From NCBI GenBank assembly GCA_030055515.1, contig JASFYI010000001.1, positions 496,001 through 560,000 of the forward strand: a stretch of DNA of 64,000 nucleotides, given 5' to 3'. Shown here piece after piece: positions 1-64,000 of this stretch. Position 1 is the first letter of the stretch. Each line of letters opens with the position of its first letter. The notes under the pieces are model-generated. The model was not told where the DNA came from, searched no databases, and was given only the letters and a program-made list of their open reading frames with translations. The DNA is from Methanolinea sp. (GTDB lineage Archaea > Halobacteriota > Methanomicrobia > Methanomicrobiales > Methanospirillaceae). The translations under genes were made by a program, and so were the position numbers.

Positions 1-243
1 CGAGCTCGTCATCCCGCAGGGTTCCTACCGGTTCCCTGAAAAATAATCTCTGGGAACGTATCCTTTTCGCACGTGCGAGCGAAGAGAGATGGAACATCCA
101 TGCGTTGCGCGGAGAGGATGGAGGAAAGATCATGCGGGGGAGAGATTTCAGTCTGGGAAAGGCGGGGATCGGGGGCAGGATCCCGCGGGACATGGTCGTG
201 GACAATCCCACCGGGGGCAGCCCCCGGGGGGATCCCGGGGGGG

Positions 244-963
244 ATGGCATTGGGAGAGACCACGGCTGACTACGAGGAGAGGCTGAAACAATTCCTCCTG
301 CGCCACGGGATCGATCCCGCCGGCCGGTCACCGGGCGAGATGGCCCGGTTCGTCGCCGCGTTCACGCACCGGTCGTTTGCGAAGGGCCGGCCGCCCGGCG
401 ATCGGGGGACCGATGACTACGAGGCACTCGAGTTCCTCGGGGACAGGGTCCTCAACCTCGTCGTGGCCGAGCGGATATTCCGTAATTCCGCCGGGTCCGT
501 GGGCGAGATGGCGGAGAGGATGGAGTTCGTGAAGAATGCCCACCTCTCTGCCGTCGTCGCGGCACTCGGCGACGAGTTCCCGCATCTCGTGAGGCTCGGC
601 CCGAACCAGGAGCTGACGGGGAGTATCGTTGCATCCGCGTTCGAGGCGTTCCTCGGCGCGTACTTCCTCGCGGCGGGATTCGAGGAGACGCGGGCTCTCC
701 TCCTCGGCCTGCTCGGCGACACGCTCGATACCTTCACTCCCTTCGCAAACTACAAGAAGAGGCTGCAGGAGCACCTCCAGAAAACGTACCGCAAGCTTCC
801 CGTGTACGAGCTCGTGAAAAAAGAGGGGCCGGACCACGCGCCGGTCTTCACCTACAGGGTCCTCCTCGATGGTACTCCCCTTGGCCAGGGGACGGGACGC
901 TCGAAGATGGAAGCGACCCAGAACGCCGCGCGAGAGGCGCTCAGGGCACTCGGGATCGGGTGA
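244..963 (+). CDS. Ribonuclease III-like protein with C-terminal dsRNA-binding domain
   Basis: A 239-aa protein that has the RNase III signature ALEFLGDRVL near residue 60 and a C-terminal double-stranded RNA-binding domain (NYKKRLQEHL, then GTGRSKMEATQNAAREAL). RNase III cleaves dsRNA and is uncommon in archaea. Aligned by eye to E. coli RNase III, E38, E41, D45 and E117 are kept. The D114 metal ligand is Ser (SIVASAFEA instead of the usual S-I-x-A-D-x-x-E-A) and E65 is Ala. It may therefore be weakly active or a dsRNA-binding protein only. The ATG at 244 follows a G-rich stretch and lies just before the conserved region; a start at 73 would add an unrelated Gly/Pro-rich leader. Confidence 0.85.
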   Translation: MALGETTADYEERLKQFLLRHGIDPAGRSPGEMARFVAAFTHRSFAKGRPPGDRGTDDYEALEFLGDRVLNLVVAERIFRNSAGSVGEMAERMEFVKNAHLSAVVAALGDEFPHLVRLGPNQELTGSIVASAFEAFLGAYFLAAGFEETRALLLGLLGDTLDTFTPFANYKKRLQEHLQKTYRKLPVYELVKKEGPDHAPVFTYRVLLDGTPLGQGTGRSKMEATQNAAREALRALGIG

Positions 964-982
964 AGGCCCATCACCCGCAATC

Positions 983-997
983 CCCCCGCCGCGGGGG
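983..997 (+). terminator. GC-rich hairpin after the RNase III-like gene
   Basis: A short stem CCCCCG/CGGGGG with a 3-nt loop lies 20 bp after the stop codon and is followed by TTCTC. It could be a transcript 3' end; there is no long U tract. Confidence 0.3.
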
Positions 998-1098
998 TTC
1001 TCCCAAAGAACTATCTCCCCTTGGTTCTTACTCAGACGTGCATGGACCGGCCGGAAACGCCCGGATCGTTTGCCCGCTTTCCGGGGGAGGGAGGGGCT

Positions 1099-1539
1099 GT
1101 GACACGCAGGATCCTTGCTGCCGTCGACGGGTCGATCCTCACCTACAGCGTCATCCACGCCGCGATCGAGGAGGCCCTCTGCAGGAAGGCAGAACTGCAC
1201 ATCGTGCACGTGGTCCAGAGGGAGTGGGGAGACACCGATCCTGCTGCTGACATCTCGGTGAGCGACGAGGAGGAGGAGGCGGCCACGCTCCTCTCCTCGG
1301 TGAAGGCAGAGGTGGAAGCCCGTGGCGTCGAGGCCGTCGCCCACCTGCTCGTCGGCCACCCGGGTGACAAGATCGTGGATTGCGCGATCGACATCGGCGC
1401 CGAGCTCGTCATCCTCGGGTCCGTGGGAAAGAGCCAGATAAAGCGGATGATATCCGGGAGTGTCTCGTCCTTCGTGGTCACGCACTGCCCCGTGACGACA
1501 ATGGTCGTCAAGCCCGGGCAGAAGCGACACCCGGACTGA
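1099..1539 (+). CDS. Universal stress protein, UspA family
   Basis: A 146-aa single-domain Usp that begins with the usual strand RRILAAVDGS. It ends with the ATP-binding pattern G-2x-G-9x-G-S (GSVGKSQIKRMISGS), so it probably binds ATP. It is cytoplasmic with a general stress/energy-sensing role and an unknown specific partner. The GTG at 1099 is chosen because GGGGGAGGGAGGGG lies directly upstream and it matches family length; the longer frame from 1021 adds an unconserved leader. It is a single gene between the RNase III-like gene and the MFS exporter. Confidence 0.88.
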   Translation: MTRRILAAVDGSILTYSVIHAAIEEALCRKAELHIVHVVQREWGDTDPAADISVSDEEEEAATLLSSVKAEVEARGVEAVAHLLVGHPGDKIVDCAIDIGAELVILGSVGKSQIKRMISGSVSSFVVTHCPVTTMVVKPGQKRHPD

Positions 1540-1603
1540 TACAATCCCTCGCTGCGGGCCCCCGGGACCCCGGGGGTTTCTCGGCGCCGGGTCGTGTGGG
1601 AAC

Positions 1604-3385
1604 GTGGGGGAAATAGGACTCTGCGACAACCCCGGGGATTACCCCCCGCAACCGGTCACGAAAGGGGGGACAGGATCCGGGGGGAGTATCCAGCTGGCCC
1701 GCCGTGCACTGATCCGCGCCGTCGTCATGGCTGCAGTGGCGATGGCCGCGATCGACGGTATCGCGGTCGGGATAGCCCTGCCGACCATGACGAGGGCATT
1801 CTCCGTGGACGTCGCCCTCTCGCAGTGGGTCTTCTCCGCGTACCTCGTCACCGAGACGAGCCTCCTCCTCGTCTTCGGGAGGGTATCGGAATTCACGGGG
1901 AAGGGGAGGCTCTTTTTCTCGGGCCTCCTCCTCTTCACGGTCTCCTCGCTCGCGTGCGGGCTCTCCGCGAACCTCTGGGAACTCGTCTTCTCCCGCGTCC
2001 TCCAGGCATCCGGCTCGGCGATGATCTTCTCGGTCTCCGCCGCGATCCTCTACGGGACCTCCGAGCCGGGGAAGGAGGGCAGGGTGATGGGACTCGTCGG
2101 GACGACGACCGCCGCGGCAGCGATCGTGGCACCCGTGCTCGCGGGACTCGTGACGAGCTGCCTTGGCTGGCAGTACATCTTCCTGATCAATGTCCCGATA
2201 GGAACGGCGGGCACCGTTCTCGCCCTCTTCCTCGTCCGGCGGGAAAAGGTACCCCGGGGGACTGTCGCGATGGACTGGGGGGGTGCGGCCGGGATTATCG
2301 CGTCGATCGCGTTCTTCAGTCTCGCCCTCGCCGATATCTCAGTGCAGCGTTCCCTTTCGCCCGCCGCAATCATCCTCCTGTGCCTCTCCCTCGCCTCCCT
2401 CGTCAGCCTTTGCATCGCGCAGAGGAGGAGCCCCGCCCCCCTCGTCACCCTCTCCCTTTTCAGGGAGACGGGATTCCTCGTCCCGAATCTCCAGCTGTTC
2501 TGCGTCTCCATGGCGTTCTCCATGCTCTACCTCGTCGGGCCGTTCTACCTTGAAGGGGCAGTAGGGCTGGACCCCCTCGGGGTCGGCCTCGTGTTCCTCG
2601 TCGTCCCGACCGTCATCACTTTTGGTGCGCCTGCCGCGGGACTCGTCTACGACAGGTGGAACGCGAGGTGCCTGCCCGCGTGGGGGATTGCTGTCGCCGG
2701 GATTTCGTTTTTCCTCCTCGGGCTCGCGGTCGCGGGGAGGGACGTCCGCGTGATCGTTGCCCTCCTCGCCCTGCTCGCGCTCGGGATCTCCCTCTTCCTC
2801 GCCCCGAACTCATCCGAGATCATGCGGTCCCTGCCTCCGCGGAGGGCGTCGCTCGCCTCGAGCGTGAGCGCCACCATGAAGAACCTCGGCACGATCGCGG
2901 GGGTCTCGTCCTCCGCGCTCCTCCTCTCCCTCGACGCCGCGGGAAAGGACGGCGTTTCCCTTATCCACTCTGCACTCCTCTCCCCGCAGGTCACCTCCTC
3001 GGTCCAAAAGGTACTCTTCGGGAGCGCGGCCCTATGCGTGGCAGGGGTCCTCCTCGCGGGAATAGGCGCAGGGAAAAGGGTTCTCGGCTGCCGGGCCGTC
3101 GACCCGGCGGTCCGCGAATCAGATCTCCGTGATGCCCTGGCTCCCCGCCGGTCCCTCGCCCCGCCCCCTGTTTGCCTCGCGCGAGACGAGGCAGAAGATG
3201 CCGCCAATGAGCATCACGATGTCGAGGGGGGGAAGGACGCACGCGATGATCGCGAATATCCCCGCGCGCGAGAAGTCCTTCCTCTCCGTGGCGAGGAGGG
3301 CGAGGAATCCCACGAAGAGACCGATGATCCGCACCGCCGCGAGGACACCGACGACGGCGAGCGGCACGTGGAGCGATACACCTAG
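1604..3385 (+). CDS. MFS transporter of the 14-helix drug/solute exporter type
   Basis: An integral membrane permease. The first helix (residues about 35-55) carries the DHA2-like pattern IDGIAVGIALPTM, and a long run of hydrophobic helices continues to about residue 500, as in 14-TM drug/H+ antiporters. The cytoplasmic loop motif VFGRVSEFTGKGRLF resembles MFS motif A. The substrate cannot be told. The start is uncertain: GTG 1604 is the furthest upstream, and ATG 1727 would cut helix 1. The last 90 or so codons (after GAGKRVLGC) are highly charged and lie antisense to the membrane gene at 3119-3535. They look like read-through sequence, so an ancestral stop near 3120 may have been lost. Confidence 0.8.
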   Translation: MGEIGLCDNPGDYPPQPVTKGGTGSGGSIQLARRALIRAVVMAAVAMAAIDGIAVGIALPTMTRAFSVDVALSQWVFSAYLVTETSLLLVFGRVSEFTGKGRLFFSGLLLFTVSSLACGLSANLWELVFSRVLQASGSAMIFSVSAAILYGTSEPGKEGRVMGLVGTTTAAAAIVAPVLAGLVTSCLGWQYIFLINVPIGTAGTVLALFLVRREKVPRGTVAMDWGGAAGIIASIAFFSLALADISVQRSLSPAAIILLCLSLASLVSLCIAQRRSPAPLVTLSLFRETGFLVPNLQLFCVSMAFSMLYLVGPFYLEGAVGLDPLGVGLVFLVVPTVITFGAPAAGLVYDRWNARCLPAWGIAVAGISFFLLGLAVAGRDVRVIVALLALLALGISLFLAPNSSEIMRSLPPRRASLASSVSATMKNLGTIAGVSSSALLLSLDAAGKDGVSLIHSALLSPQVTSSVQKVLFGSAALCVAGVLLAGIGAGKRVLGCRAVDPAVRESDLRDALAPRRSLAPPPVCLARDEAEDAANEHHDVEGGKDARDDREYPRAREVLPLRGEEGEESHEETDDPHRREDTDDGERHVERYT

Positions 3386-3535
3386 CGCGGAGAAGACACC
3401 CGCCGTGTACATGGCAGCCCCGATCACCGCGAGGACGAGGAAAACGAGGATACCCACGACGAGGGAGACGAGGATGAGGATCTTGCCCACCTTGGCCTCC
3501 GACGACAGGCCTTCGATGTTGAGCATGACAGTCAC
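3119..3535 (-). CDS. Small four-helix membrane protein, unknown function
   Basis: A 138-aa hydrophobic protein with about four predicted transmembrane helices (near residues 18-45, 56-82, 88-104 and 106-118), a short N-terminal cytoplasmic arm and a Gly/Arg-rich tail. No family is recognised. An AT-rich TTTTAAG-type element lies about 30 bp upstream of the ATG, consistent with a short leader. Its 3' two thirds overlap the 3' end of the convergent MFS frame. The codon pattern and clear membrane topology make this the genuine coding strand in the overlap. Confidence 0.65.
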   Translation of the reverse strand: MTVMLNIEGLSSEAKVGKILILVSLVVGILVFLVLAVIGAAMYTAGVFSALGVSLHVPLAVVGVLAAVRIIGLFVGFLALLATERKDFSRAGIFAIIACVLPPLDIVMLIGGIFCLVSREANRGRGEGPAGSQGITEI

Positions 3536-3603
3536 TGTACCTCGTTATGGCAATGCCGCGCTTAAAATGGTGCTGCCCCCGGGGGGATACCGGTGGAGGG
3601 TGG

Positions 3604-4194
3604 TCACCCGTCCTGTATCGCCGGGCAGAAGTTACAGATGGCGAACGGGACGTCCCTGTGCTTTTCCCGGACGGGACAGTAGAACTTCCCGTCCCGTTCC
3701 GTGACCGAGAGACCGCCCGGGAACGGTGTTCCCACGGGGTGGCCCGGCTCTCCGAGGACGAACATCGTGAACCCCGCGAGGATATAGTAAAAGAGGCGGT
3801 GGCGGGGGGAGTGAAACTGGGGGAGGTATTCACGCGAGGGGGTGCCCGCGAGGCAGCCTTCCGGGACCATCGCGAAGTAGGCATCGAACGCCGCCTTGTC
3901 CCTGATGGGTTCCCCCATCCGGGAGAACGCGCCGGCCGTGCACATCGAGAGGAGCCGGTGGTGCGCATCCACGACCTGGCCGAGGAGGTAGGGGGCGGCG
4001 ACTGTCCTGTAGTGACGGGGGAGTCGGTGGATTTCGTACCTGACCCTCCCCATGATCACCTGCAGGTCGAAGAGCGAGAAAGAGGATATCTCGCGTGCCA
4101 TGAGGATTCCCGCTTCCCCGCGGGTCACTGCCGCCGATATCCTGCGACACGAGCGCCGGATATCCTCGATCGTCCCGCAATCTCCCCTGCCCAT
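3604..4194 (-). CDS. DUF2115 (UPF0305) family protein
   Basis: A 196-aa protein that matches the methanogen-associated DUF2115 family in pattern. It has an N-terminal helical part with SLFDLQVIMGRVRYE and LPRHYR. The cysteine-containing C-terminus reads FYCPVREKHRD, then ICNFCPAIQ, a likely metal or Fe-S site made from C-x-V and C-x-x-C cysteines. The function of the family is unknown. It starts 18 bp after the stop of the secreted-protein gene upstream, so the two are probably cotranscribed. An internal ATG at 4101 is a less likely start. Confidence 0.75.
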   Translation of the reverse strand: MGRGDCGTIEDIRRSCRRISAAVTRGEAGILMAREISSFSLFDLQVIMGRVRYEIHRLPRHYRTVAAPYLLGQVVDAHHRLLSMCTAGAFSRMGEPIRDKAAFDAYFAMVPEGCLAGTPSREYLPQFHSPRHRLFYYILAGFTMFVLGEPGHPVGTPFPGGLSVTERDGKFYCPVREKHRDVPFAICNFCPAIQDG

Positions 4195-4212
4195 GCCTGC
4201 CGGAACCGCTCC

Positions 4213-5097
4213 TCACCTGCCCTTCCAAAAGAGGAAGGCCGCGGCGAGCCCTGCCGCCAGCGTTGCCGCCGCCACGGTGAACCCCGCAGCCCGCGTGCTC
4301 TCCTGCGCAGGGGTCGCGGGAGTGGCCGTGCCTGCCGGGCCCTCTCCCGTCACCCCCGGTGCAACGGTCTGCTTCGGCGCAGAGAATCCCCCCAGCGGGG
4401 GCGTGACGTGGATGACGAAGTTGGACACGGGTTGGACTCCCGCCGCGGGAGACACTCCCGGGCACTGGTCTGCCGCTGCCTCCCCCGAGAGGTAGAGGAT
4501 GCTCACCCTGGACCCGTCGTTCCTCCCCGAGTAGACCGCGGACTGCCCGCTGTTGAGGTACCTCTCGAGGACGGGGAGGTCCCCGCTCCACAGCTTCACC
4601 TGGGCCCCGAGTGCCCTGCAGACAGTGCCCGTGCACTGCCCGCAGTCGGGTCTCACCGCGTACTCGAACCTGTAATCACCGCCGAGCGGGACGGGAACCG
4701 TCCTAGGGTCGCCGAATATGTCCTTCGCGACGGGCGTACTGCTCCCCGGCGGGGTGACCACGAGCGCGATGCCCGCCCACCTCCCGCCGCTCCCGCCGAG
4801 TATTGTCGCGACGACCGTGTCGTCCAGCCTGAAGGTATTGTAGACACCCTCGTCGGGAACGGCGCCGACGACCTGCATGGGCGTGACGGGGGCAAACCCG
4901 CACGCCGGCGCGTTCCCCTGGTACGTGCACCCGTACTGCGACTCGGCACGTATCGTGAGGGTGAGCGAGAGGGGATCGAGCGCGGTCACCTTCCCCATGT
5001 AAGTCGTCTCCTGCACGAGCGCGGGCACGGGTGCGACACACAGGAGGGATACCGCCGCGAGCACGAGGACGAGGCGGTGCACGTAATTCAAGGGCAT
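4213..5097 (-). CDS. Secreted, C-terminally membrane-anchored protein of unknown function
   Basis: A 294-aa protein with a signal peptide (YVHRLVLVLAAVSLLCVAPVPAL), an extracellular domain with five or six cysteines (YGCTYQGNAPACGF, CGQCTGTVCRALG), a Thr/Pro/Ala-rich stalk and a C-terminal helix followed by WKGR. This is the layout of an archaeal surface protein with a C-terminal anchor. The cysteines suggest disulfides in the exported domain. The ATG at 5097 is preceded by GGAGATGGAGAGA; longer starts to 5166 would put a charged leader before the signal peptide. It is the first gene of a likely operon with the DUF2115 gene. Confidence 0.65.
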   Translation of the reverse strand: MPLNYVHRLVLVLAAVSLLCVAPVPALVQETTYMGKVTALDPLSLTLTIRAESQYGCTYQGNAPACGFAPVTPMQVVGAVPDEGVYNTFRLDDTVVATILGGSGGRWAGIALVVTPPGSSTPVAKDIFGDPRTVPVPLGGDYRFEYAVRPDCGQCTGTVCRALGAQVKLWSGDLPVLERYLNSGQSAVYSGRNDGSRVSILYLSGEAAADQCPGVSPAAGVQPVSNFVIHVTPPLGGFSAPKQTVAPGVTGEGPAGTATPATPAQESTRAAGFTVAAATLAAGLAAAFLFWKGR

Positions 5098-5199
5098 TCT
5101 CTCCATCTCCACGCGAGCTTCCATTCGAGAAGGGGTGTGTGTGGCGGCACGCAAATAACCTTCCATGCGTGCGGGCGCGGGGGCGCGGTACTCATCCCC

Positions 5200-5619
5200 T
5201 CAATTCGCGGTGATCCCTGCCCTCTTGATGAGGTAGTATGCTCCCGCGAGGCATATGACGACCACCCCGAGGCCCCAGAGCGTGAGGTCGGAGATGTGGA
5301 CGTCCCCGTATGGGTCGACGAGGATTATCTTCCGCGCGACCGCGATGATGGCAAGCAGGACGATTATCTCGACGTGGATCTCCCTCCTGATGATGTATGC
5401 CTTGATCGTGTCGAGGAGTTCGATGCCTATCAGAACGAGGAGGAAGAACCCAAATATCGTGAGTATCTCGTGGTTGTCGAGCCTGTACACGGTCTCGAGG
5501 AGGATGCCCTTCACGATCTCCCAGAAGAGCTCGATGATGGAGAAGAGGACGACGAACGAGAGGAGGACGAGGAGGGCGTAGTACACCCACTTCTCGAATT
5601 CGTTCAGTCTCCTTATCAT
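5200..5619 (-). CDS. PsiE-family (phosphate-starvation-inducible-like) membrane protein
   Basis: A 139-aa protein with four transmembrane helices. It has the PsiE-like arrangement: an amphipathic start (NEFEKWVYYALL), a long second region ending in LLDTIKAYIIRREIHVEIIVLLAIIAVARKIIL, and a final helix before IKRAG. Family members have no established biochemical role. It is transcribed in the same direction as the genes below it but separated from them by about 100 bp, so it may be a single gene. Confidence 0.75.
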   Translation of the reverse strand: MIRRLNEFEKWVYYALLVLLSFVVLFSIIELFWEIVKGILLETVYRLDNHEILTIFGFFLLVLIGIELLDTIKAYIIRREIHVEIIVLLAIIAVARKIILVDPYGDVHISDLTLWGLGVVVICLAGAYYLIKRAGITAN

Positions 5620-5789
5620 GCGGCGCGTGACCCCCGCACTTTTTCTCCGGGGATAGGTGCCTCCAAGGGCAAATCCTGATTAGTATGCTCTTTTTACTGG
5701 CAAAAAACCTTCCGGCAACCAATCGACACGTCGCCCTGGCCCTTTCGTCTCCCCGCCGGGTAGCAGCAGCTATTTGTGGGGGAAAGGAC

Positions 5790-7112
5790 ATGGTCTTTCC
5801 GTGTATGCGTGCTGCATCCCTCCTCCTCGCTAGCGTCCTCCTCGCGGTGGCCCTTTTCGTCCCCGCGGGTGGGGCACCCGACCCTGCAGGTCCACGACCG
5901 GAATTCCTCCGCATCGAGTCGAGACCCGCGGGGGCGCTCGTCACCGTCGACGGCATGTTCATCGGGATGACCCCCGTGGTGTACCCTCTCCCCGCCGGGG
6001 TCTCCGGCCCCCTCGCAGTCACGGTCTCCGCGACCGGGCACCATTCCTTCTCGACGACGTACACGCCGGGATCGTCGCAGGGCAGGGGAGATTACATCTT
6101 CGCGGAACTCGCCCCGACGGAATCTCTTGGGACCATCGTGGTGAAGTCCCGCCCGCCCGGTGCCCTCACCATGGTCGACGGCGGGAAGGGACAGCAGGCA
6201 CCGTGGACGTACAGCGACGTGAGGGCAGGGGGCCACCTCGTGCAGGCGTACCTCTCCGGCTACCGCCCCTACATAGGGGTCGTCGACGTTCCCGACGGGG
6301 GGACCGTCGTCGTCGAGGCGACGCTCGCGCCCCTCTCTGAGGTGGGCACCATACAGGTGAAGAGCTCTCCCGGAGGCGCGGACATCTACGTGGACGGTAT
6401 CTACCGCGGGTCGACGGCCGCCACGGTCGGGAACCTCGCGGCAGGGACGCACTTCGTCCTCCTGAGGGCGGCAGGCTACCGCGACTGGACAGGCCTCGTC
6501 GAGGTGAAAAAAGGGGAGGTTACCTCCCTCGACCTCGCACTCGAGCCTTCCCCGGGTGCGGAGAGCGGTTTTGTCACCGTCGACTCGGTTCCCCCCGGGG
6601 CATCCGTGTACCTCGACGGCCTGTACCGGGGCACGACGCAGCCCGGTGATCTCCTCGATCTGACGGGAATATCGCCGGGGAATCACTCGCTGAAACTCAC
6701 GCTCGACAGGTACGCGGATTACACCGTGGATGTACAGGTGAGGCCCGGTGAGACGACAAGGGTACACGCAGTGCTCGCGCCCCGGGACGGCGCGGGGAAT
6801 ACGAGTGTCCTGCAGGTCACCTCCGAGCCCTCGGGTGCGTTCGTGACGGTCGACGGGTCACTTCGAGGGATCACTCCCCTCTCCGTCTGTGACCTCCCGG
6901 GTGGTCCGCACGAGGTGCGCCTCTCGCTCCCCGGGTACATTGACAGCACGCTCACTTTCACCCATGCACCGGGGACGGTCTCCCGCCTCGATGTCGCACT
7001 CGCACCGCAACAGCAGCGGGCGGCGCTGCACGGGTGGGTTGCTCCATTCGCCCTCGTTCTCGCGGCTGCGCTGGCGGTGGGGAGGAGACGCCCTCCCCGG
7101 TCTCCCCTCTGA
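5790..7112 (+). CDS. Secreted surface protein with five PEGA repeats
   Basis: A 440-aa protein with a signal peptide (ASLLLASVLLAVALFVPAGG), about five PEGA domains and a C-terminal membrane helix followed by GRRRPPR. The repeats show the usual V-x-S-x-P-x-G-A-x-V-x-V-D-G pattern, for example IESRPAGALVTVDGMFIG, VKSSPGGADIYVDGIYRG, VDSVPPGASVYLDGLYRG and VTSEPSGAFVTVDGSLRG. PEGA proteins sit in archaeal and bacterial envelopes and probably bind S-layer or carbohydrate. The ATG at 5790 follows GGGGGAAAGG; ATG 5805 is the alternative. A related PEGA domain is fused to the kinase at 51844. Confidence 0.85.
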   Translation: MVFPCMRAASLLLASVLLAVALFVPAGGAPDPAGPRPEFLRIESRPAGALVTVDGMFIGMTPVVYPLPAGVSGPLAVTVSATGHHSFSTTYTPGSSQGRGDYIFAELAPTESLGTIVVKSRPPGALTMVDGGKGQQAPWTYSDVRAGGHLVQAYLSGYRPYIGVVDVPDGGTVVVEATLAPLSEVGTIQVKSSPGGADIYVDGIYRGSTAATVGNLAAGTHFVLLRAAGYRDWTGLVEVKKGEVTSLDLALEPSPGAESGFVTVDSVPPGASVYLDGLYRGTTQPGDLLDLTGISPGNHSLKLTLDRYADYTVDVQVRPGETTRVHAVLAPRDGAGNTSVLQVTSEPSGAFVTVDGSLRGITPLSVCDLPGGPHEVRLSLPGYIDSTLTFTHAPGTVSRLDVALAPQQQRAALHGWVAPFALVLAAALAVGRRRPPRSPL

Positions 7113-7165
7113 GGGGGACATGGCGGGGATCGCGCGTAAGGGGTGCGGGAGGCGCCCCGCGCGGA

Positions 7166-7570
7166 TCAGCCGTGGTGCTCGCCCTGCACCCACCGCGACC
7201 CCGCCGGCGTGTGCTCCTTCTTCCAGATGGGCACTCTCTCCTTGATGCGGTCGATGATGTACTCGCACGCGCGGAACGCCTCCCTCCTGTGCGGCGCAGC
7301 CGTGACGACCATGACGATATTCTCACCTACCCGCAGGTGCCCGGTCCTGTGAATGATGTGGGCTCCGAGGATCCCGAACCTCTCCCTCGCCTCGGCGGCA
7401 ATCTCCGCAAGATCCCTCTCGGCGACCTCCTCGTATGCCTCGACCTCCATTTCGTCAATCCCGTCGTCCCTCACCGTCCCGAGGAACGAGACGATTGCCC
7501 CGGCGTCTTTTTCGCGTGCCATGGCGATGATTTCCCCAGGGTCGAAATCCTCCCGCGTGATCCTTATCAT
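7166..7570 (-). CDS. moaE: Molybdopterin synthase catalytic subunit MoaE
   Basis: A 134-aa protein that combines with thiocarboxylated MoaD to convert precursor Z to molybdopterin, needed here for Mo/W enzymes such as formate and formylmethanofuran dehydrogenases. Recognised by AIVSFLGTVRD, the YEEVAERDLAEIA region, and the C-terminal active-site segment HRREAFRACEYIIDRIKERV followed by PIWKKE, with the conserved lysines. It starts 20 bp after the moaD stop on the same strand, forming a two-gene unit. Confidence 0.93.
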   Translation of the reverse strand: MIRITREDFDPGEIIAMAREKDAGAIVSFLGTVRDDGIDEMEVEAYEEVAERDLAEIAAEARERFGILGAHIIHRTGHLRVGENIVMVVTAAPHRREAFRACEYIIDRIKERVPIWKKEHTPAGSRWVQGEHHG

Positions 7571-7590
7571 GCCGCCACGAACCTCCTTCC

Positions 7591-7881
7591 CTATCCCCCG
7601 GCCACGGGCGGGTAGAGCGCGACCTCGTCCCCCGGATTCACCGGGTGGTCTTCCCTGTCCGGACCCCCGACCCGCTCTCGGTTCACCATCACGATGACGG
7701 ATTTCTTGAGGTGCCCGTCGCTGTCGAGGAGGAGCGCCGACGCCGCCGGGTTCGCCCGGACAACCTCGTTCACCACGTGGCGGACCGTCGATCCTGCCGG
7801 GAGCGGGATCTCGAGCCTGTCCCCGAGGACCTCCCGGAACCGGGCGAATGCCCGCACGCGCACTGTTCCCGTCACTTGCAT
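7591..7881 (-). CDS. moaD: MoaD-type sulfur carrier, molybdopterin synthase small subunit
   Basis: A 96-aa beta-grasp protein ending in Gly-Gly, the site that is adenylated and thiocarboxylated. The pattern VRVRAFARFREVLG and NPGDEVALYPPVAGG is typical of MoaD/ThiS proteins, and the partner moaE gene is next to it. The ATG at 7881 is set by the family start and by GAGAGGTGG directly before it; longer frames add unrelated residues. Confidence 0.9.
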   Translation of the reverse strand: MQVTGTVRVRAFARFREVLGDRLEIPLPAGSTVRHVVNEVVRANPAASALLLDSDGHLKKSVIVMVNRERVGGPDREDHPVNPGDEVALYPPVAGG

Positions 7882-8164
7882 CCACCTCTCTTCCCGCGAT
7901 CGCGGGGGGCATCCCCCCATCCGGCCGGCACCCGCCGCGCCCGCCGCGATGAGAGTACAATGCCCTTGTTCCTGCGACAGGAGATATCTCGCCGGACGAA
8001 AGATAATGGTGTCCGGTGAACAGGAGGGACACACTCCACGCCGCACGCGGGTATCCCGGGGACTTGGGGGACGTCCCCCGCATGGGGAGGCGGGCGCAGG
8101 AAGGGGCTTGGGGAAATGCTCAAGGGGAGGGAGGGCAGATACACCCGCAGGGGGAGAGTACGCG
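7882..8164. promoter_or_regulatory. Divergent intergenic region between moaDE and a TPR gene, with a perfect 14-bp palindrome
   Basis: These 283 bp separate moaD (minus) from the TPR gene (plus) and contain no convincing gene. They hold the perfect palindrome GGGGGACGTCCCCC at 8066-8079 and a purine-rich ribosome-binding stretch before 8165. The palindrome could be an operator for either direction or a hairpin in a leader; no regulator is identified. Confidence 0.35.
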
Positions 8165-8926
8165 ATGGCGGTGCCAGACGAGGAGGCGACGATCGGGACG
8201 GGAATGAGAGCAGCGTGGGCATCGTGCCGCGGGCGTTACACAGAGGCCATCCGGATCTTCTCGGGCCTCGGTGCCGGGGAAGTCCCCACGGCAGGGTACC
8301 ACGCGGCGTGGGCGTTCACGCTCACGAGGGAAGGGTACTTCTCGCGCGCCCTCGAACACTGCGAGGAGGCCCTCTCGATCGATCCCCGGTGCGTGGACGC
8401 GTGGTTCGTGAAGGGACTCTCGCTCTCGTACCTCGCCCGCTACGGCGAGGCGGTCGAGTGCCTCGAGAGGGTGGTCGAGGCCGAACCGGGGCATGCCGAG
8501 GCGTGGTACATAAGGGGGAACTGCCTCTACTCGCAGGGCGATTACCCGGGGGCGGTCCTCTCGTACGACAGGGTCCTCGAGATCGACCCGCTGTACCCAA
8601 AGGCACTGTACAACAGGGGAGTCGCGCTCGCCGACATGGGTGACTACGAGGCCGCGCTCGACTCGTACGACAGGTGCATCGCGGTCAACCCGGACGTGGG
8701 GATCGTCCACACGAACCGCGGCGTCGCCCTCGCGGCGCTCGGGAGGTACCAAGAGGCCGTCGAGGCGTTCGACAGGGCCCTCTCCCTCAACCCCAACGAC
8801 ATCAGTGCCCTCAACAACAAGGGGATATGCCTCTCCAAGCTGGGGAGGGACGGGGAAGCCATGGAGGTGATGGACAGGGCAAGGAAACTCTCCCGCCTCC
8901 CCCACCTCCAGAGGGGTGTCCTCTAG
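8165..8926 (+). CDS. TPR-repeat protein
   Basis: A 253-aa soluble protein made almost wholly of about six tetratricopeptide repeats with the standard 34-residue spacing (for example A-x-x-x-x-x-x-L-E-x-D-P-x-Y-P-K-A-L-Y-N-R-G). TPR proteins are scaffolds for protein binding, and no catalytic domain is present. GGGGGAGAG precedes the ATG. A second TPR protein lies at 10253-10897 on the other strand, flanking the nitrogenase-like gene. The function is otherwise unknown. Confidence 0.85.
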   Translation: MAVPDEEATIGTGMRAAWASCRGRYTEAIRIFSGLGAGEVPTAGYHAAWAFTLTREGYFSRALEHCEEALSIDPRCVDAWFVKGLSLSYLARYGEAVECLERVVEAEPGHAEAWYIRGNCLYSQGDYPGAVLSYDRVLEIDPLYPKALYNRGVALADMGDYEAALDSYDRCIAVNPDVGIVHTNRGVALAALGRYQEAVEAFDRALSLNPNDISALNNKGICLSKLGRDGEAMEVMDRARKLSRLPHLQRGVL

Positions 8927-8960
8927 GTGTCCCGTCCCCCGGGACAAGATCCCCCACAAG

Positions 8961-8967
8961 CTATAAC
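8961..8967 (+). promoter_or_regulatory. TATA-like box for the nitrogenase-like gene
   Basis: CTATAAC lies 28-34 bp before the GTG at 8995, the spacing expected for a leaderless or nearly leaderless archaeal transcript. No ribosome-binding sequence precedes that GTG, which fits. Confidence 0.4.
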
Positions 8968-8994
8968 GGCCACGGCGCTCCATACCACTCTCCC

Positions 8995-10206
8995 GTGGAA
9001 GAACCTCCCCGCCTCCCCCCCGCGATACCGAGGACGACCTGCGCGCTTTTCGGGGCATTGAAGGTCGCATCGACCCTCAGGAGGACCGCGGTCCTCGTCC
9101 ACGGGCCGAGGGGCTGCGTCTACCACGTCAACTACATCCTCGGGATGAGGGGTGACCGGCACAACCCCGTGTACTGCACCTGCATGGACGAGCACGACGT
9201 GGTGTTCGGGGCCGAGGAGAAGCTGAAGGACGCGATCCGCGCACTCGACCGTGCCGGGAACCACGACGTGATCGTGGTCCTCTCGTGCTGCGCGTCGGGA
9301 ATCATCGGCGAGGACCTCGAGGCTGCGTGCAGGGGTGCGGGTGCACGGGCACTCGTCGTCCCCGTGGAGGTGAACGGCTTTTCGGGGGATTTCTCGACGG
9401 GTTACGCGGCGACGCTCGCCGCGCTCATCGCGCGGACGGCGGACGGGACCGTGGAAAAGGTAGGGCGGTCTGTCAACCTCGTGGGGATGCTGCGCGGTGG
9501 GCCGGACCTGTCCGAGACAAAGAGGCTCCTTGCGGGCACCGGAATCCACGTGAACGCCGTGCTCCCCGCGGGTGCAACGCGGGACGACTTGGGAAACGTG
9601 TGCAGGGCCGAGCTGAACGTCGTCATGTGCGAGACTTCCGGGCTCCGTGCCGCCCAGTTCATGGAGGAGGCGTTCGGGATACCGTGGATCAGCGCCACGT
9701 TTCCCATCGGGGACGAGCTCTCGCGGGCTTTCGTGAGGGATGTCGCGGGGGCCCTCGGTATCCCGGCCAAAACGGCCGACAGCACGGGATGCACCCCGCC
9801 GCGGCCGGTCTCCGCGGGGGAGAGGGGGCCCCGCGTCGCCATCTGCGCGGGCCCGACGCGGGCCGTGGCGCTCTCCCTCTTCCTGCGCGCGCGGGGAATA
9901 CACCCGCAAGTCCTCGTTCTCGACTTCCCCACCCCTCTCCTCCCGCGGATAAGGGATGCCGCCGGGGATTCCTGCGAGATCCTCGTCGCCCAGCCGTGGG
10001 AGAGGATCGAGGAGGCACTTGCCTCCCGCGGGGTGGACGTGATCGTGGGGGGACTCATGGAGCAGTCTCTTGCCCGGAAGATTGGCGCGAGGCTCGTTGA
10101 CGTGATGCATGGGAGCATGAAGACCGTCGGCAGGGAAGGGGGAGAAAACATCCTCTCGCGGATTCTGTCGGGCCCGGGCCGATCTCCTTCCCCGCCGGGA
10201 ACCTAG
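8995..10206 (+). CDS. Nitrogenase component 1-like protein, possibly CfbD of F430 synthesis
   Basis: A 403-aa protein of the nitrogenase MoFe/NifD-NifE-ChlN superfamily. Landmarks are HGPRGCVYHVNYI (cluster cysteine), CTCMDEHDVVFGAEEKL, VVLSCCASGIIGEDLEA and a C-terminal Rossmann-like half with VDVIVGGLMEQSLARKIGAR. The HGPxGC, DE-x-x-VFG, C-A-S-x-I-I-G-E-D pattern resembles the methanogen protein CfbD, the catalytic subunit of Ni-sirohydrochlorin a,c-diamide reductive cyclase in F430 synthesis. A nifE/D-like paralogue of unknown role cannot be excluded. No NifH-like partner (cfbC) is nearby. The start is GTG 8995; upstream codons of the same frame are antisense-like filler from the TPR gene. 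Confidence 0.78.
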   Translation: MEEPPRLPPAIPRTTCALFGALKVASTLRRTAVLVHGPRGCVYHVNYILGMRGDRHNPVYCTCMDEHDVVFGAEEKLKDAIRALDRAGNHDVIVVLSCCASGIIGEDLEAACRGAGARALVVPVEVNGFSGDFSTGYAATLAALIARTADGTVEKVGRSVNLVGMLRGGPDLSETKRLLAGTGIHVNAVLPAGATRDDLGNVCRAELNVVMCETSGLRAAQFMEEAFGIPWISATFPIGDELSRAFVRDVAGALGIPAKTADSTGCTPPRPVSAGERGPRVAICAGPTRAVALSLFLRARGIHPQVLVLDFPTPLLPRIRDAAGDSCEILVAQPWERIEEALASRGVDVIVGGLMEQSLARKIGARLVDVMHGSMKTVGREGGENILSRILSGPGRSPSPPGT

Positions 10207-10252
10207 CGCGCCGGGGAGGGGTTTGGTTCCCCCGGGGCAGGTCGCGGGGGTA

Positions 10253-10897
10253 CTACTCGTGTGCACCCTTCCCGTGCGAGGGGAAATTGATCCGCGCGAT
10301 GCACTCCTCTGCCTCTCTCAGCCTCCCCATCGCGCGGAGGGTGAGGGATTTCTGGTAGTACACGAAGGCATTGACGGCGTTCAGCGCGAGCGCCTGGTCG
10401 AAGCACTCGAGGGACTCTTCCAGCCTCCCGAGTTCGCGGAGGGCGATCCCCTTGCTCGCGAGGACGCGGATGTTGCGGGGACTGATGGAGAGCGACCGAT
10501 CGAAGTAGGTAATGGCTTCCGCAAACCTCCCCAGTTCGTTGAGGCAGTACCCCTTGTCGTTGAGGGCGTAGAGGAAATCGGGGTCGATGGAGAGTGCCTC
10601 GTCGTAACAACGGATTGCCTCCTCGCACCTGTGGATCTTCCGTAGCGTGTAGCCCTTCTTGTAGAGGACGAGGGGGTTGCGGCGGTTCTCGGCTAGCGCA
10701 GTATCGTACATCTCGAGAGCCTCGGAGTGCCTCCCCAGTTCATAGTATATGTCCCCTAGCTCCTCCATCACCGCGCTGTCGTGGGGGTCGATGGCGAGGG
10801 CCCGCCTGAACGCGTTCGCGGCGTCCTCGAGCTTCCCGAGGTCCTTTGCCCTCTTTGCCCTCTCGATCCAATCCTTCGCTTCCATTGTACTGTCCAT
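10253..10897 (-). CDS. TPR-repeat protein
   Basis: A 214-aa soluble protein of about five or six TPR units, including AIRCYDEALSIDPDFLYAL and AITYFDRSLSISPRNIRVL. It begins with a short amphipathic helix (MEAKDWIERAKRAK). The ATG at 10897 is set by the strong AGGAGG six bases upstream. It converges with the nitrogenase-like gene. It is a probable interaction scaffold; the partner is unknown. Confidence 0.85.
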   Translation of the reverse strand: MDSTMEAKDWIERAKRAKDLGKLEDAANAFRRALAIDPHDSAVMEELGDIYYELGRHSEALEMYDTALAENRRNPLVLYKKGYTLRKIHRCEEAIRCYDEALSIDPDFLYALNDKGYCLNELGRFAEAITYFDRSLSISPRNIRVLASKGIALRELGRLEESLECFDQALALNAVNAFVYYQKSLTLRAMGRLREAEECIARINFPSHGKGAHE

Positions 10898-11001
10898 CGG
10901 AATCCTCCTATTTAAGGCATCGGACAAGCGTGGCCCGGGGAGTCATTCCCCCTCGTTTCGATTCCCGTTTCCCCCGTGTCCACCCGAGCCGGCAAGGACT
11001 T

Positions 11002-11496
11002 TCAATGGACGGACGGGTCCTCTCCCCCGTGGAGGACGGTTTTAAGGAATGCGATGCCGATCGCACCCTGGCTCACCACTGCCTGGATCGCGCGGTCGAG
11101 GTCCTTCACCGAGAAGTCGTGGTAGTAGGGATAGATGTAACGGGAGATCGTGAAACCTATGACCCTGCCCCCCTCGAGGATCCTCGAGAAACCCGTGAGC
11201 GGCGACGTGAATGCCTTCGTCAGCTCGTAGATGAAAGCGGCATCCCTTTTATCGTAGTAGGAATTCAGTGTCTCGATATCGCGGCTCTCCGGGAGCGTGA
11301 TCTGGAACGCGACGATGTAGTAACTCTTGCCCTTCTGGTTCTCGAGGAGAATGGGGAAGTCCCCGAACCTCACCCAGAACCCGTTGAAATCCCCTTCCTC
11401 GAATTCCCTGATGATCGAGACGTCGATCTCCTGGAGGTACTGGCGGAGTTCGTCCCTCACCTGGGTATCTGTTTTTTTCGGCACCGGTCCAGCCAT
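11002..11496 (-). CDS. Conserved archaeal protein of unknown function
   Basis: A 164-aa soluble alpha/beta protein with no signal or membrane helix. It contains a beta-rich core (GFWVRFGDFPILLENQKGKSYYIVAFQITL) and a helical C-terminal half. I do not recognise a named family with confidence; the size and layout resemble small archaeal DUF2299-type proteins with a secretion-chaperone-like fold. The ATG at 11496 sits about 27 bp after a GTATAAC element, which suggests a leaderless mRNA. The longer frame from 11538 would place the start inside that promoter. Confidence 0.65.
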   Translation of the reverse strand: MAGPVPKKTDTQVRDELRQYLQEIDVSIIREFEEGDFNGFWVRFGDFPILLENQKGKSYYIVAFQITLPESRDIETLNSYYDKRDAAFIYELTKAFTSPLTGFSRILEGGRVIGFTISRYIYPYYHDFSVKDLDRAIQAVVSQGAIGIAFLKTVLHGGEDPSVH

Positions 11497-11585
11497 ACGT
11501 GTCCAGTTACGGACCTTTCCCGTGTTATACCTTTCCACGGGTGACGCGGAGCGGGAGGATGGACCGTTTACCCCGGGAGTCCAAA

Positions 11586-11597
11586 TTATTTATATAC
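11586..11597 (+). promoter_or_regulatory. Strong TATA box upstream of a small secreted-protein gene
   Basis: TTATTTATATAC stands out in otherwise GC-rich sequence and is a near-ideal archaeal TATA box. Transcription would begin around 11620, leaving a leader of about 110 nt before the coding region at 11733. That is long for this genome and could carry regulation. Confidence 0.55.
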
Positions 11598-11732
11598 CTG
11601 ATGCTTGTATCTACTCGTGGCGGAGACAGGATACCACCGCGGTCCTGTGCGACGCCCGGGATCGGCATGGATCCCCGCGGAAATGCGGCCGTGGATCGCA
11701 TGCCCGGTTCTGAAAAGATGGAGACGTAGGAG

Positions 11733-12131
11733 GTGAAATCCATAAGGTACGACGGGTTCTGGAAAGTCCTGCTCCCGTGGGTCGCCATCGCGGCACTGGT
11801 CATCCTGCCAGCAGCCGGAAACGACCAGGGTCATGCCCCGGGGGAGAATCTCATGTCCAGTCCAGACCCTTCACAACCAGTCCCCCACGATACGCCCCCC
11901 GCAGACAATACCCTCGCGGCCGGAGGAGAGTCTCCTGACCGCGGGTCACAGAATACCGCCATGTCCTCCCTCCTTTCCCCCTCTGCCAGCGGGACGGTTT
12001 CCGCGTGGATCTCGCAGAGATCTTCCACGGGTCCCACGGGCACGGGCCGGAGCACCGTGGAATACAGGCAGGTGGTCTCTGCGAGCGGGAAAATCCTGAA
12101 ATTCGCATTCTCGGCGCACGTGGCCCTCTGA
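11733..12131 (+). CDS. Small secreted or anchored protein, unknown function
   Basis: A 132-aa frame with an N-terminal hydrophobic helix (VLLPWVAIAALVILPAAG), then a low-complexity Ser/Pro/Gly-rich exported region. No domain is recognised. The annotated GTG at 11733 lies inside the sequence AGGAGGTGA, itself a very good ribosome-binding site. Initiation may instead occur a few codons later, for example at the non-standard ATA at 11742. The strong promoter upstream supports expression. Confidence 0.5.
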   Translation: MKSIRYDGFWKVLLPWVAIAALVILPAAGNDQGHAPGENLMSSPDPSQPVPHDTPPADNTLAAGGESPDRGSQNTAMSSLLSPSASGTVSAWISQRSSTGPTGTGRSTVEYRQVVSASGKILKFAFSAHVAL

Positions 12132-12153
12132 TAGGGGGGTGCCCCATATTTTT

Positions 12154-13278
12154 TTAGGTGCTGAAATCCTCGAGTGTCTTTTGCCTCGGGTCACCGGGCG
12201 AGAGCGCGGAGAACCGCACGCCCGCGAGCCTTATTTCCGCTACCTCCTGCAGGAGGGGGAGCGCGAGCTCCACCACGGCCTTCCCGATCTTCGCCGGCTC
12301 GCGTGCCGGCCGGGGGAGCGTCTGTGACCGGGTACGCGTGGAAAAATCCCCGAGGCGGATCTTCACGGTGACCGTCCTCGCGAGGGTATTCTCGCGGGCG
12401 AGTTCCCGGCACAACTCGTCGGAGAGGGAGAGGAGGGTGTCGAGGACCTCCCGGGGACCCGTCGATCCCGGGGGGAAGGTCTGTTCGCGGCTGATGGACT
12501 TCGCGTGGCCTGCCGGCCTCACTTCGTCGTCGTCGATTCCTGCCGCGAGGTCCCTGACCGTGACCGCTGACCTCCCGAGGATCTCCCGCAGTGCCTGCAC
12601 GTCCGCCTCCCGCAGGGCGCGCACCGTCCGTATCCCCATCGCGTGGAGTGCCCTCGCTGACTTCGGGCCGATTCCCGGAATACTCTCCACGGGGAGCGGG
12701 GAGAGGAAATCCTCCACCCTCTCCGGGGGCACGACAACCAGCCCGTCAGGTTTCCCCGCGTCGGACGCGATCTTCGCGATGGTCTTCCCGGGCGCGACGC
12801 CGATCGAGCACGTGAGGCCTTCCTCCCTCCGAATCTCTTCCTTTATCATCTTCCCCACGCGCCCGGCCGCCTCGAAATCCCCGCACGACGTGATGTCGAG
12901 GTACGCCTCGTCGATGCTCACCTGGCAGAACCGGTCGGCATATCCCTCGAGGATGCCCATGACTCTCGCGGACGTCTCCTGGTAGAGCGAGTGCCGCGGC
13001 GGCAGGAAGATCGCGTCCGGGCACAGCATGTACGCGCGGGAGATGGGCATCGCGGAGCGAATGCCGTAGCGCCGCGCCTCATAGGAACACGTGAGGACAA
13101 CGCCCCGGCCGGATCCCCCGTGCTGGTCGGCACCTATGACGACGGGTTTCCCGGCGAGGTCTGGGTGGTGCCTCACCTCGACCGAAGCGTAGAAGCTGTC
13201 CATGTCCACGTGGAAGATGATGCGCGGGCCCTTTTCTCCCCCATGGTGCATTATCGGACCGTCCTGCGACCCGGTCAT
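12154..13278 (-). CDS. dinB: DNA polymerase IV, Y-family (DinB/Dpo4 type)
   Basis: A 374-aa translesion polymerase. The palm motifs HVDMDSFYASVE and CQVSIDEAYLD hold the catalytic acidic residues. GLTCSIGVAPGKTIAKIASDAGKPDG and the helix-hairpin-helix IPGIGPKSARALHAMGI follow, then the little-finger domain. The C-terminal QKTLEDFST fits a PCNA-interacting peptide (Q-x-x-L-x-x-F), so recruitment by the sliding clamp is expected. The ATG at 13278 is preceded by CAGGG; ATG 13251 is possible. The frame extending to 13374 overlaps the divergent NTF2-like gene and is not used. Confidence 0.95.
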   Translation of the reverse strand: MTGSQDGPIMHHGGEKGPRIIFHVDMDSFYASVEVRHHPDLAGKPVVIGADQHGGSGRGVVLTCSYEARRYGIRSAMPISRAYMLCPDAIFLPPRHSLYQETSARVMGILEGYADRFCQVSIDEAYLDITSCGDFEAAGRVGKMIKEEIRREEGLTCSIGVAPGKTIAKIASDAGKPDGLVVVPPERVEDFLSPLPVESIPGIGPKSARALHAMGIRTVRALREADVQALREILGRSAVTVRDLAAGIDDDEVRPAGHAKSISREQTFPPGSTGPREVLDTLLSLSDELCRELARENTLARTVTVKIRLGDFSTRTRSQTLPRPAREPAKIGKAVVELALPLLQEVAEIRLAGVRFSALSPGDPRQKTLEDFST

Positions 13279-13372
13279 CCCTGAGTGATCCACTCGTCCC
13301 GGAGATAAAAGGATGGAACGGAGTCCAACCCCGCGGGAACCATTGTATCTTCCGGCGTCCAATACACTCGGC

Positions 13373-13786
13373 ATGCCCGCGAGCCCTCAGACCTGCCTGC
13401 AGGTCATCGACACCGTGGACGCGTTCGCAAGGTGCCTCGGGAGGGGCGACGTCGCCACCGCGACCGGCTACCTCGACGGGAGGGTCTCGTTCATCGTCCC
13501 GTGGACGACCGGTATCCTCCGCGGCTCGGACACCGTCGGGGCGTACCTCGCGAGAGAAGCATGGAGATTCAGGAATATCAGGCTGTCCGGCATCGAGGTC
13601 GACGCGGTGGGGACGGTCGCGTGGGTGTCGGGGTACTTCCACGCGGTACCGGGAGCCGGCGCGCAGGGGGAGGCGGGGCACGTCACGTTCGTTCTCGCGG
13701 GCACGGGCCACGCGTGGGTGATTGCCCACGTCCACTTCTCCTGTCCCCTCGGTTCTGCACGCGGGGGCAGGGAGAAACAGGGGTGA
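13373..13786 (+). CDS. NTF2-like / SnoaL-like domain protein
   Basis: A 137-aa protein with the cone-shaped NTF2-like pattern: a helical start (CLQVIDTVDAFARCLGRGDV), then VSFIVPWTTGILRGSDTVGAYL and alternating strands ending in AWVIAHVHFS. Archaeal proteins of this type are usually annotated as nuclear-transport-factor-2-like with unknown ligand. The ATG at 13373 fits the domain start. It is divergent from dinB and convergent with the agmatine gene. Confidence 0.6.
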   Translation: MPASPQTCLQVIDTVDAFARCLGRGDVATATGYLDGRVSFIVPWTTGILRGSDTVGAYLAREAWRFRNIRLSGIEVDAVGTVAWVSGYFHAVPGAGAQGEAGHVTFVLAGTGHAWVIAHVHFSCPLGSARGGREKQG

Positions 13787-13816
13787 GGGCCCCCGGGATC
13801 CCCGCGCCCGTCCCCC

Positions 13817-15697
13817 TCACGGGGAAGGGAACTGCTGGGTGACGCAGTGAATGGCTCCCATCCCCTCGATCATCGCGGAGCAGTCGATGCCCGTGACGTT
13901 CCTGCCGGGGAATAACCCTGTCAGGATCTCGAGTGCTCTCCGGTCGGCCGGGTCGTTGAACGTGGGGACGAGGACGACCCCATTACCCACGTAGAAATTC
14001 GTGTAGCTCGCCGGGAGAGTCTCCCCGCGCAGGCGGGGCATGGGGAGCGGGACGACCCGCAGGGGGCTCCCGTCGTACGCCCGTGCTCCCTTCAGGATGG
14101 AATAGTTCTCTTGGAGGACGGCATAGTTCTCCTCGCCGGGGTCTTCCTCGAGGGCGCAGACCACCGTGCGGGGGTCCACGAAACGCGCGACGTCGTCGAC
14201 GTGCCCGTCCGTGTCGTCCCCCGCGATTCCCCCGCGGAGCCAGATGAACCGTGATACGCCGAGGAATCCGGCAAGTTTCCCTTCTATCTCCGCCCTCGAG
14301 AGGGTCGGGTTCCGGTTGGAGTTGAGGAGGCACTGTTCCGTCGTGAGGAGCGTCCCCCTCCCGTCGGTGTCAATGGAACCCCCCTCGAGGACGATCCCGG
14401 GGGAGAAGGAGGGGATGCCGAGCACGCCCCCGAGGAATGCCGGGACCGCGTCGTCGCACTCGAGCTCGGGGTACTTCCTGCCCCACGCGTTGAACGTCCA
14501 GTTCACCATCGCGACCGACGGGCGGTTCTCGTGGACGAGGAAGGTCGGTCCGTAGTCCCGGAACCACACGTCTGCGTACGGGTACACGAGGAACCTGACC
14601 GATCTTGCGCCTATCCCCGCACGCGCGAGGAGGTCACAGACTCTCTCCTCCATCCCGGTATCCCTGACGAGGAGGTAGACCCTCTCCTTCCCCGAGAGTG
14701 CCCTCACGATCTCGACGTAAGCCCTCTCGACGGATTTTAGGTCCGGGAACGTCCCGTTGTCGAACGGCCACGAGAGCCAAACCCCCTGGTGCGGTTCCCA
14801 TTCCGCCGGCATCCTGTAGCCTGCCTCTGCGGGGAGCGTCCCGGGGAAATTGGAAACCTGTCTCACGAGGCTCCCGTACGTCTCCGGTCGCCTGTTACCG
14901 AGGAAACCCCACCCTTCCCTCACGAGCGCGTTCATCGAGAAGTCCACGTCCACGACGAGGGCTTCCTCCCCTTCCCCCGCGCGCGCGAGGACGTTCCCGA
15001 ACGCGTCGCAGGCGAACGAGCTGCCGAAGAAGCAGATATCCCCCTCGCGCCCGACGCGGTTGACAGCGGCAACGTGGATGCCGTTTGCGATGGCATGCCC
15101 CCTCTGGACGGTCTCCCACGCCTCCCTCCAGTCTCCCTCGAGCGGATTCTCCATGCCGCGTATCGTCCCGAGTGCGGTCGGGTAGAAGATGATGTCGGCT
15201 CCCCGCAGCGCGACCGCCCTCGCCGCCTCGGGGAACCACTGGTCGTAGCAGATGAGCACCGCGATCTTCCCTAGCGGCGTCTCTTCCACGACGTAGTCGG
15301 ACCCCGGTGCGAAGTATTCCTTCTCGTAGTAGAGGGGATCGCAGGGGACGTGGACCTTGCGGTAGACCTGCCCGAGACTGCCGTCCTGCCTCACGATGAC
15401 CGCGGAATTGTAGAGTTTCCCCTCCCCTCCGTCCTCGAGCAGGGGGAGGACGAAGACGGCGTTTCCTTCACGCGCGAGGCGCGAGAATTCCCCCGTGATT
15501 GGACCGGGGATCTTCTGGGCGTAGGGTGCGGCATTCACCCCGTGGTACTGGGGGAAGTAGGGCGCGCAGAAGAGCTCCTGGAAACAGACGATCCTTGCCC
15601 CCTTCGCGAGCGCCTCCCTCGCGAGTTCGATGTTTCTCTCCACGTTTTCGCGGACTTCCCTGCAGGCAGATGCCTGCACGAGCCCTATCCGGACCAT
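13817..15697 (-). CDS. Bifunctional N-carbamoylputrescine amidase / agmatine deiminase fusion
   Basis: A 626-aa protein in which AguB and AguA are one chain. Residues 1-285 are a nitrilase-fold amidase with the Glu-Lys-Cys triad E41 (CFQELF), K114 (VYRKVHVP) and C150 (VLICYDQWFPEAAR), plus EKEYFAPG, typical of N-carbamoylputrescine amidase. Residues 290-626 are an agmatine deiminase with EWEPHQGVWLSWP, WFRDYGP, GGSIDTDG, DDTDGHVDD and the nucleophile C618 (GMGAIHC). Together they would turn agmatine into putrescine via N-carbamoylputrescine. No frameshift or internal start separates the halves. It is 78 bp downstream of the deacetylase gene on the same strand. Confidence 0.93.
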   Translation of the reverse strand: MVRIGLVQASACREVRENVERNIELAREALAKGARIVCFQELFCAPYFPQYHGVNAAPYAQKIPGPITGEFSRLAREGNAVFVLPLLEDGGEGKLYNSAVIVRQDGSLGQVYRKVHVPCDPLYYEKEYFAPGSDYVVEETPLGKIAVLICYDQWFPEAARAVALRGADIIFYPTALGTIRGMENPLEGDWREAWETVQRGHAIANGIHVAAVNRVGREGDICFFGSSFACDAFGNVLARAGEGEEALVVDVDFSMNALVREGWGFLGNRRPETYGSLVRQVSNFPGTLPAEAGYRMPAEWEPHQGVWLSWPFDNGTFPDLKSVERAYVEIVRALSGKERVYLLVRDTGMEERVCDLLARAGIGARSVRFLVYPYADVWFRDYGPTFLVHENRPSVAMVNWTFNAWGRKYPELECDDAVPAFLGGVLGIPSFSPGIVLEGGSIDTDGRGTLLTTEQCLLNSNRNPTLSRAEIEGKLAGFLGVSRFIWLRGGIAGDDTDGHVDDVARFVDPRTVVCALEEDPGEENYAVLQENYSILKGARAYDGSPLRVVPLPMPRLRGETLPASYTNFYVGNGVVLVPTFNDPADRRALEILTGLFPGRNVTGIDCSAMIEGMGAIHCVTQQFPSP

Positions 15698-15775
15698 CCC
15701 ACTCTCCTTCCCTCACCTCATTTCGGTCCCTTCCCGCATATTCGTTCCTGAGGCGCGGCAAGCGACGGAGGTTCC

Positions 15776-16855
15776 TCAGGAGAAGCATGCCCAGTGCGGG
15801 GAGAGCAGGGCCCGCAGCTTCTCCGCGGTCGCCTCCACCCTCCGGTGGGCCGACGGGTCGTACGCGCGCAGGAAGAGGTCGTCGTACACGGCCGGTTCGC
15901 GGATGTTCTCGAGGGGAAGCCCCGCGAGTGCCGCGACGATGCCGAGGTTCGTGTAGGGGAGCCCCCCCTCCACACTGTAACCCCCCTCGAGGATGGCAAC
16001 GACCCTCCCGCCGCAGATCCTCTCCGCGAGGTGAACGGTCTTCCTGACGAGCTCCGCGTACCCCCGCGCGGTCACGGCGAGTCCCGCGAGCGGGTCGGTG
16101 AAGTGCACGTCCTGCCCGGCCGAGATCGCGACGAGGTCAGGGGAGAACTCCTCCGCGAGGGGGGCAATCACCGTGTCGAAGAGGTAATGGTAGCTCTCGT
16201 CGCCGGTCCCGGGCGGGACCGGCATGTTGACGGTGTACCCGAGGCCCGGGCCCTCGCCCAGTTCCTCTATCCCCCCGGATCCCGGGTAGAGCGGCCTCTG
16301 GTGGATCGAGGTGAAAAGCACGGAAGGGTCATCGGAGAAGATGGACTGCGTCCCGTCGCCGTGGTGCGCGTCCCAGTCGAGGACGAGGATCCTGCCCGCT
16401 CCCGCACGCTGGAGGTGGCGGACCATGATCGCCATGTTGTTCAGGTAACAGAAACCCGCGCCGGTTCCCGCGCGGGCATGGTGGCCGGGTGGCCTCACGA
16501 GGGCAAACGCGTTCCTGCACTCCCCGTTCCACACCGAGACACCAGCCCGCACCGCGCCCCCCGCCGCGAGGAGGGCGGACCGGAAGAGTCCCCTCGGGAC
16601 GATCGTGTCAAAGTCGATGAAACCTCCTCTCTCGCTCGCTTCCTCGAGGAACGCGAGGTACTCGGGGTGGTGAACCCGCTCCACGTCCTCCCGCGTGGCA
16701 GGCAATGGGGGGATGACACGGACTTTCGGGTGGCAGAAGAGACCCTCTTCCGTGAACTGGTCGATCGTGTACACGAGCCTCTCCCTCCTCTCGGGGTGTG
16801 AGGGTGTCTGCTCGTGGAGGAGGTACTCTCGGTCGAAGACGAGCCCGGTCGTCAT
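15776..16855 (-). CDS. Histone deacetylase / acetylpolyamine amidohydrolase family enzyme
   Basis: A 359-aa zinc deacetylase. It shows RPPGHHA (active-site His pair), GFCYLNNMAIM, the zinc ligands in DWDAHHGDGT, ISAGQDVHFTDPLAGL (third zinc Asp) and EGGYS (catalytic Tyr). Possible substrates are acetyl-lysine or acetylated polyamines. The adjacent putrescine-forming enzyme favours polyamines, but this is inference. The ATG at 16855 follows GGAGG by four bases and overlaps the upstream gene's TGA (ATGA), indicating translational coupling. The frame continuing to 17623 is antisense to nothing real and lies inside the hydantoinase-like gene. Confidence 0.92.
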   Translation of the reverse strand: MTTGLVFDREYLLHEQTPSHPERRERLVYTIDQFTEEGLFCHPKVRVIPPLPATREDVERVHHPEYLAFLEEASERGGFIDFDTIVPRGLFRSALLAAGGAVRAGVSVWNGECRNAFALVRPPGHHARAGTGAGFCYLNNMAIMVRHLQRAGAGRILVLDWDAHHGDGTQSIFSDDPSVLFTSIHQRPLYPGSGGIEELGEGPGLGYTVNMPVPPGTGDESYHYLFDTVIAPLAEEFSPDLVAISAGQDVHFTDPLAGLAVTARGYAELVRKTVHLAERICGGRVVAILEGGYSVEGGLPYTNLGIVAALAGLPLENIREPAVYDDLFLRAYDPSAHRRVEATAEKLRALLSPHWACFS

Positions 16856-18297
16856 CGGGCCTCCGCGGTGATTCCCGGCGCGATCTGGACGGCGACGTCG
16901 GCGATGCGCGCCGTCCTGTAGGATCCCCTGACGACGTCGTAGGAAACGCAGTAAAGCAGCCTCACGTCGTCGACGTCGTGGGGGTGGGCACCCGCCGCGA
17001 GTGCCCGCCGCCTCACTTCCTCCGTGCAGAGCGCGACGAGCTCGTCGTCGTCCCCGACCTTCCCGGTGCTCTTTACCTCCCCGTTCATGACGACCCTCTT
17101 GCGCAGGCCGTCGAAGTGGGCGTGGAGGGTGAGGCTCACCCGCGAGACCGCGACGCCGATCGCGTTCGCGCAGCCTGCATGGGGAGGGATGACGCAGGGT
17201 TTCTTCAGGATGCGGGCTATCTCGGGGACGAGGTACGGCGCGAGGAACCCGCATCCCGCGACGACCGGGAAATCGTGTGCTGCCGCGTGCCTCGCGACCT
17301 CCCGGCAGTACCACTCGATGACCTCCTCTGCCTTCCTCCGGGGGATTACCCGGGACGCCTCGTGGTTTCCTACCTCCGCGCCGGACACGTTGAGAGCATC
17401 GGTGAGCGTGGGAGCCCTGCCCCCGAAGGCGAGCGCACAACCTTCCCGCCTCGGTTCCAGCTCTTCGGTGACGAGCGAGTCCCCGCCGTACGGGATGGAG
17501 TCTGCGCTCACCGCCCGCGTGACCGTCCGTTCGGACTCGTCGAAGAGGTACTGCGTGCGGGGAATGCCCCCCTCGAGGGGGATGAGCTCCGTGGTCGTCC
17601 CGCCGACGTCGATGACGAGGCACGAGGAGAGCCCCGTCAGGTAGTGCACCCCGAGAGCTGCCGCGGCGGGACTCGAGTGGGAGAGCATGGAGGGATCCGA
17701 AACGGCGGACTGCGGGGTTGCGAGTCCCCCGTCACCCCTGAAAAAGAGGAAGTCTCCCTTCCTCGCCGAGAGGACCGTGCACAGCCGGACGACCTCCTCC
17801 TTGATCCTCGCGTTCAACCGCGTCGTCGCGACCCGGGCAGGGAAATCAAGGACGGCGAGCGGGTGGCTCGTCGCGACCTTCTCGTCCGGGTAGTACTTCC
17901 TCGCGATCTCGGCGGCAGCCTCCTCGAGGGCCGGGTTCCTCACGGAGAACTTCCCCGCGATTGCCACCGCGTCCGCGGGGTTCGACCGTAGGAATAGTTC
18001 GACCTCGTCCCTGTCGATCTCCTCGACGACGTCCCCGCAGTGGTTGACTGCCCCCCGGACGCCCCTCCCGTGGAGGAGCCCGGGTCCCGGCATGAGGACC
18101 GTTGCAACCTTCCGCTCCCTCCTCGTCACGATCACGTTGAGGGGGGTCGAGGTGCTGACCGCGAGCCTCCCGTGCCGGCGGACACGGTCGAGTGCCGCAT
18201 CGATTCCCGCGGTGTTGGGGACCTTCTCGGACTCCACTTCCCCGTCGACGAACGCGACGTCTGTGTTCGTCCCGCCCACATCCATTCCTATGAGCAT
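16852..18297 (-). CDS. Hydantoinase/oxoprolinase (HyuA-like) family protein
   Basis: A 481-aa protein with two actin-like ATPase phosphate motifs: LIGMDVGGTNTDVAFVDG at the N-terminus and VIDVGGTTTELIPLEGG near residue 230. It also has the VSTSTPLNVIVTRRE region of HyuA. Family members use ATP to open cyclic amides, but the substrate here is unknown. It is shorter than two-subunit hydantoinases and lacks a HyuB partner. It shares an ATGA overlap with the deacetylase gene. Confidence 0.8.
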   Translation of the reverse strand: MLIGMDVGGTNTDVAFVDGEVESEKVPNTAGIDAALDRVRRHGRLAVSTSTPLNVIVTRRERKVATVLMPGPGLLHGRGVRGAVNHCGDVVEEIDRDEVELFLRSNPADAVAIAGKFSVRNPALEEAAAEIARKYYPDEKVATSHPLAVLDFPARVATTRLNARIKEEVVRLCTVLSARKGDFLFFRGDGGLATPQSAVSDPSMLSHSSPAAAALGVHYLTGLSSCLVIDVGGTTTELIPLEGGIPRTQYLFDESERTVTRAVSADSIPYGGDSLVTEELEPRREGCALAFGGRAPTLTDALNVSGAEVGNHEASRVIPRRKAEEVIEWYCREVARHAAAHDFPVVAGCGFLAPYLVPEIARILKKPCVIPPHAGCANAIGVAVSRVSLTLHAHFDGLRKRVVMNGEVKSTGKVGDDDELVALCTEEVRRRALAAGAHPHDVDDVRLLYCVSYDVVRGSYRTARIADVAVQIAPGITAEAR

Positions 18298-18393
18298 CGC
18301 CGATCCCGTCGTCCTGATTCCATGGGTGCTCCCACCTTGTAAATGGTAGGGGATCGCGGCCCACGGGGTGTCCCGGGAACGCGGGGACCCCGG

Positions 18394-20325
18394 TCAGGTC
18401 CGGACACGGGGGTACCCTATCCCGGAGAGGGAGCGGGCGACCTCGCCGAGAACGGAAGGGTCTTCTATGGTCGGGGGGACTTCGAAGGGCTCGCCGTCCG
18501 CGATCTTCTTCAGGACGCGGCGCAGGACCTTCCCGGACCGGGTCTTCGGCAGTCTCCGCACGATGACCGCCGACTTGAAGGACGCGATCGGACCGATTCT
18601 CTCGCGGACCATCTTGACCAGTTCCCCCACGATCTCGTCGCCGTCGCGGTCGACACCGGCCTTGAGGACCACGAACCCGAGGGGTACCTCGCCCTTCACC
18701 TCGTCGGCGACCCCGGTCACGGCGCACTCCGCGACGTCCGGGTGTGACGCGATCACCTCCTCCATCGCGCCGGTCGAGAGGCGGTGGCCCGCCGTGTTGA
18801 TGATGTCATCCATCCTCCCCATGATCCACAGGTAACCATCGCCGTCCACGTACCCCTCGTCGCCGGTCATGTAGAAGCCGGGGAACCTCGCGAAGTACGT
18901 CCTGTAGCACTCCTCGTCCTTCTGCCAGAGCGTCGTGAGGCAACCCGGTGGGAGCGGGACTGCGATGACGAGGGCCCCTGCCGTGCCCGCGGGGACCTCG
19001 CGCCCCGCGTCGTCGAGGACCCTGACGTCGTACCCGGGCATCGGTCTCGTGCACGAGCCCGGTTTCACGGGGTGGGGTGCGATCCCGAAGGGGTTTGCCC
19101 CGATGGCCCAGCCGGTCTCGGTCTGCCACCAGTGGTCGATCGCCGGGACGCCGAGGGTCTTTTCCGCCCACGCGAGCGTGTCCGGGTCGCAGCGTTCCCC
19201 GGCGAGGAAGAGCGTCCGGAGGGACGAGATGTCGTACTTCTTCACGTGTTCCCCCGCGGGATCCTCGCGCTTTACGGCGCGGAGGGCTGTCGGCGCACAG
19301 AAGAGGACGGCGACCCCGTGCTGGGAGATCACCCTCCAGAACGCCCCGGCGTCCGGCGTCCCCACCGACTTGCCCTCGTAGAGGATGCTCGTGCACCCGT
19401 AGGCGAGCGGGCCGTAAACGATGTAGGAATGCCCGACGACCCAGCCCACGTCCGACGCGGCCCAGAAAACCTCGCCGGGCCGCATCCCGTAGATGTTCCT
19501 CATGCTCCAGAGGAGGGCCACGAGGTGCCCGCCGTTATCCCTCACCACCCCTTTCGGGATCCCCGTCGTCCCCGAGGTGTAGAGGATGTAGAGGGGATCC
19601 GTCGCCTCCACCGGGACGCATCCTGCCGGCGGTGCCCTGTCCATGAATCCGGCCCACTCGACGTCCCTCCCCGGGATGAGCTCTGCAGGGCACTCCGGCC
19701 TCTGGACGACGACGCATTTTTCCACTTCTGTCCCCGCGAGCAGAAGGGCCTCGTCGATGAGCGGCTTGTACGGGATGAGGCGCGTCACCTCTATGCCGCA
19801 GGAGGCGATGAGGAGGACTTTTGGGGCCGCGTCTCGGATCCGCGTCGCCAGTTCCCGCGGCGCGAATCCGCCGAACACGACGGAGTGGATCGACCCTATC
19901 CTCGCGCACGCGAGCATCCCGATGACCGACTCCGGTATCATCAGCATGTAGATGACGACCCTGTCCCCCTTTCGGACCCCTAACTCCCGCAGTCCCCCGG
20001 CACACCGGGAGACGGCGTCGAGCAGTTCCCTGTACGTGAACGTGCAGACCTTCCCCGTGACGGGACTGTCGTAGACGAGTGCGGGCTGGTCAGCCCTCCC
20101 CGATTCCACGTGCCTGTCGAGGGCATTGTAGCACGTGTTGAGGACTGCCCCGGAGAACCACTTTACGCGGTGCGACCCGTCCCACGAGAGGACCCTGTCC
20201 CATTCCCGCCACCAGCTCACACCCGCCGCGGCCTCGGCCCAGAATTCTTCCGGTCTCTCGAGCGACCGCCTGTACACCCGGTCATACTCTTCCCGGGTAA
20301 TACGCGACCCCCCGTGCCATGCCAT
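18394..20325 (-). CDS. Propionyl-/acetyl-CoA synthetase (AMP-forming, PrpE/Acs type)
   Basis: A 643-aa acyl-adenylate-forming enzyme that makes acyl-CoA from a short fatty acid, ATP and CoA. It has an ACS N-terminal cap (FWAEAAAGVSWWREWDRVL), ARIGSIHSVVFGGF, the P-loop ILYTSGTTGIPKGVV, WWQTETGWAIG, YMTGDEGYVDGDGYLWIMGR and the C-terminal PKTRSGKVLRRVL with the acetylatable catalytic lysine. The cap and NTCYNALDRHVE pattern lean toward PrpE-like propionyl-CoA ligase, but acetate is possible. The ATG at 20325 is chosen from family length; an AAAAGGTATTTGG promoter-like stretch lies 30-45 bp upstream. Confidence 0.92.
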   Translation of the reverse strand: MAWHGGSRITREEYDRVYRRSLERPEEFWAEAAAGVSWWREWDRVLSWDGSHRVKWFSGAVLNTCYNALDRHVESGRADQPALVYDSPVTGKVCTFTYRELLDAVSRCAGGLRELGVRKGDRVVIYMLMIPESVIGMLACARIGSIHSVVFGGFAPRELATRIRDAAPKVLLIASCGIEVTRLIPYKPLIDEALLLAGTEVEKCVVVQRPECPAELIPGRDVEWAGFMDRAPPAGCVPVEATDPLYILYTSGTTGIPKGVVRDNGGHLVALLWSMRNIYGMRPGEVFWAASDVGWVVGHSYIVYGPLAYGCTSILYEGKSVGTPDAGAFWRVISQHGVAVLFCAPTALRAVKREDPAGEHVKKYDISSLRTLFLAGERCDPDTLAWAEKTLGVPAIDHWWQTETGWAIGANPFGIAPHPVKPGSCTRPMPGYDVRVLDDAGREVPAGTAGALVIAVPLPPGCLTTLWQKDEECYRTYFARFPGFYMTGDEGYVDGDGYLWIMGRMDDIINTAGHRLSTGAMEEVIASHPDVAECAVTGVADEVKGEVPLGFVVLKAGVDRDGDEIVGELVKMVRERIGPIASFKSAVIVRRLPKTRSGKVLRRVLKKIADGEPFEVPPTIEDPSVLGEVARSLSGIGYPRVRT

Positions 20326-20410
20326 GACAGGACATGCGGAGAGGTTGGTACACCACGCCAAATACCTTTTCCCGCACGGCCAGGGTTTTTCCCGTTGACA
20401 AGAGGATGGG

Positions 20411-20416
20411 TATATA
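20411..20416 (+). promoter_or_regulatory. TATA box for mntP
   Basis: TATATA lies 30-35 bp upstream of the mntP ATG. The short leader leaves only AGGGGA as ribosome-binding sequence and no space for a manganese riboswitch. Confidence 0.5.
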
Positions 20417-20445
20417 CCGTTTCCGCGTGACAGTGTAGGGGACCA

Positions 20446-21006
20446 ATGGATCCCCACGTCGTCCTCGCCCTGGCAGTCTCCCTCGCGATCGACTGCTTCG
20501 CAGTCTCGCTCTCTGCCGGGAACAGGGACAGGGAGAAGAGGTTGCGGACCGGCCTCGTGCTGGGACTCTGCTTTGGCGCGTTCCAGAGCGGGATGGTGCT
20601 CGCCGGCCACCTCTCCGCATCTGCCCTAATCGCGGTGATCTCCCGGTTCGACCACTGGGTCGCATTCGGGATCCTCTCGCTCATCGGCGTGAAAATGGTC
20701 GCGGAGGGCGCGAAAAACGGCGGTGAGAGCACGTTCTGCGATATCTCTCCGGGAACCGTCGTTGCACTCTCGGTCGCGACGAGCCTCGATGCCCTCGGCG
20801 TGGGGTTCTCCCTCGGGTTCGTCTCCGGGGGGATCGTCCCGGTGGCAGTCGCCGCGGGGGTTGCGTCGTTCCTCTTCTCCCTATGGGGATCGCTCCTCGG
20901 CGGGAGACTCGCGGAAAAGTACGGCAGGAGATTCGAGATCGTGGGCGGGGTCGTGCTCGCGGCGATCGGGACGAGGATCCTCCTCGAACACCTCGGGATC
21001 CCCTGA
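20446..21006 (+). CDS. mntP: Manganese efflux pump MntP
   Basis: A 186-aa, six-helix membrane protein with the MntP internal repeat. Each half carries the conserved acidic motif: SLAIDCFAVSLSAG near residue 16 and ATSLDALGVGFSLGF near residue 115. The paired aspartates in the membrane are needed for Mn2+ export in the family. It is a single gene with its own TATA box. Confidence 0.92.
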   Translation: MDPHVVLALAVSLAIDCFAVSLSAGNRDREKRLRTGLVLGLCFGAFQSGMVLAGHLSASALIAVISRFDHWVAFGILSLIGVKMVAEGAKNGGESTFCDISPGTVVALSVATSLDALGVGFSLGFVSGGIVPVAVAAGVASFLFSLWGSLLGGRLAEKYGRRFEIVGGVVLAAIGTRILLEHLGIP

Positions 21007-21127
21007 TCCCGCTTGCCCAAGATGTAACCGGCTCACAAATTTTATCTCCCACTTATTTCAAGGTACAAGTGAAAAGCGACGGGGAGGTCTCGCGATTCCC
21101 GATATTTACCATTCTATCTACGAGAAG

Positions 21128-21463
21128 ATGAAGAAGATCGGCATCCTGGATATCAGGCAGTATGCCGTGATCGAGAATCCTCCCTACGTTCCCCTCTGCG
21201 TCGACAGGCTTGGACCCGACACGTACGCGATCTCCCAGAACCCCGTTGTCGACGGCCAGATGGTCGCGGACCCCGACATCGAAGTCCGTGTGAACCACGA
21301 GGAGGAGACTGCCGAACCCCTCGTGTACCAGAGGGGCGATTTGAGGAAGGTCGTCTACCCGGCCCCGGGGAGAGTGAACCTTGCCGTCCGGAACGAGCTT
21401 TCGGAACTTCTCGATAGCTGGCTCTCAGACCTCATCGCGAAGGGCTTCAGCCGGTACCAGTAG
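21128..21463 (+). CDS. Small conserved protein of unknown function
   Basis: A 111-aa soluble protein (MKKIGILDIRQYAVIENPPYVPLCVD and following residues) with no recognised domain. The reading frame is open upstream. GGGGAGGTCTCGCG precedes an ATT codon at 21095 that would add IPDIYHSIYEK before the ATG; those residues look like coding sequence, so a non-standard ATT start is possible. An AAATTTTATC promoter-like element lies near 21036. It is followed 51 bp later by the DUF5591 gene. Confidence 0.65.
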   Translation: MKKIGILDIRQYAVIENPPYVPLCVDRLGPDTYAISQNPVVDGQMVADPDIEVRVNHEEETAEPLVYQRGDLRKVVYPAPGRVNLAVRNELSELLDSWLSDLIAKGFSRYQ

Positions 21464-21514
21464 GACCCGGCGGGAATCAACAGGTTCCGTGGAGGGGAGA
21501 GGTGGAGACCCCCC

Positions 21515-22156
21515 GTGAATGTCCTGTGTCCCCCAGATCCGCCTTTCTTCCTCCCCGAGTTCGAGGAGGCGTACCGGTATATCATCGCCACCTACCGGCC
21601 GCCCGCAAGGGACATCGCGGTATTCCTCCCGTGTGCCCTGCGCAAGCCCTATAGCACCAGTCCCAGCCACCGCACCTTCAGGAGCGCGATCGCCTCGGTC
21701 CTCCCGCCCGGGTCATACCATGTCGTCGTCTTCGGGACGTGCGGTGTCGTCCCCGAGGAGCTCGAGCGGATGTACCCCTTCGCTCACTACCGCTACATGC
21801 TCGGGAAGTGCAGGGACAGGCGTGTCCTCGATGCGTTCCTCGAGATCGAGACGTACCGCCTCGCGGGGTACCTCGAAAAGACGAGGTACACCTACAAAAG
21901 ACGGGTGGCCTACTGTATCGGACCTTTCCGGGAGGCGATGCGCAGGGCCTCAGAGAGGACCGGGATCGAGCTCGATCTCCTCTTCCCCACGGACACCACG
22001 ATCCGGCTGAACAGCAATCCCGAGCGGTCGTTACCCGCGGGTTCGCTCTCCATGCCCGCGTACGTGGACGAGTTCATGGAGGGTCTCTCCCGCCTCGCGT
22101 GGCACGAATGCACAGGCCGGGAAGACGTCGCCGCGCGCGCGTGGAGGCCGGAGTGA
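21515..22156 (+). CDS. Stand-alone DUF5591 (archaeosine synthase-type) domain protein
   Basis: A 213-aa protein that resembles the DUF5591 domain of archaeosine synthase ArcS. It has ARDIAVFLPCALRKPYSTS-PSHRTFRSAI, then VVVFGTCGVVPEELE and a tyrosine-rich helical stretch. ArcS converts the preQ0 base in archaeal tRNA to a lysine adduct on the way to archaeosine. Here the PUA and TGT-like domains usually fused to it are absent, so the role may be tRNA modification with a separate partner, or something else. The start is GTG 21515. Confidence 0.7.
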   Translation: MNVLCPPDPPFFLPEFEEAYRYIIATYRPPARDIAVFLPCALRKPYSTSPSHRTFRSAIASVLPPGSYHVVVFGTCGVVPEELERMYPFAHYRYMLGKCRDRRVLDAFLEIETYRLAGYLEKTRYTYKRRVAYCIGPFREAMRRASERTGIELDLLFPTDTTIRLNSNPERSLPAGSLSMPAYVDEFMEGLSRLAWHECTGREDVAARAWRPE

Positions 22157-22962
22157 TTCAAAAAGTTTAATATCGAGCGATTTCCACTTTATTGCAGGTG
22201 TATTAGTGTCCAACTAAGTCACCGGCTGAACGTTTCAATCCATGGCGGAAACCCTGTCTGCGGACAGGGTGGATGCCTCCTTGGCAGGGTAATTCTTCGG
22301 CATTCTCCGGTCGTTCTCCCTCGTTTCGCCAATCCCTCCTGCGCATCTCTCCCGAGGACTGTGTGAGTTGCGTGACCGGGGCGTAATACTGCATCCCGCT
22401 CTTGGAAAAGGAAATGAGGGAACCGGGTAAAGTGCCCCGTGAGGACATTTCCGGGAACACGCGTTCGGCCCTGCACTACCCCTTCCCTGTCACCTCCCCC
22501 CCTTCCGCCGTTTTGAGGGGGAGATTAGGAGTACTGCAGCATCATGTTCCTCTGACATACCCATTCCGGCCCCGGAGATGACCCTTCCCTGTCACCCATG
22601 GTCCTTTGCGCCGTTCCGGGCCATGGATTCAGGTCGTCCCGGTGGTATGTACCCGAACATTTGTTCGGCCCCGCAGTGGATGTCTCCCTCGCCCCCGGCT
22701 CTTCGAGCCGTTTCGAACCGGGGACCCATTCCACTGTGGCAGGTATCCCCAGAGTTCCCCACTGAGGCAAGCCTGCCATACGCTCTGATACTATATCAAC
22801 ATGTCGATGAGGGGGGCCCTCGCGCAGACCTCTCTCGGGGAGGCGGATCGCCAACCGCGCGGGAAGGCGTTGCAAGAGTGAGGGAGTGCCGGGAGTGGCG
22901 AACGGGACAGGGGAACATTCGCGCGCTCCCGCACCGGGCACCTGCCCGCCGCACCATCCCGT
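22157..22962. other. 806-bp region without a convincing gene, several perfect hairpins
   Basis: No frame here has both coding character and a start signal. The region opens with an AAAAAGTTTAATATC promoter-like element (22160-22175) pointing rightward. It contains perfect hairpins at 22251-22270 (ACCCTGTC/GACAGGGT), 22653-22668 (CCGAAC/GTTCGG) and 22696-22710 (CGGCTC/GAGCCG). A 15-bp direct repeat, CCCTTCCCTGTCACC, occurs at 22480 and 22582. It may encode a structured RNA or be the remains of a mobile element. Confidence 0.45.
22251..22270. repeat. Perfect 8-bp inverted repeat with 4-nt loop
   Basis: ACCCTGTC, loop TGCG, GACAGGGT. It lies about 55 bp after the predicted start of a transcript from the AT-rich element at 22160, so it would form a stable stem in that RNA. 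Confidence 0.5.
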
Positions 22963-24465
22963 TCACTCCACCCGTAGCGAAAGCCCTGTCCCCGTCTCAT
23001 CGAGGACCCGGGGGCTGGGCGGCGGCGAGAGGAGGCTCCCGGTGACCATCGCGACCGCGGAGACGCCCACGCCGACCAGGCTGAAATGGACGGGGAGCGA
23101 GACGACCTTGAAGTACACGAGGCCCCCGCAGGTGCATGAAGCTGCGAGGCCGAGGGCCATGGACGCGAGGGCACCCTCGCGCGTCGCCCTCCGCCAGTAG
23201 AGGCCGGCGAGGAGGGGGACTGCGAATGTCGCGAACATGATCCCGATCCCCGCCCATATCAGCCAGACGAGCATCGCGGGGGGATCGAGCGCTGCAAAGA
23301 GCGTCAGCACCGCGGCGGCCACGACGGATACCCTGCTCACGAGGATGACCTCGGCGTCGGATGCATTCGGCCTCGCGAGGTTCTTGTAGATGTCCCACGA
23401 GAAGTAGGTCCCGATCGTGAGCATCAGCCGGTCGGTCGTGGACATCACCGCCGCGAGCACGACGACCGCGAAGATGCCGTACACGAGGATGCTCGGGTTT
23501 GCGGCCTGCAACGCGTAGATGAAAACGAAATCCCCCGCGTTCTTGACGGGGGGGAGAGTGACGAGTCCCTCGGCGACCATCACCCTCCCCGCGAACCCCG
23601 CGAACTTGAGGAGGAACATCACGGCAGCGTAGATGCAGAACGCAACGAGGGGTGTCCACCTGAAGAACGACGCGTCCCTCGCGGCGAGGATGTTGTTTAT
23701 CACGTGCGGTGCACACGCGAGTCCCACCATCAGGAGGAGCGAGAAAGAGAAGATGTACGCGGGGGTAAAGAGACCCGAATCCACCCAGAGCCGCACGAAA
23801 TCGGGGTTCTGCGCCGCCAGCACCTCGTTTACGTGCCAGAAACCCCCTGCCTTCGCGATCACGAGGGGGGCCATGACCACGACACCGAGGATGAGGATGA
23901 TCCCCTGGATGAGCGTCGTCCACGTGACCGCGTACAATCCCCCGATGACGGTGTAGATCGTCACGATGAACGCGCCTGCGATGAGCGCGAGCCAGTGGGG
24001 GATGCCCAGCAGCCACATGAGGACGATGCTCACGGCCGTGTACTGGCCCGCGAGGTATACGAGGGAGACCACGATTCCCGCGACCGCCGAGAGCGACCTC
24101 AGTGCCTTCTGGCTCCCGTACCTGTGCGCGAAGTAATCCTGGATCGTGAGGTACCCGTATTTCTTTCCGAGCCTGTGGATTTTTACCCCGAGGAAGATGA
24201 TGCAGAAGGCAATGGAGAGTGGCACGAAGACCTGTTCCCAGATCGTCGGCCACCCGTACGCGTACCCGAGGCCCGAGACCCCAAGGAGCGACATCCCGCT
24301 GCAGACCGAACCGATCATCAGCATCGTGAAGAGCCAGAATCCCAGTGACCTGCCCGCGAGGACGTAGTCGTTCATCGTGTGTATCTTCTTGGACGCGTAG
24401 ACCCCGATCCCCACGAGGACGAAGAAGTAGGCGACGATGATCGAGAGGTCGGCAAGCTCGGTCAC
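22963..24465 (-). CDS. Sodium:solute symporter (SSS family)
   Basis: A 500-aa permease with about 13 transmembrane helices. It starts TELADLSIIVAYFFVLVGIGVYASKK and carries SSS-family landmarks such as DYVLAGRSLGFW, GYAYGWPTIWEQ, QDYFAHRYGS and the helix with VVVLAAVMSTTDRLMLTIGTYF. It would use a sodium gradient to import a solute, perhaps a carboxylate, but the substrate is not evident. The GTG at 24465 overlaps the stop of the 35-aa gene upstream (GTGA), and GGGAGG lies eight bases before it. Confidence 0.9.
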   Translation of the reverse strand: MTELADLSIIVAYFFVLVGIGVYASKKIHTMNDYVLAGRSLGFWLFTMLMIGSVCSGMSLLGVSGLGYAYGWPTIWEQVFVPLSIAFCIIFLGVKIHRLGKKYGYLTIQDYFAHRYGSQKALRSLSAVAGIVVSLVYLAGQYTAVSIVLMWLLGIPHWLALIAGAFIVTIYTVIGGLYAVTWTTLIQGIILILGVVVMAPLVIAKAGGFWHVNEVLAAQNPDFVRLWVDSGLFTPAYIFSFSLLLMVGLACAPHVINNILAARDASFFRWTPLVAFCIYAAVMFLLKFAGFAGRVMVAEGLVTLPPVKNAGDFVFIYALQAANPSILVYGIFAVVVLAAVMSTTDRLMLTIGTYFSWDIYKNLARPNASDAEVILVSRVSVVAAAVLTLFAALDPPAMLVWLIWAGIGIMFATFAVPLLAGLYWRRATREGALASMALGLAASCTCGGLVYFKVVSLPVHFSLVGVGVSAVAMVTGSLLSPPPSPRVLDETGTGLSLRVE

Positions 24466-24569
24466 AGGTTCATCCTCCCGCTGTAAATTCCCCAGGCGGC
24501 GAGGAGGGCAATGACAATCGCGACCGTTGCCACCGTGACCCCGAGCGTGAAAGCGAGTCCTTCCGCCAT
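24462..24569 (-). CDS. Small (35-aa) single-helix accessory protein of the symporter
   Basis: A complete frame, MAEGLAFTLGVTVATVAIVI followed by ALLAAWGIYSGRMNL, with one transmembrane helix and a short basic tail. Its stop codon overlaps the symporter start, so the two are translationally coupled. Small one-helix proteins paired with archaeal sodium:solute symporters are annotated elsewhere as symporter small accessory proteins, and this fits by size and position. It is too short for standard gene calling. Confidence 0.75.
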   Translation of the reverse strand: MAEGLAFTLGVTVATVAIVIALLAAWGIYSGRMNL

Positions 24570-24717
24570 GGTGATCCTTACCTGCTGGGCACGGGTGTGA
24601 CATAATGGATTCGAAAAGTTATTGTCCCGGCCCCGCTCCGCCCTCCCCGGCGCTGTTTGCCATGCCGCGGGGGATACCGTTGCGCACGGGGACGAATTTC
24701 CACAAGGCTAATTACGC

Positions 24718-24729
24718 GGTATTTTCTAT
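24718..24729 (+). promoter_or_regulatory. Probable promoter of ATP synthase operon 1
   Basis: GGTATTTTCTAT is the only AT-rich TATA-like element before the ATG at 24763 and lies about 35-45 bp upstream. GGAGGG follows at 24743. Confidence 0.35.
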
Positions 24730-24762
24730 CCCTTATCACTGCGGAGGGACTGTCCCGGACCA

Positions 24763-25122
24763 ATGGCTCTCGAAGAGATAAGGCGCCTCAAGAAGGCCGA
24801 GGAGATCGCACTCGGAATCATCGCGGAGGCCGAGAGGGAGGCCGAAACAATCATCGCGCGTGCTGCAGAAGAGGCCGGTGCACTCGTCGCACGGGCTGTC
24901 GAGGACGCGAGGAGAACGTGCGGGGAGGAGAGGGAGGCCGCCGTCGCACGCGCGAGGAGCGAGGGGGAAGCGCTCGTCCGGAAGGCGGCATCTGACGCGG
25001 AAGCCCTCGCCGCGGCTTCCCAAGAGAGAGCGGAGGCAGCCATCCGGTATGCCGTGCACGTCGTGACTGGAGAGCCGTATGTTGTACCCGGCCAGGATGT
25101 ACAGGGTGACGCTGGGGATTGA
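24763..25122 (+). CDS. ahaH: A-type ATP synthase 1, subunit H (peripheral stalk)
   Basis: A 119-aa protein dominated by an alanine/glutamate-rich right-handed coiled coil (KAEEIALGIIAEAEREAETIIARAAEEAG and onward), as in AhaH/AtpH, which pairs with subunit E to form the stator. It is the first gene of operon 1. Its 3' end overlaps subunit I by 44 bp. Confidence 0.8.
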   Translation: MALEEIRRLKKAEEIALGIIAEAEREAETIIARAAEEAGALVARAVEDARRTCGEEREAAVARARSEGEALVRKAASDAEALAAASQERAEAAIRYAVHVVTGEPYVVPGQDVQGDAGD

Positions 25123-27055
25123 CAACACGCGGAGGGGCAGGGGAATAGAGAAGCTCCACGAGATGGGCGTCCTCCACGTCGTTCCCCTCCGCGAGGCCAG
25201 CCCGCGGGTGAGGGAGGAACTCGCACCCGGCGAGCGTGACCTGCTCGCGGACCGGTGCGCAGAGTACCGCGCCCGCATCGAGCGGGTCCTCGAGGCCTTC
25301 CAGCACGTCTCCCCCGGGACCGTGAACCTCGTGAAAGACTTCTTTTTCCCAGAGGAGACCGCGGGCGTGACCGTGTCCGCCGGCACGCTCGGGGAGCTCT
25401 TCGAGGAGATCGATTCTGCCCTCGAAACAGCCGGGCGGGCAATCACGCTCTGGTCCGAGATCTCCGCGATTAGCGAGCGGCTGGGCGAACTCGAGGTCCA
25501 GAAGAAGGCCCTGCGGTACCTGGACCTCGTCCCCTTCGACCTCTCCGCACTGGGACAATCACGTTTCCTCTCCGTCCACGCTGCGCTCGTCGAGAAGGAG
25601 GCGGCGGGGGAGATCGCGAGGAGACTGGCGGAGAACCTCGGGGACGGTGTCTACATCGACAGGGCGGAGACCGCGGACACGGCCGTGCTCGTGGTCGCGT
25701 GCCACGCCGCGGACGGTGAGTCCGCAAGGAAGATCCTCAGGTCGCCCGGTGTCACATTGCCTAAAGTGCCGGTCATCCCCGGCCTTCCCGCCGACGTCCT
25801 GGGCGCGGTAGAGAGGGAGATCGGCGAGCTCGGCGGGAGGAAGAGGGCACTCGAGGCGGAACTCCTCTCCCTCCGGGAGGAGTACGAGAGGTACCTCCTC
25901 GCCCTCCACGAGGACCTCCTCATCAGGCGGGAAGAACTCGACCTCGTCACCCGGTGCGGGACGACGCGGGAAGTGACGATCATCCAGGGATTCGTCCCGG
26001 AACGCGCCCTCGGGGACGTCCGAGAGGGACTCGAGACCGCGACCGGCGGTCACCACTTCGTCAGGGCAGAGGAACCGGACCCCGGCGACCCGTCGGTCCC
26101 GGTCCGCTACGAGAACCCGCCGTTCATCGCCCCCTTCGAGTACATCACCACGATGTTCTCGCGGCCGCGGTACGACGAGGTCGATCCCACGCCGTTCATC
26201 GCCCCCATCTTCCTCGTCTTCTTCGGGCTGATGCTCGGCGACGCGGGCTACGGGATCGTCATCGCCCTCGCCGGCTACCTCGTCTTCCGCGGCGCAGGGA
26301 GGGTGAGTCCCACGATGCGCGACCTCGGCTACATCCTGTGCCTCAGCGGGATCTCGGCCATCGCGTTCGGGGCGGTACAGGGGGGATGGTTCGGCGACGT
26401 TCCCCAGAGATTCCTCGGGATCACTCCTCCCCTCGTGCTGATAGAACCGCTCAAGAATCCCATCGCTTTCTTCCAGCTCTCGCTCGTCCTCGGGATCGCG
26501 CACATCAACCTCGGGCTCGCGATCGCGCTCTACCAGAACCTGAAGAGGCATTCCTACAGGGAGGCCATCTTCGAGCAAGGCATATGGTTCCTCCTCCAGC
26601 CCTCGGCAGGCGTCCTCCTCACGGAGTTCTTCGGATGGGCACCGGTCCCGCGGTGGCTCCACTTCCTCTCGCTCGCGGGGGCAGCGATTGCGATCGCCCT
26701 CGTGTTCTACTCGCACGGGGCCATGGGATTCTTCTCCCTCACGGGTTTCCTCGGCGATTGGCTCTCCTACGTGAGGATACTCGCCCTCGCGCTCGCCACG
26801 GGGGGAATCGCGATGACCGTGAACATCCTCGCGCAGATCGTGAGCAGTCCCGGGCCGCTCTTCATCATCCCGGCAATCGTGGTCTTCCTCGGCGGGCAGG
26901 CATTCAACCTCGTCATCCAGACGCTCGGCGGTGTCATCCACGCGATACGACTCCAGTACATCGAGTTCTTCGGGAAGTTCTACCGGGGAGGGGGGACACC
27001 GTTCGTCCCGTTCAGCGTCCAGAGGGTTTACTCGAGGAGAGGTGAACGACAGTGA
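25079..27055 (+). CDS. ahaI: A-type ATP synthase 1, subunit I (a-type membrane stator)
   Basis: A 658-aa protein with a cytoplasmic helical N-terminal half (1-340) and eight or so membrane helices in the C-terminal half. The start of the membrane part reads RYDEVDPTPFIAPIFLVFFGLMLGDAGYG. The conserved ion-channel helix near residue 570 reads GDWLSYVRILALALATGG and contains the essential Arg. A final helix follows, then YIEFFGKFYRGGGTPFVPF. ATG 25079 has GGAG six bases upstream; ATG 25097 is an alternative. The last base overlaps the start of K. Confidence 0.93.
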   Translation: MLYPARMYRVTLGIDNTRRGRGIEKLHEMGVLHVVPLREASPRVREELAPGERDLLADRCAEYRARIERVLEAFQHVSPGTVNLVKDFFFPEETAGVTVSAGTLGELFEEIDSALETAGRAITLWSEISAISERLGELEVQKKALRYLDLVPFDLSALGQSRFLSVHAALVEKEAAGEIARRLAENLGDGVYIDRAETADTAVLVVACHAADGESARKILRSPGVTLPKVPVIPGLPADVLGAVEREIGELGGRKRALEAELLSLREEYERYLLALHEDLLIRREELDLVTRCGTTREVTIIQGFVPERALGDVREGLETATGGHHFVRAEEPDPGDPSVPVRYENPPFIAPFEYITTMFSRPRYDEVDPTPFIAPIFLVFFGLMLGDAGYGIVIALAGYLVFRGAGRVSPTMRDLGYILCLSGISAIAFGAVQGGWFGDVPQRFLGITPPLVLIEPLKNPIAFFQLSLVLGIAHINLGLAIALYQNLKRHSYREAIFEQGIWFLLQPSAGVLLTEFFGWAPVPRWLHFLSLAGAAIAIALVFYSHGAMGFFSLTGFLGDWLSYVRILALALATGGIAMTVNILAQIVSSPGPLFIIPAIVVFLGGQAFNLVIQTLGGVIHAIRLQYIEFFGKFYRGGGTPFVPFSVQRVYSRRGERQ

Positions 27056-28494
27056 CGATAGGACTGGGAACTGCACTCCTCGCGATCGGTGCCGGCATCG
27101 CCGCGGGTTTCCCCGCGATAGGTGCCGGGATAGGCGTGGGAATCACGGGCGCGGCATCGGCGGGCGTGACCGCCGAGCGGCCAGAGAAGTTCGGGGTCGC
27201 CCTCATCTACTCCGCGATCCCCCAGACACAGGCGATTTACGGCCTGCTCGTGGCGATCCTCATCCTGCTCACGGGCGGGTTCCTCGGGGGCCTCTCACAC
27301 GACGTCCCGGTCGGGATCGGCCTCTCGGCGGTCGGCGCGGGACTCGCAGTGGGGATCGCGGGCCTCTCGTCCATCGGGCAGGGGATCGCGGCGTCCTCTG
27401 CCGTCGCGATGACGAGCGAGCGGCCGGAGATGTTCGGCAAGGGCGTCGTCTTCTCCGTGATTTGCGAGACGCAGGCGATCTACGGGCTCCTCGTCGCCGT
27501 GCTCATCCTCGTCTTCTCGGGGCTTCTTTCCGGGAACTACGTCGCGACGGCAGCAAGTGGCCTCGCGGGGATCGGGTGCGGGCTCGCGGTGGGACTCTCC
27601 GGGATCTCCGCGGTCGGGCAGGGGATCGCCGCGTCGGCGGGCGTCGCCGCGACAGGGGAACACCCTGACCTCTTCGGGAAAGGGATTGTATTCGCCGCGA
27701 TATGCGAGACGCAGGCGATCTACGGGCTCCTCGTCGCGATCCTCATCATGTCCTTTTCGGGGATGTTCACCGGGAATCTCGTCGCGACGCTCGCGTCCGG
27801 GGCCGTCGCGATCGGGTGCGGGCTCGCGAGTGGCTTTGCGGGATTCTCGGCGATAGGGCAGGGGATCGCCGCGGCATCCGGCATCGGGGCCTCGGCCGAG
27901 AAACCCGGGCTCTTCGGGAAGGGCATCGTTTTTGCTGCCATCTGCGAGACGCAGGCGATCTACGGGCTCCTCGTCGCGGTCCTCCTGATGTCTTTCTGCG
28001 GCCTCATATCGGGTGACGTCTCGCTGACCCTCGCCGTCGGGTTCGCCGCGATAGGGGGAGGCCTCGCGGTGGGGCTCGCGGGTCTCTCGGCGATAGGGCA
28101 GGGGATCGCCGCGGCGTCCGGCATCGCCGCGACGAGCGAGAAGGAGGAGATGTTCGGCAAGGGCGTCGTCTTCTCCGCGGTGTGCGAGACGCAGGCAATC
28201 TACGGGCTCCTCGTCGCGATCCTCCTCATGGCATTCACGGGGATGATCACGCGCGACTTCGTGACCACCATCGCGGTCGGCATCGCGGCGATAGGCGCGG
28301 GGATCGCCGTCGGGCTCGGCGGGTTCTCGGCCATAGGGCAGGGCATCACGTGCGCGTCCGGGATCGCCGCGACCGCGCGGCGGCCCGAGGCGATGGGCAG
28401 GAGCCTCGTGTTCGCGGCGATGTCCGAGACATTCGCGATCTTCGGGCTCCTCGTCGCGATCCTCATCCTCTTCGGGCTGGGGATATTCCATGTG
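27052..28494 (+). repeat. Six in-frame tandem repeats of 240 bp inside subunit K
   Basis: The segment TACGGGCTCCTCGTCG recurs at 27481, 27721, 27961 and 28201, with TTCGGGCTCCTCGTCG at 28441, an exact 240-bp period. The first unit is offset by 3 bp and more divergent. Long near-identical nucleotide stretches (for example GAGACGCAGGCGATCTACGG) between units point to amplification or gene conversion. Confidence 0.9.
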
Positions 28495-28497
28495 TGA
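27052..28497 (+). CDS. ahaK: A-type ATP synthase 1, subunit K: six-hairpin proteolipid (rotor c subunit)
   Basis: A 481-aa, 12-helix proteolipid built of six tandem two-helix hairpins of 80 residues each, where most c subunits have one. Hairpins 2-6 carry a Gln in the first helix (GQGIAAS or GQGITCAS) and a membrane Glu in the second (CETQAIYG four times, SETFAIFG last). This is the Gln-Glu-Thr-(Tyr) pattern of Na+-binding rings. Hairpin 1 has neither: VGITG-AASAG lacks the Gln, and PQTQAIYG has Gln in place of Glu. One polypeptide would therefore supply five ion sites per six hairpins. The GTG at 27052 overlaps the stop of subunit I. Confidence 0.95.
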   Translation: MTIGLGTALLAIGAGIAAGFPAIGAGIGVGITGAASAGVTAERPEKFGVALIYSAIPQTQAIYGLLVAILILLTGGFLGGLSHDVPVGIGLSAVGAGLAVGIAGLSSIGQGIAASSAVAMTSERPEMFGKGVVFSVICETQAIYGLLVAVLILVFSGLLSGNYVATAASGLAGIGCGLAVGLSGISAVGQGIAASAGVAATGEHPDLFGKGIVFAAICETQAIYGLLVAILIMSFSGMFTGNLVATLASGAVAIGCGLASGFAGFSAIGQGIAAASGIGASAEKPGLFGKGIVFAAICETQAIYGLLVAVLLMSFCGLISGDVSLTLAVGFAAIGGGLAVGLAGLSAIGQGIAAASGIAATSEKEEMFGKGVVFSAVCETQAIYGLLVAILLMAFTGMITRDFVTTIAVGIAAIGAGIAVGLGGFSAIGQGITCASGIAATARRPEAMGRSLVFAAMSETFAIFGLLVAILILFGLGIFHV

Positions 28498-28524
28498 GGT
28501 GCTGGCCGTGGAGCGTGTCGGGAG

Positions 28525-29136
28525 ATGAGCGTCGAGCAGATCGAGCAGCGCATCCTCTCGGATGCGCGGGCGGAGGCCGAAAGGACGAAGGAGAGGGCGG
28601 GGATGGAGGCGGAACGGATCCTCGCGCGGGCCCGCGCGGAGGCAGAGCGGCAGGCGCGGGACATCCTCGCCTCGGGGAGGGAAGAGACCGCGAGGATGTG
28701 CGCGCAGCTCCTCTCCCAGTCGCGGATCGAGGCGAGGAGGATCCTCAGGTCTGCCCGGGAGAAGGCAATCGACGGTGCACTCGCGGGAGCGAGGGGCCGC
28801 CTCTCCCGCGTAAGGGAGAGTCCCGAGTACCCCCGCATATTCTCAAGGCTCGCCGCGGAGGGGATCGCTCTCCTCGGGCAGGGGGAAGCCGTCCTCGAGT
28901 TCCACCCTGCCGACAGGCCCCTCGCGGAATCGTTCGCGAAGGAAAATGCCGGCGGTCCCGTCCGGTGCAGGCTCTCCGACAGGCCGCTCGCGACCGCCGG
29001 GGGGGTCGTCGTGAGGAGTCCCGACGGCACCGTGAGCGTCAATAACACCGTCGAGGCCCGGTTCGAGCGGATGCGGGGCGAGATCGCGGCCGGGGTGGCG
29101 CGGATCCTCTTTGGGGATGGCGGGGTGAAGGCATGA
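28525..29136 (+). CDS. ahaE: A-type ATP synthase 1, subunit E (peripheral stalk)
   Basis: A 203-aa protein with an N-terminal Ala/Arg/Glu coiled coil (residues 1-85) and a C-terminal globular head with the conserved ATAGGVVVRSPDGTVSVNNTVEARFER, as in AhaE/NtpE. It forms the stalk with subunit H and contacts subunits B and C. GGGAG precedes the ATG, and its stop overlaps the next start (ATGA). Confidence 0.92.
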   Translation: MSVEQIEQRILSDARAEAERTKERAGMEAERILARARAEAERQARDILASGREETARMCAQLLSQSRIEARRILRSAREKAIDGALAGARGRLSRVRESPEYPRIFSRLAAEGIALLGQGEAVLEFHPADRPLAESFAKENAGGPVRCRLSDRPLATAGGVVVRSPDGTVSVNNTVEARFERMRGEIAAGVARILFGDGGVKA

Positions 29137-30332
29137 CGGGCGACGGGGTGGCAAGGCTCGTCGACGACTTTGCGGCAGGAGTCGGGGTGGACCCGGGGAT
29201 CCTCGCGGTCCTTGCCCTCGGACTCCTCGTCTTCCTCCTCGTCGCCGTCGTCACGTTCATCGGGTACTTCAGGGAACTGTTCACGATCGCCCGGTTCGCC
29301 TACCCCGTCGCCCGGGTGAAGGCGATAGGAAATCCGTTCGTCCGTCCCGACGTCCTCGCCCGGGTGCAGGAGGCGCGGAACACATTCGACGCGAGTGCAG
29401 CGGTCCGGGAGGCGGGCGCGGGGATAGCCATCCCGGACGATGCCACGCCCGAGGCCATCGACAGGATCCTCGACGAGTGGTACATCTCCGAGTTCGTCTC
29501 GCTCGCGGGCACGGTCCCGGAGAGCATAAAGCCGTTCTTCTCGGCGTACCTCGGGGTCCTCGAGACAGAACAGCTCGTCCGAGCGGCGAGGATGGTCCAT
29601 TCCCGCGCGGGGAAGGGAATCGACGCGTCGCGGCTCATCCCCGTCGGCTGCCTCACGCCCGACCGGGTGAGGAACCTCGACGGCATCTCCGAGATGCGCG
29701 AACTCGCGGCGAGACTCCGGGGCACTCCCCACGAACCTGTCATTTCGGCAGTCCTCCCCGCCTACGAGCAGGAGAGGTCCCTCGTGCGCGTCGAGAACGC
29801 CCTCTGGAAACACGCCCTGCAGGGCCTGAACCACTCGCGCGTGAACGTCGATCCCACCCACCTCCCCGCCGTCGCCGGGTTCCTCGGGGTATACACCGAC
29901 GTGGTCAACATCCTCACCCTCCTGCGCGCGCGGCAGCAGGCGCTCCCTGCGGACGTCGTCTCGGGAATGTTCGTTCCTGGCGGTGCCGTCTACGAGGAGT
30001 GGCGCCTCGTGCAGCTTTATGAGAACAGGGGGGCGAGGGAGATCGTGACCCTGATGGCCGGGACGGAGTACTACGATGTGCTCTCGCGCGCACTCCCCGA
30101 GGCGGGGGAACCGGACATCTCGAGGCTGGAGGTCGCCCTCGACAGGTTCCTGCTCGCGAAAGTCATCGCGCTCTCGCAGGTCCACCACTTAAAGGGCGGG
30201 CCCCTCATCATGTTCGCGGTCGCGCGGAAGTTCGAGGCGCGCAACCTCCGCCTCATATTCCACTCGCTCTCGGAGGGGGTTCCCGTCACCGAGATCGGGA
30301 AGTGGCTCGTTGCGGAGGGGGCATCGGCGTGA
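29133..30332 (+). CDS. ahaC: A-type ATP synthase 1, subunit C with an added N-terminal membrane helix
   Basis: A 399-aa protein. Residues 60-399 are the all-helical C (d-type) subunit that links the rotor ring to the central stalk. Residues 21-44 (ILAVLALGLLVFLLVAVVTF) form a transmembrane helix not seen in the second operon's C, which starts directly with the domain (DLGYINARVRGMH). The anchor is in frame, part of the ATGA-coupled start and followed by FRELFTIARFAYPVARVK. It may hold C to the membrane beside the large K ring. The rest, including the C-terminal YKV-type helix bundle, is typical. Confidence 0.85.
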   Translation: MTGDGVARLVDDFAAGVGVDPGILAVLALGLLVFLLVAVVTFIGYFRELFTIARFAYPVARVKAIGNPFVRPDVLARVQEARNTFDASAAVREAGAGIAIPDDATPEAIDRILDEWYISEFVSLAGTVPESIKPFFSAYLGVLETEQLVRAARMVHSRAGKGIDASRLIPVGCLTPDRVRNLDGISEMRELAARLRGTPHEPVISAVLPAYEQERSLVRVENALWKHALQGLNHSRVNVDPTHLPAVAGFLGVYTDVVNILTLLRARQQALPADVVSGMFVPGGAVYEEWRLVQLYENRGAREIVTLMAGTEYYDVLSRALPEAGEPDISRLEVALDRFLLAKVIALSQVHHLKGGPLIMFAVARKFEARNLRLIFHSLSEGVPVTEIGKWLVAEGASA

Positions 30333-30628
30333 GGATCGCGGTCGTCGGGAGCAGGAGAATGGTAAGGGGATTCGCGCTCGCCGGGGTGAAGGACCTCTAC
30401 ACCGCGGAGAAGGTGGAGGACGCGAGGGATGTCCTCCCGAGACTGCTGCGGGATCCCTCTATCGGGATCGTCATCGTCCCGGCGCGGTTCAGGCGCGATC
30501 TCTCGGCCCTCGTCAGGGCAGCGGAGGGAGCCCGCGACGGGTACCCCGTGGTCATCGCGCTCCCGGAGGGATCGGGAGAAGACGAGTCCCGCGGGGAGGA
30601 TTTCGAGAGGATTGCCGGACTGGAGTGA
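30329..30628 (+). CDS. ahaF: A-type ATP synthase 1, subunit F (central stalk)
   Basis: A 99-aa Rossmann-like protein that starts [21 protein letters not shown] and ends with a flexible acidic tail, as in AhaF/NtpG, which binds subunit D in the rotor. The GTG at 30329 overlaps the TGA of subunit C (GTGA). It ends 7 bp before the start of subunit A. Confidence 0.88.
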
Positions 30629-30635
30629 GACAGGG

Positions 30636-32411
30636 ATGGAGAGAGAGGTGGATCGGCCGGGCTCGATCGTCAGGGTCACGGGACCCGTTGTCGTCGCCGA
30701 GGGGATGAGGGGGGCGCGCATGTTCGAGATCGTCCGCGTGGGCGAGGCCGGCCTCATCGGCGAGATCATCGCGCTCGAGAACGACAGGGCAACGATACAG
30801 GTGTATGAGGAGACTTCTGGCACGGTGCCCGGCGAGCCCGTGAGGGGAACGGGGAGGTCGCTCTCCGTGGCGCTCGGGCCGGGCCTCCTCGGCACGATAT
30901 TCGACGGCATCCAGAGACCGCTCGCGAAGATGCGCGAGGCTACCGGCGATTTCATCGGGAGGGGGATCGACATCCCTGCCCTCGACACCCGCGAAAAGTG
31001 GGAGTTCGTCCCCCGCGCAAAACCGGGCGATTTTGTACAGGGTGGCGATATCCTCGGCGACGTGCAGGAGAGGCCTTCCGTTCCCCACCGCGTCATGGTC
31101 CCCCCCGGCGTGAGTGGCACCGTCACGTGGGTCGCTGAAGAGGGCAGGTACACCATCACGGAACCGGTGTGCACCCTCCGGTCCGGGGACGCCGGGAGAG
31201 AACTCCCGATGGTCCAGTACTGGCCCGTGAGGGCGGCGCGGCCCATCGCGCGGAAACTCGACCCGACAGATCCCCTCCTCACGGGGCAGAGGGTCATCGA
31301 CCTCCTCTTCCCAATCGCGATCGGGGGGACAGCCGCGATACCCGGGCCCTTCGGGTCGGGCAAGACCGTGGTCCAGCACCAGCTCGCGAAGTGGGCGAGT
31401 GCAGACATCGTCATCTTCGTCGGGTGCGGGGAGAGGGGGAACGAGATGGCCGACGTCCTCGCGGAGTTCCCGCACCTTGAGGACCCCCGGACGGGTCTCC
31501 CGCTCATCAACCGCATGGTCCTCATCGCGAACACGAGCAACATGCCGGTCGCCGCGAGGGAGGCGTCGGTTTACACGGGGATGACGATCGCGGAGTACTA
31601 CCGGGACATGGGGTACAAGGTCGCGCTCATGGCAGATTCCACGTCGCGGTGGGCCGAGGCGATGAGGGAGATATCCGGGAGGCTCGAGGAGATGCCGGGG
31701 GAAGAAGGGTACCCCGCGTACCTCGGGTCCCGGCTCGCGGACTTCTACGAGCGCGCGGGGAGGGTCAGGACGATCGGAACGGAGGAGAGGGAAGGGTCGG
31801 TATCTGTCATCGGCGCAGTGTCGCCGCCGGGGGGCGACTTCTCAGAGCCGGTGACCCAGAACACGCTGCGGATCGTGAAGGTATTCTGGGCACTCGACTC
31901 GGACCTCGCGTACCGCAGGCACTTCCCTGCCATCAACTGGCTCACGTCCTACTCGCTCTACACGCACGTCGTCAACGCGTGGTGGCACGCGAACGTCGGT
32001 CCCCGGTGGGAGGAGATGAAGGGCGAGATCATGGCGATCCTCCAGAAGGAGAGCGAACTCGAGGAGATGGTCAAGCTGGTCGGCCCCGAGGTCCTCCCCG
32101 AGGGCGATCGGCTCACTCTCCTCGAGGCCGAGGTGATCCGCGAGAGCATCCTCATGCAGTACGCGTTCCACCCCGAGGACACCTACACGTCCCCAAGGAA
32201 GCTCTACAGGATGGTGGAAACCGTCTTTGCCTTCTTTGACCTCGCGCGCCGCGCCGTCTCGTCCGGCGTCCCCGCGGAGGCAATCCGGTCCCTCCCCTCG
32301 AAGTCCCGGCTCGCCCGCATGGGAACGGTCCCGGAGAGGGACGCAGAAGAGGTCTTCTCCGACCTCGACCGCCAGATGAGGGAGGAATTCTCCGCCCTCG
32401 GGAGGACGTGA
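30636..32411 (+). CDS. ahaA: A-type ATP synthase 1, catalytic subunit A
   Basis: A 591-aa catalytic subunit with the Walker A loop [10 protein letters not shown], the non-homologous insert after [10 protein letters not shown], the Walker B region [17 protein letters not shown] with [16 protein letters not shown], and [17 protein letters not shown]. All catalytic residues seen in active A subunits are present, so this enzyme should make or hydrolyse ATP. No intein is present. ATG 30636 follows AGACAGGG. Confidence 0.95.
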
Positions 32412-32412
32412 G

Positions 32413-33822
32413 ATGCAGGCAGGAATGCAGAGGGGAGCACGCGAGTTCCGGTCCGTGACCGAGATCCACGGGCCCCTCATGGTCGTGGACGGCGTTTCTG
32501 GCGTCGCGTACGGCGAGGTCGTCGAGATTACCCTCTCCACGGGCGAAAAGAGGCTCGGGCAGGTCCTCGAGTCGCGGACATCGAGGGCGATCGTCCAGGT
32601 CTTCGGGACGACGCGCGACCTCGACACGAGCACGACGACGGCGCGGTTCACGGGGAGGACAATGCACATCCCGGTCACGGAGGACATGCTCGGGAGGATA
32701 TTCGACGGGATTGCCCGGCCCCTCGACGGGAGTGCACCCCCCGTGGGCGAGGAAGAAAGGGACATCCACGGCTCGCCCATCAACCCGGACGCGAGGGAGC
32801 ACCCGAGGGATTCCATCCAGACGGGAATCTCGGTCATCGACGGGATGAACACCCTCGTCCGCGGGCAGAAACTCCCCATATTCAGCGGTGCAGGGCTGCC
32901 GCACAACCTCATCGCGGCCCAGATCACCCGGCAGGCGAGGGTCAGGGGACAGGAAGAGCACTTCGCGGTAGTCTTCGCCGCGATGGGAATCACCCACGAG
33001 GAGGCTTCGTTCTTCGTCTCCGACTTCACCCGGACGGGTGCACTCGAGCGGGCAGTCATCTTCCTCAACCTCGCCGACGATCCCGCCATCGAGCGGATCA
33101 TCACGCCCCGGCTCGCACTCACGACAGCCGAGTTCCTCGCCTTCGAGAAGGGGATGCACGTCCTCGTGGTCCTCACGGACCTCACCAACTACTGCGAGGC
33201 ACTGAGGGAGATCTCGGCCGCGCGCGAGGAGGTCCCGGGGAGGAGGGGGTACCCGGGGTACATGTACACGGACCTCGCGAGCATATTCGAGAGGGCGGGC
33301 CGGATAAAGGGCCGGCCGGGCTCCATCACGCAGATACCCATCCTGACGATGCCCGACGACGACATCACGCACCCCGTGCCCGACCTCACGGGGTACATCA
33401 CGGAGGGGCAGATCGTCCTCTCGAGGGACCTGCACAGGAAGGGCATCTACCCCCCCATCAACCCGCTCCCCTGCCTCTCCCGCCTCATGCAGGGCGGGAT
33501 AGGGCCCGGGAGGACGAGGGAAGACCACGCCCAGGTCAACAACCAGCTCTACGCTGCGTACTCGCAGGGCATCAGGTTGAAGAGCCTCGTTGCGGTCGTG
33601 GGTGAAGAAGGGCTCTCGGAGATCGACCGTACCTACATCAGGTTCGCGGACCGGTTCGAGCGGGAATTCATCGCGCAGGGACCCGAGGAGATGCGCTCGT
33701 TCGAGGCGACACTCGACCGGGCATGGGACCTCCTCTCCCTCCTCCCCGAGGCAGAGCTCCGGAGGATCGACGTCTCGTTCATCAGGAAGTACCACCCGGC
33801 GCACAGGGGGAGAGGAGAGTGA
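32413..33822 (+). CDS. ahaB: A-type ATP synthase 1, regulatory subunit B
   Basis: A 469-aa non-catalytic partner of A in the A3B3 head. It has the B-type markers [20 protein letters not shown] (no Walker A), [40 protein letters not shown] and [20 protein letters not shown]. It starts two bases after the stop of A, with GGGAGGACG as ribosome-binding site; ATG 32428 is possible. Confidence 0.95.
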
Positions 33823-34457
33823 GCGGCCGGGGGAGGAGCGGGGTCCGGCCGACGAGGATCGAGCTCCTGAAGCTGAAGAAGCAGGAACTCCTCGCGCGGA
33901 GGGGGCACGACCTCCTCCAGGAGAAACTCGACGCGATGGTGGTCGCGTTCTACGAGCACAGGGAGGCTTACCTCGCCCAGAGGCGGCGGGCCATCGAGGC
34001 GTACCGCTCCGCGCTCTCCGCGCTCGCGCTCGCCGAGATGATTGCGGGGACCGACACCGTGGATTCCATCGCGTTCTCGTCTCCCGCCCTCCCCGACATT
34101 CCCCTCGGCACGCGCCTCGTGATGGGGGTCCGGGTGCCGGCCCTGCCGCCGGGACCCCTCCCCGTCCACGAGAGGGGCTATGCCATCCTCGGCACACCCT
34201 CTGCCCTCGATACCGCGTCGGCAAAGTGGGAGGAGGCCACGCGCGAGATGATCGTGCTCGCGGAAAAGGCCGGGACACTGGAGAGACTGGCGCGCGAGAT
34301 ACAGAAGACGCGCCGGCGGGTGAACGCCCTCGAGAAGATCCTCATCCCGCGCCTCCAGTCGACGCGGAAATACATCGAGATGCACCTTGAAGAGAGGGAG
34401 AGGGAGGACCAGTTCCGAAGGAAGCGGATCAAGCACCTGAAGGGGGAGGCCGCGTGA
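33819..34457 (+). CDS. ahaD: A-type ATP synthase 1, subunit D (rotor shaft)
   Basis: A 212-aa protein with two long antiparallel helices: [28 protein letters not shown] at the N-terminus and [41 protein letters not shown] near the end. These form the coiled shaft that turns inside A3B3. The GTG at 33819 overlaps the TGA of B, and its own TGA overlaps the GTG of the next gene. Confidence 0.93.
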
Positions 34458-34618
34458 GCCCGGCGTACAGGGATCCCCTGCTCGACGCGGTCCTCCGCCG
34501 CCCGGAGGCGAGGGCAAAAATTGCCTTCTTCTTCCTCGTCCTCCAGTACCTCGTCTACTTCGTGCTCGTCGCGGGGCTCCTCGTCTTCCTGTACGCGGTC
34601 GTCACGTTCCACGGATGA
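34454..34618 (+). CDS. 54-aa single-helix membrane protein ending ATP synthase operon 1
   Basis: A complete small frame beginning [20 protein letters not shown] and continuing AKIAFFFLVLQYLVYFVLVA then GLLVFLYAVVTFHG. It has a basic amphipathic head and one long transmembrane helix. The GTG overlaps the subunit D stop (GTGA), so it is translated as part of the operon. It sits where methanosarcinal operons carry the small ahaG gene, but I see no similarity that would prove homology. Operon 2 has no counterpart. It may be an assembly factor or extra rotor/stator piece for the large-K enzyme. Its 3' end overlaps the convergent Usp gene by 17 bp. Confidence 0.7.
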   Translation: MSPAYRDPLLDAVLRRPEARAKIAFFFLVLQYLVYFVLVAGLLVFLYAVVTFHG

Positions 34619-35462
34619 CGAGGACCGGCCTGTGGGCGATTCTCGCGACCCCCTGCGCGACGCTCCCCGGGATGAGTCCCCCGAGCCAGCCCCTCCCGTG
34701 CGAGCTGAGCGCGATGAGGGAGACGTCCTCCTCGTCTGCGCAGCGGGCGATCTCTTCCACCGGGTTCCCGACCCGGACGACGCACCGGGCAGATACCTTC
34801 TTCTCCGAAAGGGCCTCCGCCTCTCTCTCGAGCTCTTTTTGTGCCGCCTCGCGCATCGCGGCCACCTCTTCCTCGCTCTCCCCGCTGTCGACGACGTGGA
34901 GGAGGACGACCTCGGAGAGCCCGGAGAGCTGGGTCAGCCTCCCGAGTGCCTCGCGCGCGGGTCCCGAGAAATCAGTCGGGCACAGGACCTTGGAGAGGAT
35001 GCGCGGGCAGAACTTCTCGAATGTCCTCCCCCTGAACCCCTCTATCATGCGGTACTTCATGATCAGGACGCTGCACGGGGAGTAACGGAGGACGTAGCCC
35101 GAGACGCTCCCCAGCAGGATGTCGCGGAGGATGCTCTTCCCGCGCGCGCCCACGAGCACGAGCGAGGGCGAGACCTCGTTTGCCACCCGCACGACCATCT
35201 CCCCGACGGGACCGCGGGGCACGGTGCGCAGGAGGGAACTCGCCTTGATTCCCTGGCTCTGGAGGATAGCGCACTCGCCCTCGAGCTGCTTCCTCGCCTG
35301 TTCTTCCATCATCGCGATTCCCCATTTCGCAAAGCCCGGCCTCGAGGTATCGATGACGTGCAGGAGGATGACTTCTTTTACGTCCGGGAATCCGGCAATG
35401 CAGTCCAGAGTCTCCTTTGCATACTCCGAGAAGTCCGTGGGGAAGAGAATACGCGAGAACAT
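34602..35462 (-). CDS. Tandem universal stress protein (two Usp domains)
   Basis: A 286-aa protein with two UspA domains. The first begins SRILFPTDFSEYAKETLDCI and contains GARGKSILRDILLGSVSGYV; the second begins SKVLCPTDFSGPAREALGRL and contains SSHGRGWLGGLIPGSVAQGV. Both keep the G-x-x-G-x9-G-S ATP-binding pattern. It lies between the two ATP synthase operons and points against operon 1, with its own TATA element. A role in energy stress is plausible but only inferred from position. Confidence 0.9.
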   Translation of the reverse strand: MFSRILFPTDFSEYAKETLDCIAGFPDVKEVILLHVIDTSRPGFAKWGIAMMEEQARKQLEGECAILQSQGIKASSLLRTVPRGPVGEMVVRVANEVSPSLVLVGARGKSILRDILLGSVSGYVLRYSPCSVLIMKYRMIEGFRGRTFEKFCPRILSKVLCPTDFSGPAREALGRLTQLSGLSEVVLLHVVDSGESEEEVAAMREAAQKELEREAEALSEKKVSARCVVRVGNPVEEIARCADEEDVSLIALSSHGRGWLGGLIPGSVAQGVARIAHRPVLVIRGT

Positions 35463-35510
35463 GGGGTGATCACACCGGGAATACTCTCGCATTCTATTCC
35501 ACCGGAGAGC

Positions 35511-35517
35511 ATATAAT
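35511..35517 (-). promoter_or_regulatory. TATA box of the tandem-Usp gene
   Basis: ATATAAT (complement ATTATAT) lies about 50 bp upstream of the Usp ATG at 35462, in the divergent spacer shared with operon 2. Confidence 0.5.
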
Positions 35518-35590
35518 CCTGCGCGGGGCGGAGAGGAAGCGGGCCGTGAATCCGGAGAATTGTGCGGGAGAGGTGCCGGTAACAGCAAAT

Positions 35591-35599
35591 TATTTATAG
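35591..35599 (+). promoter_or_regulatory. TATA box of ATP synthase operon 2
   Basis: TATTTATAG, inside AAATTATTTATAG, is a strong archaeal TATA box about 55 bp before the first ATG (35649). A CCCCGAGGGG palindrome lies between it and the gene. Confidence 0.55.
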
Positions 35600-35648
35600 A
35601 CAGCGAGCAATTGTAAAGCGACCCCCGAGGGGTGCGTGACACTGGCGT

Positions 35649-35816
35649 ATGGCAGTGATATCCGAGGATGCTATTGAGAGGCTCAAGAACCTCGCACTGA
35701 AGCGGTGCATGGAGCGCTTGGAGAGAGCCAAGGCCATGCCGAAGCCAGCGCCCGCACCCGCGCCCCACCCTCCCGGTGTCACGCGGCTCCTCAAGTCCCG
35801 GCACGGACTGCTCTGA
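35649..35816 (+). CDS. 55-aa protein leading ATP synthase operon 2, unknown function
   Basis: A complete frame that starts MAVISEDAIERLKNLALKRC. A charged helix follows (MERLERAKAMPK), then a Pro/Ala stretch (PAPAPAPHPPG) and a basic end (VTRLLKSRHGLL). It has no signal peptide or membrane helix. It is the first frame after the operon 2 promoter and lies 12 bp before subunit H, so it should be cotranscribed. It has no known counterpart in other A-type operons I know of; it could be a leader peptide or a small regulatory subunit. A peptide this short needs expression or conservation evidence. Confidence 0.6.
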   Translation: MAVISEDAIERLKNLALKRCMERLERAKAMPKPAPAPAPHPPGVTRLLKSRHGLL

Positions 35817-35828
35817 AGAGGAGAGACC

Positions 35829-36155
35829 ATGGAAAAGGAATCCTCCCTTCTTGAAATCGTGAGGAGAAAGGAGCTCGAGCTTAAGGCCCTGACAGAGAAG
35901 GCCGAGAAAGAGGCAGAGGAGAAGGTCGCGAGGGCCCGCGAGAGAGCGGATGCCATACTCCAGGGCGCGCGGGAGGAGGCAGAAAGGGCGTCAGCGCGGT
36001 TCATCGAGGAGCAGCAGGAGGCACTCGAGCGCGAGATCCGGGAGATAGAGGAGAGATCGCTCTCCGAGCGGAACCAGGTCGTGGCGAAGGCAACCGCGAG
36101 GATCGAGGAGGCGGCAACGCTCGTCCTCGGCCACGTTGCACCCAAGGGTCCCTGA
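35829..36155 (+). CDS. ahaH: A-type ATP synthase 2, subunit H (peripheral stalk)
   Basis: A 108-aa protein made of a coiled coil rich in Glu, Lys and Ala (ELKALTEKAEKEAEEKVARARERADAIL), typical of AhaH. GAGGAGAGACC precedes the ATG. The stop codon overlaps the ATG of subunit I (TGATG). Confidence 0.85.
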   Translation: MEKESSLLEIVRRKELELKALTEKAEKEAEEKVARARERADAILQGAREEAERASARFIEEQQEALEREIREIEERSLSERNQVVAKATARIEEAATLVLGHVAPKGP

Positions 36156-38068
36156 TGCTCCAGAAGATGAAGAACATACTGGTAGTCGGCCCGAAAAAGG
36201 ACTACCAGCGCATCGTCGACGTCCTCTACCAGGAGGGGACGGTCCACCTCCAGGACATCCCCGTTCCCTCCGACGACCCCGTGTTCTCCCCCATGGAGAC
36301 GGGAAAGACCGACGAGATATCGTCTCTCCTCCTGAAGATCCACGGGATCGCGCGCATTCTCCCGGGGAAGCCCAACGAGTCGGAAGTCGAGAGAAAGACC
36401 GCGGAGTTGCGGAAGAAAACGACGGACGAGCTCCTCTCCGAAGCGAGGGAAATGGTCCACGCGCTCGAGTCGCGGGTCCGCGAACTCGCGACGCGCAAGG
36501 GGGACCTCGAGCTTGCGAGGACGACGCTCGAGAGGTACGCGAAGGTCATGCAGAAAATACAGCCCCTCGAGAGCAGGCTGCCCATCCTCGAGGGATTCGA
36601 GGTGAGCGTCCTCCTCATCCAGAGGGAATACAGCGACGTCCTCGACCTCATCAAGCCGCAGCTCAAGGCCATCACGAACAACCAGTTCGAGTTCATCGCT
36701 GCAGACCTCGACGAGACGACGACCGCGGCGATCACGGTCTTCAACAAGAAGTACTCCCAGGAGGTCCACTCGTTCCTCTTCTCCCAGAACGTGAACGAAC
36801 TGCGGGTCCCCGAGGAATACGCAAACATGCACCTACAGGACGCGCTCTCCCTCATCGACAGGAGGAAAGGGGATATCGCGAGGGAGATGGCGGAGATCGA
36901 CAGGGAACTCGGGGAGCTCTCGGCCAAGTGGCAGACGGACCTTTCCGTCATGGCACGCCTCCTCGAGGACCGCCTCGAAGAACTCCGCTCGCTCGACAAG
37001 TTCGGGCAGTCCGAGCACACCATCATGATAAAGGGCTGGATCCCGAAGAAATTCTTCAAGAAGACGCAGGAAGCCCTCAGGGCAAACTTCGGGGACAGGG
37101 TGGTGATGACGGAGATCCCCGTCCCCCCCGAGGAGATGGAACACGCGCCCACGTTCTACGACAACCCGTGGATAGTCAAGCCGTTCGAGTTCTTCATGAA
37201 GCTCGTCTCGCCGCCGAAGTACATCGAGATAGACCCTAGCCCCCTCCTCGCCTTTTTCTTCCCCATCTTCTTCGGGATCATCGTCGGCGACGTGGGTTAC
37301 GGCCTATGCATCCTCGGGTTTGGCCTCGCGATGAAGTGGAAATTCCCGAAAGTCGAGTGGCTGCAGCAGCTCATGAACATCATGGTGATATCTTCCTTCC
37401 CGACGATATTCTTCGGGTTCCTCTTCGGCGAGTTCTTCGGCGATTTCGGCGAACACGTGGGCCTCCTCCACCCTGTCCACTTCCTCGGCATCACGTGGAA
37501 CAGGGTCGAGGCGATGATCCCCCTGCTCGTGCTCGCCATCGCCATAGGGGTCATCCACATCTTCGTCGGGCTCTCCCTCGGCATCCTGAATGCCTACGCG
37601 AGGAAGCAGAAGAAGCACCTCTGCGAGAAGGCGGGGATGATGGGGATAGTCCTCGGGATCATCCTCCTCCTCCTCGCGTTCACGGGAGTCCTCCCGTCTT
37701 TCACGATGATCGTCTCGGCCGTGATCATCGTCGCGTTCCTCCCGCTCCTCGTGTACGGTGGCGGGACGATGGGCGTCATCGAGGTGATGAGCACCATTGG
37801 AAACATCCTCTCCTACGCGAGGATAATGGCGATCGGGATGGCATCGGTCATCCTCGCGATCGTCGCGAACGAGCTTGGGGGCGCGATAGGGGTCCTCGTC
37901 GCGGGGATCGTCATCGCGGCACTCCTCCACGCTCTCAACATCATCCTCGCGATGTTCAGCCCGTCCCTGCACTCTGTCCGTCTCCACATCGTCGAGTTCT
38001 ACTCGAAGTTCTACGAGGGGGGCGGGATCGAGTACAGGCCTTTTGGAAGGGAGAAGAAGACCGACTGA
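36155..38068 (+). CDS. ahaI: A-type ATP synthase 2, subunit I (a-type membrane stator)
   Basis: A 637-aa protein with a helical cytoplasmic half and a C-terminal membrane half that begins KYIEIDPSPLLAFFFPIFFGIIVGDVGYG. The channel helix is MSTIGNILSYARIMAIGMAS with the conserved Arg, and the end is HIVEFYSKFYEGGGIEYRPF. It is clearly diverged from operon 1 subunit I, so the duplication is not recent. Confidence 0.94.
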   Translation: MLQKMKNILVVGPKKDYQRIVDVLYQEGTVHLQDIPVPSDDPVFSPMETGKTDEISSLLLKIHGIARILPGKPNESEVERKTAELRKKTTDELLSEAREMVHALESRVRELATRKGDLELARTTLERYAKVMQKIQPLESRLPILEGFEVSVLLIQREYSDVLDLIKPQLKAITNNQFEFIAADLDETTTAAITVFNKKYSQEVHSFLFSQNVNELRVPEEYANMHLQDALSLIDRRKGDIAREMAEIDRELGELSAKWQTDLSVMARLLEDRLEELRSLDKFGQSEHTIMIKGWIPKKFFKKTQEALRANFGDRVVMTEIPVPPEEMEHAPTFYDNPWIVKPFEFFMKLVSPPKYIEIDPSPLLAFFFPIFFGIIVGDVGYGLCILGFGLAMKWKFPKVEWLQQLMNIMVISSFPTIFFGFLFGEFFGDFGEHVGLLHPVHFLGITWNRVEAMIPLLVLAIAIGVIHIFVGLSLGILNAYARKQKKHLCEKAGMMGIVLGIILLLLAFTGVLPSFTMIVSAVIIVAFLPLLVYGGGTMGVIEVMSTIGNILSYARIMAIGMASVILAIVANELGGAIGVLVAGIVIAALLHALNIILAMFSPSLHSVRLHIVEFYSKFYEGGGIEYRPFGREKKTD

Positions 38069-38177
38069 GCGAGTGCACTAATTCCCGTTAAAATACCGTA
38101 TTTTTTTAGAGCATGTTGTTTAGGTATTTAATTTATATATTATCAAGATTATGTTACAGGTGTAGGAGGAATGAATC
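38069..38177 (+). promoter_or_regulatory. Internal regulatory gap before subunit K2: T-run, TATA box and strong ribosome-binding site
   Basis: This is the only large gap in operon 2. It contains a T7 run at 38101-38107 (possible terminator or attenuator), a strong TATA element ATTTATATATTATC at 38131-38144 and AGGAGGAATG just before the K start. The layout suggests a separate, strong transcript for the proteolipid, which is needed in many copies when each has only one hairpin. Confidence 0.6.
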
Positions 38178-38396
38178 ATGGCTGGATGGGAAATTCCACT
38201 CGGTGCGGCAATTGCGTTCGCGGCAGGCGCGATCGGAACCGCGTGGGCACAGTCCCGAATAGGGTCCGCGGGAGCGGGGACGATCGCGGAGAGGCCGGAG
38301 ACGTCCGGATCCATCATCGTCCTCGAAGCGATTCCTGAAACCCTGGTCATCCTCGGTTTCGTGGTCGCATCCATGATCATCATCATGGTGGAGTGA
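38178..38396 (+). CDS. ahaK: A-type ATP synthase 2, subunit K: single-hairpin proteolipid
   Basis: A 72-aa, two-helix c subunit. Helix 1 is GAAIAFAAGAIGTAWAQSRI and helix 2 carries the ion-binding Glu in IVLEAIPETLVILGFVVAS. Aligned on the loop ERPE, the Gln of WAQSR falls on Gln32 of the Na+-binding Ilyobacter c subunit and E-T on its Glu65-Ser66; the Tyr70 position is Leu. Na+ or mixed Na+/H+ use is therefore plausible. It has its own promoter and ribosome-binding site. Confidence 0.93.
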   Translation: MAGWEIPLGAAIAFAAGAIGTAWAQSRIGSAGAGTIAERPETSGSIIVLEAIPETLVILGFVVASMIIIMVE

Positions 38397-38493
38397 GGGG
38401 GGGGACACCGGAATACCCGTGCGCAGGACGCGCGTGGCCGATGTCCCCGCACGGGATGCAAGGGGGCTGATACCGGAAGGGGAGAGACCGGGA

Positions 38494-39078
38494 ATGACGT
38501 ACGAGGATCTCATAAAGTCGATGGAGGCGGCGGCTGAAGAGAAGAAGGAGGAGATTCTCAGGAACGCGGACCGGCAGGCGGAGGCGATCGTCCGCGAGGC
38601 GGAGGAGAGGGCTGGCGCGATAAAGGAGGAGTACATGGCCCGTGCCCGGGCGATCGTCGCCGACAGGAGGAACCGCCTGCTCTACAAGACACGGCAGGAC
38701 GCCCGCGCAGCAGACATCGCGGAGAGGGAGAAAATGCTGCATGCAGTCTACGCGCGCGTGGCCTCGCAGATGGGAAATTTCCGGGAAAGGGAAGATTACA
38801 GGGCGCTCTTCTCCTGGCTCCTCTCCGAGTCCCTCGCGGAGATGGGGGAAAAGGATGTCCAGGTCCACGTCGATCCGAGGGACGAGGCGCTGTGCAGGGA
38901 GATCGTCTCCCGGTTGGACGGGAAGTTCGCGGTCGTCCCGGACATCACAACGGCAGGCGGTGTCATCGTCTCTACCCCCGATAACCAGGTTCTCGTCCAC
39001 AACACCCTCGAGTCGAGGCTCGAGAGGGCGAAGGTTCTCTTGAGGAAAGACATCTGCCACATTCTCTTCGGGGAATGA
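38494..39078 (+). CDS. ahaE: A-type ATP synthase 2, subunit E (peripheral stalk)
   Basis: A 194-aa protein with an N-terminal coiled coil (YEDLIKSMEAAAEEKKEEILR) and the C-terminal head motif ITTAGGVIVSTPDNQVLVHN-TLESRLER. The ATG at 38494 follows GGAAGGGGAGAG; the frame from 38419 adds an unrelated basic leader. The stop overlaps the start of C (ATGA). Confidence 0.92.
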   Translation: MTYEDLIKSMEAAAEEKKEEILRNADRQAEAIVREAEERAGAIKEEYMARARAIVADRRNRLLYKTRQDARAADIAEREKMLHAVYARVASQMGNFREREDYRALFSWLLSESLAEMGEKDVQVHVDPRDEALCREIVSRLDGKFAVVPDITTAGGVIVSTPDNQVLVHNTLESRLERAKVLLRKDICHILFGE

Positions 39079-40130
39079 GCATGGATCTTGGGTACATCAA
39101 CGCGCGGGTCAGGGGCATGCACAGTCGGCTGCTCGGGCAGAAGGTATTCGATGCACTGATGGTCCAGCAGGATATCCCCTCCCTCGTGACAGAGCTGGAG
39201 AAGACCCCGTACAGGGAGGAGATACAGGAAGCGTGCGTCCTCTACCCGGGGATAAAGGGGATCGAGGCTGCACTCCGGATGAACCTCGTGCACACGTGCC
39301 AAAAGATCCTCTCCCTCGTCGAGGGGAGCGACGCGGAACCCCTCGTGCGGATCATCCTCTCCCGGTGGGACATCCACAACGTGAAGACGATCCTCCGGGG
39401 AAAGCACATCCACGTCTCCTCAGAGGAGATACAGGAGTGCCTGATTCCCGCCGGGTCCCTCGGGGAGCCACTCCTCGTGGAACTCATCAAGCAGCCGGAC
39501 GTGAGGGGGGTCGTCGACCTCCTCGCCACGTGGGAATCCCCGTACGCGCGGCCTCTCACGCAGCACATGGACGAGTATGCCAAGGGAAAGGAGATCTCGG
39601 TACTCGAGTACGCCCTCGACCGGTTCCACTACGAGAACGCGTTCTCCCTCCTCAAGGAAAAAAGCGAAGACCACGAGGTCATGCGGAGGCTCCTTCGGCA
39701 GGAGATCGATTCCCTCAACCTGAAGAACGCGCTCCGGATGAACCGCGACAGGGTGGAGCCGGAGACGGCGATTGCGTACTTCCTGCCCGGCGGGGAGCAC
39801 GTCGGGCAAGAACGGTTCCTCGCCCTCGTGGCCGCGGGCAACATCGACACGATCGTCCAGAACCTCGAGGGAACACCCTACGCGTTCCTCGTCCCGCTCA
39901 TCCCCGAGGCCATGCGGACCGGGACCTTTTCCCTCCTCGAGAAGGAACTCGACAAGTTCCTGACGAGGAAAGGCACGGGGGTTTACCGGAGCGACCCGCT
40001 GGGCGGGGCTGTCGTCATCGGGTACCTCTGGGCCAAGCAGAACGAGATCATCAACCTCCGCATCATCGCGCGGTGCAAGAATGCGCGCGTCTCCGATGCG
40101 GAACTGGAGAAGGAGCTGCGGTATGTATAA
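39075..40130 (+). CDS. ahaC: A-type ATP synthase 2, subunit C (soluble rotor link)
   Basis: A 351-aa, all-helical subunit that begins LGYINARVRGMHSRLLG and ends NLRIIARCKNARVSDAELEK, the usual AhaC termini. It has no membrane helix, in contrast to the operon 1 copy. Its end overlaps the start of F. Confidence 0.93.
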   Translation: MSMDLGYINARVRGMHSRLLGQKVFDALMVQQDIPSLVTELEKTPYREEIQEACVLYPGIKGIEAALRMNLVHTCQKILSLVEGSDAEPLVRIILSRWDIHNVKTILRGKHIHVSSEEIQECLIPAGSLGEPLLVELIKQPDVRGVVDLLATWESPYARPLTQHMDEYAKGKEISVLEYALDRFHYENAFSLLKEKSEDHEVMRRLLRQEIDSLNLKNALRMNRDRVEPETAIAYFLPGGEHVGQERFLALVAAGNIDTIVQNLEGTPYAFLVPLIPEAMRTGTFSLLEKELDKFLTRKGTGVYRSDPLGGAVVIGYLWAKQNEIINLRIIARCKNARVSDAELEKELRYV

Positions 40131-40443
40131 GTTCATGGTCGTCACCGACCCGGACACCGCTGCCGGTTTCCGGCTCGCGGGTGCCGAGGTGATCGAGGCG
40201 GCCGGTCCCGCGGAGGCGAGGAAGATCATCCCGCCCCTCCTCCACCGTGACGACACGGGGATAATCGCGGTGAACGAGGAGTTCATCCAGGCCCTCGATG
40301 AGAAACTCCTCAACAGGATAGAGAAGACATACCGCCCGATCATCATCCCGATTCCACGGAGGGCGCGGGCAGGGGGCGGGCCGGGGTACCTCGAGAACCT
40401 CCTCCGGAGGGCGATCGGCTACAATATCGTGGTGAGGCGGTAG
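40123..40443 (+). CDS. ahaF: A-type ATP synthase 2, subunit F (central stalk)
   Basis: A 106-aa protein starting [21 protein letters not shown] and ending with [12 protein letters not shown], typical of AhaF. The ATG at 40123 lies within the last codons of C. One base separates it from subunit A. Confidence 0.9.
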
Positions 40444-40444
40444 C

Positions 40445-42184
40445 ATGATAGAGGGAACTATCTCGCGAATTTCCGGTCCGGTGGTGATCGCCGAGGGGAT
40501 GCGGGGGTCCAAGATGTACGACGTCGTGCACGTCGGGACCCTCGCCCTCCCCGGCGAGATCATCCGGCTGGAGGGGGACCAGGCCGTGATCCAGGTGTAC
40601 GAGGACACGACGGGTCTCTCGATCGGTGAACCGGTGAAGAATACCGAGCAACCGCTCTCCGTGGAACTGGGACCGGGACTCATCTCGTCGATATTCGACG
40701 GTGTCCAGCGTCCCCTCCCGGAACTCGTGAAGAAGAGCGGGCCATTCATATCGAGGGGGATCTCCGCCCCGGGACTCTCGCGCGAGGCGGAGTGGGAGTT
40801 CGAACCGGCGGTCGAGGAGGGCACGCGCGTGAGCGCGGGGACCATCCTCGGTTCCGTGAAGGAGTACCACTTCACCCACTACATCCTCGTCCCGCCCGGG
40901 ATCGAGGGGAAGGTGGAGAAGATCAGGAGAGGCCGTTTCAGGGTCACCGACCCGGTCTGCGAGCTCGACTCCGGGACGACCCTCACGATGATGCAGAAGT
41001 GGCCCGTCAGGAAGGGCAGACCCTACGTCCGGAAACTCGATCCCTCGGTCCCCCTCATCACCGGGCAGAGGATATTCGACTGCCTCTTCCCGCTCACGAA
41101 GGGGGGGACTGCCATGATCCCCGGCGGTTTCGGGACGGGAAAGACGGTCTCCGAGCAGACACTCGCGAAGTGGTCGGATGCCCACGTGATCATCTACATA
41201 GGGTGCGGGGAGAGGGGCAACGAGATGACCGATGTCCTCTCCGAGTTCCCCGAGCTCGTCGACCCGCGCACGAAACTCCCCCTCATCCAGAGGACGATCC
41301 TGATCGCGAACACCTCCAACATGCCGGTTGCAGCACGTGAGGCATCCATCTACACGGGGATCACCATGGCAGAGTACTACAGGGACATGGGGTACGACGT
41401 CGCCCTGATGGCCGACTCGACGTCGCGGTGGGGCGAGGCCTTGAGGGAAGTATCGGGCCGCCTCGAGGAGATGCCCGGCGAGGAGGGGTACCCCGCGTAC
41501 CTCGCGACGAGGCTCGCGGCATTCTACGAGCGGGCGGGCAGGGTCATCTGCCTCGGGCCGGACGGGAGGACGGGGTCCGTCACGATCGTGGGGGCGGTCT
41601 CCCCGCCCGGCGGCGATTTCTCCGAGCCCATCACGCAGAACACGCTCCGCATCGCGGGCACCTTCTGGGCGCTCGACACGAGCCTCGCCTACAGGCGCCA
41701 CTTCCCCTCCGTGAACTGGATCAAGAGCTACTCCCTCTACCTCGACAGCGTCGAGAAGTGGTACACCGAGCGGATGGAGGGCAACTGGAGGGCACTGCGC
41801 GACCAGACGATGTACCTCCTCCAGAAGGAAGTGGAACTCCAGGAGATCGTCCAGCTCGTTGGCCCCGACGCGCTCCCCGAGAGCGAGAAGGCCATCCTCG
41901 AGGTGACGCGGATGATCCGCGAGGATTTCCTCCAGCAGAGCGCTTACAGCGACACGGACTCGTACTGCCCCCTCGAGAAGCAGTTCTGGATGCTCTCGAC
42001 GATCATCGCCTACTACGAGGCATCGAGGGACGCGCTGAACAGGGGAGTCTCCCTGCGGCAGATCTCCTCGCTCCCCCTCCGGGCAGAGATCGCGAGGATG
42101 AAAGAGGTGAAAGATGTCGGCCAGATCAAGGACCTCGCCGCGAGGGTGAGGATGCAGATCGACGCGCTGGAGGTGGAACACTAA
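40445..42184 (+). CDS. ahaA: A-type ATP synthase 2, catalytic subunit A
   Basis: A 579-aa catalytic subunit with the P-loop GGFGTGKTV (operon 1 has GPFGSGKTV), [29 protein letters not shown] and [17 protein letters not shown]. The catalytic residues are complete. It is adjacent to B with no spacer. Confidence 0.95.
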
Positions 42185-43582
42185 ATGGCACCCGCGTCCC
42201 TCGTCGACCGCGAGTTCCGGACGGTCAGCTACGTCTCGGGGCCCCTCATCTTCGTCGAGAGGCCAAAGGGCGTCTCCTTCGGGGAGACAGCGAAGATCAC
42301 TCTCCCGGACGGGGAAGTGCGGAACGGCCAGGTCCTCGACGTCTCGAGGGACCTCGCCGTGGTCCAGATATACGAGGGGACGAGTGGCGTGGACAACAAG
42401 AGGACGTCGGTCAGGTTCACCGGCCAGTCTCCCTGCATCGACGTCTCCATCGACATGCTCGGCCGCGTCTTCTCGGGCGTGGGCAAGCCGCGGGACGGGA
42501 GGCCGGAGATCATCCCGGAGGATACCGTGGACATCTCGGGGATGCCCATCAATCCGTACGCGAGGGACAAGCCCTCAGACTTCATCCAGACGGGGATGTC
42601 GGCGATCGACGGCCTGAATACCCTCGTCCGGGGACAGAAACTCCCCATCTTCTCGGGCTCGGGACTCCCCGCGAACAAGCTCGCTGCCCAGATCGCGCGG
42701 CAGGCCCGGGTCCTCGGCAAGGAAGAGTCCTTCGCCGTGGTCTTCGTGGCGATGGGCATCACGCACAAGGAAGCCGCGTACTTCATGAACGAGTTCGAGA
42801 GGACCGGTGCCCTTGAGCGCGTCGTCTTCTTCCAGAACCTCGCCGACGACCCGACGATCGAGCGGATCGCGACGCCGCGGTGTGCCCTCTCCGTCGCCGA
42901 GTTCCTCGCGTACACCCACGACCTCCACGTCCTCGTCATCCTGACAGACATGACGAACTACTGCGAGGCGCTGCGCGAGATCTCGACCGCGAGGGAGGAG
43001 GTCCCCGGGAGGAGGGGGTACCCCGGCTACATGTACACCGACCTCGCGTCTATCTACGAGCGCGCGGGGCGGATCAAGGGGGCGAAGGGTTCGATCACGC
43101 AGATTCCCATCCTCACGATGCCGGACGACGACATCACCCACCCCGTCCCGGACCTCACGGGGTACATCACGGAAGGGCAGATCGTCCTCTCCCGCGACCT
43201 CTACAGGAGGGGGGCCGACCCGCCGATCGATGTCCTGCCGTGCCTCTCGCGCCTCATGAACCTCGGCATCGGGCCGGGGAAGACCCGGGAGGACCACAGG
43301 AACGTTGCCGACCAGCTCTACGCCTCCTATGCTTACGGCAGGGACCTCCGGCGCCTCGTCGCGATCGTCGGGGAGGAGGCACTCACCGAGCTCGACAAGG
43401 TCTACCTCTCGTTCGCGGACGACTTCGAGAAGAAATTCGTGACGCAGGGTGACGCAAACAGGACCATCACCGAGACCCTCGAGATAGGGTGGGACCTCCT
43501 CGCGAAGCTCCCCGAGGACGAGCTCAAGCGCATCAAGGTCGATTACATAAAGAAGTACCACCCGAGGTACCGCGCGGGGTGA
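42185..43582 (+). CDS. ahaB: A-type ATP synthase 2, regulatory subunit B
   Basis: A 465-aa protein with [54 protein letters not shown] and [19 protein letters not shown]. It starts directly after the TAA of A; GGAGGTGG lies nine bases upstream inside A. Confidence 0.95.
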
Positions 43583-43588
43583 ACGGGA

Positions 43589-44242
43589 ATGGAGCAGGTC
43601 AATCCCACCCGGATGGAGCTCATCAGGAAGAGGGCCCAGATCAGGCTCGCGGAGCAGGGGAGGGACCTCCTGCGCGAGAAGATGGACGCGCTCATCCAGG
43701 AGTTCTTCAAGATAATGGGGTCGGTCTCCCGTTCGCGGGAGGAGCTCGAGGCGGTCGCGGAGAGCGCGTACATGTCCCTCGTGATAGCCCAGGCCGTGGA
43801 CGATCCCGTCACCCTCCGGTCCGTCTCCTTCGCGACGCGGAGGCAGATCTCGCTCGACATCGGGGGCAAGAACATCATGGGCGTCCCCGTCCCCGTCATC
43901 GAGAAGAAGAGGTTCTCGCTCCCCTCGCTCGAGAGGGGCTACAGCATCCTCGGCGTGAGCGGGAGGATAGACGAGACCGCGGAGCGGTTCGAGTCGGAGA
44001 TAGACCTGATCATCGGCCTCGCGGAGACCGAGACCGCGCTCCGGCGGCTCGGCCACGAGATCCAGATGAACAGGCGGAGGGTCAACGCGCTCGAGCAGGT
44101 CCTGATCCCCGAGCTGAAGAGGCAGGCCAAGTTCATCAAGATCACCATCGAGGAGAGGGAACGCGAGGATCTCTTCCGCCTGAAGAAAGTGAAGAAGATA
44201 CTCAACCGGAAGAAGAAGATGAAGGGGAGACCCCAATCCTGA
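43589..44242 (+). CDS. ahaD: A-type ATP synthase 2, subunit D (rotor shaft)
   Basis: A 217-aa protein with the paired long helices of AhaD: NPTRMELIRKRAQIRLAEQGRDLLREK, and [30 protein letters not shown], followed by a Lys-rich tail. It is the last gene of operon 2; no 54-aa membrane protein follows. Confidence 0.94.
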   Translation: MEQVNPTRMELIRKRAQIRLAEQGRDLLREKMDALIQEFFKIMGSVSRSREELEAVAESAYMSLVIAQAVDDPVTLRSVSFATRRQISLDIGGKNIMGVPVPVIEKKRFSLPSLERGYSILGVSGRIDETAERFESEIDLIIGLAETETALRRLGHEIQMNRRRVNALEQVLIPELKRQAKFIKITIEEREREDLFRLKKVKKILNRKKKMKGRPQS

Positions 44243-44261
44243 CGCACCAAGGGTGGGGTGT

Positions 44262-44296
44262 TCGGCCTCTCTCTTCAGTCCTCTCTCTCTTTTCCC
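44262..44296 (+). terminator. Pyrimidine-rich tract after operon 2
   Basis: A CT-rich run ending CTCTCTCTCTTTTCCCCC follows subunit D by about 20-50 bp. Oligo-T/pyrimidine tracts are typical archaeal transcript ends. Confidence 0.4.
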
Positions 44297-44406
44297 CCGA
44301 GCCTCTCGCAGACATGTATCAGCGTCTTGAGACCCGGTTCTCTCCGCAGGATGTGTCCCGTGCGCATCGTGACGAGGACGTGGCGCAAGTGGCGGTAGGA
44401 CTTCAT
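44275..44406 (-). CDS. Possible 43-aa basic protein
   Basis: A frame that starts MKSYRHLRHVLVTMRTGHIL and ends with LIHVCERLGGKERED. AAGGTGAT lies five bases before the ATG, an unusually good ribosome-binding site, and a TTTATG element sits about 60 bp upstream. The peptide is basic, with one cysteine and no membrane helix. No family is recognised; it could be a chance frame with a good leader. Confidence 0.4.
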   Translation of the reverse strand: MKSYRHLRHVLVTMRTGHILRREPGLKTLIHVCERLGGKERED

Positions 44407-44542
44407 GGGATCACCTTGCTTTTCTCCCGTGTGAGATCGACCACGGATCTTCTCGCGCGGGATGACATAAACCAATGCATGGCACTACTGCCCTGCATGC
44501 CGGGTCCGGGGCCGACTCCCCTTGACTCCCTCGCCCCGCGGG

Positions 44543-44872
44543 TCAGATCGTCGCGGTGAGGATGCGGGATATCTTCTCCACCGCGGCCCTCTGTTCCACC
44601 TCGCCTGCCTTCACTTCCCTCCCTATCGCGACGAGATCGAGGACGTCGCGCCTCGAGAGCCTGGAGAACGCGATCTTCTCCCAGGTGCTCCTCTCGATGA
44701 AGACCCACGCGTCGCCCAGCGCGTCCTTGAGGAAGCCTATGTCCTCCTGGGAGAGGTCCTTCCATTCATCGCCGAGGTTCTTGCGTATCTTCTCGATGGC
44801 CTGCTCGATACTCTTCTCCTTCTGGAGGGAGAACAGTCTCCTCCCTATCTCTGTCCTCGACACGTCCGGCAT
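44543..44872 (-). CDS. Small helical protein of unknown function
   Basis: A 109-aa soluble, mainly helical protein with many charged residues (SLQKEKSIEQAIEKIRKNLG and DVLDLVAIGREVKAGEVEQR). The ATG at 44872 is set by GGGGAGGTG seven bases upstream. It is divergent from the Ech operon and could share a regulatory region with it, but no DNA-binding motif is evident. Confidence 0.6.
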   Translation of the reverse strand: MPDVSRTEIGRRLFSLQKEKSIEQAIEKIRKNLGDEWKDLSQEDIGFLKDALGDAWVFIERSTWEKIAFSRLSRRDVLDLVAIGREVKAGEVEQRAAVEKISRILTATI

Positions 44873-45065
44873 GTGCCCCCACCTCCCCGTTCGCAATTCC
44901 GGGGTAACCGGAAGGGAAATAGACGTCGTGGGGCATAATCCTTTGCCTTGCCCGGGTGGCGGAAAACCTGCCCGATCGGAAAAAAGGCACGATTACGCGG
45001 TTTGATCAAAATCAGAATGATTAATAGTGAAAAAAACAGAACTTCTCCAGTCCGAGGGTGTATGC
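44873..45065 (+). promoter_or_regulatory. Divergent spacer with the probable promoter of the ech operon
   Basis: These 193 bp separate the small minus-strand gene from echA. The right half turns AT-rich (TGATCAAAATCAGAATGATTAATAG at 45003-45027), with GATTAATAG as TATA candidate about 40 bp before the echA ATG and GAGGGTG as ribosome-binding site. Confidence 0.4.
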
Positions 45066-46973
45066 ATGTTGCCTCTCCCATTCCTCGTCGTTTTTCCTGC
45101 CGTTGTCGCTGCCCTCCTCCTCCTCGTCCCGAGTGACACGTGGAGGAGGCCCATCGTGTGGGCGGGCGCTGCTCTCACGGGCGCCGCGTCCCTCTCCCTC
45201 CTCTTCTTGTCCCCCGCGACCGGTCCGTTCTCGATTCCGGCCGGGTACGAAATGCTCACGGAGGGGATGTTCGCCGCCGAGATGGCGATCGCCGTCTTCC
45301 TCGCCTACCTCGGGATGAAATACCGAAGGTACCTCGCCATCTTCCTCATCCTCTTCCAGGCGGGCCTGCTCGTCTACTTCGAGAGGGCGAGGGCAGCGAC
45401 CGGACACGAGGTCGCGCCTGACCTCTTCGTCGATCAACTCTCGCTGGTCATGGCCCTCATCGTCGGGATCATCGGTGGCCTCATCTGTATTTACTCCCTT
45501 GGCTACATGGCCACGTACCACGAGAAGCACCCCAGGGTCCCCGACAGGAGGAGGAGTTTCTTCTTCCTCCTCTTCCTCTTCCTCTCGGCCATGTTCGGGC
45601 TCATCTTTTCCGATTACCTCCCGTGGGTCTTCTTCTTCTGGGAGGTCACGACCCTGTGCTCGTTCCTCCTCATCGGTTACTCGGGGACCGACGAGTCCGT
45701 GAAGAATGCGTTCCTCGCCCTCAACATGAACATACTGGGGGGAATCGCCTTCGCGGGGGCACTCATATACCTCGCGACGGTGGACCCGGGGGGCGGGCTC
45801 CTCCACCTCCACTCCCTCATCCGGTCTGGCCACGCGGTCGCGCTCGTCCCCGCGGTCCTGATCGCGTTCGCGGGGATCACGAAGTCGGCACTGCTGCCCT
45901 TCTCCGGCTGGCTCGTCGGTGCCATGGTCGCCCCCACGCCCGTCTCCGCACTCCTCCACTCGAGCACGATGGTCAAGGCCGGGGTCTACATCATCGTCCG
46001 GTTCGCTCCAGTCCTCACCGGGACGATGGAAGGGCTCATCATCGGTCTCGTCGGCGGGGTGACCTTCCTCCTCGCTTCCGCGATCGCGATCTCCCAGAGC
46101 AATGCGAAGAAAGTCCTCGCTTACTCGACGGTCGCGAATCTCGGCCTCATCGTCGCGTGCGCGGGCGTCGGCACATACAGGCTCGTCTGGGCCGCGATCC
46201 TCCTCATCATCTTCCATGCCATCGCAAAGTCGCTCCTCTTCCTCTGCGTCGGGACGGTCGAGCACCGCATCGGGAGCAGGGATATCGAGGACATGACGGG
46301 ACTCATCGTGCGGATGCCCCGGATCTCCGTGATGATGTTCATCGGCATCGCGGGGATGTTCCTCGCCCCGTTCGGGATGCTCATCTCCAAGTGGGCGGCA
46401 ATCGAGGCGTTCATCGACGCGCAGTTCGGGCTCGCGTTCGTTGCCATTCTCGCCTTCGGCGGTTCGCTCACGGTCCTCTTCTGGTCGAAGTGGATGGGGA
46501 AGATCATCTCTGTCTGTCCCGTCGCCGAGAGGGTCGAGAACCGCATCTCGACCGAGAAGTGGGTCGTTCTCACCGTGCTGACGGCCCTCACTGTGCTCGT
46601 CTGCCTGGCGTTCCCGCTCATCTCCGCGCACCTCATAGAGCCGTTCGTGCTCGCCGTCTACGGCCAGACGACCCGCCTCTCGCAGGACAACATCACGATC
46701 ATGGTGATGATGCTCGTCCTCCTCATGATCATGCCGTTCTCCCTCCTCCTCTACAGGGACGAGAAACGCATCGTCCCGGCGTACATGGGGGGCAGGCCCG
46801 CGACCCCTGACCTGACGTTCCAGGGCTCCATGGGGGTCCAGAGGCACGTGGGACTCTGCAACTACTACTTCGAGGACGTCTTTGGGGAGAAGAAGCTCTT
46901 CATGGCGGGAAGCGCCCTGTGCTTTGGGCTGATCCTCATCGTCGGCACGCTCACCGCGGGGGTGGCGCTCTGA
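45066..46973 (+). CDS. echA: Ech hydrogenase subunit A (NuoL/antiporter-like)
   Basis: A 635-aa protein with about 16 membrane helices, related to complex I NuoL and Mrp antiporters. It contains FFWEVTTLCSFLLIGY with the key Glu, FAGITKSALLPFSGWLVGAM with the conserved Lys, and PTPVSALLHSSTMVKAGVYI. It would move H+ or Na+ when ferredoxin is oxidised or reduced. The ATG at 45066 begins the first helix. The stop overlaps the echB ATG (TGATG). Confidence 0.93.
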   Translation: MLPLPFLVVFPAVVAALLLLVPSDTWRRPIVWAGAALTGAASLSLLFLSPATGPFSIPAGYEMLTEGMFAAEMAIAVFLAYLGMKYRRYLAIFLILFQAGLLVYFERARAATGHEVAPDLFVDQLSLVMALIVGIIGGLICIYSLGYMATYHEKHPRVPDRRRSFFFLLFLFLSAMFGLIFSDYLPWVFFFWEVTTLCSFLLIGYSGTDESVKNAFLALNMNILGGIAFAGALIYLATVDPGGGLLHLHSLIRSGHAVALVPAVLIAFAGITKSALLPFSGWLVGAMVAPTPVSALLHSSTMVKAGVYIIVRFAPVLTGTMEGLIIGLVGGVTFLLASAIAISQSNAKKVLAYSTVANLGLIVACAGVGTYRLVWAAILLIIFHAIAKSLLFLCVGTVEHRIGSRDIEDMTGLIVRMPRISVMMFIGIAGMFLAPFGMLISKWAAIEAFIDAQFGLAFVAILAFGGSLTVLFWSKWMGKIISVCPVAERVENRISTEKWVVLTVLTALTVLVCLAFPLISAHLIEPFVLAVYGQTTRLSQDNITIMVMMLVLLMIMPFSLLLYRDEKRIVPAYMGGRPATPDLTFQGSMGVQRHVGLCNYYFEDVFGEKKLFMAGSALCFGLILIVGTLTAGVAL

Positions 46974-47836
46974 TGGACGTCCTCCTCGCTGTCCTCTTCG
47001 TCGTCCTCGCGCCGGTAATCGGCGGGCTCGTCGCCGGGATCGACAGGAAGGTCACCGCGCGCATGCAGGGGAGGGTGGGGCCACCGCTCCTCCAGCCATT
47101 CTACGACGTCGCGAAGCTCTTCGAGAAGGAGCAGATCCTCGTGACCCCGTCGCAGAACTTCTACATCACCGCCTACCTCGTCTTCATCGTGGTGAGCGGG
47201 GCGCTCTTCTTCGCGGGCGGTGACCTCCTCCTCGTGATCTTCGCGTTCACCCTCGCCCACATCTTCCTCGTCCTCGGCGCGTACTCCGCGTACTCCCCCT
47301 ACAGCTTCATCGGGGCGGAGAGGGAACTCATCCAGATCATCGCCTACGAGCCGATGATCATCATCTCGGCGGTGGGCATGTACATGGTCACGAGGAGTTT
47401 CTACGTGGCCGACATCATGGCCGCGAAAGTCCCGCTCATCTCCTACCTGCCGGGAGTATTCGTCGGTTTCCTCATGGTGCTGACCATAAAGCTCAGGAAA
47501 TCCCCGTTCGACCTCTCCACCTCACACCACGCGCACCAGGAGATCGTGAAGGGAGTGACGACCGAGTTCTCGGGGCCCATGCTCGGCAGGGTCGAGATCG
47601 CGCACTGGTACGAGAACGTCTTCCTCCTCGGGTTCATCTACCTCTTCTTCGCCGCGAACCCGCCGGTCGCGATCCTGGTCGTCGCGATCGTTTACTTCCT
47701 GGAGATCCTCGTCGACAACACGTACGCGAGGGTCACGTGGCAGCTCACGCTCAAGAGCGCGTGGATCATCGCGGGCCTCATGGGACTCGCGAACCTCGGC
47801 ATCCTGTACTACCTCTCGGAGGTGCTCCACGTATGA
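46973..47836 (+). CDS. echB: Ech hydrogenase subunit B (NuoH-like)
   Basis: A 287-aa protein with about eight helices and the NuoH-type markers GIDRKVTARMQGRVGPPLLQPFYDV, YSPYSFIGAERELIQIIAYEP, KSPFDLSTSHHAHQEIVKG and FSGPMLGRVEIAHWYE. It anchors the soluble arm to the membrane. Its end overlaps echC (ATGA). Confidence 0.94.
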   Translation: MDVLLAVLFVVLAPVIGGLVAGIDRKVTARMQGRVGPPLLQPFYDVAKLFEKEQILVTPSQNFYITAYLVFIVVSGALFFAGGDLLLVIFAFTLAHIFLVLGAYSAYSPYSFIGAERELIQIIAYEPMIIISAVGMYMVTRSFYVADIMAAKVPLISYLPGVFVGFLMVLTIKLRKSPFDLSTSHHAHQEIVKGVTTEFSGPMLGRVEIAHWYENVFLLGFIYLFFAANPPVAILVVAIVYFLEILVDNTYARVTWQLTLKSAWIIAGLMGLANLGILYYLSEVLHV

Positions 47837-48312
47837 GCTTCCTCCCGCGGTCCCCGTGGATCCTCCACTACGACGCGTCGAGCTGTAACGGGTGCGACAT
47901 CGAGGTCCTCGCCTGCCTCTCCCCCCTCTACGACGTGGAGAGGTTCGGGATCGTGAACACCGGGAATCCCAAGCACGCGGACGTCCTCGTCATCACCGGC
48001 GGGATCAACGAGCAGAACCGCGAGGTCGTCAGGAACATCTACGACCAGATGCCCGACCCGAAGGTCGTGGTCGCGGTGGGCATCTGCGCGTGCACGGGAG
48101 GGGTCTTCCGCGAGTGCTACAACGTCGTGGGAGGTATCGACTGCATCCTCCCCGTCGACGTGTACGTCCCGGGCTGCGCTGCGCGGCCCGAGTCCATCAT
48201 CGACGGTATCGTCCGGGCACTCGCGATCCTCGGGGAAAAGAGGAAGCTCCTGGAAACGAAGCGGACCAAGGAGCAGGGCGGGGAGGACACCGCGCCGGGA
48301 GGCCGGAAATGA
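47833..48312 (+). CDS. echC: Ech hydrogenase small subunit C (NuoB-like)
   Basis: A 159-aa protein that holds the proximal [4Fe-4S] cluster. The cysteines are in SSCNGCDIEVLAC, GICACTGGVF and VPGCAARPE. The overlaps with echB and echD (ATGA on both sides) indicate coupled translation. Confidence 0.95.
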   Translation: MSFLPRSPWILHYDASSCNGCDIEVLACLSPLYDVERFGIVNTGNPKHADVLVITGGINEQNREVVRNIYDQMPDPKVVVAVGICACTGGVFRECYNVVGGIDCILPVDVYVPGCAARPESIIDGIVRALAILGEKRKLLETKRTKEQGGEDTAPGGRK

Positions 48313-48689
48313 CACGGGATAGCCAGCACATTACCCTGATCGAACCCATGGAACTCCTCGGGAAGGTCGAAGAATTCAGGAAACAAGGGTACCGGCTCGT
48401 CCAGATCCACTGCACGAAGGGAGACGGTACCTACGAGATCAACTACTCGTTTGACCTCGACTACGAGATGCGCACACTCCGGGTAGTCACCGACGGGAAG
48501 ACCGAGATCCCGAGCATCTCCGGGATGTACTGGGGTGCATTCATCTACGAGAACGAGATGCACGACCTCTTCGGGATTCGCGTCGCGGGGATGAACATCG
48601 ACTACGGGGGCAACCTCATCAGGACCGCGAGGAAGTTCCCGTTCTCGCAGCCGGCGTTCCGGGGGGAGGGCCCATGCCCCGGCGAATAG
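48309..48689 (+). CDS. echD: Ech hydrogenase subunit D (NuoC-like)
   Basis: A 126-aa protein with the NuoC/EchD core PSISGMYWGAFIYENEMHDLFGIRVAG. It bridges the small and large subunits. The ATG at 48309 lies in the echC stop, and its 3' end overlaps echE by 16 bp. Confidence 0.92.
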   Translation: MTRDSQHITLIEPMELLGKVEEFRKQGYRLVQIHCTKGDGTYEINYSFDLDYEMRTLRVVTDGKTEIPSISGMYWGAFIYENEMHDLFGIRVAGMNIDYGGNLIRTARKFPFSQPAFRGEGPCPGE

Positions 48690-49753
48690 TGGTGCCCTTC
48701 GGGCCCCAGCACCCCGTCCTCCCCGAGCCCATCCACCTCGACCTCGTCCTGCGGGACGAGTACGTCGAGGACGCGATCCCCTCGATCGGCTACGTCCACA
48801 GGGGCCTCGAGACCCTCGTTTCGAAGAGGGAGTACCCCGAGTTCGTGTACATCGCGGAGAGGACTTGCGGCATCTGCAGCTTCATCCACGGCATGACGTA
48901 CTGCATGGCGGTGGAGAACCTCGTCGACTGCGACGTTCCCGAGAGGGCCCTCTTCCTCCGGACAATCTGGTCAGAGTACTCGAGGCTCCACTCCCACCTC
49001 CTCTGGCTCGGCCTCTTTGCCGATGCCCTCGGGTTCGAGAACCTCTTCATGTCGTGCTGGAAACTCCGTGAATCGGTGCTCGACGTCCTCGAGGAGACGA
49101 CGGGGGGGAGGGTCATCCAGGGGAGCTGCAAGGTGGGGGGCGTGCGGCGCGACATCCCCGGCGAGACGCTGGAGCGGATGAGGGCCGGACTCGACGCGAT
49201 CGAGCGCGAGGCAGGCGAGATCGCGGACGTATTCCTCCGTGACGAGTCGATCCTCTCACGCACCCGGGGCGTCGGCACGCTCTCCCGCGACGAGGCCTAC
49301 ACCCTCGGCGCTGTGGGGCCCACCGCGCGGGCGAGCGGCGTGGGCATCGACCTCCGGAAGACGGGCTACGCGGCCTACGGGAAGCTCTCCTTTTCACCCG
49401 TCGTCGAGACTGCCGGGGACTGCCACGCGAGGTGCGCCGTCCGCGTGAAGGAGCTCTTCACCTCCATAGACCTGATACGGCAGGCAATCGCGAAGATACC
49501 CGACGGCCCGATCGAGGACAAGCCCAAGAAAAACCCGGAAGGGGACTCTTTCGCGCGGGCAGAGCAGCCGCGGGGAGAGCTCGTCCACTACGTCAAGGGG
49601 AACGGGACGCGGCACCTCGTCCGGTCGCGGATAAGGACACCCACGCTCACGAACATCCCCCCGCTCGTGAAGATGCTGCGGGGGTGCAACCTCGCCGATG
49701 TGCCGGTCATCGTCCTCTCGATCGACCCGTGCATCGGCTGCGCGGAGAGGTGA
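48674..49753 (+). CDS. echE: Ech [NiFe] hydrogenase large subunit E (NuoD-like)
   Basis: A 359-aa catalytic subunit. The N-terminal L1 motif RTCGIC and C-terminal L2 motif DPCIGC supply the four nickel-binding cysteines, so it is a true hydrogenase rather than a complex I NuoD. Only AER follows the last cysteine, so there is little or no C-terminal extension to process. FGPQHPVLPEP and GYVHRGLETLV are typical. Confidence 0.95.
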   Translation: MPRRIVVPFGPQHPVLPEPIHLDLVLRDEYVEDAIPSIGYVHRGLETLVSKREYPEFVYIAERTCGICSFIHGMTYCMAVENLVDCDVPERALFLRTIWSEYSRLHSHLLWLGLFADALGFENLFMSCWKLRESVLDVLEETTGGRVIQGSCKVGGVRRDIPGETLERMRAGLDAIEREAGEIADVFLRDESILSRTRGVGTLSRDEAYTLGAVGPTARASGVGIDLRKTGYAAYGKLSFSPVVETAGDCHARCAVRVKELFTSIDLIRQAIAKIPDGPIEDKPKKNPEGDSFARAEQPRGELVHYVKGNGTRHLVRSRIRTPTLTNIPPLVKMLRGCNLADVPVIVLSIDPCIGCAER

Positions 49754-49758
49754 GGCAC

Positions 49759-50160
49759 GTGGGATACTTCGAGATGGCAAAGGTGGCACTCCTCACGGTG
49801 CTGAAGAAGCCGGCGACGCGGCGGTACCCCGCGGTCCCCGCGAAGAGCACGCCCCTCTCGAGGGGGCAGGTCACGATCGATCCCTCCCGCTGCATCTCCT
49901 GCGGTCTCTGCATGAAAAAGTGCCCTGCCGGCGCGATCTGCGTGAGGAAAGAGGAGAAGACGTGGAGCATCGACCGGCTGAAGTGCGTCGTCTGCAACTG
50001 CTGCGTGGACGTCTGCCCTGCGCGGTGCCTCGCGATGGAGACGGCGTACCACCCGTGCGTGACGGGACACAGCGCTGTCGATACCTACGCGATCACGTAC
50101 GTGAAACCCGAGAGGCCGAGGAAGCCAGCGGGCGACGGGGAAGACAAGGTCACCCAGTAG
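49759..50160 (+). CDS. echF: Ech hydrogenase subunit F (NuoI-like 2[4Fe-4S] ferredoxin)
   Basis: A 133-aa polyferredoxin with two cluster motifs, CISCGLCMKKCP and CVVCNCCVDVCP, that pass electrons between ferredoxin and EchC. GAGGTGA five bases before the GTG at 49759 favours that start; ATG 49774 is possible. The last 11 bp overlap the convergent endonuclease V gene. Confidence 0.93.
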   Translation: MGYFEMAKVALLTVLKKPATRRYPAVPAKSTPLSRGQVTIDPSRCISCGLCMKKCPAGAICVRKEEKTWSIDRLKCVVCNCCVDVCPARCLAMETAYHPCVTGHSAVDTYAITYVKPERPRKPAGDGEDKVTQ

Positions 50161-50890
50161 CCGGTTCTCCCCCTTCCCCGCGGGCGCGGCGCACTGCACC
50201 GAGGAACCGGCGGGCATGGAGGTCCGCGAGGAAGAGGGACTCGGGCAGCCCGTGGTCCCGCGTGCACCGCGCGACAACGTCGATCGCCGCGGGGAGGGTC
50301 ACGCGGTAGCCCGCCGAGATGCAGACCGGTCTCTTCCCCTCGCCCGGTCTCCAGAGGACGCCCACAACCTCGCCGCCCATGGTCACGGCCGACATCGCCC
50401 CGCGGGTGTTTCCCGGGGGTACCGCCTCCATCCCGCGGAGGAGGCTGCCTGCGACTCCGATCGTCGGGACGCCGAGCACGACTCCGAGGTGGGTCGCGAT
50501 CCCGGCCCTCCGCGGGTGCGCGTAGCCGTGACCGTGGACGAGGACGACGTCGGGGAGATCCGGGAGGAGGCGGAATGCCGCGAGCAGGACAGGGATCTCG
50601 CGGAACGCGAAGTACCCCGGGACATAGGGGGCAACGGCGCGCGACGTAGCCGCGGCACGGACTTCCTCGCGGAGGGAAGGGTAATCCACCACGACCACGC
50701 AGGCCGCGGCAAAATCCCCCGAGTAACTCGCGTCGGTGCCCGCGACCCTCTCCAATTTTCCCGCGTCGACGGGTTGACGGCGGGATGCGACCCCCGCGAC
50801 CTCCCTTTGAATCCCGCGGGCCCACGCGCACGGCAGGGGCAAAGACCCTTCCCCCATGCGTCCGGGACCGGGATCATCCCTCCCCCCCAT
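50150..50890 (-). CDS. nfi: Endonuclease V-like protein with an altered active-site residue
   Basis: A 246-aa protein of the deoxyinosine endonuclease V family, which nicks DNA one base 3' of deaminated adenine. It has AGTDASY (D53), VPGYFAFREIPVLLAAF (E98) and LVHGHGYAHPRRAGIATHLG. The third metal ligand, Asp110 in Thermotoga EndoV, is His119 here (VHGHG instead of VDGHG). Spacing to E98 is the same, so the alignment is secure. Activity may be changed, for example toward RNA or lost. GGGGGAGGA before the ATG at 50890 fixes the start. Confidence 0.88.
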   Translation of the reverse strand: MGGRDDPGPGRMGEGSLPLPCAWARGIQREVAGVASRRQPVDAGKLERVAGTDASYSGDFAAACVVVVDYPSLREEVRAAATSRAVAPYVPGYFAFREIPVLLAAFRLLPDLPDVVLVHGHGYAHPRRAGIATHLGVVLGVPTIGVAGSLLRGMEAVPPGNTRGAMSAVTMGGEVVGVLWRPGEGKRPVCISAGYRVTLPAAIDVVARCTRDHGLPESLFLADLHARRFLGAVRRARGEGGEPATG

Positions 50891-51015
50891 CACTCCTCCC
50901 CCTTCGCACGCCCCGTGTTCCCCGGGGCGGGAATTTCCCGTCGCGGCGGATAATGACACCCCTCGTCGCCCCCCTGTGTACCTTTTTTAGCGGCAGAGCG
51001 ATAAGTACATGTACC

Positions 51016-51816
51016 ATGGAGGATGGGAGTTCCCCCGGCGCAAGCGACATGACGAAGACGATCGTGCGGGAGGAGGTCCCGGACTCCTTCGAGGAGCTCT
51101 CCGAGTACCTCGAGGTCCTCTCGAACAGCCAGCGCTTAAGGATACTCAAGATGCTCGAGAAGAAACCCCGCGACGTGCGGACGATCGCCTCCGAGATCCA
51201 GACGAGCTACGAGAACACGAAGAAACACCTCGACCGGCTGATGGCCATGGGGCTCATCAGGAAGGAGGTCGGACTCGGGCAGGAGACGTCGAAGGGCGTG
51301 CACCCCGTCTGGAAGTACTCGCTCGTCCCCGGTGCGATGGAGGCCGTCATCCGGAACCTCGGCTTCTTTTCCAACATGAGGATCCAGCTCGCGGACCAGG
51401 ACCTAAAGAGGAGACTCGGGGAAGTCCGGTCCGCGATAGAGGGGGAGATCACGGGGAACAGGCCGGTTCTCATCGTTCTCGGGGGGCCACAGGACGGGAA
51501 ATTCTTCTTCATAGGGGAGGGCGGCGCGAGGATAGGGAGGATTGACCAGACTGTCACGGCCGACGAGTCGCGGGACGTCGTGCTCGCGAACGACTACTCG
51601 TCGGTGAGCCGCATCTCCCGGCCCCACGCCGTCCTGCGGAAAGAAGGGAAAAAGTGGTTCATCGAGGACCGTGGGAGCACGGGCGGGACGTTCCTGAACG
51701 GCAATCCCCTCCGCAAAGGGGTCGCCGCGGAGGTCGCCGACGGGGACCTCATTGAGCTTGCGAAGGGTCCTGCAGGCGCAAAGCTGCTCGTCATCCTCCC
51801 GGGCGGGGGATCCTGA
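51016..51816 (+). CDS. Winged-helix DNA-binding protein with a C-terminal FHA domain
   Basis: A 266-aa protein. Residues 22-100 form an ArsR-like winged helix (LSNSQRLRILKMLEKKPRDV, then SYENTKKHLDRLMAMGLIRK). Residues 150-262 form a forkhead-associated domain with RIGR, the core SRISRPHAVLRKEGKKWFIE and DRGSTGGTFLNG. FHA domains bind phosphothreonine, so DNA binding is probably controlled by a Ser/Thr kinase. A kinase gene begins 27 bp downstream. A CTTTTTTAG element about 28 bp before ATG 51016 suggests a leaderless mRNA. Confidence 0.88.
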   Translation: MEDGSSPGASDMTKTIVREEVPDSFEELSEYLEVLSNSQRLRILKMLEKKPRDVRTIASEIQTSYENTKKHLDRLMAMGLIRKEVGLGQETSKGVHPVWKYSLVPGAMEAVIRNLGFFSNMRIQLADQDLKRRLGEVRSAIEGEITGNRPVLIVLGGPQDGKFFFIGEGGARIGRIDQTVTADESRDVVLANDYSSVSRISRPHAVLRKEGKKWFIEDRGSTGGTFLNGNPLRKGVAAEVADGDLIELAKGPAGAKLLVILPGGGS

Positions 51817-51843
51817 ACGCAGATCCATCCGGTCTTTCCCCGT

Positions 51844-54312
51844 ATGCACAGATCGCTCGCAGTCCCCGTGGCCGCGCTCGTCATCCTCGGTCTCCTCTCC
51901 GTGCCGGCCTGCGCCGAGAAGACCCACGTCATCACCGCGACCGCGGGGGAGGGGGGCGTGATCTATCCCTCGGGAAACGTCATGGTGAAGCACGGGGAGA
52001 ACCAGATCTTCGTCGTCGAGGCGGCCGAAGGGTACAGGATCGGGGACGTCACCGTCGACGGGAGGTCCCTTGGCCCCGTCTCTTTCTACACGTTCACGAA
52101 CGTCCGGCAGGACCACTCGATCACCGCGACCTTCATTTCACTCACCGGCGCCCTCGAGGTCGAGTCCCGGCCCGCGGGTGCATCGGTCTTCCTCGACGGG
52201 ACGTACCTTGGGAAGACAAGGGAGGAGGGGCCGGCGAGATTCGGCGGGATAAGAGCCGGGACGTATTCCCTCTCGATCGTCCTCGAGGGATACGAGGAGT
52301 ACGCGACGGTGGTCCAGATCGCGGAGGGAGCGACGACCAAAGTCCCGCTCGTCGAGATGGTGCCCCTTCCGACCACGGTCCCCACGACAGTCCCCACGAC
52401 GACCCCCGCTCCCACGACCCAGACGACTCCCCCGACAACCACTCCCACCACGGTGCCCACGACCACACGCACAACGACGCCCACCACAGTCCCCGCGACG
52501 ACCCCCGCTCCCACGACCCAGACGACTCCCCCGACAACCGCCCCCACCACGGTGCCCACGACAGTTCCCACAACGACCCCCGCTCCCACGACCCCGACGA
52601 GCCCCCCGACAACCGCCCCCACCACAGTGCCCACGACCACACGCACAACGACGCCCACGACAGTCCCCGCGACGACCCCCGCTCCCACGACCCCGACGAG
52701 CCCCCCGACAACCACTCCCACGACGGTGCCCACGACCACACGCACAACGACGCCCACCACAGTCCCCGCGACGACCCCTGCTCCCACGACCCCTACGAGC
52801 CCCCCGACAACCGCCCCCACCACGGTGCCCACGAGCCCACCCGCGAGCCCTGCAACGACCGCCCCGACCACGGCCGCGCCACCCGTTCTCCCGCCGGGAG
52901 AGGATGGCGGGAATGCTGCCGTTCCCGCGGTGCCGCTCTGGACGCTCCTCGTCCTCGTGACAGGCTTCGCAGCGACGGTCGTCCTCGCGAGGGATACCCT
53001 CTCGTCCGCGAGGATCCCCACGGTCCCGTTCGGGAGGCGCCTCGTGTTCGTCCTCGTCACCGGCATCCCCTGCGCCGCGCAGGTCGTCGCGCTCCTTGCC
53101 ACGATCCGGTCACCGCCAGCGGGGACTGGGATCTTCCCCGAACTCGCCATCCTGGTCGTCCCCGTCTCCCTCTTCCTCGTGCTCGCCTCTTTCGGCCTGC
53201 TCATCGGCGCCGTCCTCTCGTGGCCATTCCGAGGCGTGCTGAGAGCGCACACGGTGGCAGGTGCCGCGATCGTATTCTTCTCGCTCACCGCACTCGCCCG
53301 CGGCGACGACCCTAACCCGCTCGTGACAGGGCTCTTCCTCTTTTCCGGGCTCCTCGCCGCTCTCGGGTCCCGGTGGATCGAGGGGCAGTTCCCGCGCGAG
53401 GGGGAGCAGGAGGGGGCACCCCCAGGGCAGGGGGAGTCGCCGGCGGTCAATGGCGCGACGGCCTCCGGCCGCGTCGGGAATTTCCCGGCAGAACTCGCGG
53501 AGAAGTACGAACCGGTCGCATTCCTCGGATCCGGTGGCCTCGCGCACGTGTACCGCGCCATAGACCGTGCATCGGGACGCGAGGTCGCACTCAAGATCCC
53601 CCTCAGGTCCGACGAGGTCACGGGGAAGTCGTTCCTGAAGGAGATCAGGGGGTGGGAGGGGCTCTCCCACCCGCACATCGTGAAGGTGTACGAGGCAAAC
53701 ATCCTCCCGGTTCCCTACCTCGAGATGGAGTACATCGGCCGGACACTCGCCGACATGGAAAAACCACTCCCCGTCCGGGAGGCCGCCCGCATCTGCCGCG
53801 ACATCTGCAGGGGGCTTGCGTACGCGCACGCAAAGCAGGTCATCCACAGGGACATCAAGCCCCACAACATCCTCGTCACCGGTGACGGAATCCCGAAGAT
53901 CTCGGACTGGGGGATGAGCAAGGTCATGGACGTGCCCGGGATGCCGACGGTCACCGGCTTCTCCCTCGCGTACGCGGCGCCGGAACAGCTCTCCCCCGGG
54001 ACGTTCGGGGAGACCGACGCGCGGACGGACATCTACCAGCTCGGGTGCGTCCTCTACGAGCTCCTGACCGGGAGGGTTCCCTTCCCGGGAACGGACGCGG
54101 CCGCGGTGACCGCGGCGATCCTCTCCTCCGTTCCCCCGCGGCCCTCGGAGATCAACCCGGCGGCAGAGCCACTCGACGGGATCGTGATGAAGTGCCTCGA
54201 GAAGAGACCCGCCGACAGGTACCAGTCCGCCGCCGAGCTCGAGAGGGACCTCGACGCGTTCCTCTCGCGGTCGCTGCGGGAGGGCGATCTCGACATATTC
54301 GAGGACCCGTGA
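51844..54312 (+). CDS. Membrane Ser/Thr protein kinase with InlB-like and PEGA ectodomains and a Thr/Pro-rich stalk
   Basis: An 822-aa receptor-like kinase. Order: signal peptide (1-24); InlB B-repeat-like domain (27-98); PEGA domain (102-170, VESRPAGASVFLDGTYLG); Thr/Pro mucin-like stalk (175-350); about five membrane helices (362-513); and a cytoplasmic Hanks kinase (555-815). The kinase has LGSGGLAHVYRA, VALKIP (Lys), HRDIKPHNIL and YAAPEQ. The DFG motif is DWG (ISDWGMSK), which keeps the metal-binding Asp, so activity is likely. It is cotranscribed with the FHA winged-helix protein, its probable target. Confidence 0.92.
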   Translation: MHRSLAVPVAALVILGLLSVPACAEKTHVITATAGEGGVIYPSGNVMVKHGENQIFVVEAAEGYRIGDVTVDGRSLGPVSFYTFTNVRQDHSITATFISLTGALEVESRPAGASVFLDGTYLGKTREEGPARFGGIRAGTYSLSIVLEGYEEYATVVQIAEGATTKVPLVEMVPLPTTVPTTVPTTTPAPTTQTTPPTTTPTTVPTTTRTTTPTTVPATTPAPTTQTTPPTTAPTTVPTTVPTTTPAPTTPTSPPTTAPTTVPTTTRTTTPTTVPATTPAPTTPTSPPTTTPTTVPTTTRTTTPTTVPATTPAPTTPTSPPTTAPTTVPTSPPASPATTAPTTAAPPVLPPGEDGGNAAVPAVPLWTLLVLVTGFAATVVLARDTLSSARIPTVPFGRRLVFVLVTGIPCAAQVVALLATIRSPPAGTGIFPELAILVVPVSLFLVLASFGLLIGAVLSWPFRGVLRAHTVAGAAIVFFSLTALARGDDPNPLVTGLFLFSGLLAALGSRWIEGQFPREGEQEGAPPGQGESPAVNGATASGRVGNFPAELAEKYEPVAFLGSGGLAHVYRAIDRASGREVALKIPLRSDEVTGKSFLKEIRGWEGLSHPHIVKVYEANILPVPYLEMEYIGRTLADMEKPLPVREAARICRDICRGLAYAHAKQVIHRDIKPHNILVTGDGIPKISDWGMSKVMDVPGMPTVTGFSLAYAAPEQLSPGTFGETDARTDIYQLGCVLYELLTGRVPFPGTDAAAVTAAILSSVPPRPSEINPAAEPLDGIVMKCLEKRPADRYQSAAELERDLDAFLSRSLREGDLDIFEDP
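52370..52880 (+). repeat. Low-complexity Thr/Pro tandem repeat array within the kinase gene
   Basis: CCC-ACG-ACG-type codons encode TTVPTTTPAPTT-like units. A longer block beginning GACCACACGCACAACG recurs at 52461, 52635 and 52734, giving 99-bp (33-residue) and mixed spacing. Thr density suggests a heavily O-glycosylated extracellular stalk of variable length. Confidence 0.85.
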
Positions 54313-54363
54313 GGGGAGGGTGCGCCGGGCCGATCTCCCACGGGAATGGCACCCTTTGGAGTC

Positions 54364-56427
54364 CTACCTTGGCCTCGCGCGCAGTGCCCTCCCCACTGCC
54401 CTGAAAGCCGCCTCGATCTCCCTGTAGTTGGGAATGTGGCGTGCCCGCAGTATCCTCTCACCTGCCCGCATGCTCTCCCCCCCGAGCAGGCAACCGATGA
54501 CCACCTTCCGCGTCGACCGCGAGAACCGGGCGATCTCCGACCCGAGGTGGACGGGATCGAGCAGCGCGGAGGGCACGGCAATCACGACCGCGATGTCCCA
54601 TGAATCCTGGTACTTGGTCAGGACATCGAAGACCCTCGCGTACCTCTCGACGCCACCGTCCCCTATGATGTCGAGGGGATTCTCCCTGCTCCACATGGGA
54701 GGGAGGAACGCGTCCAGTTCCTCCCTCATCGCCTCGGGGATGGGGACGAGGTCGATCCCGTAGCGTTCCGCGTAGTCCGATGCCATGACCGCAAACCCGC
54801 CTGCCGTGGTGACGACGATCCCCCTGTTCCCCTCGGGATAGCCCTCCGAGGAGAGGAGCTCTGCCACGTCGAATGCCTCGGTGATGGAGTGGACCGGGAT
54901 GATCCCGGCCTGCCTGAACGCCGCCTGGTAGACCTCGTAATCACCCGCGAGGGAGCCGGTGTGGGACGCGGCGGCCCTCGTCCCCAGACGGGACGACCCC
55001 GACTTGACCGCGATCACGGGGACGCGGCGGGTAACCTCCGCGGCGGTCTCCATGAATTCCCTCCCCCGCTTGATCTCCTCGACGTAGAGGATGACCGCGC
55101 GGGTCTCCGGGTCCAGCTCCAGCACGCGGAGGAATTCCACGAACCCGAGGTCGGCCTGGTTCCCCACGCTGACGATCGTCGAGAACCCGACCTGCTCCGG
55201 GACGCTCCAGTCCACGATCGTCGTGATGACCGCGCCGCTCTGCGATACGAACCCGATGGGTCCGGCCCTCGGCATGACGGGATCGAACGTCGCGTTCAGG
55301 CCAATCCGCGGGACGATGAGGCCGAGGCAGTTGGGGCCCATCACGCGCATGCCGTGGCTCCTCGCCACCTCGAGGATCTCCTCCTCCCTCCGTGCCCCCT
55401 CCGCGTCCTCCTCCCGAAAACCGGAGGAGAGGACGATGGCGAGGCGCACGCCCTTCTCCCCGCATTCCCGGACGACGGCCGGCACCGCGGGTGCGGGGAT
55501 GGCAATGACCGCGGCGTCCACGGGCCCGGGGACATCCTTGATGCTCCCGTAGACTTTCCTCCCCATCAGTTCCCCGTGCCGCGGATTTACGGGGTACACC
55601 GTGCCATGGAACGAGAGGAGGTTCCGGAGGACGACGTACCCGATCTTGTTCGGGTCTGCTGACGCGCCGATGACCGCCACGGAGCGCGGCGAGAAGAGCC
55701 CGGGGTCGACCTGCCCGGGCTGCGAAACTCTCTCTCGCGGGCGCGGGCCTGCCGGGAAGGCGCGGGCATCGACGACCACGCAGCCCTCGCGCGACAGGAG
55801 GAGGGGGTTGCATTCAAACTCGCCTATCGTGTCATCGGAATAGAACGCCCTCGAGAGCGAGGAGATCGCGTGGACGAGTGCCTCCTCGTCCATCGGCGGG
55901 CTTCCCCGGAATCCCCGGATGAGCGGGTAGCTCCGCAGCTCGCGCACCATCTCCCTGATCTGCCCCTCGTCCACGGGGAGAACTCTTATCGAGACGTCCC
56001 GCAGGATCTCGACGAGGATGCCCCCCGAACCGCAGAGGATCACTTTCCCGAAGGTCGGGTCTGTCTTTCCCCCGACGATGAGTTCGAGCCCCGGCGGGAC
56101 CTCGGCCTGCACGAGGATGCCATCCACGACCGCGCCGGGAACGCGAACGGGGACCTCCCTCAACAACCTTTCGCATGCCGCCGCGGCATCCTCCGCGGTG
56201 CGTATCCCCGTCACGATGCCCCCCGCGTCTGTCTTGTGGAGGACCTGGTCGGAGATGACCTTCAGGACCACGGGGAACCCGATCTCCTCGGCAGCCTTCT
56301 TGGCCTCTCCCGGCGTCCTCGCGATCGCGTGCTCCGGGACGCGCACTCCGGCCCTCTCCACCCATTCCAACGCGCGGGAGAGGGTGATTGCCTGCCGGTC
56401 GCCTGCCCGTTCCCCTCCTGTTCCCAC
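54364..56427 (-). CDS. ADP-forming acyl-CoA synthetase, fused beta-alpha chain (AcdBA type)
   Basis: A 687-aa enzyme that interconverts acyl-CoA + ADP + Pi with acid + ATP + CoA. The ATP-grasp (beta) part comes first (1-215, FPVVLKVISDQVLHKTDAGGI). It is followed by the CoA-binding (alpha) part (VAVIGASADPNKIGYVVLRN, MGPNCLGLI) and the ligase domain with the phosphohistidine H489 in AASHTGSLAG. The beta-first order is the less common fusion arrangement. GTG 56427 follows GGAGGAGGAGCAGG. It could serve acetate or other short acids together with the AMP-forming synthetase at 18394. Confidence 0.88.
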   Translation of the reverse strand: MGTGGERAGDRQAITLSRALEWVERAGVRVPEHAIARTPGEAKKAAEEIGFPVVLKVISDQVLHKTDAGGIVTGIRTAEDAAAACERLLREVPVRVPGAVVDGILVQAEVPPGLELIVGGKTDPTFGKVILCGSGGILVEILRDVSIRVLPVDEGQIREMVRELRSYPLIRGFRGSPPMDEEALVHAISSLSRAFYSDDTIGEFECNPLLLSREGCVVVDARAFPAGPRPRERVSQPGQVDPGLFSPRSVAVIGASADPNKIGYVVLRNLLSFHGTVYPVNPRHGELMGRKVYGSIKDVPGPVDAAVIAIPAPAVPAVVRECGEKGVRLAIVLSSGFREEDAEGARREEEILEVARSHGMRVMGPNCLGLIVPRIGLNATFDPVMPRAGPIGFVSQSGAVITTIVDWSVPEQVGFSTIVSVGNQADLGFVEFLRVLELDPETRAVILYVEEIKRGREFMETAAEVTRRVPVIAVKSGSSRLGTRAAASHTGSLAGDYEVYQAAFRQAGIIPVHSITEAFDVAELLSSEGYPEGNRGIVVTTAGGFAVMASDYAERYGIDLVPIPEAMREELDAFLPPMWSRENPLDIIGDGGVERYARVFDVLTKYQDSWDIAVVIAVPSALLDPVHLGSEIARFSRSTRKVVIGCLLGGESMRAGERILRARHIPNYREIEAAFRAVGRALRARPR

Positions 56428-56543
56428 CCCTGCTCCTCCTCCGGAACGCCGTACTCGATCTCCCCTTGGCGCCGCGTCTCATTACCGTGTCGGATGGCCC
56501 GCGAAGGCCGAGGGTCCATGATTCGTACCCGGGGCATGCCCTT

Positions 56544-56550
56544 CATATAC
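56544..56550 (+). promoter_or_regulatory. TATA box of the Rsm22-like gene
   Basis: CATATAC lies 26-32 bp upstream of ATG 56576, the expected distance for a leaderless transcript, and supports that start over GTG 56552. Confidence 0.5.
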
Positions 56551-56575
56551 CGTGCCTGCCCCATATCGATCCTGC

Positions 56576-57943
56576 ATGGAGAGGCGAGGAGAGCGCCGGA
56601 AGGAGAACCGGCCGGAACGTCCCCCCCGGCGCACGGCGGAGTCCTCCCGGTCCGCTGCCCCCGTGGAAGGCCTCCCCCCGGCCGTCTCCGGGGCGATCGT
56701 CGAGTACATAGAGAAGAAGACGGGGAAAAAGTGGGGCGACGAGAGCCTCTTCGAACGCCTCTCGCGGGCAATCGTCGCCCAGAAATCGGAGTACTGGAAG
56801 GCGGGGAGGAAGAGGGTCTCCTACGGGAAGGGCTACCAGGTCCTCGGGTACCTCGCGTACCATTTCCCCGTGTACTACGCGCAGGGGATTTACCTGATGC
56901 ACGAGCTCGAGGAGAGGGGGCTCGTCTTCCCCTCGATGCGCGTCCTCGACGTCGGGGCAGGGCCGGGAACGGTTGCGCTCGCGATCGCGGAGTACGCGGG
57001 GAGGAGGGGGGACTTCACCGCGGAGATCTTCCCGGTCGAGAAGTCCGAGGAGTTCATCGAGGCGTATTCATTCCTCGCCGGCCGGCTCTCGCCACCCGGC
57101 GGGCCCGTCACGCTCCGCGAGCCGTTGAAGGCAGACATCCTCTCCATAGGACGGGGCGACCTCCCCCGCGACCTCGACCTCGTGGTGTTCCAGAACGTCC
57201 TCAACGAGATAACGACACTCACTCCCTCCGAAAAGGGAAAACTCGTCGCGGATTTCGCGGCGGCGCTCTCGGGGAGGGGGAGCGTCCTCGTCGTGGAACC
57301 CGCGGACCTCGACAATTCCCTTTCTCTAAGGGCGGTTGCCCGGTCGGCCGCGGGATTCGGCCTTTTTATCCACGCGCCCTGCCGGTTCCTGTGGGGACAG
57401 GCCTGCACATCGGACCGGTGCTGGAGCTTCGTCCAGAAACCCCCGATCCGTCCGCCCCCCTTCATGCAGGACCTCGCCGAGGGCAAGGAGGGCTACCGCT
57501 TCCTCAACGTCGACATAAAATACTCTTTTGCCCTCCTCCGGAAAGATCCCCCTCCGCCTACCCTGGGTATCCCGCTCACGGCGAGGAAGTACGTGAGGCT
57601 CGCGGCACTCGCGCGCCACGTGAACCGGAGGGTGCGGGTCGCCGCGACGGTGGTATCGGGTGACATCGGTGACCGCGAAAACCACGTGTTCGCGGTATGC
57701 GACGGGAGCTCCGGTATTCCCGTCTACGCGATCCTCCCGCGCTACCACGTGAGCGAGAGAAACAGGTGGCTCCTTTCTGCCCGCTACGGCGAGATCGCCG
57801 AGTTCTCGTCCGTGCTCGTCCGGTTCAATCCCAAGTACGCCGCGTACAACCTCCTCGTCACGAGGGAGAGCAATGCCCGCCCGTTCCTCGCGGCGGGGCG
57901 CGAAGAGTCCGGGGAGGGGGAGATTTTTGCCGGCGGGAAGTGA
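56576..57943 (+). CDS. Rsm22-family (METTL17-like) putative methyltransferase
   Basis: A 455-aa protein. A SAM-binding Rossmann domain has MRVLDVGAGPGTVALAIAEY, and VVFQNVLNEIT lies where the catalytic loop should be. After it comes a cysteine cluster, APCRFLWGQACTSDRCWSFV, like the Fe-S-binding motif of Rsm22/METTL17, proteins that assist small ribosomal subunit assembly. The C-terminal 130 residues (VNRRVRVAATVVSGDIGDRE and onward) look like an OB-fold nucleic-acid-binding domain. A role at the ribosome is inferred from the family. Confidence 0.75.
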   Translation: MERRGERRKENRPERPPRRTAESSRSAAPVEGLPPAVSGAIVEYIEKKTGKKWGDESLFERLSRAIVAQKSEYWKAGRKRVSYGKGYQVLGYLAYHFPVYYAQGIYLMHELEERGLVFPSMRVLDVGAGPGTVALAIAEYAGRRGDFTAEIFPVEKSEEFIEAYSFLAGRLSPPGGPVTLREPLKADILSIGRGDLPRDLDLVVFQNVLNEITTLTPSEKGKLVADFAAALSGRGSVLVVEPADLDNSLSLRAVARSAAGFGLFIHAPCRFLWGQACTSDRCWSFVQKPPIRPPPFMQDLAEGKEGYRFLNVDIKYSFALLRKDPPPPTLGIPLTARKYVRLAALARHVNRRVRVAATVVSGDIGDRENHVFAVCDGSSGIPVYAILPRYHVSERNRWLLSARYGEIAEFSSVLVRFNPKYAAYNLLVTRESNARPFLAAGREESGEGEIFAGGK

Positions 57944-58135
57944 CCGGGACGGGCGGTGGCACGAGGCCCCCGTGCCCGCGCGGGCACGGATCCCGGCGAA
58001 TCCCGCGGCGGGGGAGGGTTTATCCTCCCTATCCTCCATATTGAAAGGTGGAGAGGGAGGGGGAGAGGAGTGTTTCCCGCGGCCGGTCACGCCCCCTCCT
58101 GCCCCACCCGCGTGGAAGGGGGTCTAGGGAGAAAG
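57944..58135 (+). promoter_or_regulatory. Leader region of pyrBI
   Basis: 192 bp with no credible gene. GGGTTTATCCTCCCTATCC around 58016 may be the promoter. A GGGAGAAAG ribosome-binding site lies just before the pyrB ATG. Confidence 0.3.
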
Positions 58136-59032
58136 ATGCGGCACATCATCTCGGTCAGGGATCTTTCCAAGGAAGAGATAGAGACGATCCTCGACGATGC
58201 TGCGGCGATCCAGTCGGGGTCGTACGATCCATCCGCGCTCAGGGGAAAGTTACTCGGGCTCCTCTTCTTCGAGCCGAGCACGAGGACGCGGATGTCGTTT
58301 GCCGCAGCCATGGCACGGCTGGGGGGCGACTTCCTCTCGATGGACAGCGTGGAGGCAAGTTCGATGGCAAAGGGGGAGACGCTCGCGGACACCATCAGGG
58401 TCGTGAGCGGGTACGTGGACGCGATAGTCCTCCGCCACCCCAAGGAGGGCGCTGCCCGCCTCGCGAGCGAGTTTGCACGGGTCCCCGTCATCAACGCGGG
58501 GGACGGGGCCGGGCAGCACCCATCGCAGACCCTCCTTGACCTCTTCACCATCCGGCAGTCCATGCCGCTCGAGGGGATCCACGTGGGACTCCTCGGCGAC
58601 CTGCGGTACGGGAGGACGGCCCACTCGCTCGCCCACGCGCTCTCCCTGTACAACGTGACCATCCACACCATCACGCCGAAAGGGCTCGAGCTCCCCGCGG
58701 GGCTCGCGGGCGAGCTGCGGGACGCGGGGACGGAGGTGGTCGAGCACGACGATATCTCGACGTGCGTCCGCGACCTCGACGTGCTGTACGTCACCCGGAT
58801 TCAGCGGGAACGGTTCCCGGACGCTGCATCCTACTTCAAGGTCGCCTCGAGTTACCGCGTGACCCCGGAACTCCTCTCCGGCACGAGGGACCACTTCATC
58901 GTGCTCCACCCCCTCCCGCGCGTGGACGAGATCGACCCGCGCGTCGATTCCCTCCCGTGCGCACGTTACTTCGAGCAGTCGGCAAACGGCATCCCGGTAA
59001 GGATGGCGATGCTCCTTCGGGTGATGGGATGA
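58136..59032 (+). CDS. pyrB: Aspartate carbamoyltransferase, catalytic subunit
   Basis: A 298-aa enzyme that joins carbamoyl phosphate and aspartate in pyrimidine synthesis. It has the carbamoyl phosphate loop FFEPSTRTRMSF, DGAGQHPSQTLLDLFTI, GDLRYGRTAHSL and VLHPLPRVDEI. All active-site residues appear present. The ATG at 58136 follows GGGAGAAAG, and the stop overlaps pyrI (ATGA). Confidence 0.96.
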   Translation: MRHIISVRDLSKEEIETILDDAAAIQSGSYDPSALRGKLLGLLFFEPSTRTRMSFAAAMARLGGDFLSMDSVEASSMAKGETLADTIRVVSGYVDAIVLRHPKEGAARLASEFARVPVINAGDGAGQHPSQTLLDLFTIRQSMPLEGIHVGLLGDLRYGRTAHSLAHALSLYNVTIHTITPKGLELPAGLAGELRDAGTEVVEHDDISTCVRDLDVLYVTRIQRERFPDAASYFKVASSYRVTPELLSGTRDHFIVLHPLPRVDEIDPRVDSLPCARYFEQSANGIPVRMAMLLRVMG

Positions 59033-59499
59033 CGCGGAAGAAAGACGCGCGCGACGGTCTCCTCATAAGCCCGATCGAGAACGGGACCGTCATCGACCAC
59101 ATCACGGCGGGGGAGGCGCTCAACGTGCTGCGCATCATCGGGATCACGGGGACGACCACCGAGTCTATCTCCGTCGCGACGAACGTCGAGAGCAAGAAGA
59201 TGGGCACGAAGGACATCGTCAAGATAAAGAACAGGGAACTGCGGAAGGAAGAAGTCGACCGCATCGCGCTCATCGCGCCCCGCGCCTCGATAAACATCAT
59301 CCGGAACTACAAGGTCTGGGAGAAGAAGGGCGTGGACATCCCCGACCGCGTCATAGGGATCGTCCGGTGCCCTAACCCGGGCTGCATCTCCAACACGAAC
59401 GAGCCCATCCGTTCCTGCTTCCTCGTCCAGAAAAACGGGCTCCGGTGTCTCTACTGCGACTGGCTCATCACGAAGGACATCACGAGCCACATCATCTGA
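59029..59499 (+). CDS. pyrI: Aspartate carbamoyltransferase, regulatory subunit
   Basis: A 156-aa allosteric subunit that binds CTP/ATP through the N-terminal domain (SPIENGTVIDHITAGEALNV) and catalytic chains through a zinc domain with cysteines in RCPNPGCISN and CLYCDW. It is coupled to pyrB by the ATGA overlap, so a c6r6-type holoenzyme is expected. Confidence 0.96.
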   Translation: MTRKKDARDGLLISPIENGTVIDHITAGEALNVLRIIGITGTTTESISVATNVESKKMGTKDIVKIKNRELRKEEVDRIALIAPRASINIIRNYKVWEKKGVDIPDRVIGIVRCPNPGCISNTNEPIRSCFLVQKNGLRCLYCDWLITKDITSHII

Positions 59500-59537
59500 C
59501 CCCGGGGCACGGGGGGGATGAGCCCGGCAGGCCCTCC

Positions 59538-62500
59538 CTACACCCCTCCCCGCCGCGGGCCCCTCGTTTTCCCCGCGAGGTGGGCCACCGCCTCCTTCCA
59601 CGCCCTCACCTCGTCGGGGATGACCGGCGTGACCGCGCCCCCCTGCCGGTCGCCGCGCGATTCCCTCGAGTCCTCCTCGAGGTCCCCCTCGATCTCGAGG
59701 TAGATCTCCCTCACCTTCCCGATCACCGCGGGATCGGCGTCCCACATGCCCCGCGCGTGGGCCTCGAGGAGCCGGCGTGCCATCTCCTCCATCGCCCAGA
59801 TGTTGTGTTCCCTGAAGAACTCCCTGTTCTCGCGGTCGAGGAGGAACGTCCGGGCAATATCGTCGAAGATCCGGTCGTCGACCTCCCCCGTCGTCGCGTC
59901 CCACCCGAAAACCCTTCCCGTGCGGCGGGAGAGTTCCGCGGCGCCCGCGTACCCGTGGGCCTTCAACCCCTCGATGTACTGGGGATTGAGGAGCTTGGTC
60001 CGCACCACGCGCCTTATCTCCTCCGCGAGCGTCCGGACTTCCACGCGTGATGTGTCCCGCGTATCGCCATAGTACGCGGGGACGTCCTTGCCCGACACAT
60101 CCCTCGCTGCCGCCGTCATGCCCCCGTGCGACGCGAAGTAGCAGCAGCACCCGAGGAGGTCGTACTCGTCGGTAACGACCTTCGAGAACGTGGCATCCAC
60201 GGTCGAGAGCTGGGAGACGAGGTCCTCCCTCGCCGGTTCGCCGAACCTCCCCCTGCCGTAGGAGTGCCCGTTCCAGTAGATGAACACGTCCGAGAGGTCT
60301 GCCGTCGACTCCCACGCCGACGCGTAGACTGCGAGGTTCACGCCCATCCCGTACGTCCCCCTCGGGGCACCGAATATGCGGGGGACGTGCGTGCCGGCCG
60401 GCGTGACGGCCCGGAGGTAGTTCCACTCGGGGGGCTCGTCGAGTGACGAGATCTCCCTCACCACGTCGTCGAGTGCCTCGATGCACCCGAAGAAGCAGTC
60501 CCGGAGGATGCCGGAGACGCGGACCGTGATGCCGATGCGGGGCCTGCCGAGGCGCTCCAGCGGGACCACCCTGAACCCCTTCAGCCTCCCGCCCTCGTAG
60601 GACGGTTCCGCACCGACGAGGGCGAGGGCCTGTGCCATCTGCTCGCCCTCGGCCCACATGATGTCCGATGCCATCCAGACGAGCGCGACGTTCCGCGGGT
60701 ACGTGCCGTGTTCCTCCCTGTACTTTTCCACGAGGAGGTCCGCGAGGCGGGACCCGACCTTCCACGCGGCCTCGGTGGGGACGGCCGAAGGGTCGATGGA
60801 GTAGAAATTCCGCCCCGTGGGGAGGATCTCGATCTTCCCCCGGGAGAGGAGGCCGGATGGCCCGGGCCTCACGTACTTCCCCGCCATGCCGGAAAGGAGG
60901 CTCCCCGCCTCATCCGAGAGCTCGAGTCGCCATGAGAGGTCGCGCACCTCCCCCGCGAGCCGGGACAGCCCGTCCACGTCTGTCTCCGCGAGCCTCTCCC
61001 CGAGAGCGTGGGCCGCGGCGGCCGCGGGGTCTTTTCCACCGAGCAGCGCCGCGACGAGTTCCACCGCGTACCTATCGATGACTCCGATGAGCGCCGTCTC
61101 CGAGGGGGACACGCGCATATCGAGGCCCATGAGGCGCGCGACGAGGTCACGGAGGTGGCCGTCGTGGTCGAGAATGGACGCGATGAACCGTGCCCTCTTT
61201 GCCCCCTCCGGTACCGTCCCGAACACGTGCATGCCCTCGGGGATCCGGGTCGAGTAGATCCCGGAGAGGAGACGGTCCAGCCCGGGGAGGATATCGTCCA
61301 CGGAGGCTCCCGCCGCGGAGGGATCTCCGAGTCCGATCTCGGCCGCGAGCCCTTCCTTCCGGACGAGGTCGAGGATCTGGTGCGAAAGGGCGTGCGCTCT
61401 TGCCCCGTCCGTGTCGCGGTATTTCCTGTAGGCGTCCGCGAGCTCCTCGAGCTGCTTGAGTACCCCGTAGGGACTCGTGGGGGCCATGACCGTCTGGAGG
61501 TGGTCCACGAGGGTCGCGTGTGCCCTCCGCTTCGCGATCGTCCCCTCGGACGGGTTGTCCGAGTTGTAGACGTAGAGGAGCGGGACGCTGCCGAGGACCG
61601 CGTCCGGGAGGCACTCCGCGGAGAGGGCAACCGACTTCCCCGGCAGGAACTCGAGCGTCCCGTGCGTGCCGACGTGGACGATGACGTCTGCCCGGAACAC
61701 GCGCTCGAGGTAGCGGTACACCGCGAGGTAGTGGTGCGGTGGGGGGACGGCGGGATCGTGGAGGATGCGGCAGACCTGCCCGTCGCAGCGGGACCCTGCG
61801 CAGCCCCTCTTCGGCTGGGTGCAGACGACCGCGTTCCCGAGCCGGACCCCGGGGATGACGATCCGTCCCCCGTGGACCATCGCGGGCGGGACGCCGTTTT
61901 TCCACTCGCCAGGGGGCTCGCCCCACGCCTCCCTCACCCGGTCCCGGAGTGCGGGCGGGAGCTCGGAGAACCACTCCCGGTACGTTTCGAGGTCGACGAA
62001 CCCGAGCGCGCCGCCCCTCGCGACGATGTCCTCCACCGTGGTCCAGCGGAACTCGTTGATCGCCCTCCGGCCGAGGATGGTCCGGGCGAGTTCCTCCCCG
62101 CTATTTGGCACTTCCACAAAGTACCCTTCCTCCCTCATCCGCGCGAGGATCCGCGCCACCGACTCGAGGGCATCGAGGTGCGCTGCCGCGCCCACGTTCG
62201 CCTCGACCGAGGCACAGGCAGAGCTGTTCAGGACGAAGGCTACCCTCTTTTCGCTGTTGGGCTTCTCCCGCAGCCTCAGGATGGCCCTCGCGCGCGCGGC
62301 GAGGGTGCGGACCCTCTCGGGGATGGGGTCGTGCCATTCCTGCCCGGAACCCTCCGGCCCGTCCCCCCTCGCGCACCCTACCGGGATCATCCCCGTCATC
62401 CCGTACATCTCCGGGAGGATCACGGACCACGCGAGTTCCGTGCTGGAGAGGCCGTCCTGCTTCTCCCTCCACTCATCTCCTGTCCTGTAGTAGACGACGA

Positions 62501-63284
62501 GTGGGTGGATGACGGGGACATCCAGTTCCGCAAAGACCCTCTCGGGTTCCGCGGCGTCGTGGGAGAGGGCAGAAGACTGGAGGCAGACGAGGAGGTCGAC
62601 CCCCCTGAAGTAATCCCTGATGACGGCAGTCGAATCCCGGATACCGACCGCGGCATCGCCGGTCCCGGGCGAGAAGACGGCGATGACATCGCAGTCACGT
62701 TCGAGTTCCCTGATGAGCCCGTCGACCACGGCGAGATCCCCGTTTGCCCAGTAGATGCGGGAGAAGAGGATCCCGACCGCGTGCGCGTGGTGCCTCCCCC
62801 TCCACGCCCAGTACTCGTCGGCAGAGGAGAAGACGCGGGGGGCATCGGGATGGTACGCGCCCTCCCAGAGCTCCGGCGAGGGTTCCGCGAAGGAGATTTG
62901 CCTGCCGAGGACCTCCGAGGCGAGGTACCGGAGGAGGTTGACCATGTTTCCCTCGCCGCCGCACGAGAAGTACGCGCTCACCCTCGCGACGACCGCCGGG
63001 GGCTGGTTTGAGACGCGCCAGAGGGAGGGATCCTGCCCGAACGAGATGACGGGGACACCCTCGGGGAGGGCGGCGACGACCGTGTCCCAGTAGCTGTCCT
63101 GCGTCGGGTGGAGGAGGATGACGTCCGAGCCGGCGAGCGAATCGATGCAGGCGGAGAGGACCTCTCCATCCCGCAACCGGAACGTCGCCCACGCGTTCAG
63201 CGCGACCCCCTCCCTCTCGGCAGCCTCGCGGAGCAGCGGGAGTTCGCTCCCCCAGACGATGGCCGAAACGCGCACCTTTCTCAC
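59538..63284 (-). CDS. cobN: Cobaltochelatase subunit CobN / magnesium-chelatase H-type protein
   Basis: A 1248-aa large chelatase subunit that holds the tetrapyrrole and metal, in aerobic-type cobalamin synthesis or a related chelation. Typical blocks are VHVGTHGTLEFLPGKSVALS, YVYNSDNPSEGTIAKRRAHA, MGLDMRVSPSETALIGVIDR and YWNGHSYGRGRFGEP. No CobS/ChlI or CobT/ChlD subunit is nearby. The GTG at 63284 overlaps the stop of the ABC ATPase gene, so it is cotranscribed with a metal or corrinoid importer. Many methanogens carry such CobN paralogues with unproven metal specificity. Confidence 0.93.
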   Translation of the reverse strand: MRKVRVSAIVWGSELPLLREAAEREGVALNAWATFRLRDGEVLSACIDSLAGSDVILLHPTQDSYWDTVVAALPEGVPVISFGQDPSLWRVSNQPPAVVARVSAYFSCGGEGNMVNLLRYLASEVLGRQISFAEPSPELWEGAYHPDAPRVFSSADEYWAWRGRHHAHAVGILFSRIYWANGDLAVVDGLIRELERDCDVIAVFSPGTGDAAVGIRDSTAVIRDYFRGVDLLVCLQSSALSHDAAEPERVFAELDVPVIHPLVVYYRTGDEWREKQDGLSSTELAWSVILPEMYGMTGMIPVGCARGDGPEGSGQEWHDPIPERVRTLAARARAILRLREKPNSEKRVAFVLNSSACASVEANVGAAAHLDALESVARILARMREEGYFVEVPNSGEELARTILGRRAINEFRWTTVEDIVARGGALGFVDLETYREWFSELPPALRDRVREAWGEPPGEWKNGVPPAMVHGGRIVIPGVRLGNAVVCTQPKRGCAGSRCDGQVCRILHDPAVPPPHHYLAVYRYLERVFRADVIVHVGTHGTLEFLPGKSVALSAECLPDAVLGSVPLLYVYNSDNPSEGTIAKRRAHATLVDHLQTVMAPTSPYGVLKQLEELADAYRKYRDTDGARAHALSHQILDLVRKEGLAAEIGLGDPSAAGASVDDILPGLDRLLSGIYSTRIPEGMHVFGTVPEGAKRARFIASILDHDGHLRDLVARLMGLDMRVSPSETALIGVIDRYAVELVAALLGGKDPAAAAAHALGERLAETDVDGLSRLAGEVRDLSWRLELSDEAGSLLSGMAGKYVRPGPSGLLSRGKIEILPTGRNFYSIDPSAVPTEAAWKVGSRLADLLVEKYREEHGTYPRNVALVWMASDIMWAEGEQMAQALALVGAEPSYEGGRLKGFRVVPLERLGRPRIGITVRVSGILRDCFFGCIEALDDVVREISSLDEPPEWNYLRAVTPAGTHVPRIFGAPRGTYGMGVNLAVYASAWESTADLSDVFIYWNGHSYGRGRFGEPAREDLVSQLSTVDATFSKVVTDEYDLLGCCCYFASHGGMTAAARDVSGKDVPAYYGDTRDTSRVEVRTLAEEIRRVVRTKLLNPQYIEGLKAHGYAGAAELSRRTGRVFGWDATTGEVDDRIFDDIARTFLLDRENREFFREHNIWAMEEMARRLLEAHARGMWDADPAVIGKVREIYLEIEGDLEEDSRESRGDRQGGAVTPVIPDEVRAWKEAVAHLAGKTRGPRRGGV

Positions 63285-64000
63285 GCTCCCACGGGTTCCA
63301 CGGGGACGATGACGGGGATCCCGTCCACCTTCGCGGTCGCGACCCTCACGCCGTAGACATCCCTTATTGTCTCCCCTGTGAGTATCTCTTCCGGCGGGCC
63401 GTCCCCCAAGATGCGGCCGTCCTTCAGGAGAATCACCCTGTCGCAGCAACGGGCCGCGATGTTGAGGTCGTGGATGGCCATCAGGACACCCATCTCCCCT
63501 TTCTTCGCGCGCGACCTGAGTATCGCCATGATCTCGAGCTGGTGGCGGAGGTCAAGGGCGCTCGTGGGTTCGTCGAGGAGGAGGAGGGCGGGTTCCTGCA
63601 CGAGCGCCCGCGCGATCGTCACCTTCTGCCGCTCCCCGCCACTTATCTGCGTCACCTTCCGGAACGCGAGGTCCTGGAGCCCGAGGCTCGCCATCGTCGA
63701 GGTGACGACCTCGATGTCCCGGTCCGCGACCCCCCACGAGACGTAGGGCCGCCTCCCCATCAGGACAGCCTCGAAGACCGTCATCGCCATCCCGACGGAG
63801 AACGCCTGGGGTACGTAGGCGATCAGCCGCGCACGTTCCACCGGTCCCATCGAGGAGACGTCCTTCCCGTCGAGCGTGACCTTCCCCACGGGGGCGAGGA
63901 TGTAATCGATGCACTTGATCAGGGTCGTCTTCCCGCTCCCGTTCGGCCCGAGGACTCCCACGATCTCCCCGTCGCGGACCGCAAGGTCGATTCCAATGAG
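63281..64000 (-). CDS. ABC transporter ATP-binding protein, iron-siderophore/cobalamin type (5' end beyond the window)
   Basis: The visible 239 codons hold Walker A GPNGSGKTTL, a Q-loop in AYVPQAFSVGM, the signature ISGGERQKV, Walker B LLLLDEPTSALDLRHQ and the switch His in AIHDLN, typical of FecE/BtuD/FhuC importers. The gene is cut by the right edge; a frame-consistent N-terminus (IGIDLAVRDGEIVG) runs to base 64000. Its TGA overlaps the cobN start (GTGA). Permease and binding-protein genes are expected beyond the edge. Confidence 0.92.
   Translation of the reverse strand, partial: LIGIDLAVRDGEIVGVLGPNGSGKTTLIKCIDYILAPVGKVTLDGKDVSSMGPVERARLIAYVPQAFSVGMAMTVFEAVLMGRRPYVSWGVADRDIEVVTSTMASLGLQDLAFRKVTQISGGERQKVTIARALVQEPALLLLDEPTSALDLRHQLEIMAILRSRAKKGEMGVLMAIHDLNIAARCCDRVILLKDGRILGDGPPEEILTGETIRDVYGVRVATAKVDGIPVIVPVEPVGA

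Follow-up and report, generated by a model that had tools for sequence, protein, structure and literature searches.

A six-hairpin rotor subunit K in an A-type ATPase operon of Methanolinea sp., with putative Na+ sites shared between neighbouring hairpins

Rotor subunits K with more than one two-helix hairpin have already been described in archaeal A-type ATPases. The K chain of Methanocaldococcus jannaschii has three hairpins and that of Methanopyrus kandleri has 13 (PMC2359735). The original prediction also stated that multi-hairpin K subunits occur in some methanogens. In M. kandleri, the complete ligand set is reported in all 13 hairpins, which places this chain outside the n-1 rule presented below (PMC2359735). 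An ion site shared by two hairpins is also known, from two-hairpin chains. NtpK builds the K ring of the V-type Na+-ATPase of Enterococcus hirae. As described by Mulkidjanian et al. 2008 (PMC2359735), its Na+ site combines Gln110 and Glu139 with Leu61, Thr64 and Gln65, and Tyr68 lies beneath. In the hybrid c rings of Acetobacterium woodii and Clostridium aceticum, the c1 subunit has one site in two hairpins, and these rings have been discussed as a lowered Na+/ATP ratio for low-energy life (PMC7911925). They resemble the chain described here in having a site-less position among site-bearing hairpins; however, they are F-type rings of mixed subunits, and the first hairpin of c1 bears the site, unlike that of the six-hairpin K. 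A Na+-A-ATPase in Methanomicrobiales is likewise known. Neither a six-hairpin K nor a general rule of n-1 sites built from half-sites was found in the main texts of open-licence papers.

The window analyzed here is the whole stretch of 64,000 nucleotides on contig 1 of a Methanolinea sp. genome (1.76 Mb, 99.1% complete). Within it, a complete nine-gene A-type ATPase operon occupies positions 24763-34457 on the forward strand, in the order H-like coiled-coil gene, I, K, E, C, F, A, B, D. The first gene (24763..25122, +) encodes a short coiled-coil-like protein that is placed at the subunit H position by its location and sequence only; no Pfam match was found for it in the Pfam scan. It is followed by subunit I, the stator a subunit (25079..27055, +, PF01496), and by the proteolipid subunit K (27052..28497, +), whose 5' end overlaps the 3' end of the subunit I gene. 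The K gene begins with GTG and encodes 481 residues. The nearest named relatives of the genome are Methanolinea MAGs, which share 93-94% identity with it in the K protein. Downstream are subunit E (28525..29136, +, PF01991), the rotor-to-stalk adaptor C (29133..30332, +, PF01992), subunit F (30302..30628, +, PF01990), the catalytic subunit A (30570..32411, +, start approximate, PF00006, PF16886 and PF22919), subunit B (32413..33822, +, PF00006 and PF22919) and the central stalk subunit D (33723..34457, +, PF01813). The true start of D probably lies 3' of 33723, because its Pfam match starts at residue 47.

The K chain consists of six fused two-helix hairpins, as originally predicted. PF00137 (ATP-synt_C) matches six stretches of the chain with a total of 329 bits, against a gathering cut-off of 24, and with an E-value of 2.4e-100, which excludes a chance match, and a hairpin profile finds exactly six hairpins. 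The structure was modeled by AlphaFold2 from 19 related sequences. The model is confident and all-helical, with a mean pLDDT of 90.7 and a pTM of 0.90.

The ligand positions of each hairpin were then read in Ilyobacter numbering at positions 32, 63, 65, 66, 67 (the extra Gln of E. hirae) and 70. From hairpin 1 to hairpin 6 the states are VIQTQY, QIETQY, QIETQY, QIETQY, QVETQY and QMETFF. Two halves can be distinguished in these states: an acceptor half with Gln32 and Glu65, and a donor half with Thr66, Gln67 and Tyr70. Both halves are intact in hairpin 2 (27307..27534, +; Gln110, Glu139, Thr140, Gln141, Tyr144), hairpin 3 (27547..27774, +; Gln190, Glu219, Thr220, Gln221, Tyr224), hairpin 4 (27787..28014, +; Gln270, Glu299, Thr300, Gln301, Tyr304) and hairpin 5 (28027..28251, +; Gln350, Glu379, Thr380, Gln381, Tyr384). 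In hairpin 1 (27061..27291, +) the acceptor half is lost, with Val29 for Gln32 and Gln58 for Glu65, and the donor half (Thr59, Gln60, Tyr63) is intact. In hairpin 6 (28267..28491, +) the acceptor half (Gln430, Glu459) is intact and the donor half is lost; Thr460 is kept, and Phe461 and Phe464 replace Gln and Tyr. The Na+-type set of Gln32, Glu65 and Ser/Thr66 is thus present in hairpins 2-6, and hairpin 1 lacks both Gln and Glu. The M. kandleri pattern of a complete site in every hairpin is not found. These readings confirm the Gln and Glu-Thr assigned from the sequence to hairpins 2-6, and the Val and Gln assigned to hairpin 1. The Thr59-Gln60...Tyr63 of hairpin 1 and the Phe461 and Phe464 of hairpin 6 had been overlooked.

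The best match of K in the PDB is E. hirae NtpK, by sequence (5.6e-22, and 2.7e-26 in a second search) as well as by fold (2BL2, TM 0.88 of NtpK, 1.5 A over 150 columns). Sequence and fold searches of the PDB gave no solved structure for chains longer than two hairpins. In the sequence alignment, Leu61, Thr64 and Gln65 of NtpK fall in hairpin 1 of K, and Gln110 and Glu139 of NtpK fall on Gln110 and Glu139 of hairpin 2. This alignment of one site across two hairpins indicates that hairpin n serves as the donor and hairpin n+1 as the acceptor. Similarly, NtpK has a donor-only first hairpin (VLGTQY; GTQ..Y) and an acceptor-only last hairpin (Gln110, Glu139; QMETYL, ETY..L). The ends of K are V.QTQY and Q.ETFF, compared with V.GTQY and Q.ETYL in NtpK. 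Each NtpK chain, however, has exactly two hairpins with a single site (1/2), whereas the chain described here has six hairpins and five sites (5/6). By its sequence, the six-hairpin K would work like NtpK and yet is distinct from a two-hairpin V-type c subunit. The comparison indicates that its five internal interfaces form complete sites, each common to two adjoining hairpins. At the predicted junction between hairpin 6 and hairpin 1 of the next chain, the acceptor half is lost and the donor half is mostly lost. Five Na+-type sites and one dead hairpin had been proposed. The five sites stand; hairpin 1 is not dead, since it lacks only the half with Gln and Glu and would still supply the other half to hairpin 2.

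A comparison of archaeal K subunits, suggested in the original prediction as a check, was performed. K chains were gathered with PF00137 from 61 Methanomicrobiales genomes and by a named-genome scan, with a PQTQ pattern from two phyla and a nanoarchaeal group, and with PF00137 again from the phyla of a Thermoplasmata genome (G410) and a Hydrothermarchaeota MAG (G415). A total of 109 distinct complete chains was obtained, comprising 23 two-, 13 three-, 23 four-, 46 six-, three twelve- and one thirteen-hairpin chain. Much of this sampling came through a PQTQ-containing pattern and is biased toward it; the PF00137 scans, which are free of that bias, showed no exception. These chains have 502 interfaces, including the junction. 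The donor half of hairpin n and the acceptor half of hairpin n+1 are intact together at 387 of them and lost together at 115, and a mixed state is never found. When the donor states were shuffled within chains in 2000 trials, the number of mixed interfaces averaged 166 and did not fall below 130. The opposite pairing, of hairpin n with hairpin n-1, gave 184 mismatches among 476 and was rejected. Because the 109 chains share ancestry, the 387/115/0 split does not represent 502 independent events; inheritance probably accounts for the end pair.

Two lineages also have lost pairs inside their chains, six in all. In four DHVE2-type six-hairpin chains, the donor of hairpin 3 is lost (QIETPT) together with the acceptor Gln of hairpin 4 (LMETQY). 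The interface of hairpins 6 and 7 has lost both its halves in two 12-hairpin chains of Thermoplasmata. These two clear cases of internal co-loss are the strongest single observations for the pairing. A third is likely in a Thermococci MAG (G414), in which the gene is broken across contigs. The result suggests a rule in which n hairpins would form n-1 sites with a vacancy where chains join, for chains of 2, 3, 4, 6, 12 and 13 hairpins. The half-site pattern is conserved among the 109 chains. It is general in a large family with 2 to 13 hairpins and not particular to the Methanolinea chain. The six-hairpin K itself recurs in Methanomicrobiales, in several Thermoplasmata lineages and in archaeon UBA543. 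Orthologues with six hairpins are present in the isolates Methanocalculus taiwanensis and Methanogenium marinum and in many MAGs, and the six-hairpin form is therefore not an assembly artefact.

Our reading of this chain, to which we assign a probability of about 0.8, is a Na+-translocating A-type rotor subunit K that forms a six-hairpin arc with neighbour-shared sites and a vacant junction, probably in a two-chain ring. The six consecutive hairpins of one K chain would form one arc of the ring. At each Na+ site, a backbone carbonyl, Thr and Gln, with Tyr beneath, would come from the outer helix of hairpin n, and Gln and the essential Glu from hairpin n+1. At the sixth interface, from the end of one chain to the start of the next, both halves are lost and no ion would be bound; Gln58, which is isosteric with protonated Glu, may fill the Glu position there. 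A ring of 12 hairpins would probably be completed by two chains, with ten unevenly spaced sites and about 3.3 Na+ per ATP. The site geometry and the Na+ specificity are derived from the solved structure of NtpK and from sequence rules. The two-chain ring, the direction (synthesis or pumping) and the energetic role are proposed with less certainty.

The changes in hairpin 1 and at the end of hairpin 6 could also stem from simple decay after duplication, without structural logic, and duplicated c subunits frequently lose the ligands of one copy (Mulkidjanian 2008, PMC2359735). This explanation is very improbable, because no complete chain of this kind has lost any of the Thr, Gln and Tyr of hairpin 1, and the losses are always paired between donor n and acceptor n+1, within chains as well. 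The chain might instead be cut after translation into single hairpins, with the fusion serving to provide equal amounts of the six. Such cleavage is just as hard to credit: the linkers between hairpins are short in the AlphaFold2 model, a constant order of hairpins with a distinctive first and last member would be pointless unless the ring preserved it, and the pattern is retained in two 12-hairpin chains that are 6+6 fusions.

The size of the ring is a separate question. The 5:6 pattern had been thought to fix the ion/ATP ratio. It does not do so by itself, since the sequence does not set how many chains make up a ring. A 12-hairpin ring of two chains, with ten sites, 3.3 Na+/ATP and two wide gaps, is a plausible possibility. 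Single chains of 12 hairpins were found beside six- and four-hairpin relatives, two of them being 6+6 fusions, and these natural chains make a 12-hairpin ring plausible. In the PDB, the single-hairpin K of Thermus V/A rings is represented by 132 chains in 11 entries, corresponding to 12 copies per entry, and this also favours a 12-hairpin ring. The half-sites and Na+ could also be correct in a ring of at least three chains, with 18 or 24 hairpins, 15 or 20 sites and a ratio of at least 5. The rings of the two-hairpin E. hirae K, with 50 chains in five PDB entries, have 20 hairpins and speak for such a larger ring. The 12-hairpin single chains, the 12-hairpin Thermus rings and the divisibility of 12 by most of the chain lengths speak against it, and we regard the larger ring as rather unlikely. 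A strict rule that the chain length must divide 12 was not upheld. Chains of 13 hairpins occur in two nanoarchaeal genomes (L077; and G420, joined from two contigs as 5+8), and the Thermococci chain, split over two overlapping contigs, may have 8.

The same genome has two further complete A-ATPase operons, each with a single-hairpin K. The second operon (35829-44242) directly follows the first, and its K has 72 aa and is of the QIETLL type. The third is on contig 4 (L009), with a K of 90 aa and Glu at position 32. Methanospirillum hungatei JF1 likewise has three A-ATPase clusters, Aha1-Aha3, of which two are neighbours according to their locus tags, and its genome paper leaves their ion open (PMC4704411); the Methanospirillum K chains in our survey have three hairpins, in comparison with six here. 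For eight genera of Methanomicrobiales, ProAD predicts a single Na+-A-ATPase alongside two H+-A-ATPases (PMC11738941), which agrees with the three A-ATPases of the Methanolinea genome. The six-hairpin enzyme is probably the Na+-A-ATPase of that prediction, for which the main text gives neither hairpin counts nor a half-site rule (PMC11738941). Under physiological conditions the ring may nevertheless transport H+ (or H3O+) in place of Na+, since ligand motifs predict specificity and do not prove it, and the two single-hairpin enzymes of the same genome suggest that roles may be split. We consider H+ transport improbable, given the full Na+ motif (Gln32, Glu65, Thr66, the extra Gln and Tyr) at five interfaces and the Na+-A-ATPase predicted by ProAD in the eight genera (PMC11738941).

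The ion/ATP ratio determines how little energy suffices for an organism. By the n-1 rule, the number of ion sites could be read from the sequence, and the so-called dead hairpins would be reread as half of the site of an adjoining hairpin. Unequal spacing of the sites is predicted, with a gap wherever chains join. Chains with 2 to 13 hairpins occur naturally and provide test material for the effect of site number and spacing on ATP synthesis.

Hairpin trees were used to trace the origin of the chain. The first hairpins are separated from the others by a branch with support of 100/100, and of 88/74 when the ligand columns are masked. In the masked tree, the first hairpin of NtpK still groups with archaeal first hairpins (a set of 7, 99/92); a grouping of its last (second) hairpin with archaeal last hairpins disappeared once these columns were masked. 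Middle hairpins cluster largely by lineage and not by position, which indicates that the six-hairpin chain is not a doubled three-hairpin chain; hairpin 4 is also not of the first type, and the doubling was rejected. The six-hairpin chain is better explained by the addition of middle hairpins while the ends stayed conserved, which probably occurred in several lineages. More tentatively, NtpK-like chains may have been lengthened by inserted complete hairpins while closing 12-hairpin rings, so that chain length would set the Na+/ATP ratio, although we think this somewhat doubtful. If true, chains of 2, 3, 4, 6 and 12 hairpins would carry 6, 8, 9, 10 and 11 Na+ per turn, and archaea would have tuned the ratio through the number of fused hairpins. 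A tree of whole chains, built from first and last hairpins (152 columns) and weakly supported, implies at least 13 changes in hairpin number.

Three K chains of 12 hairpins are encoded in Thermoplasmata MAGs, at loci L052 (1159-4545), L055 (5217-8576) and L067 (8129-11698). Two of the three are two fused six-hairpin units, and the site-less junction lies inside the chain. The third has a single first-type (donor-only) hairpin and 11 predicted sites. Two nanoarchaeal chains reach 13 hairpins, one at L077 (9350-12721) with 12 predicted sites and the other on contigs C8 and C10 of genome G420. In many Thermoplasmata K chains, the open frame holds about 110-210 additional residues ahead of the first hairpin; extra residues at this place were found in the K chains of L045, L052, L055, L058, L063-L067, L079, L085 and L097.

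In four DHVE2-type six-hairpin chains (L069, L071, L149 and L150), the donor of hairpin 3 and the acceptor Gln of hairpin 4 are lost together, internally to the chain. In the Methanogenium cariaci assembly, the gene for the six-hairpin K is broken into two frames (L076, 8849-10333 and 10337-11566), and this split is perhaps a sequencing error.

The half-site rule is also obeyed by two-hairpin K chains of the phylum that holds G410 (Thermoplasmata), in which Met occupies the Glu position of hairpin 1, e.g. ILMTQY, QMETMF (residues at Ilyobacter positions 32, 63, 65, 66, 67 and 70). These Met-type chains are L189, L191, L195, L197, L198, L201, L203, L204, L206, L209 and L211. Most single-hairpin K subunits of the phylum that holds G415 (a Hydrothermarchaeota MAG) have E-G instead of E-T and are without Gln32 (ILEGIY; L218-L232 and L236-L239), and their residues indicate a putative H+-like type. 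In the same phylum, the single-hairpin K subunits L212, L213 and L217 carry every residue of the Na+ set.

The six-hairpin K operon is followed immediately 3', on the same strand, by a second complete A-ATPase operon (window 35829-44242, +), whose K is a single hairpin of 72 aa (38178-38396, +). These two successive operons resemble the two adjacent A-ATPase clusters reported in M. hungatei (PMC4704411). Genome G035 likewise has a second K, about 11 kb away from its six-hairpin K. A third complete A-ATPase operon is located on contig 4 of the same Methanolinea genome (L009, 4086-12384, -). Its 90-aa, single-hairpin K has Glu at the Gln32 position together with the usual Glu, giving it two carboxylates (cf. 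PMC3692424, by its title).

A sodium:solute symporter gene (PF00474; window 22963-24603, -) adjoins the Na+-type ATPase operon and points away from it. A short way 3' of the second ATPase operon lie genes resembling those of energy-converting hydrogenases (window 45027-49753, +; Proton_antipo_M, NADHdh, Complex1_49kDa/NiFe hydrogenase).
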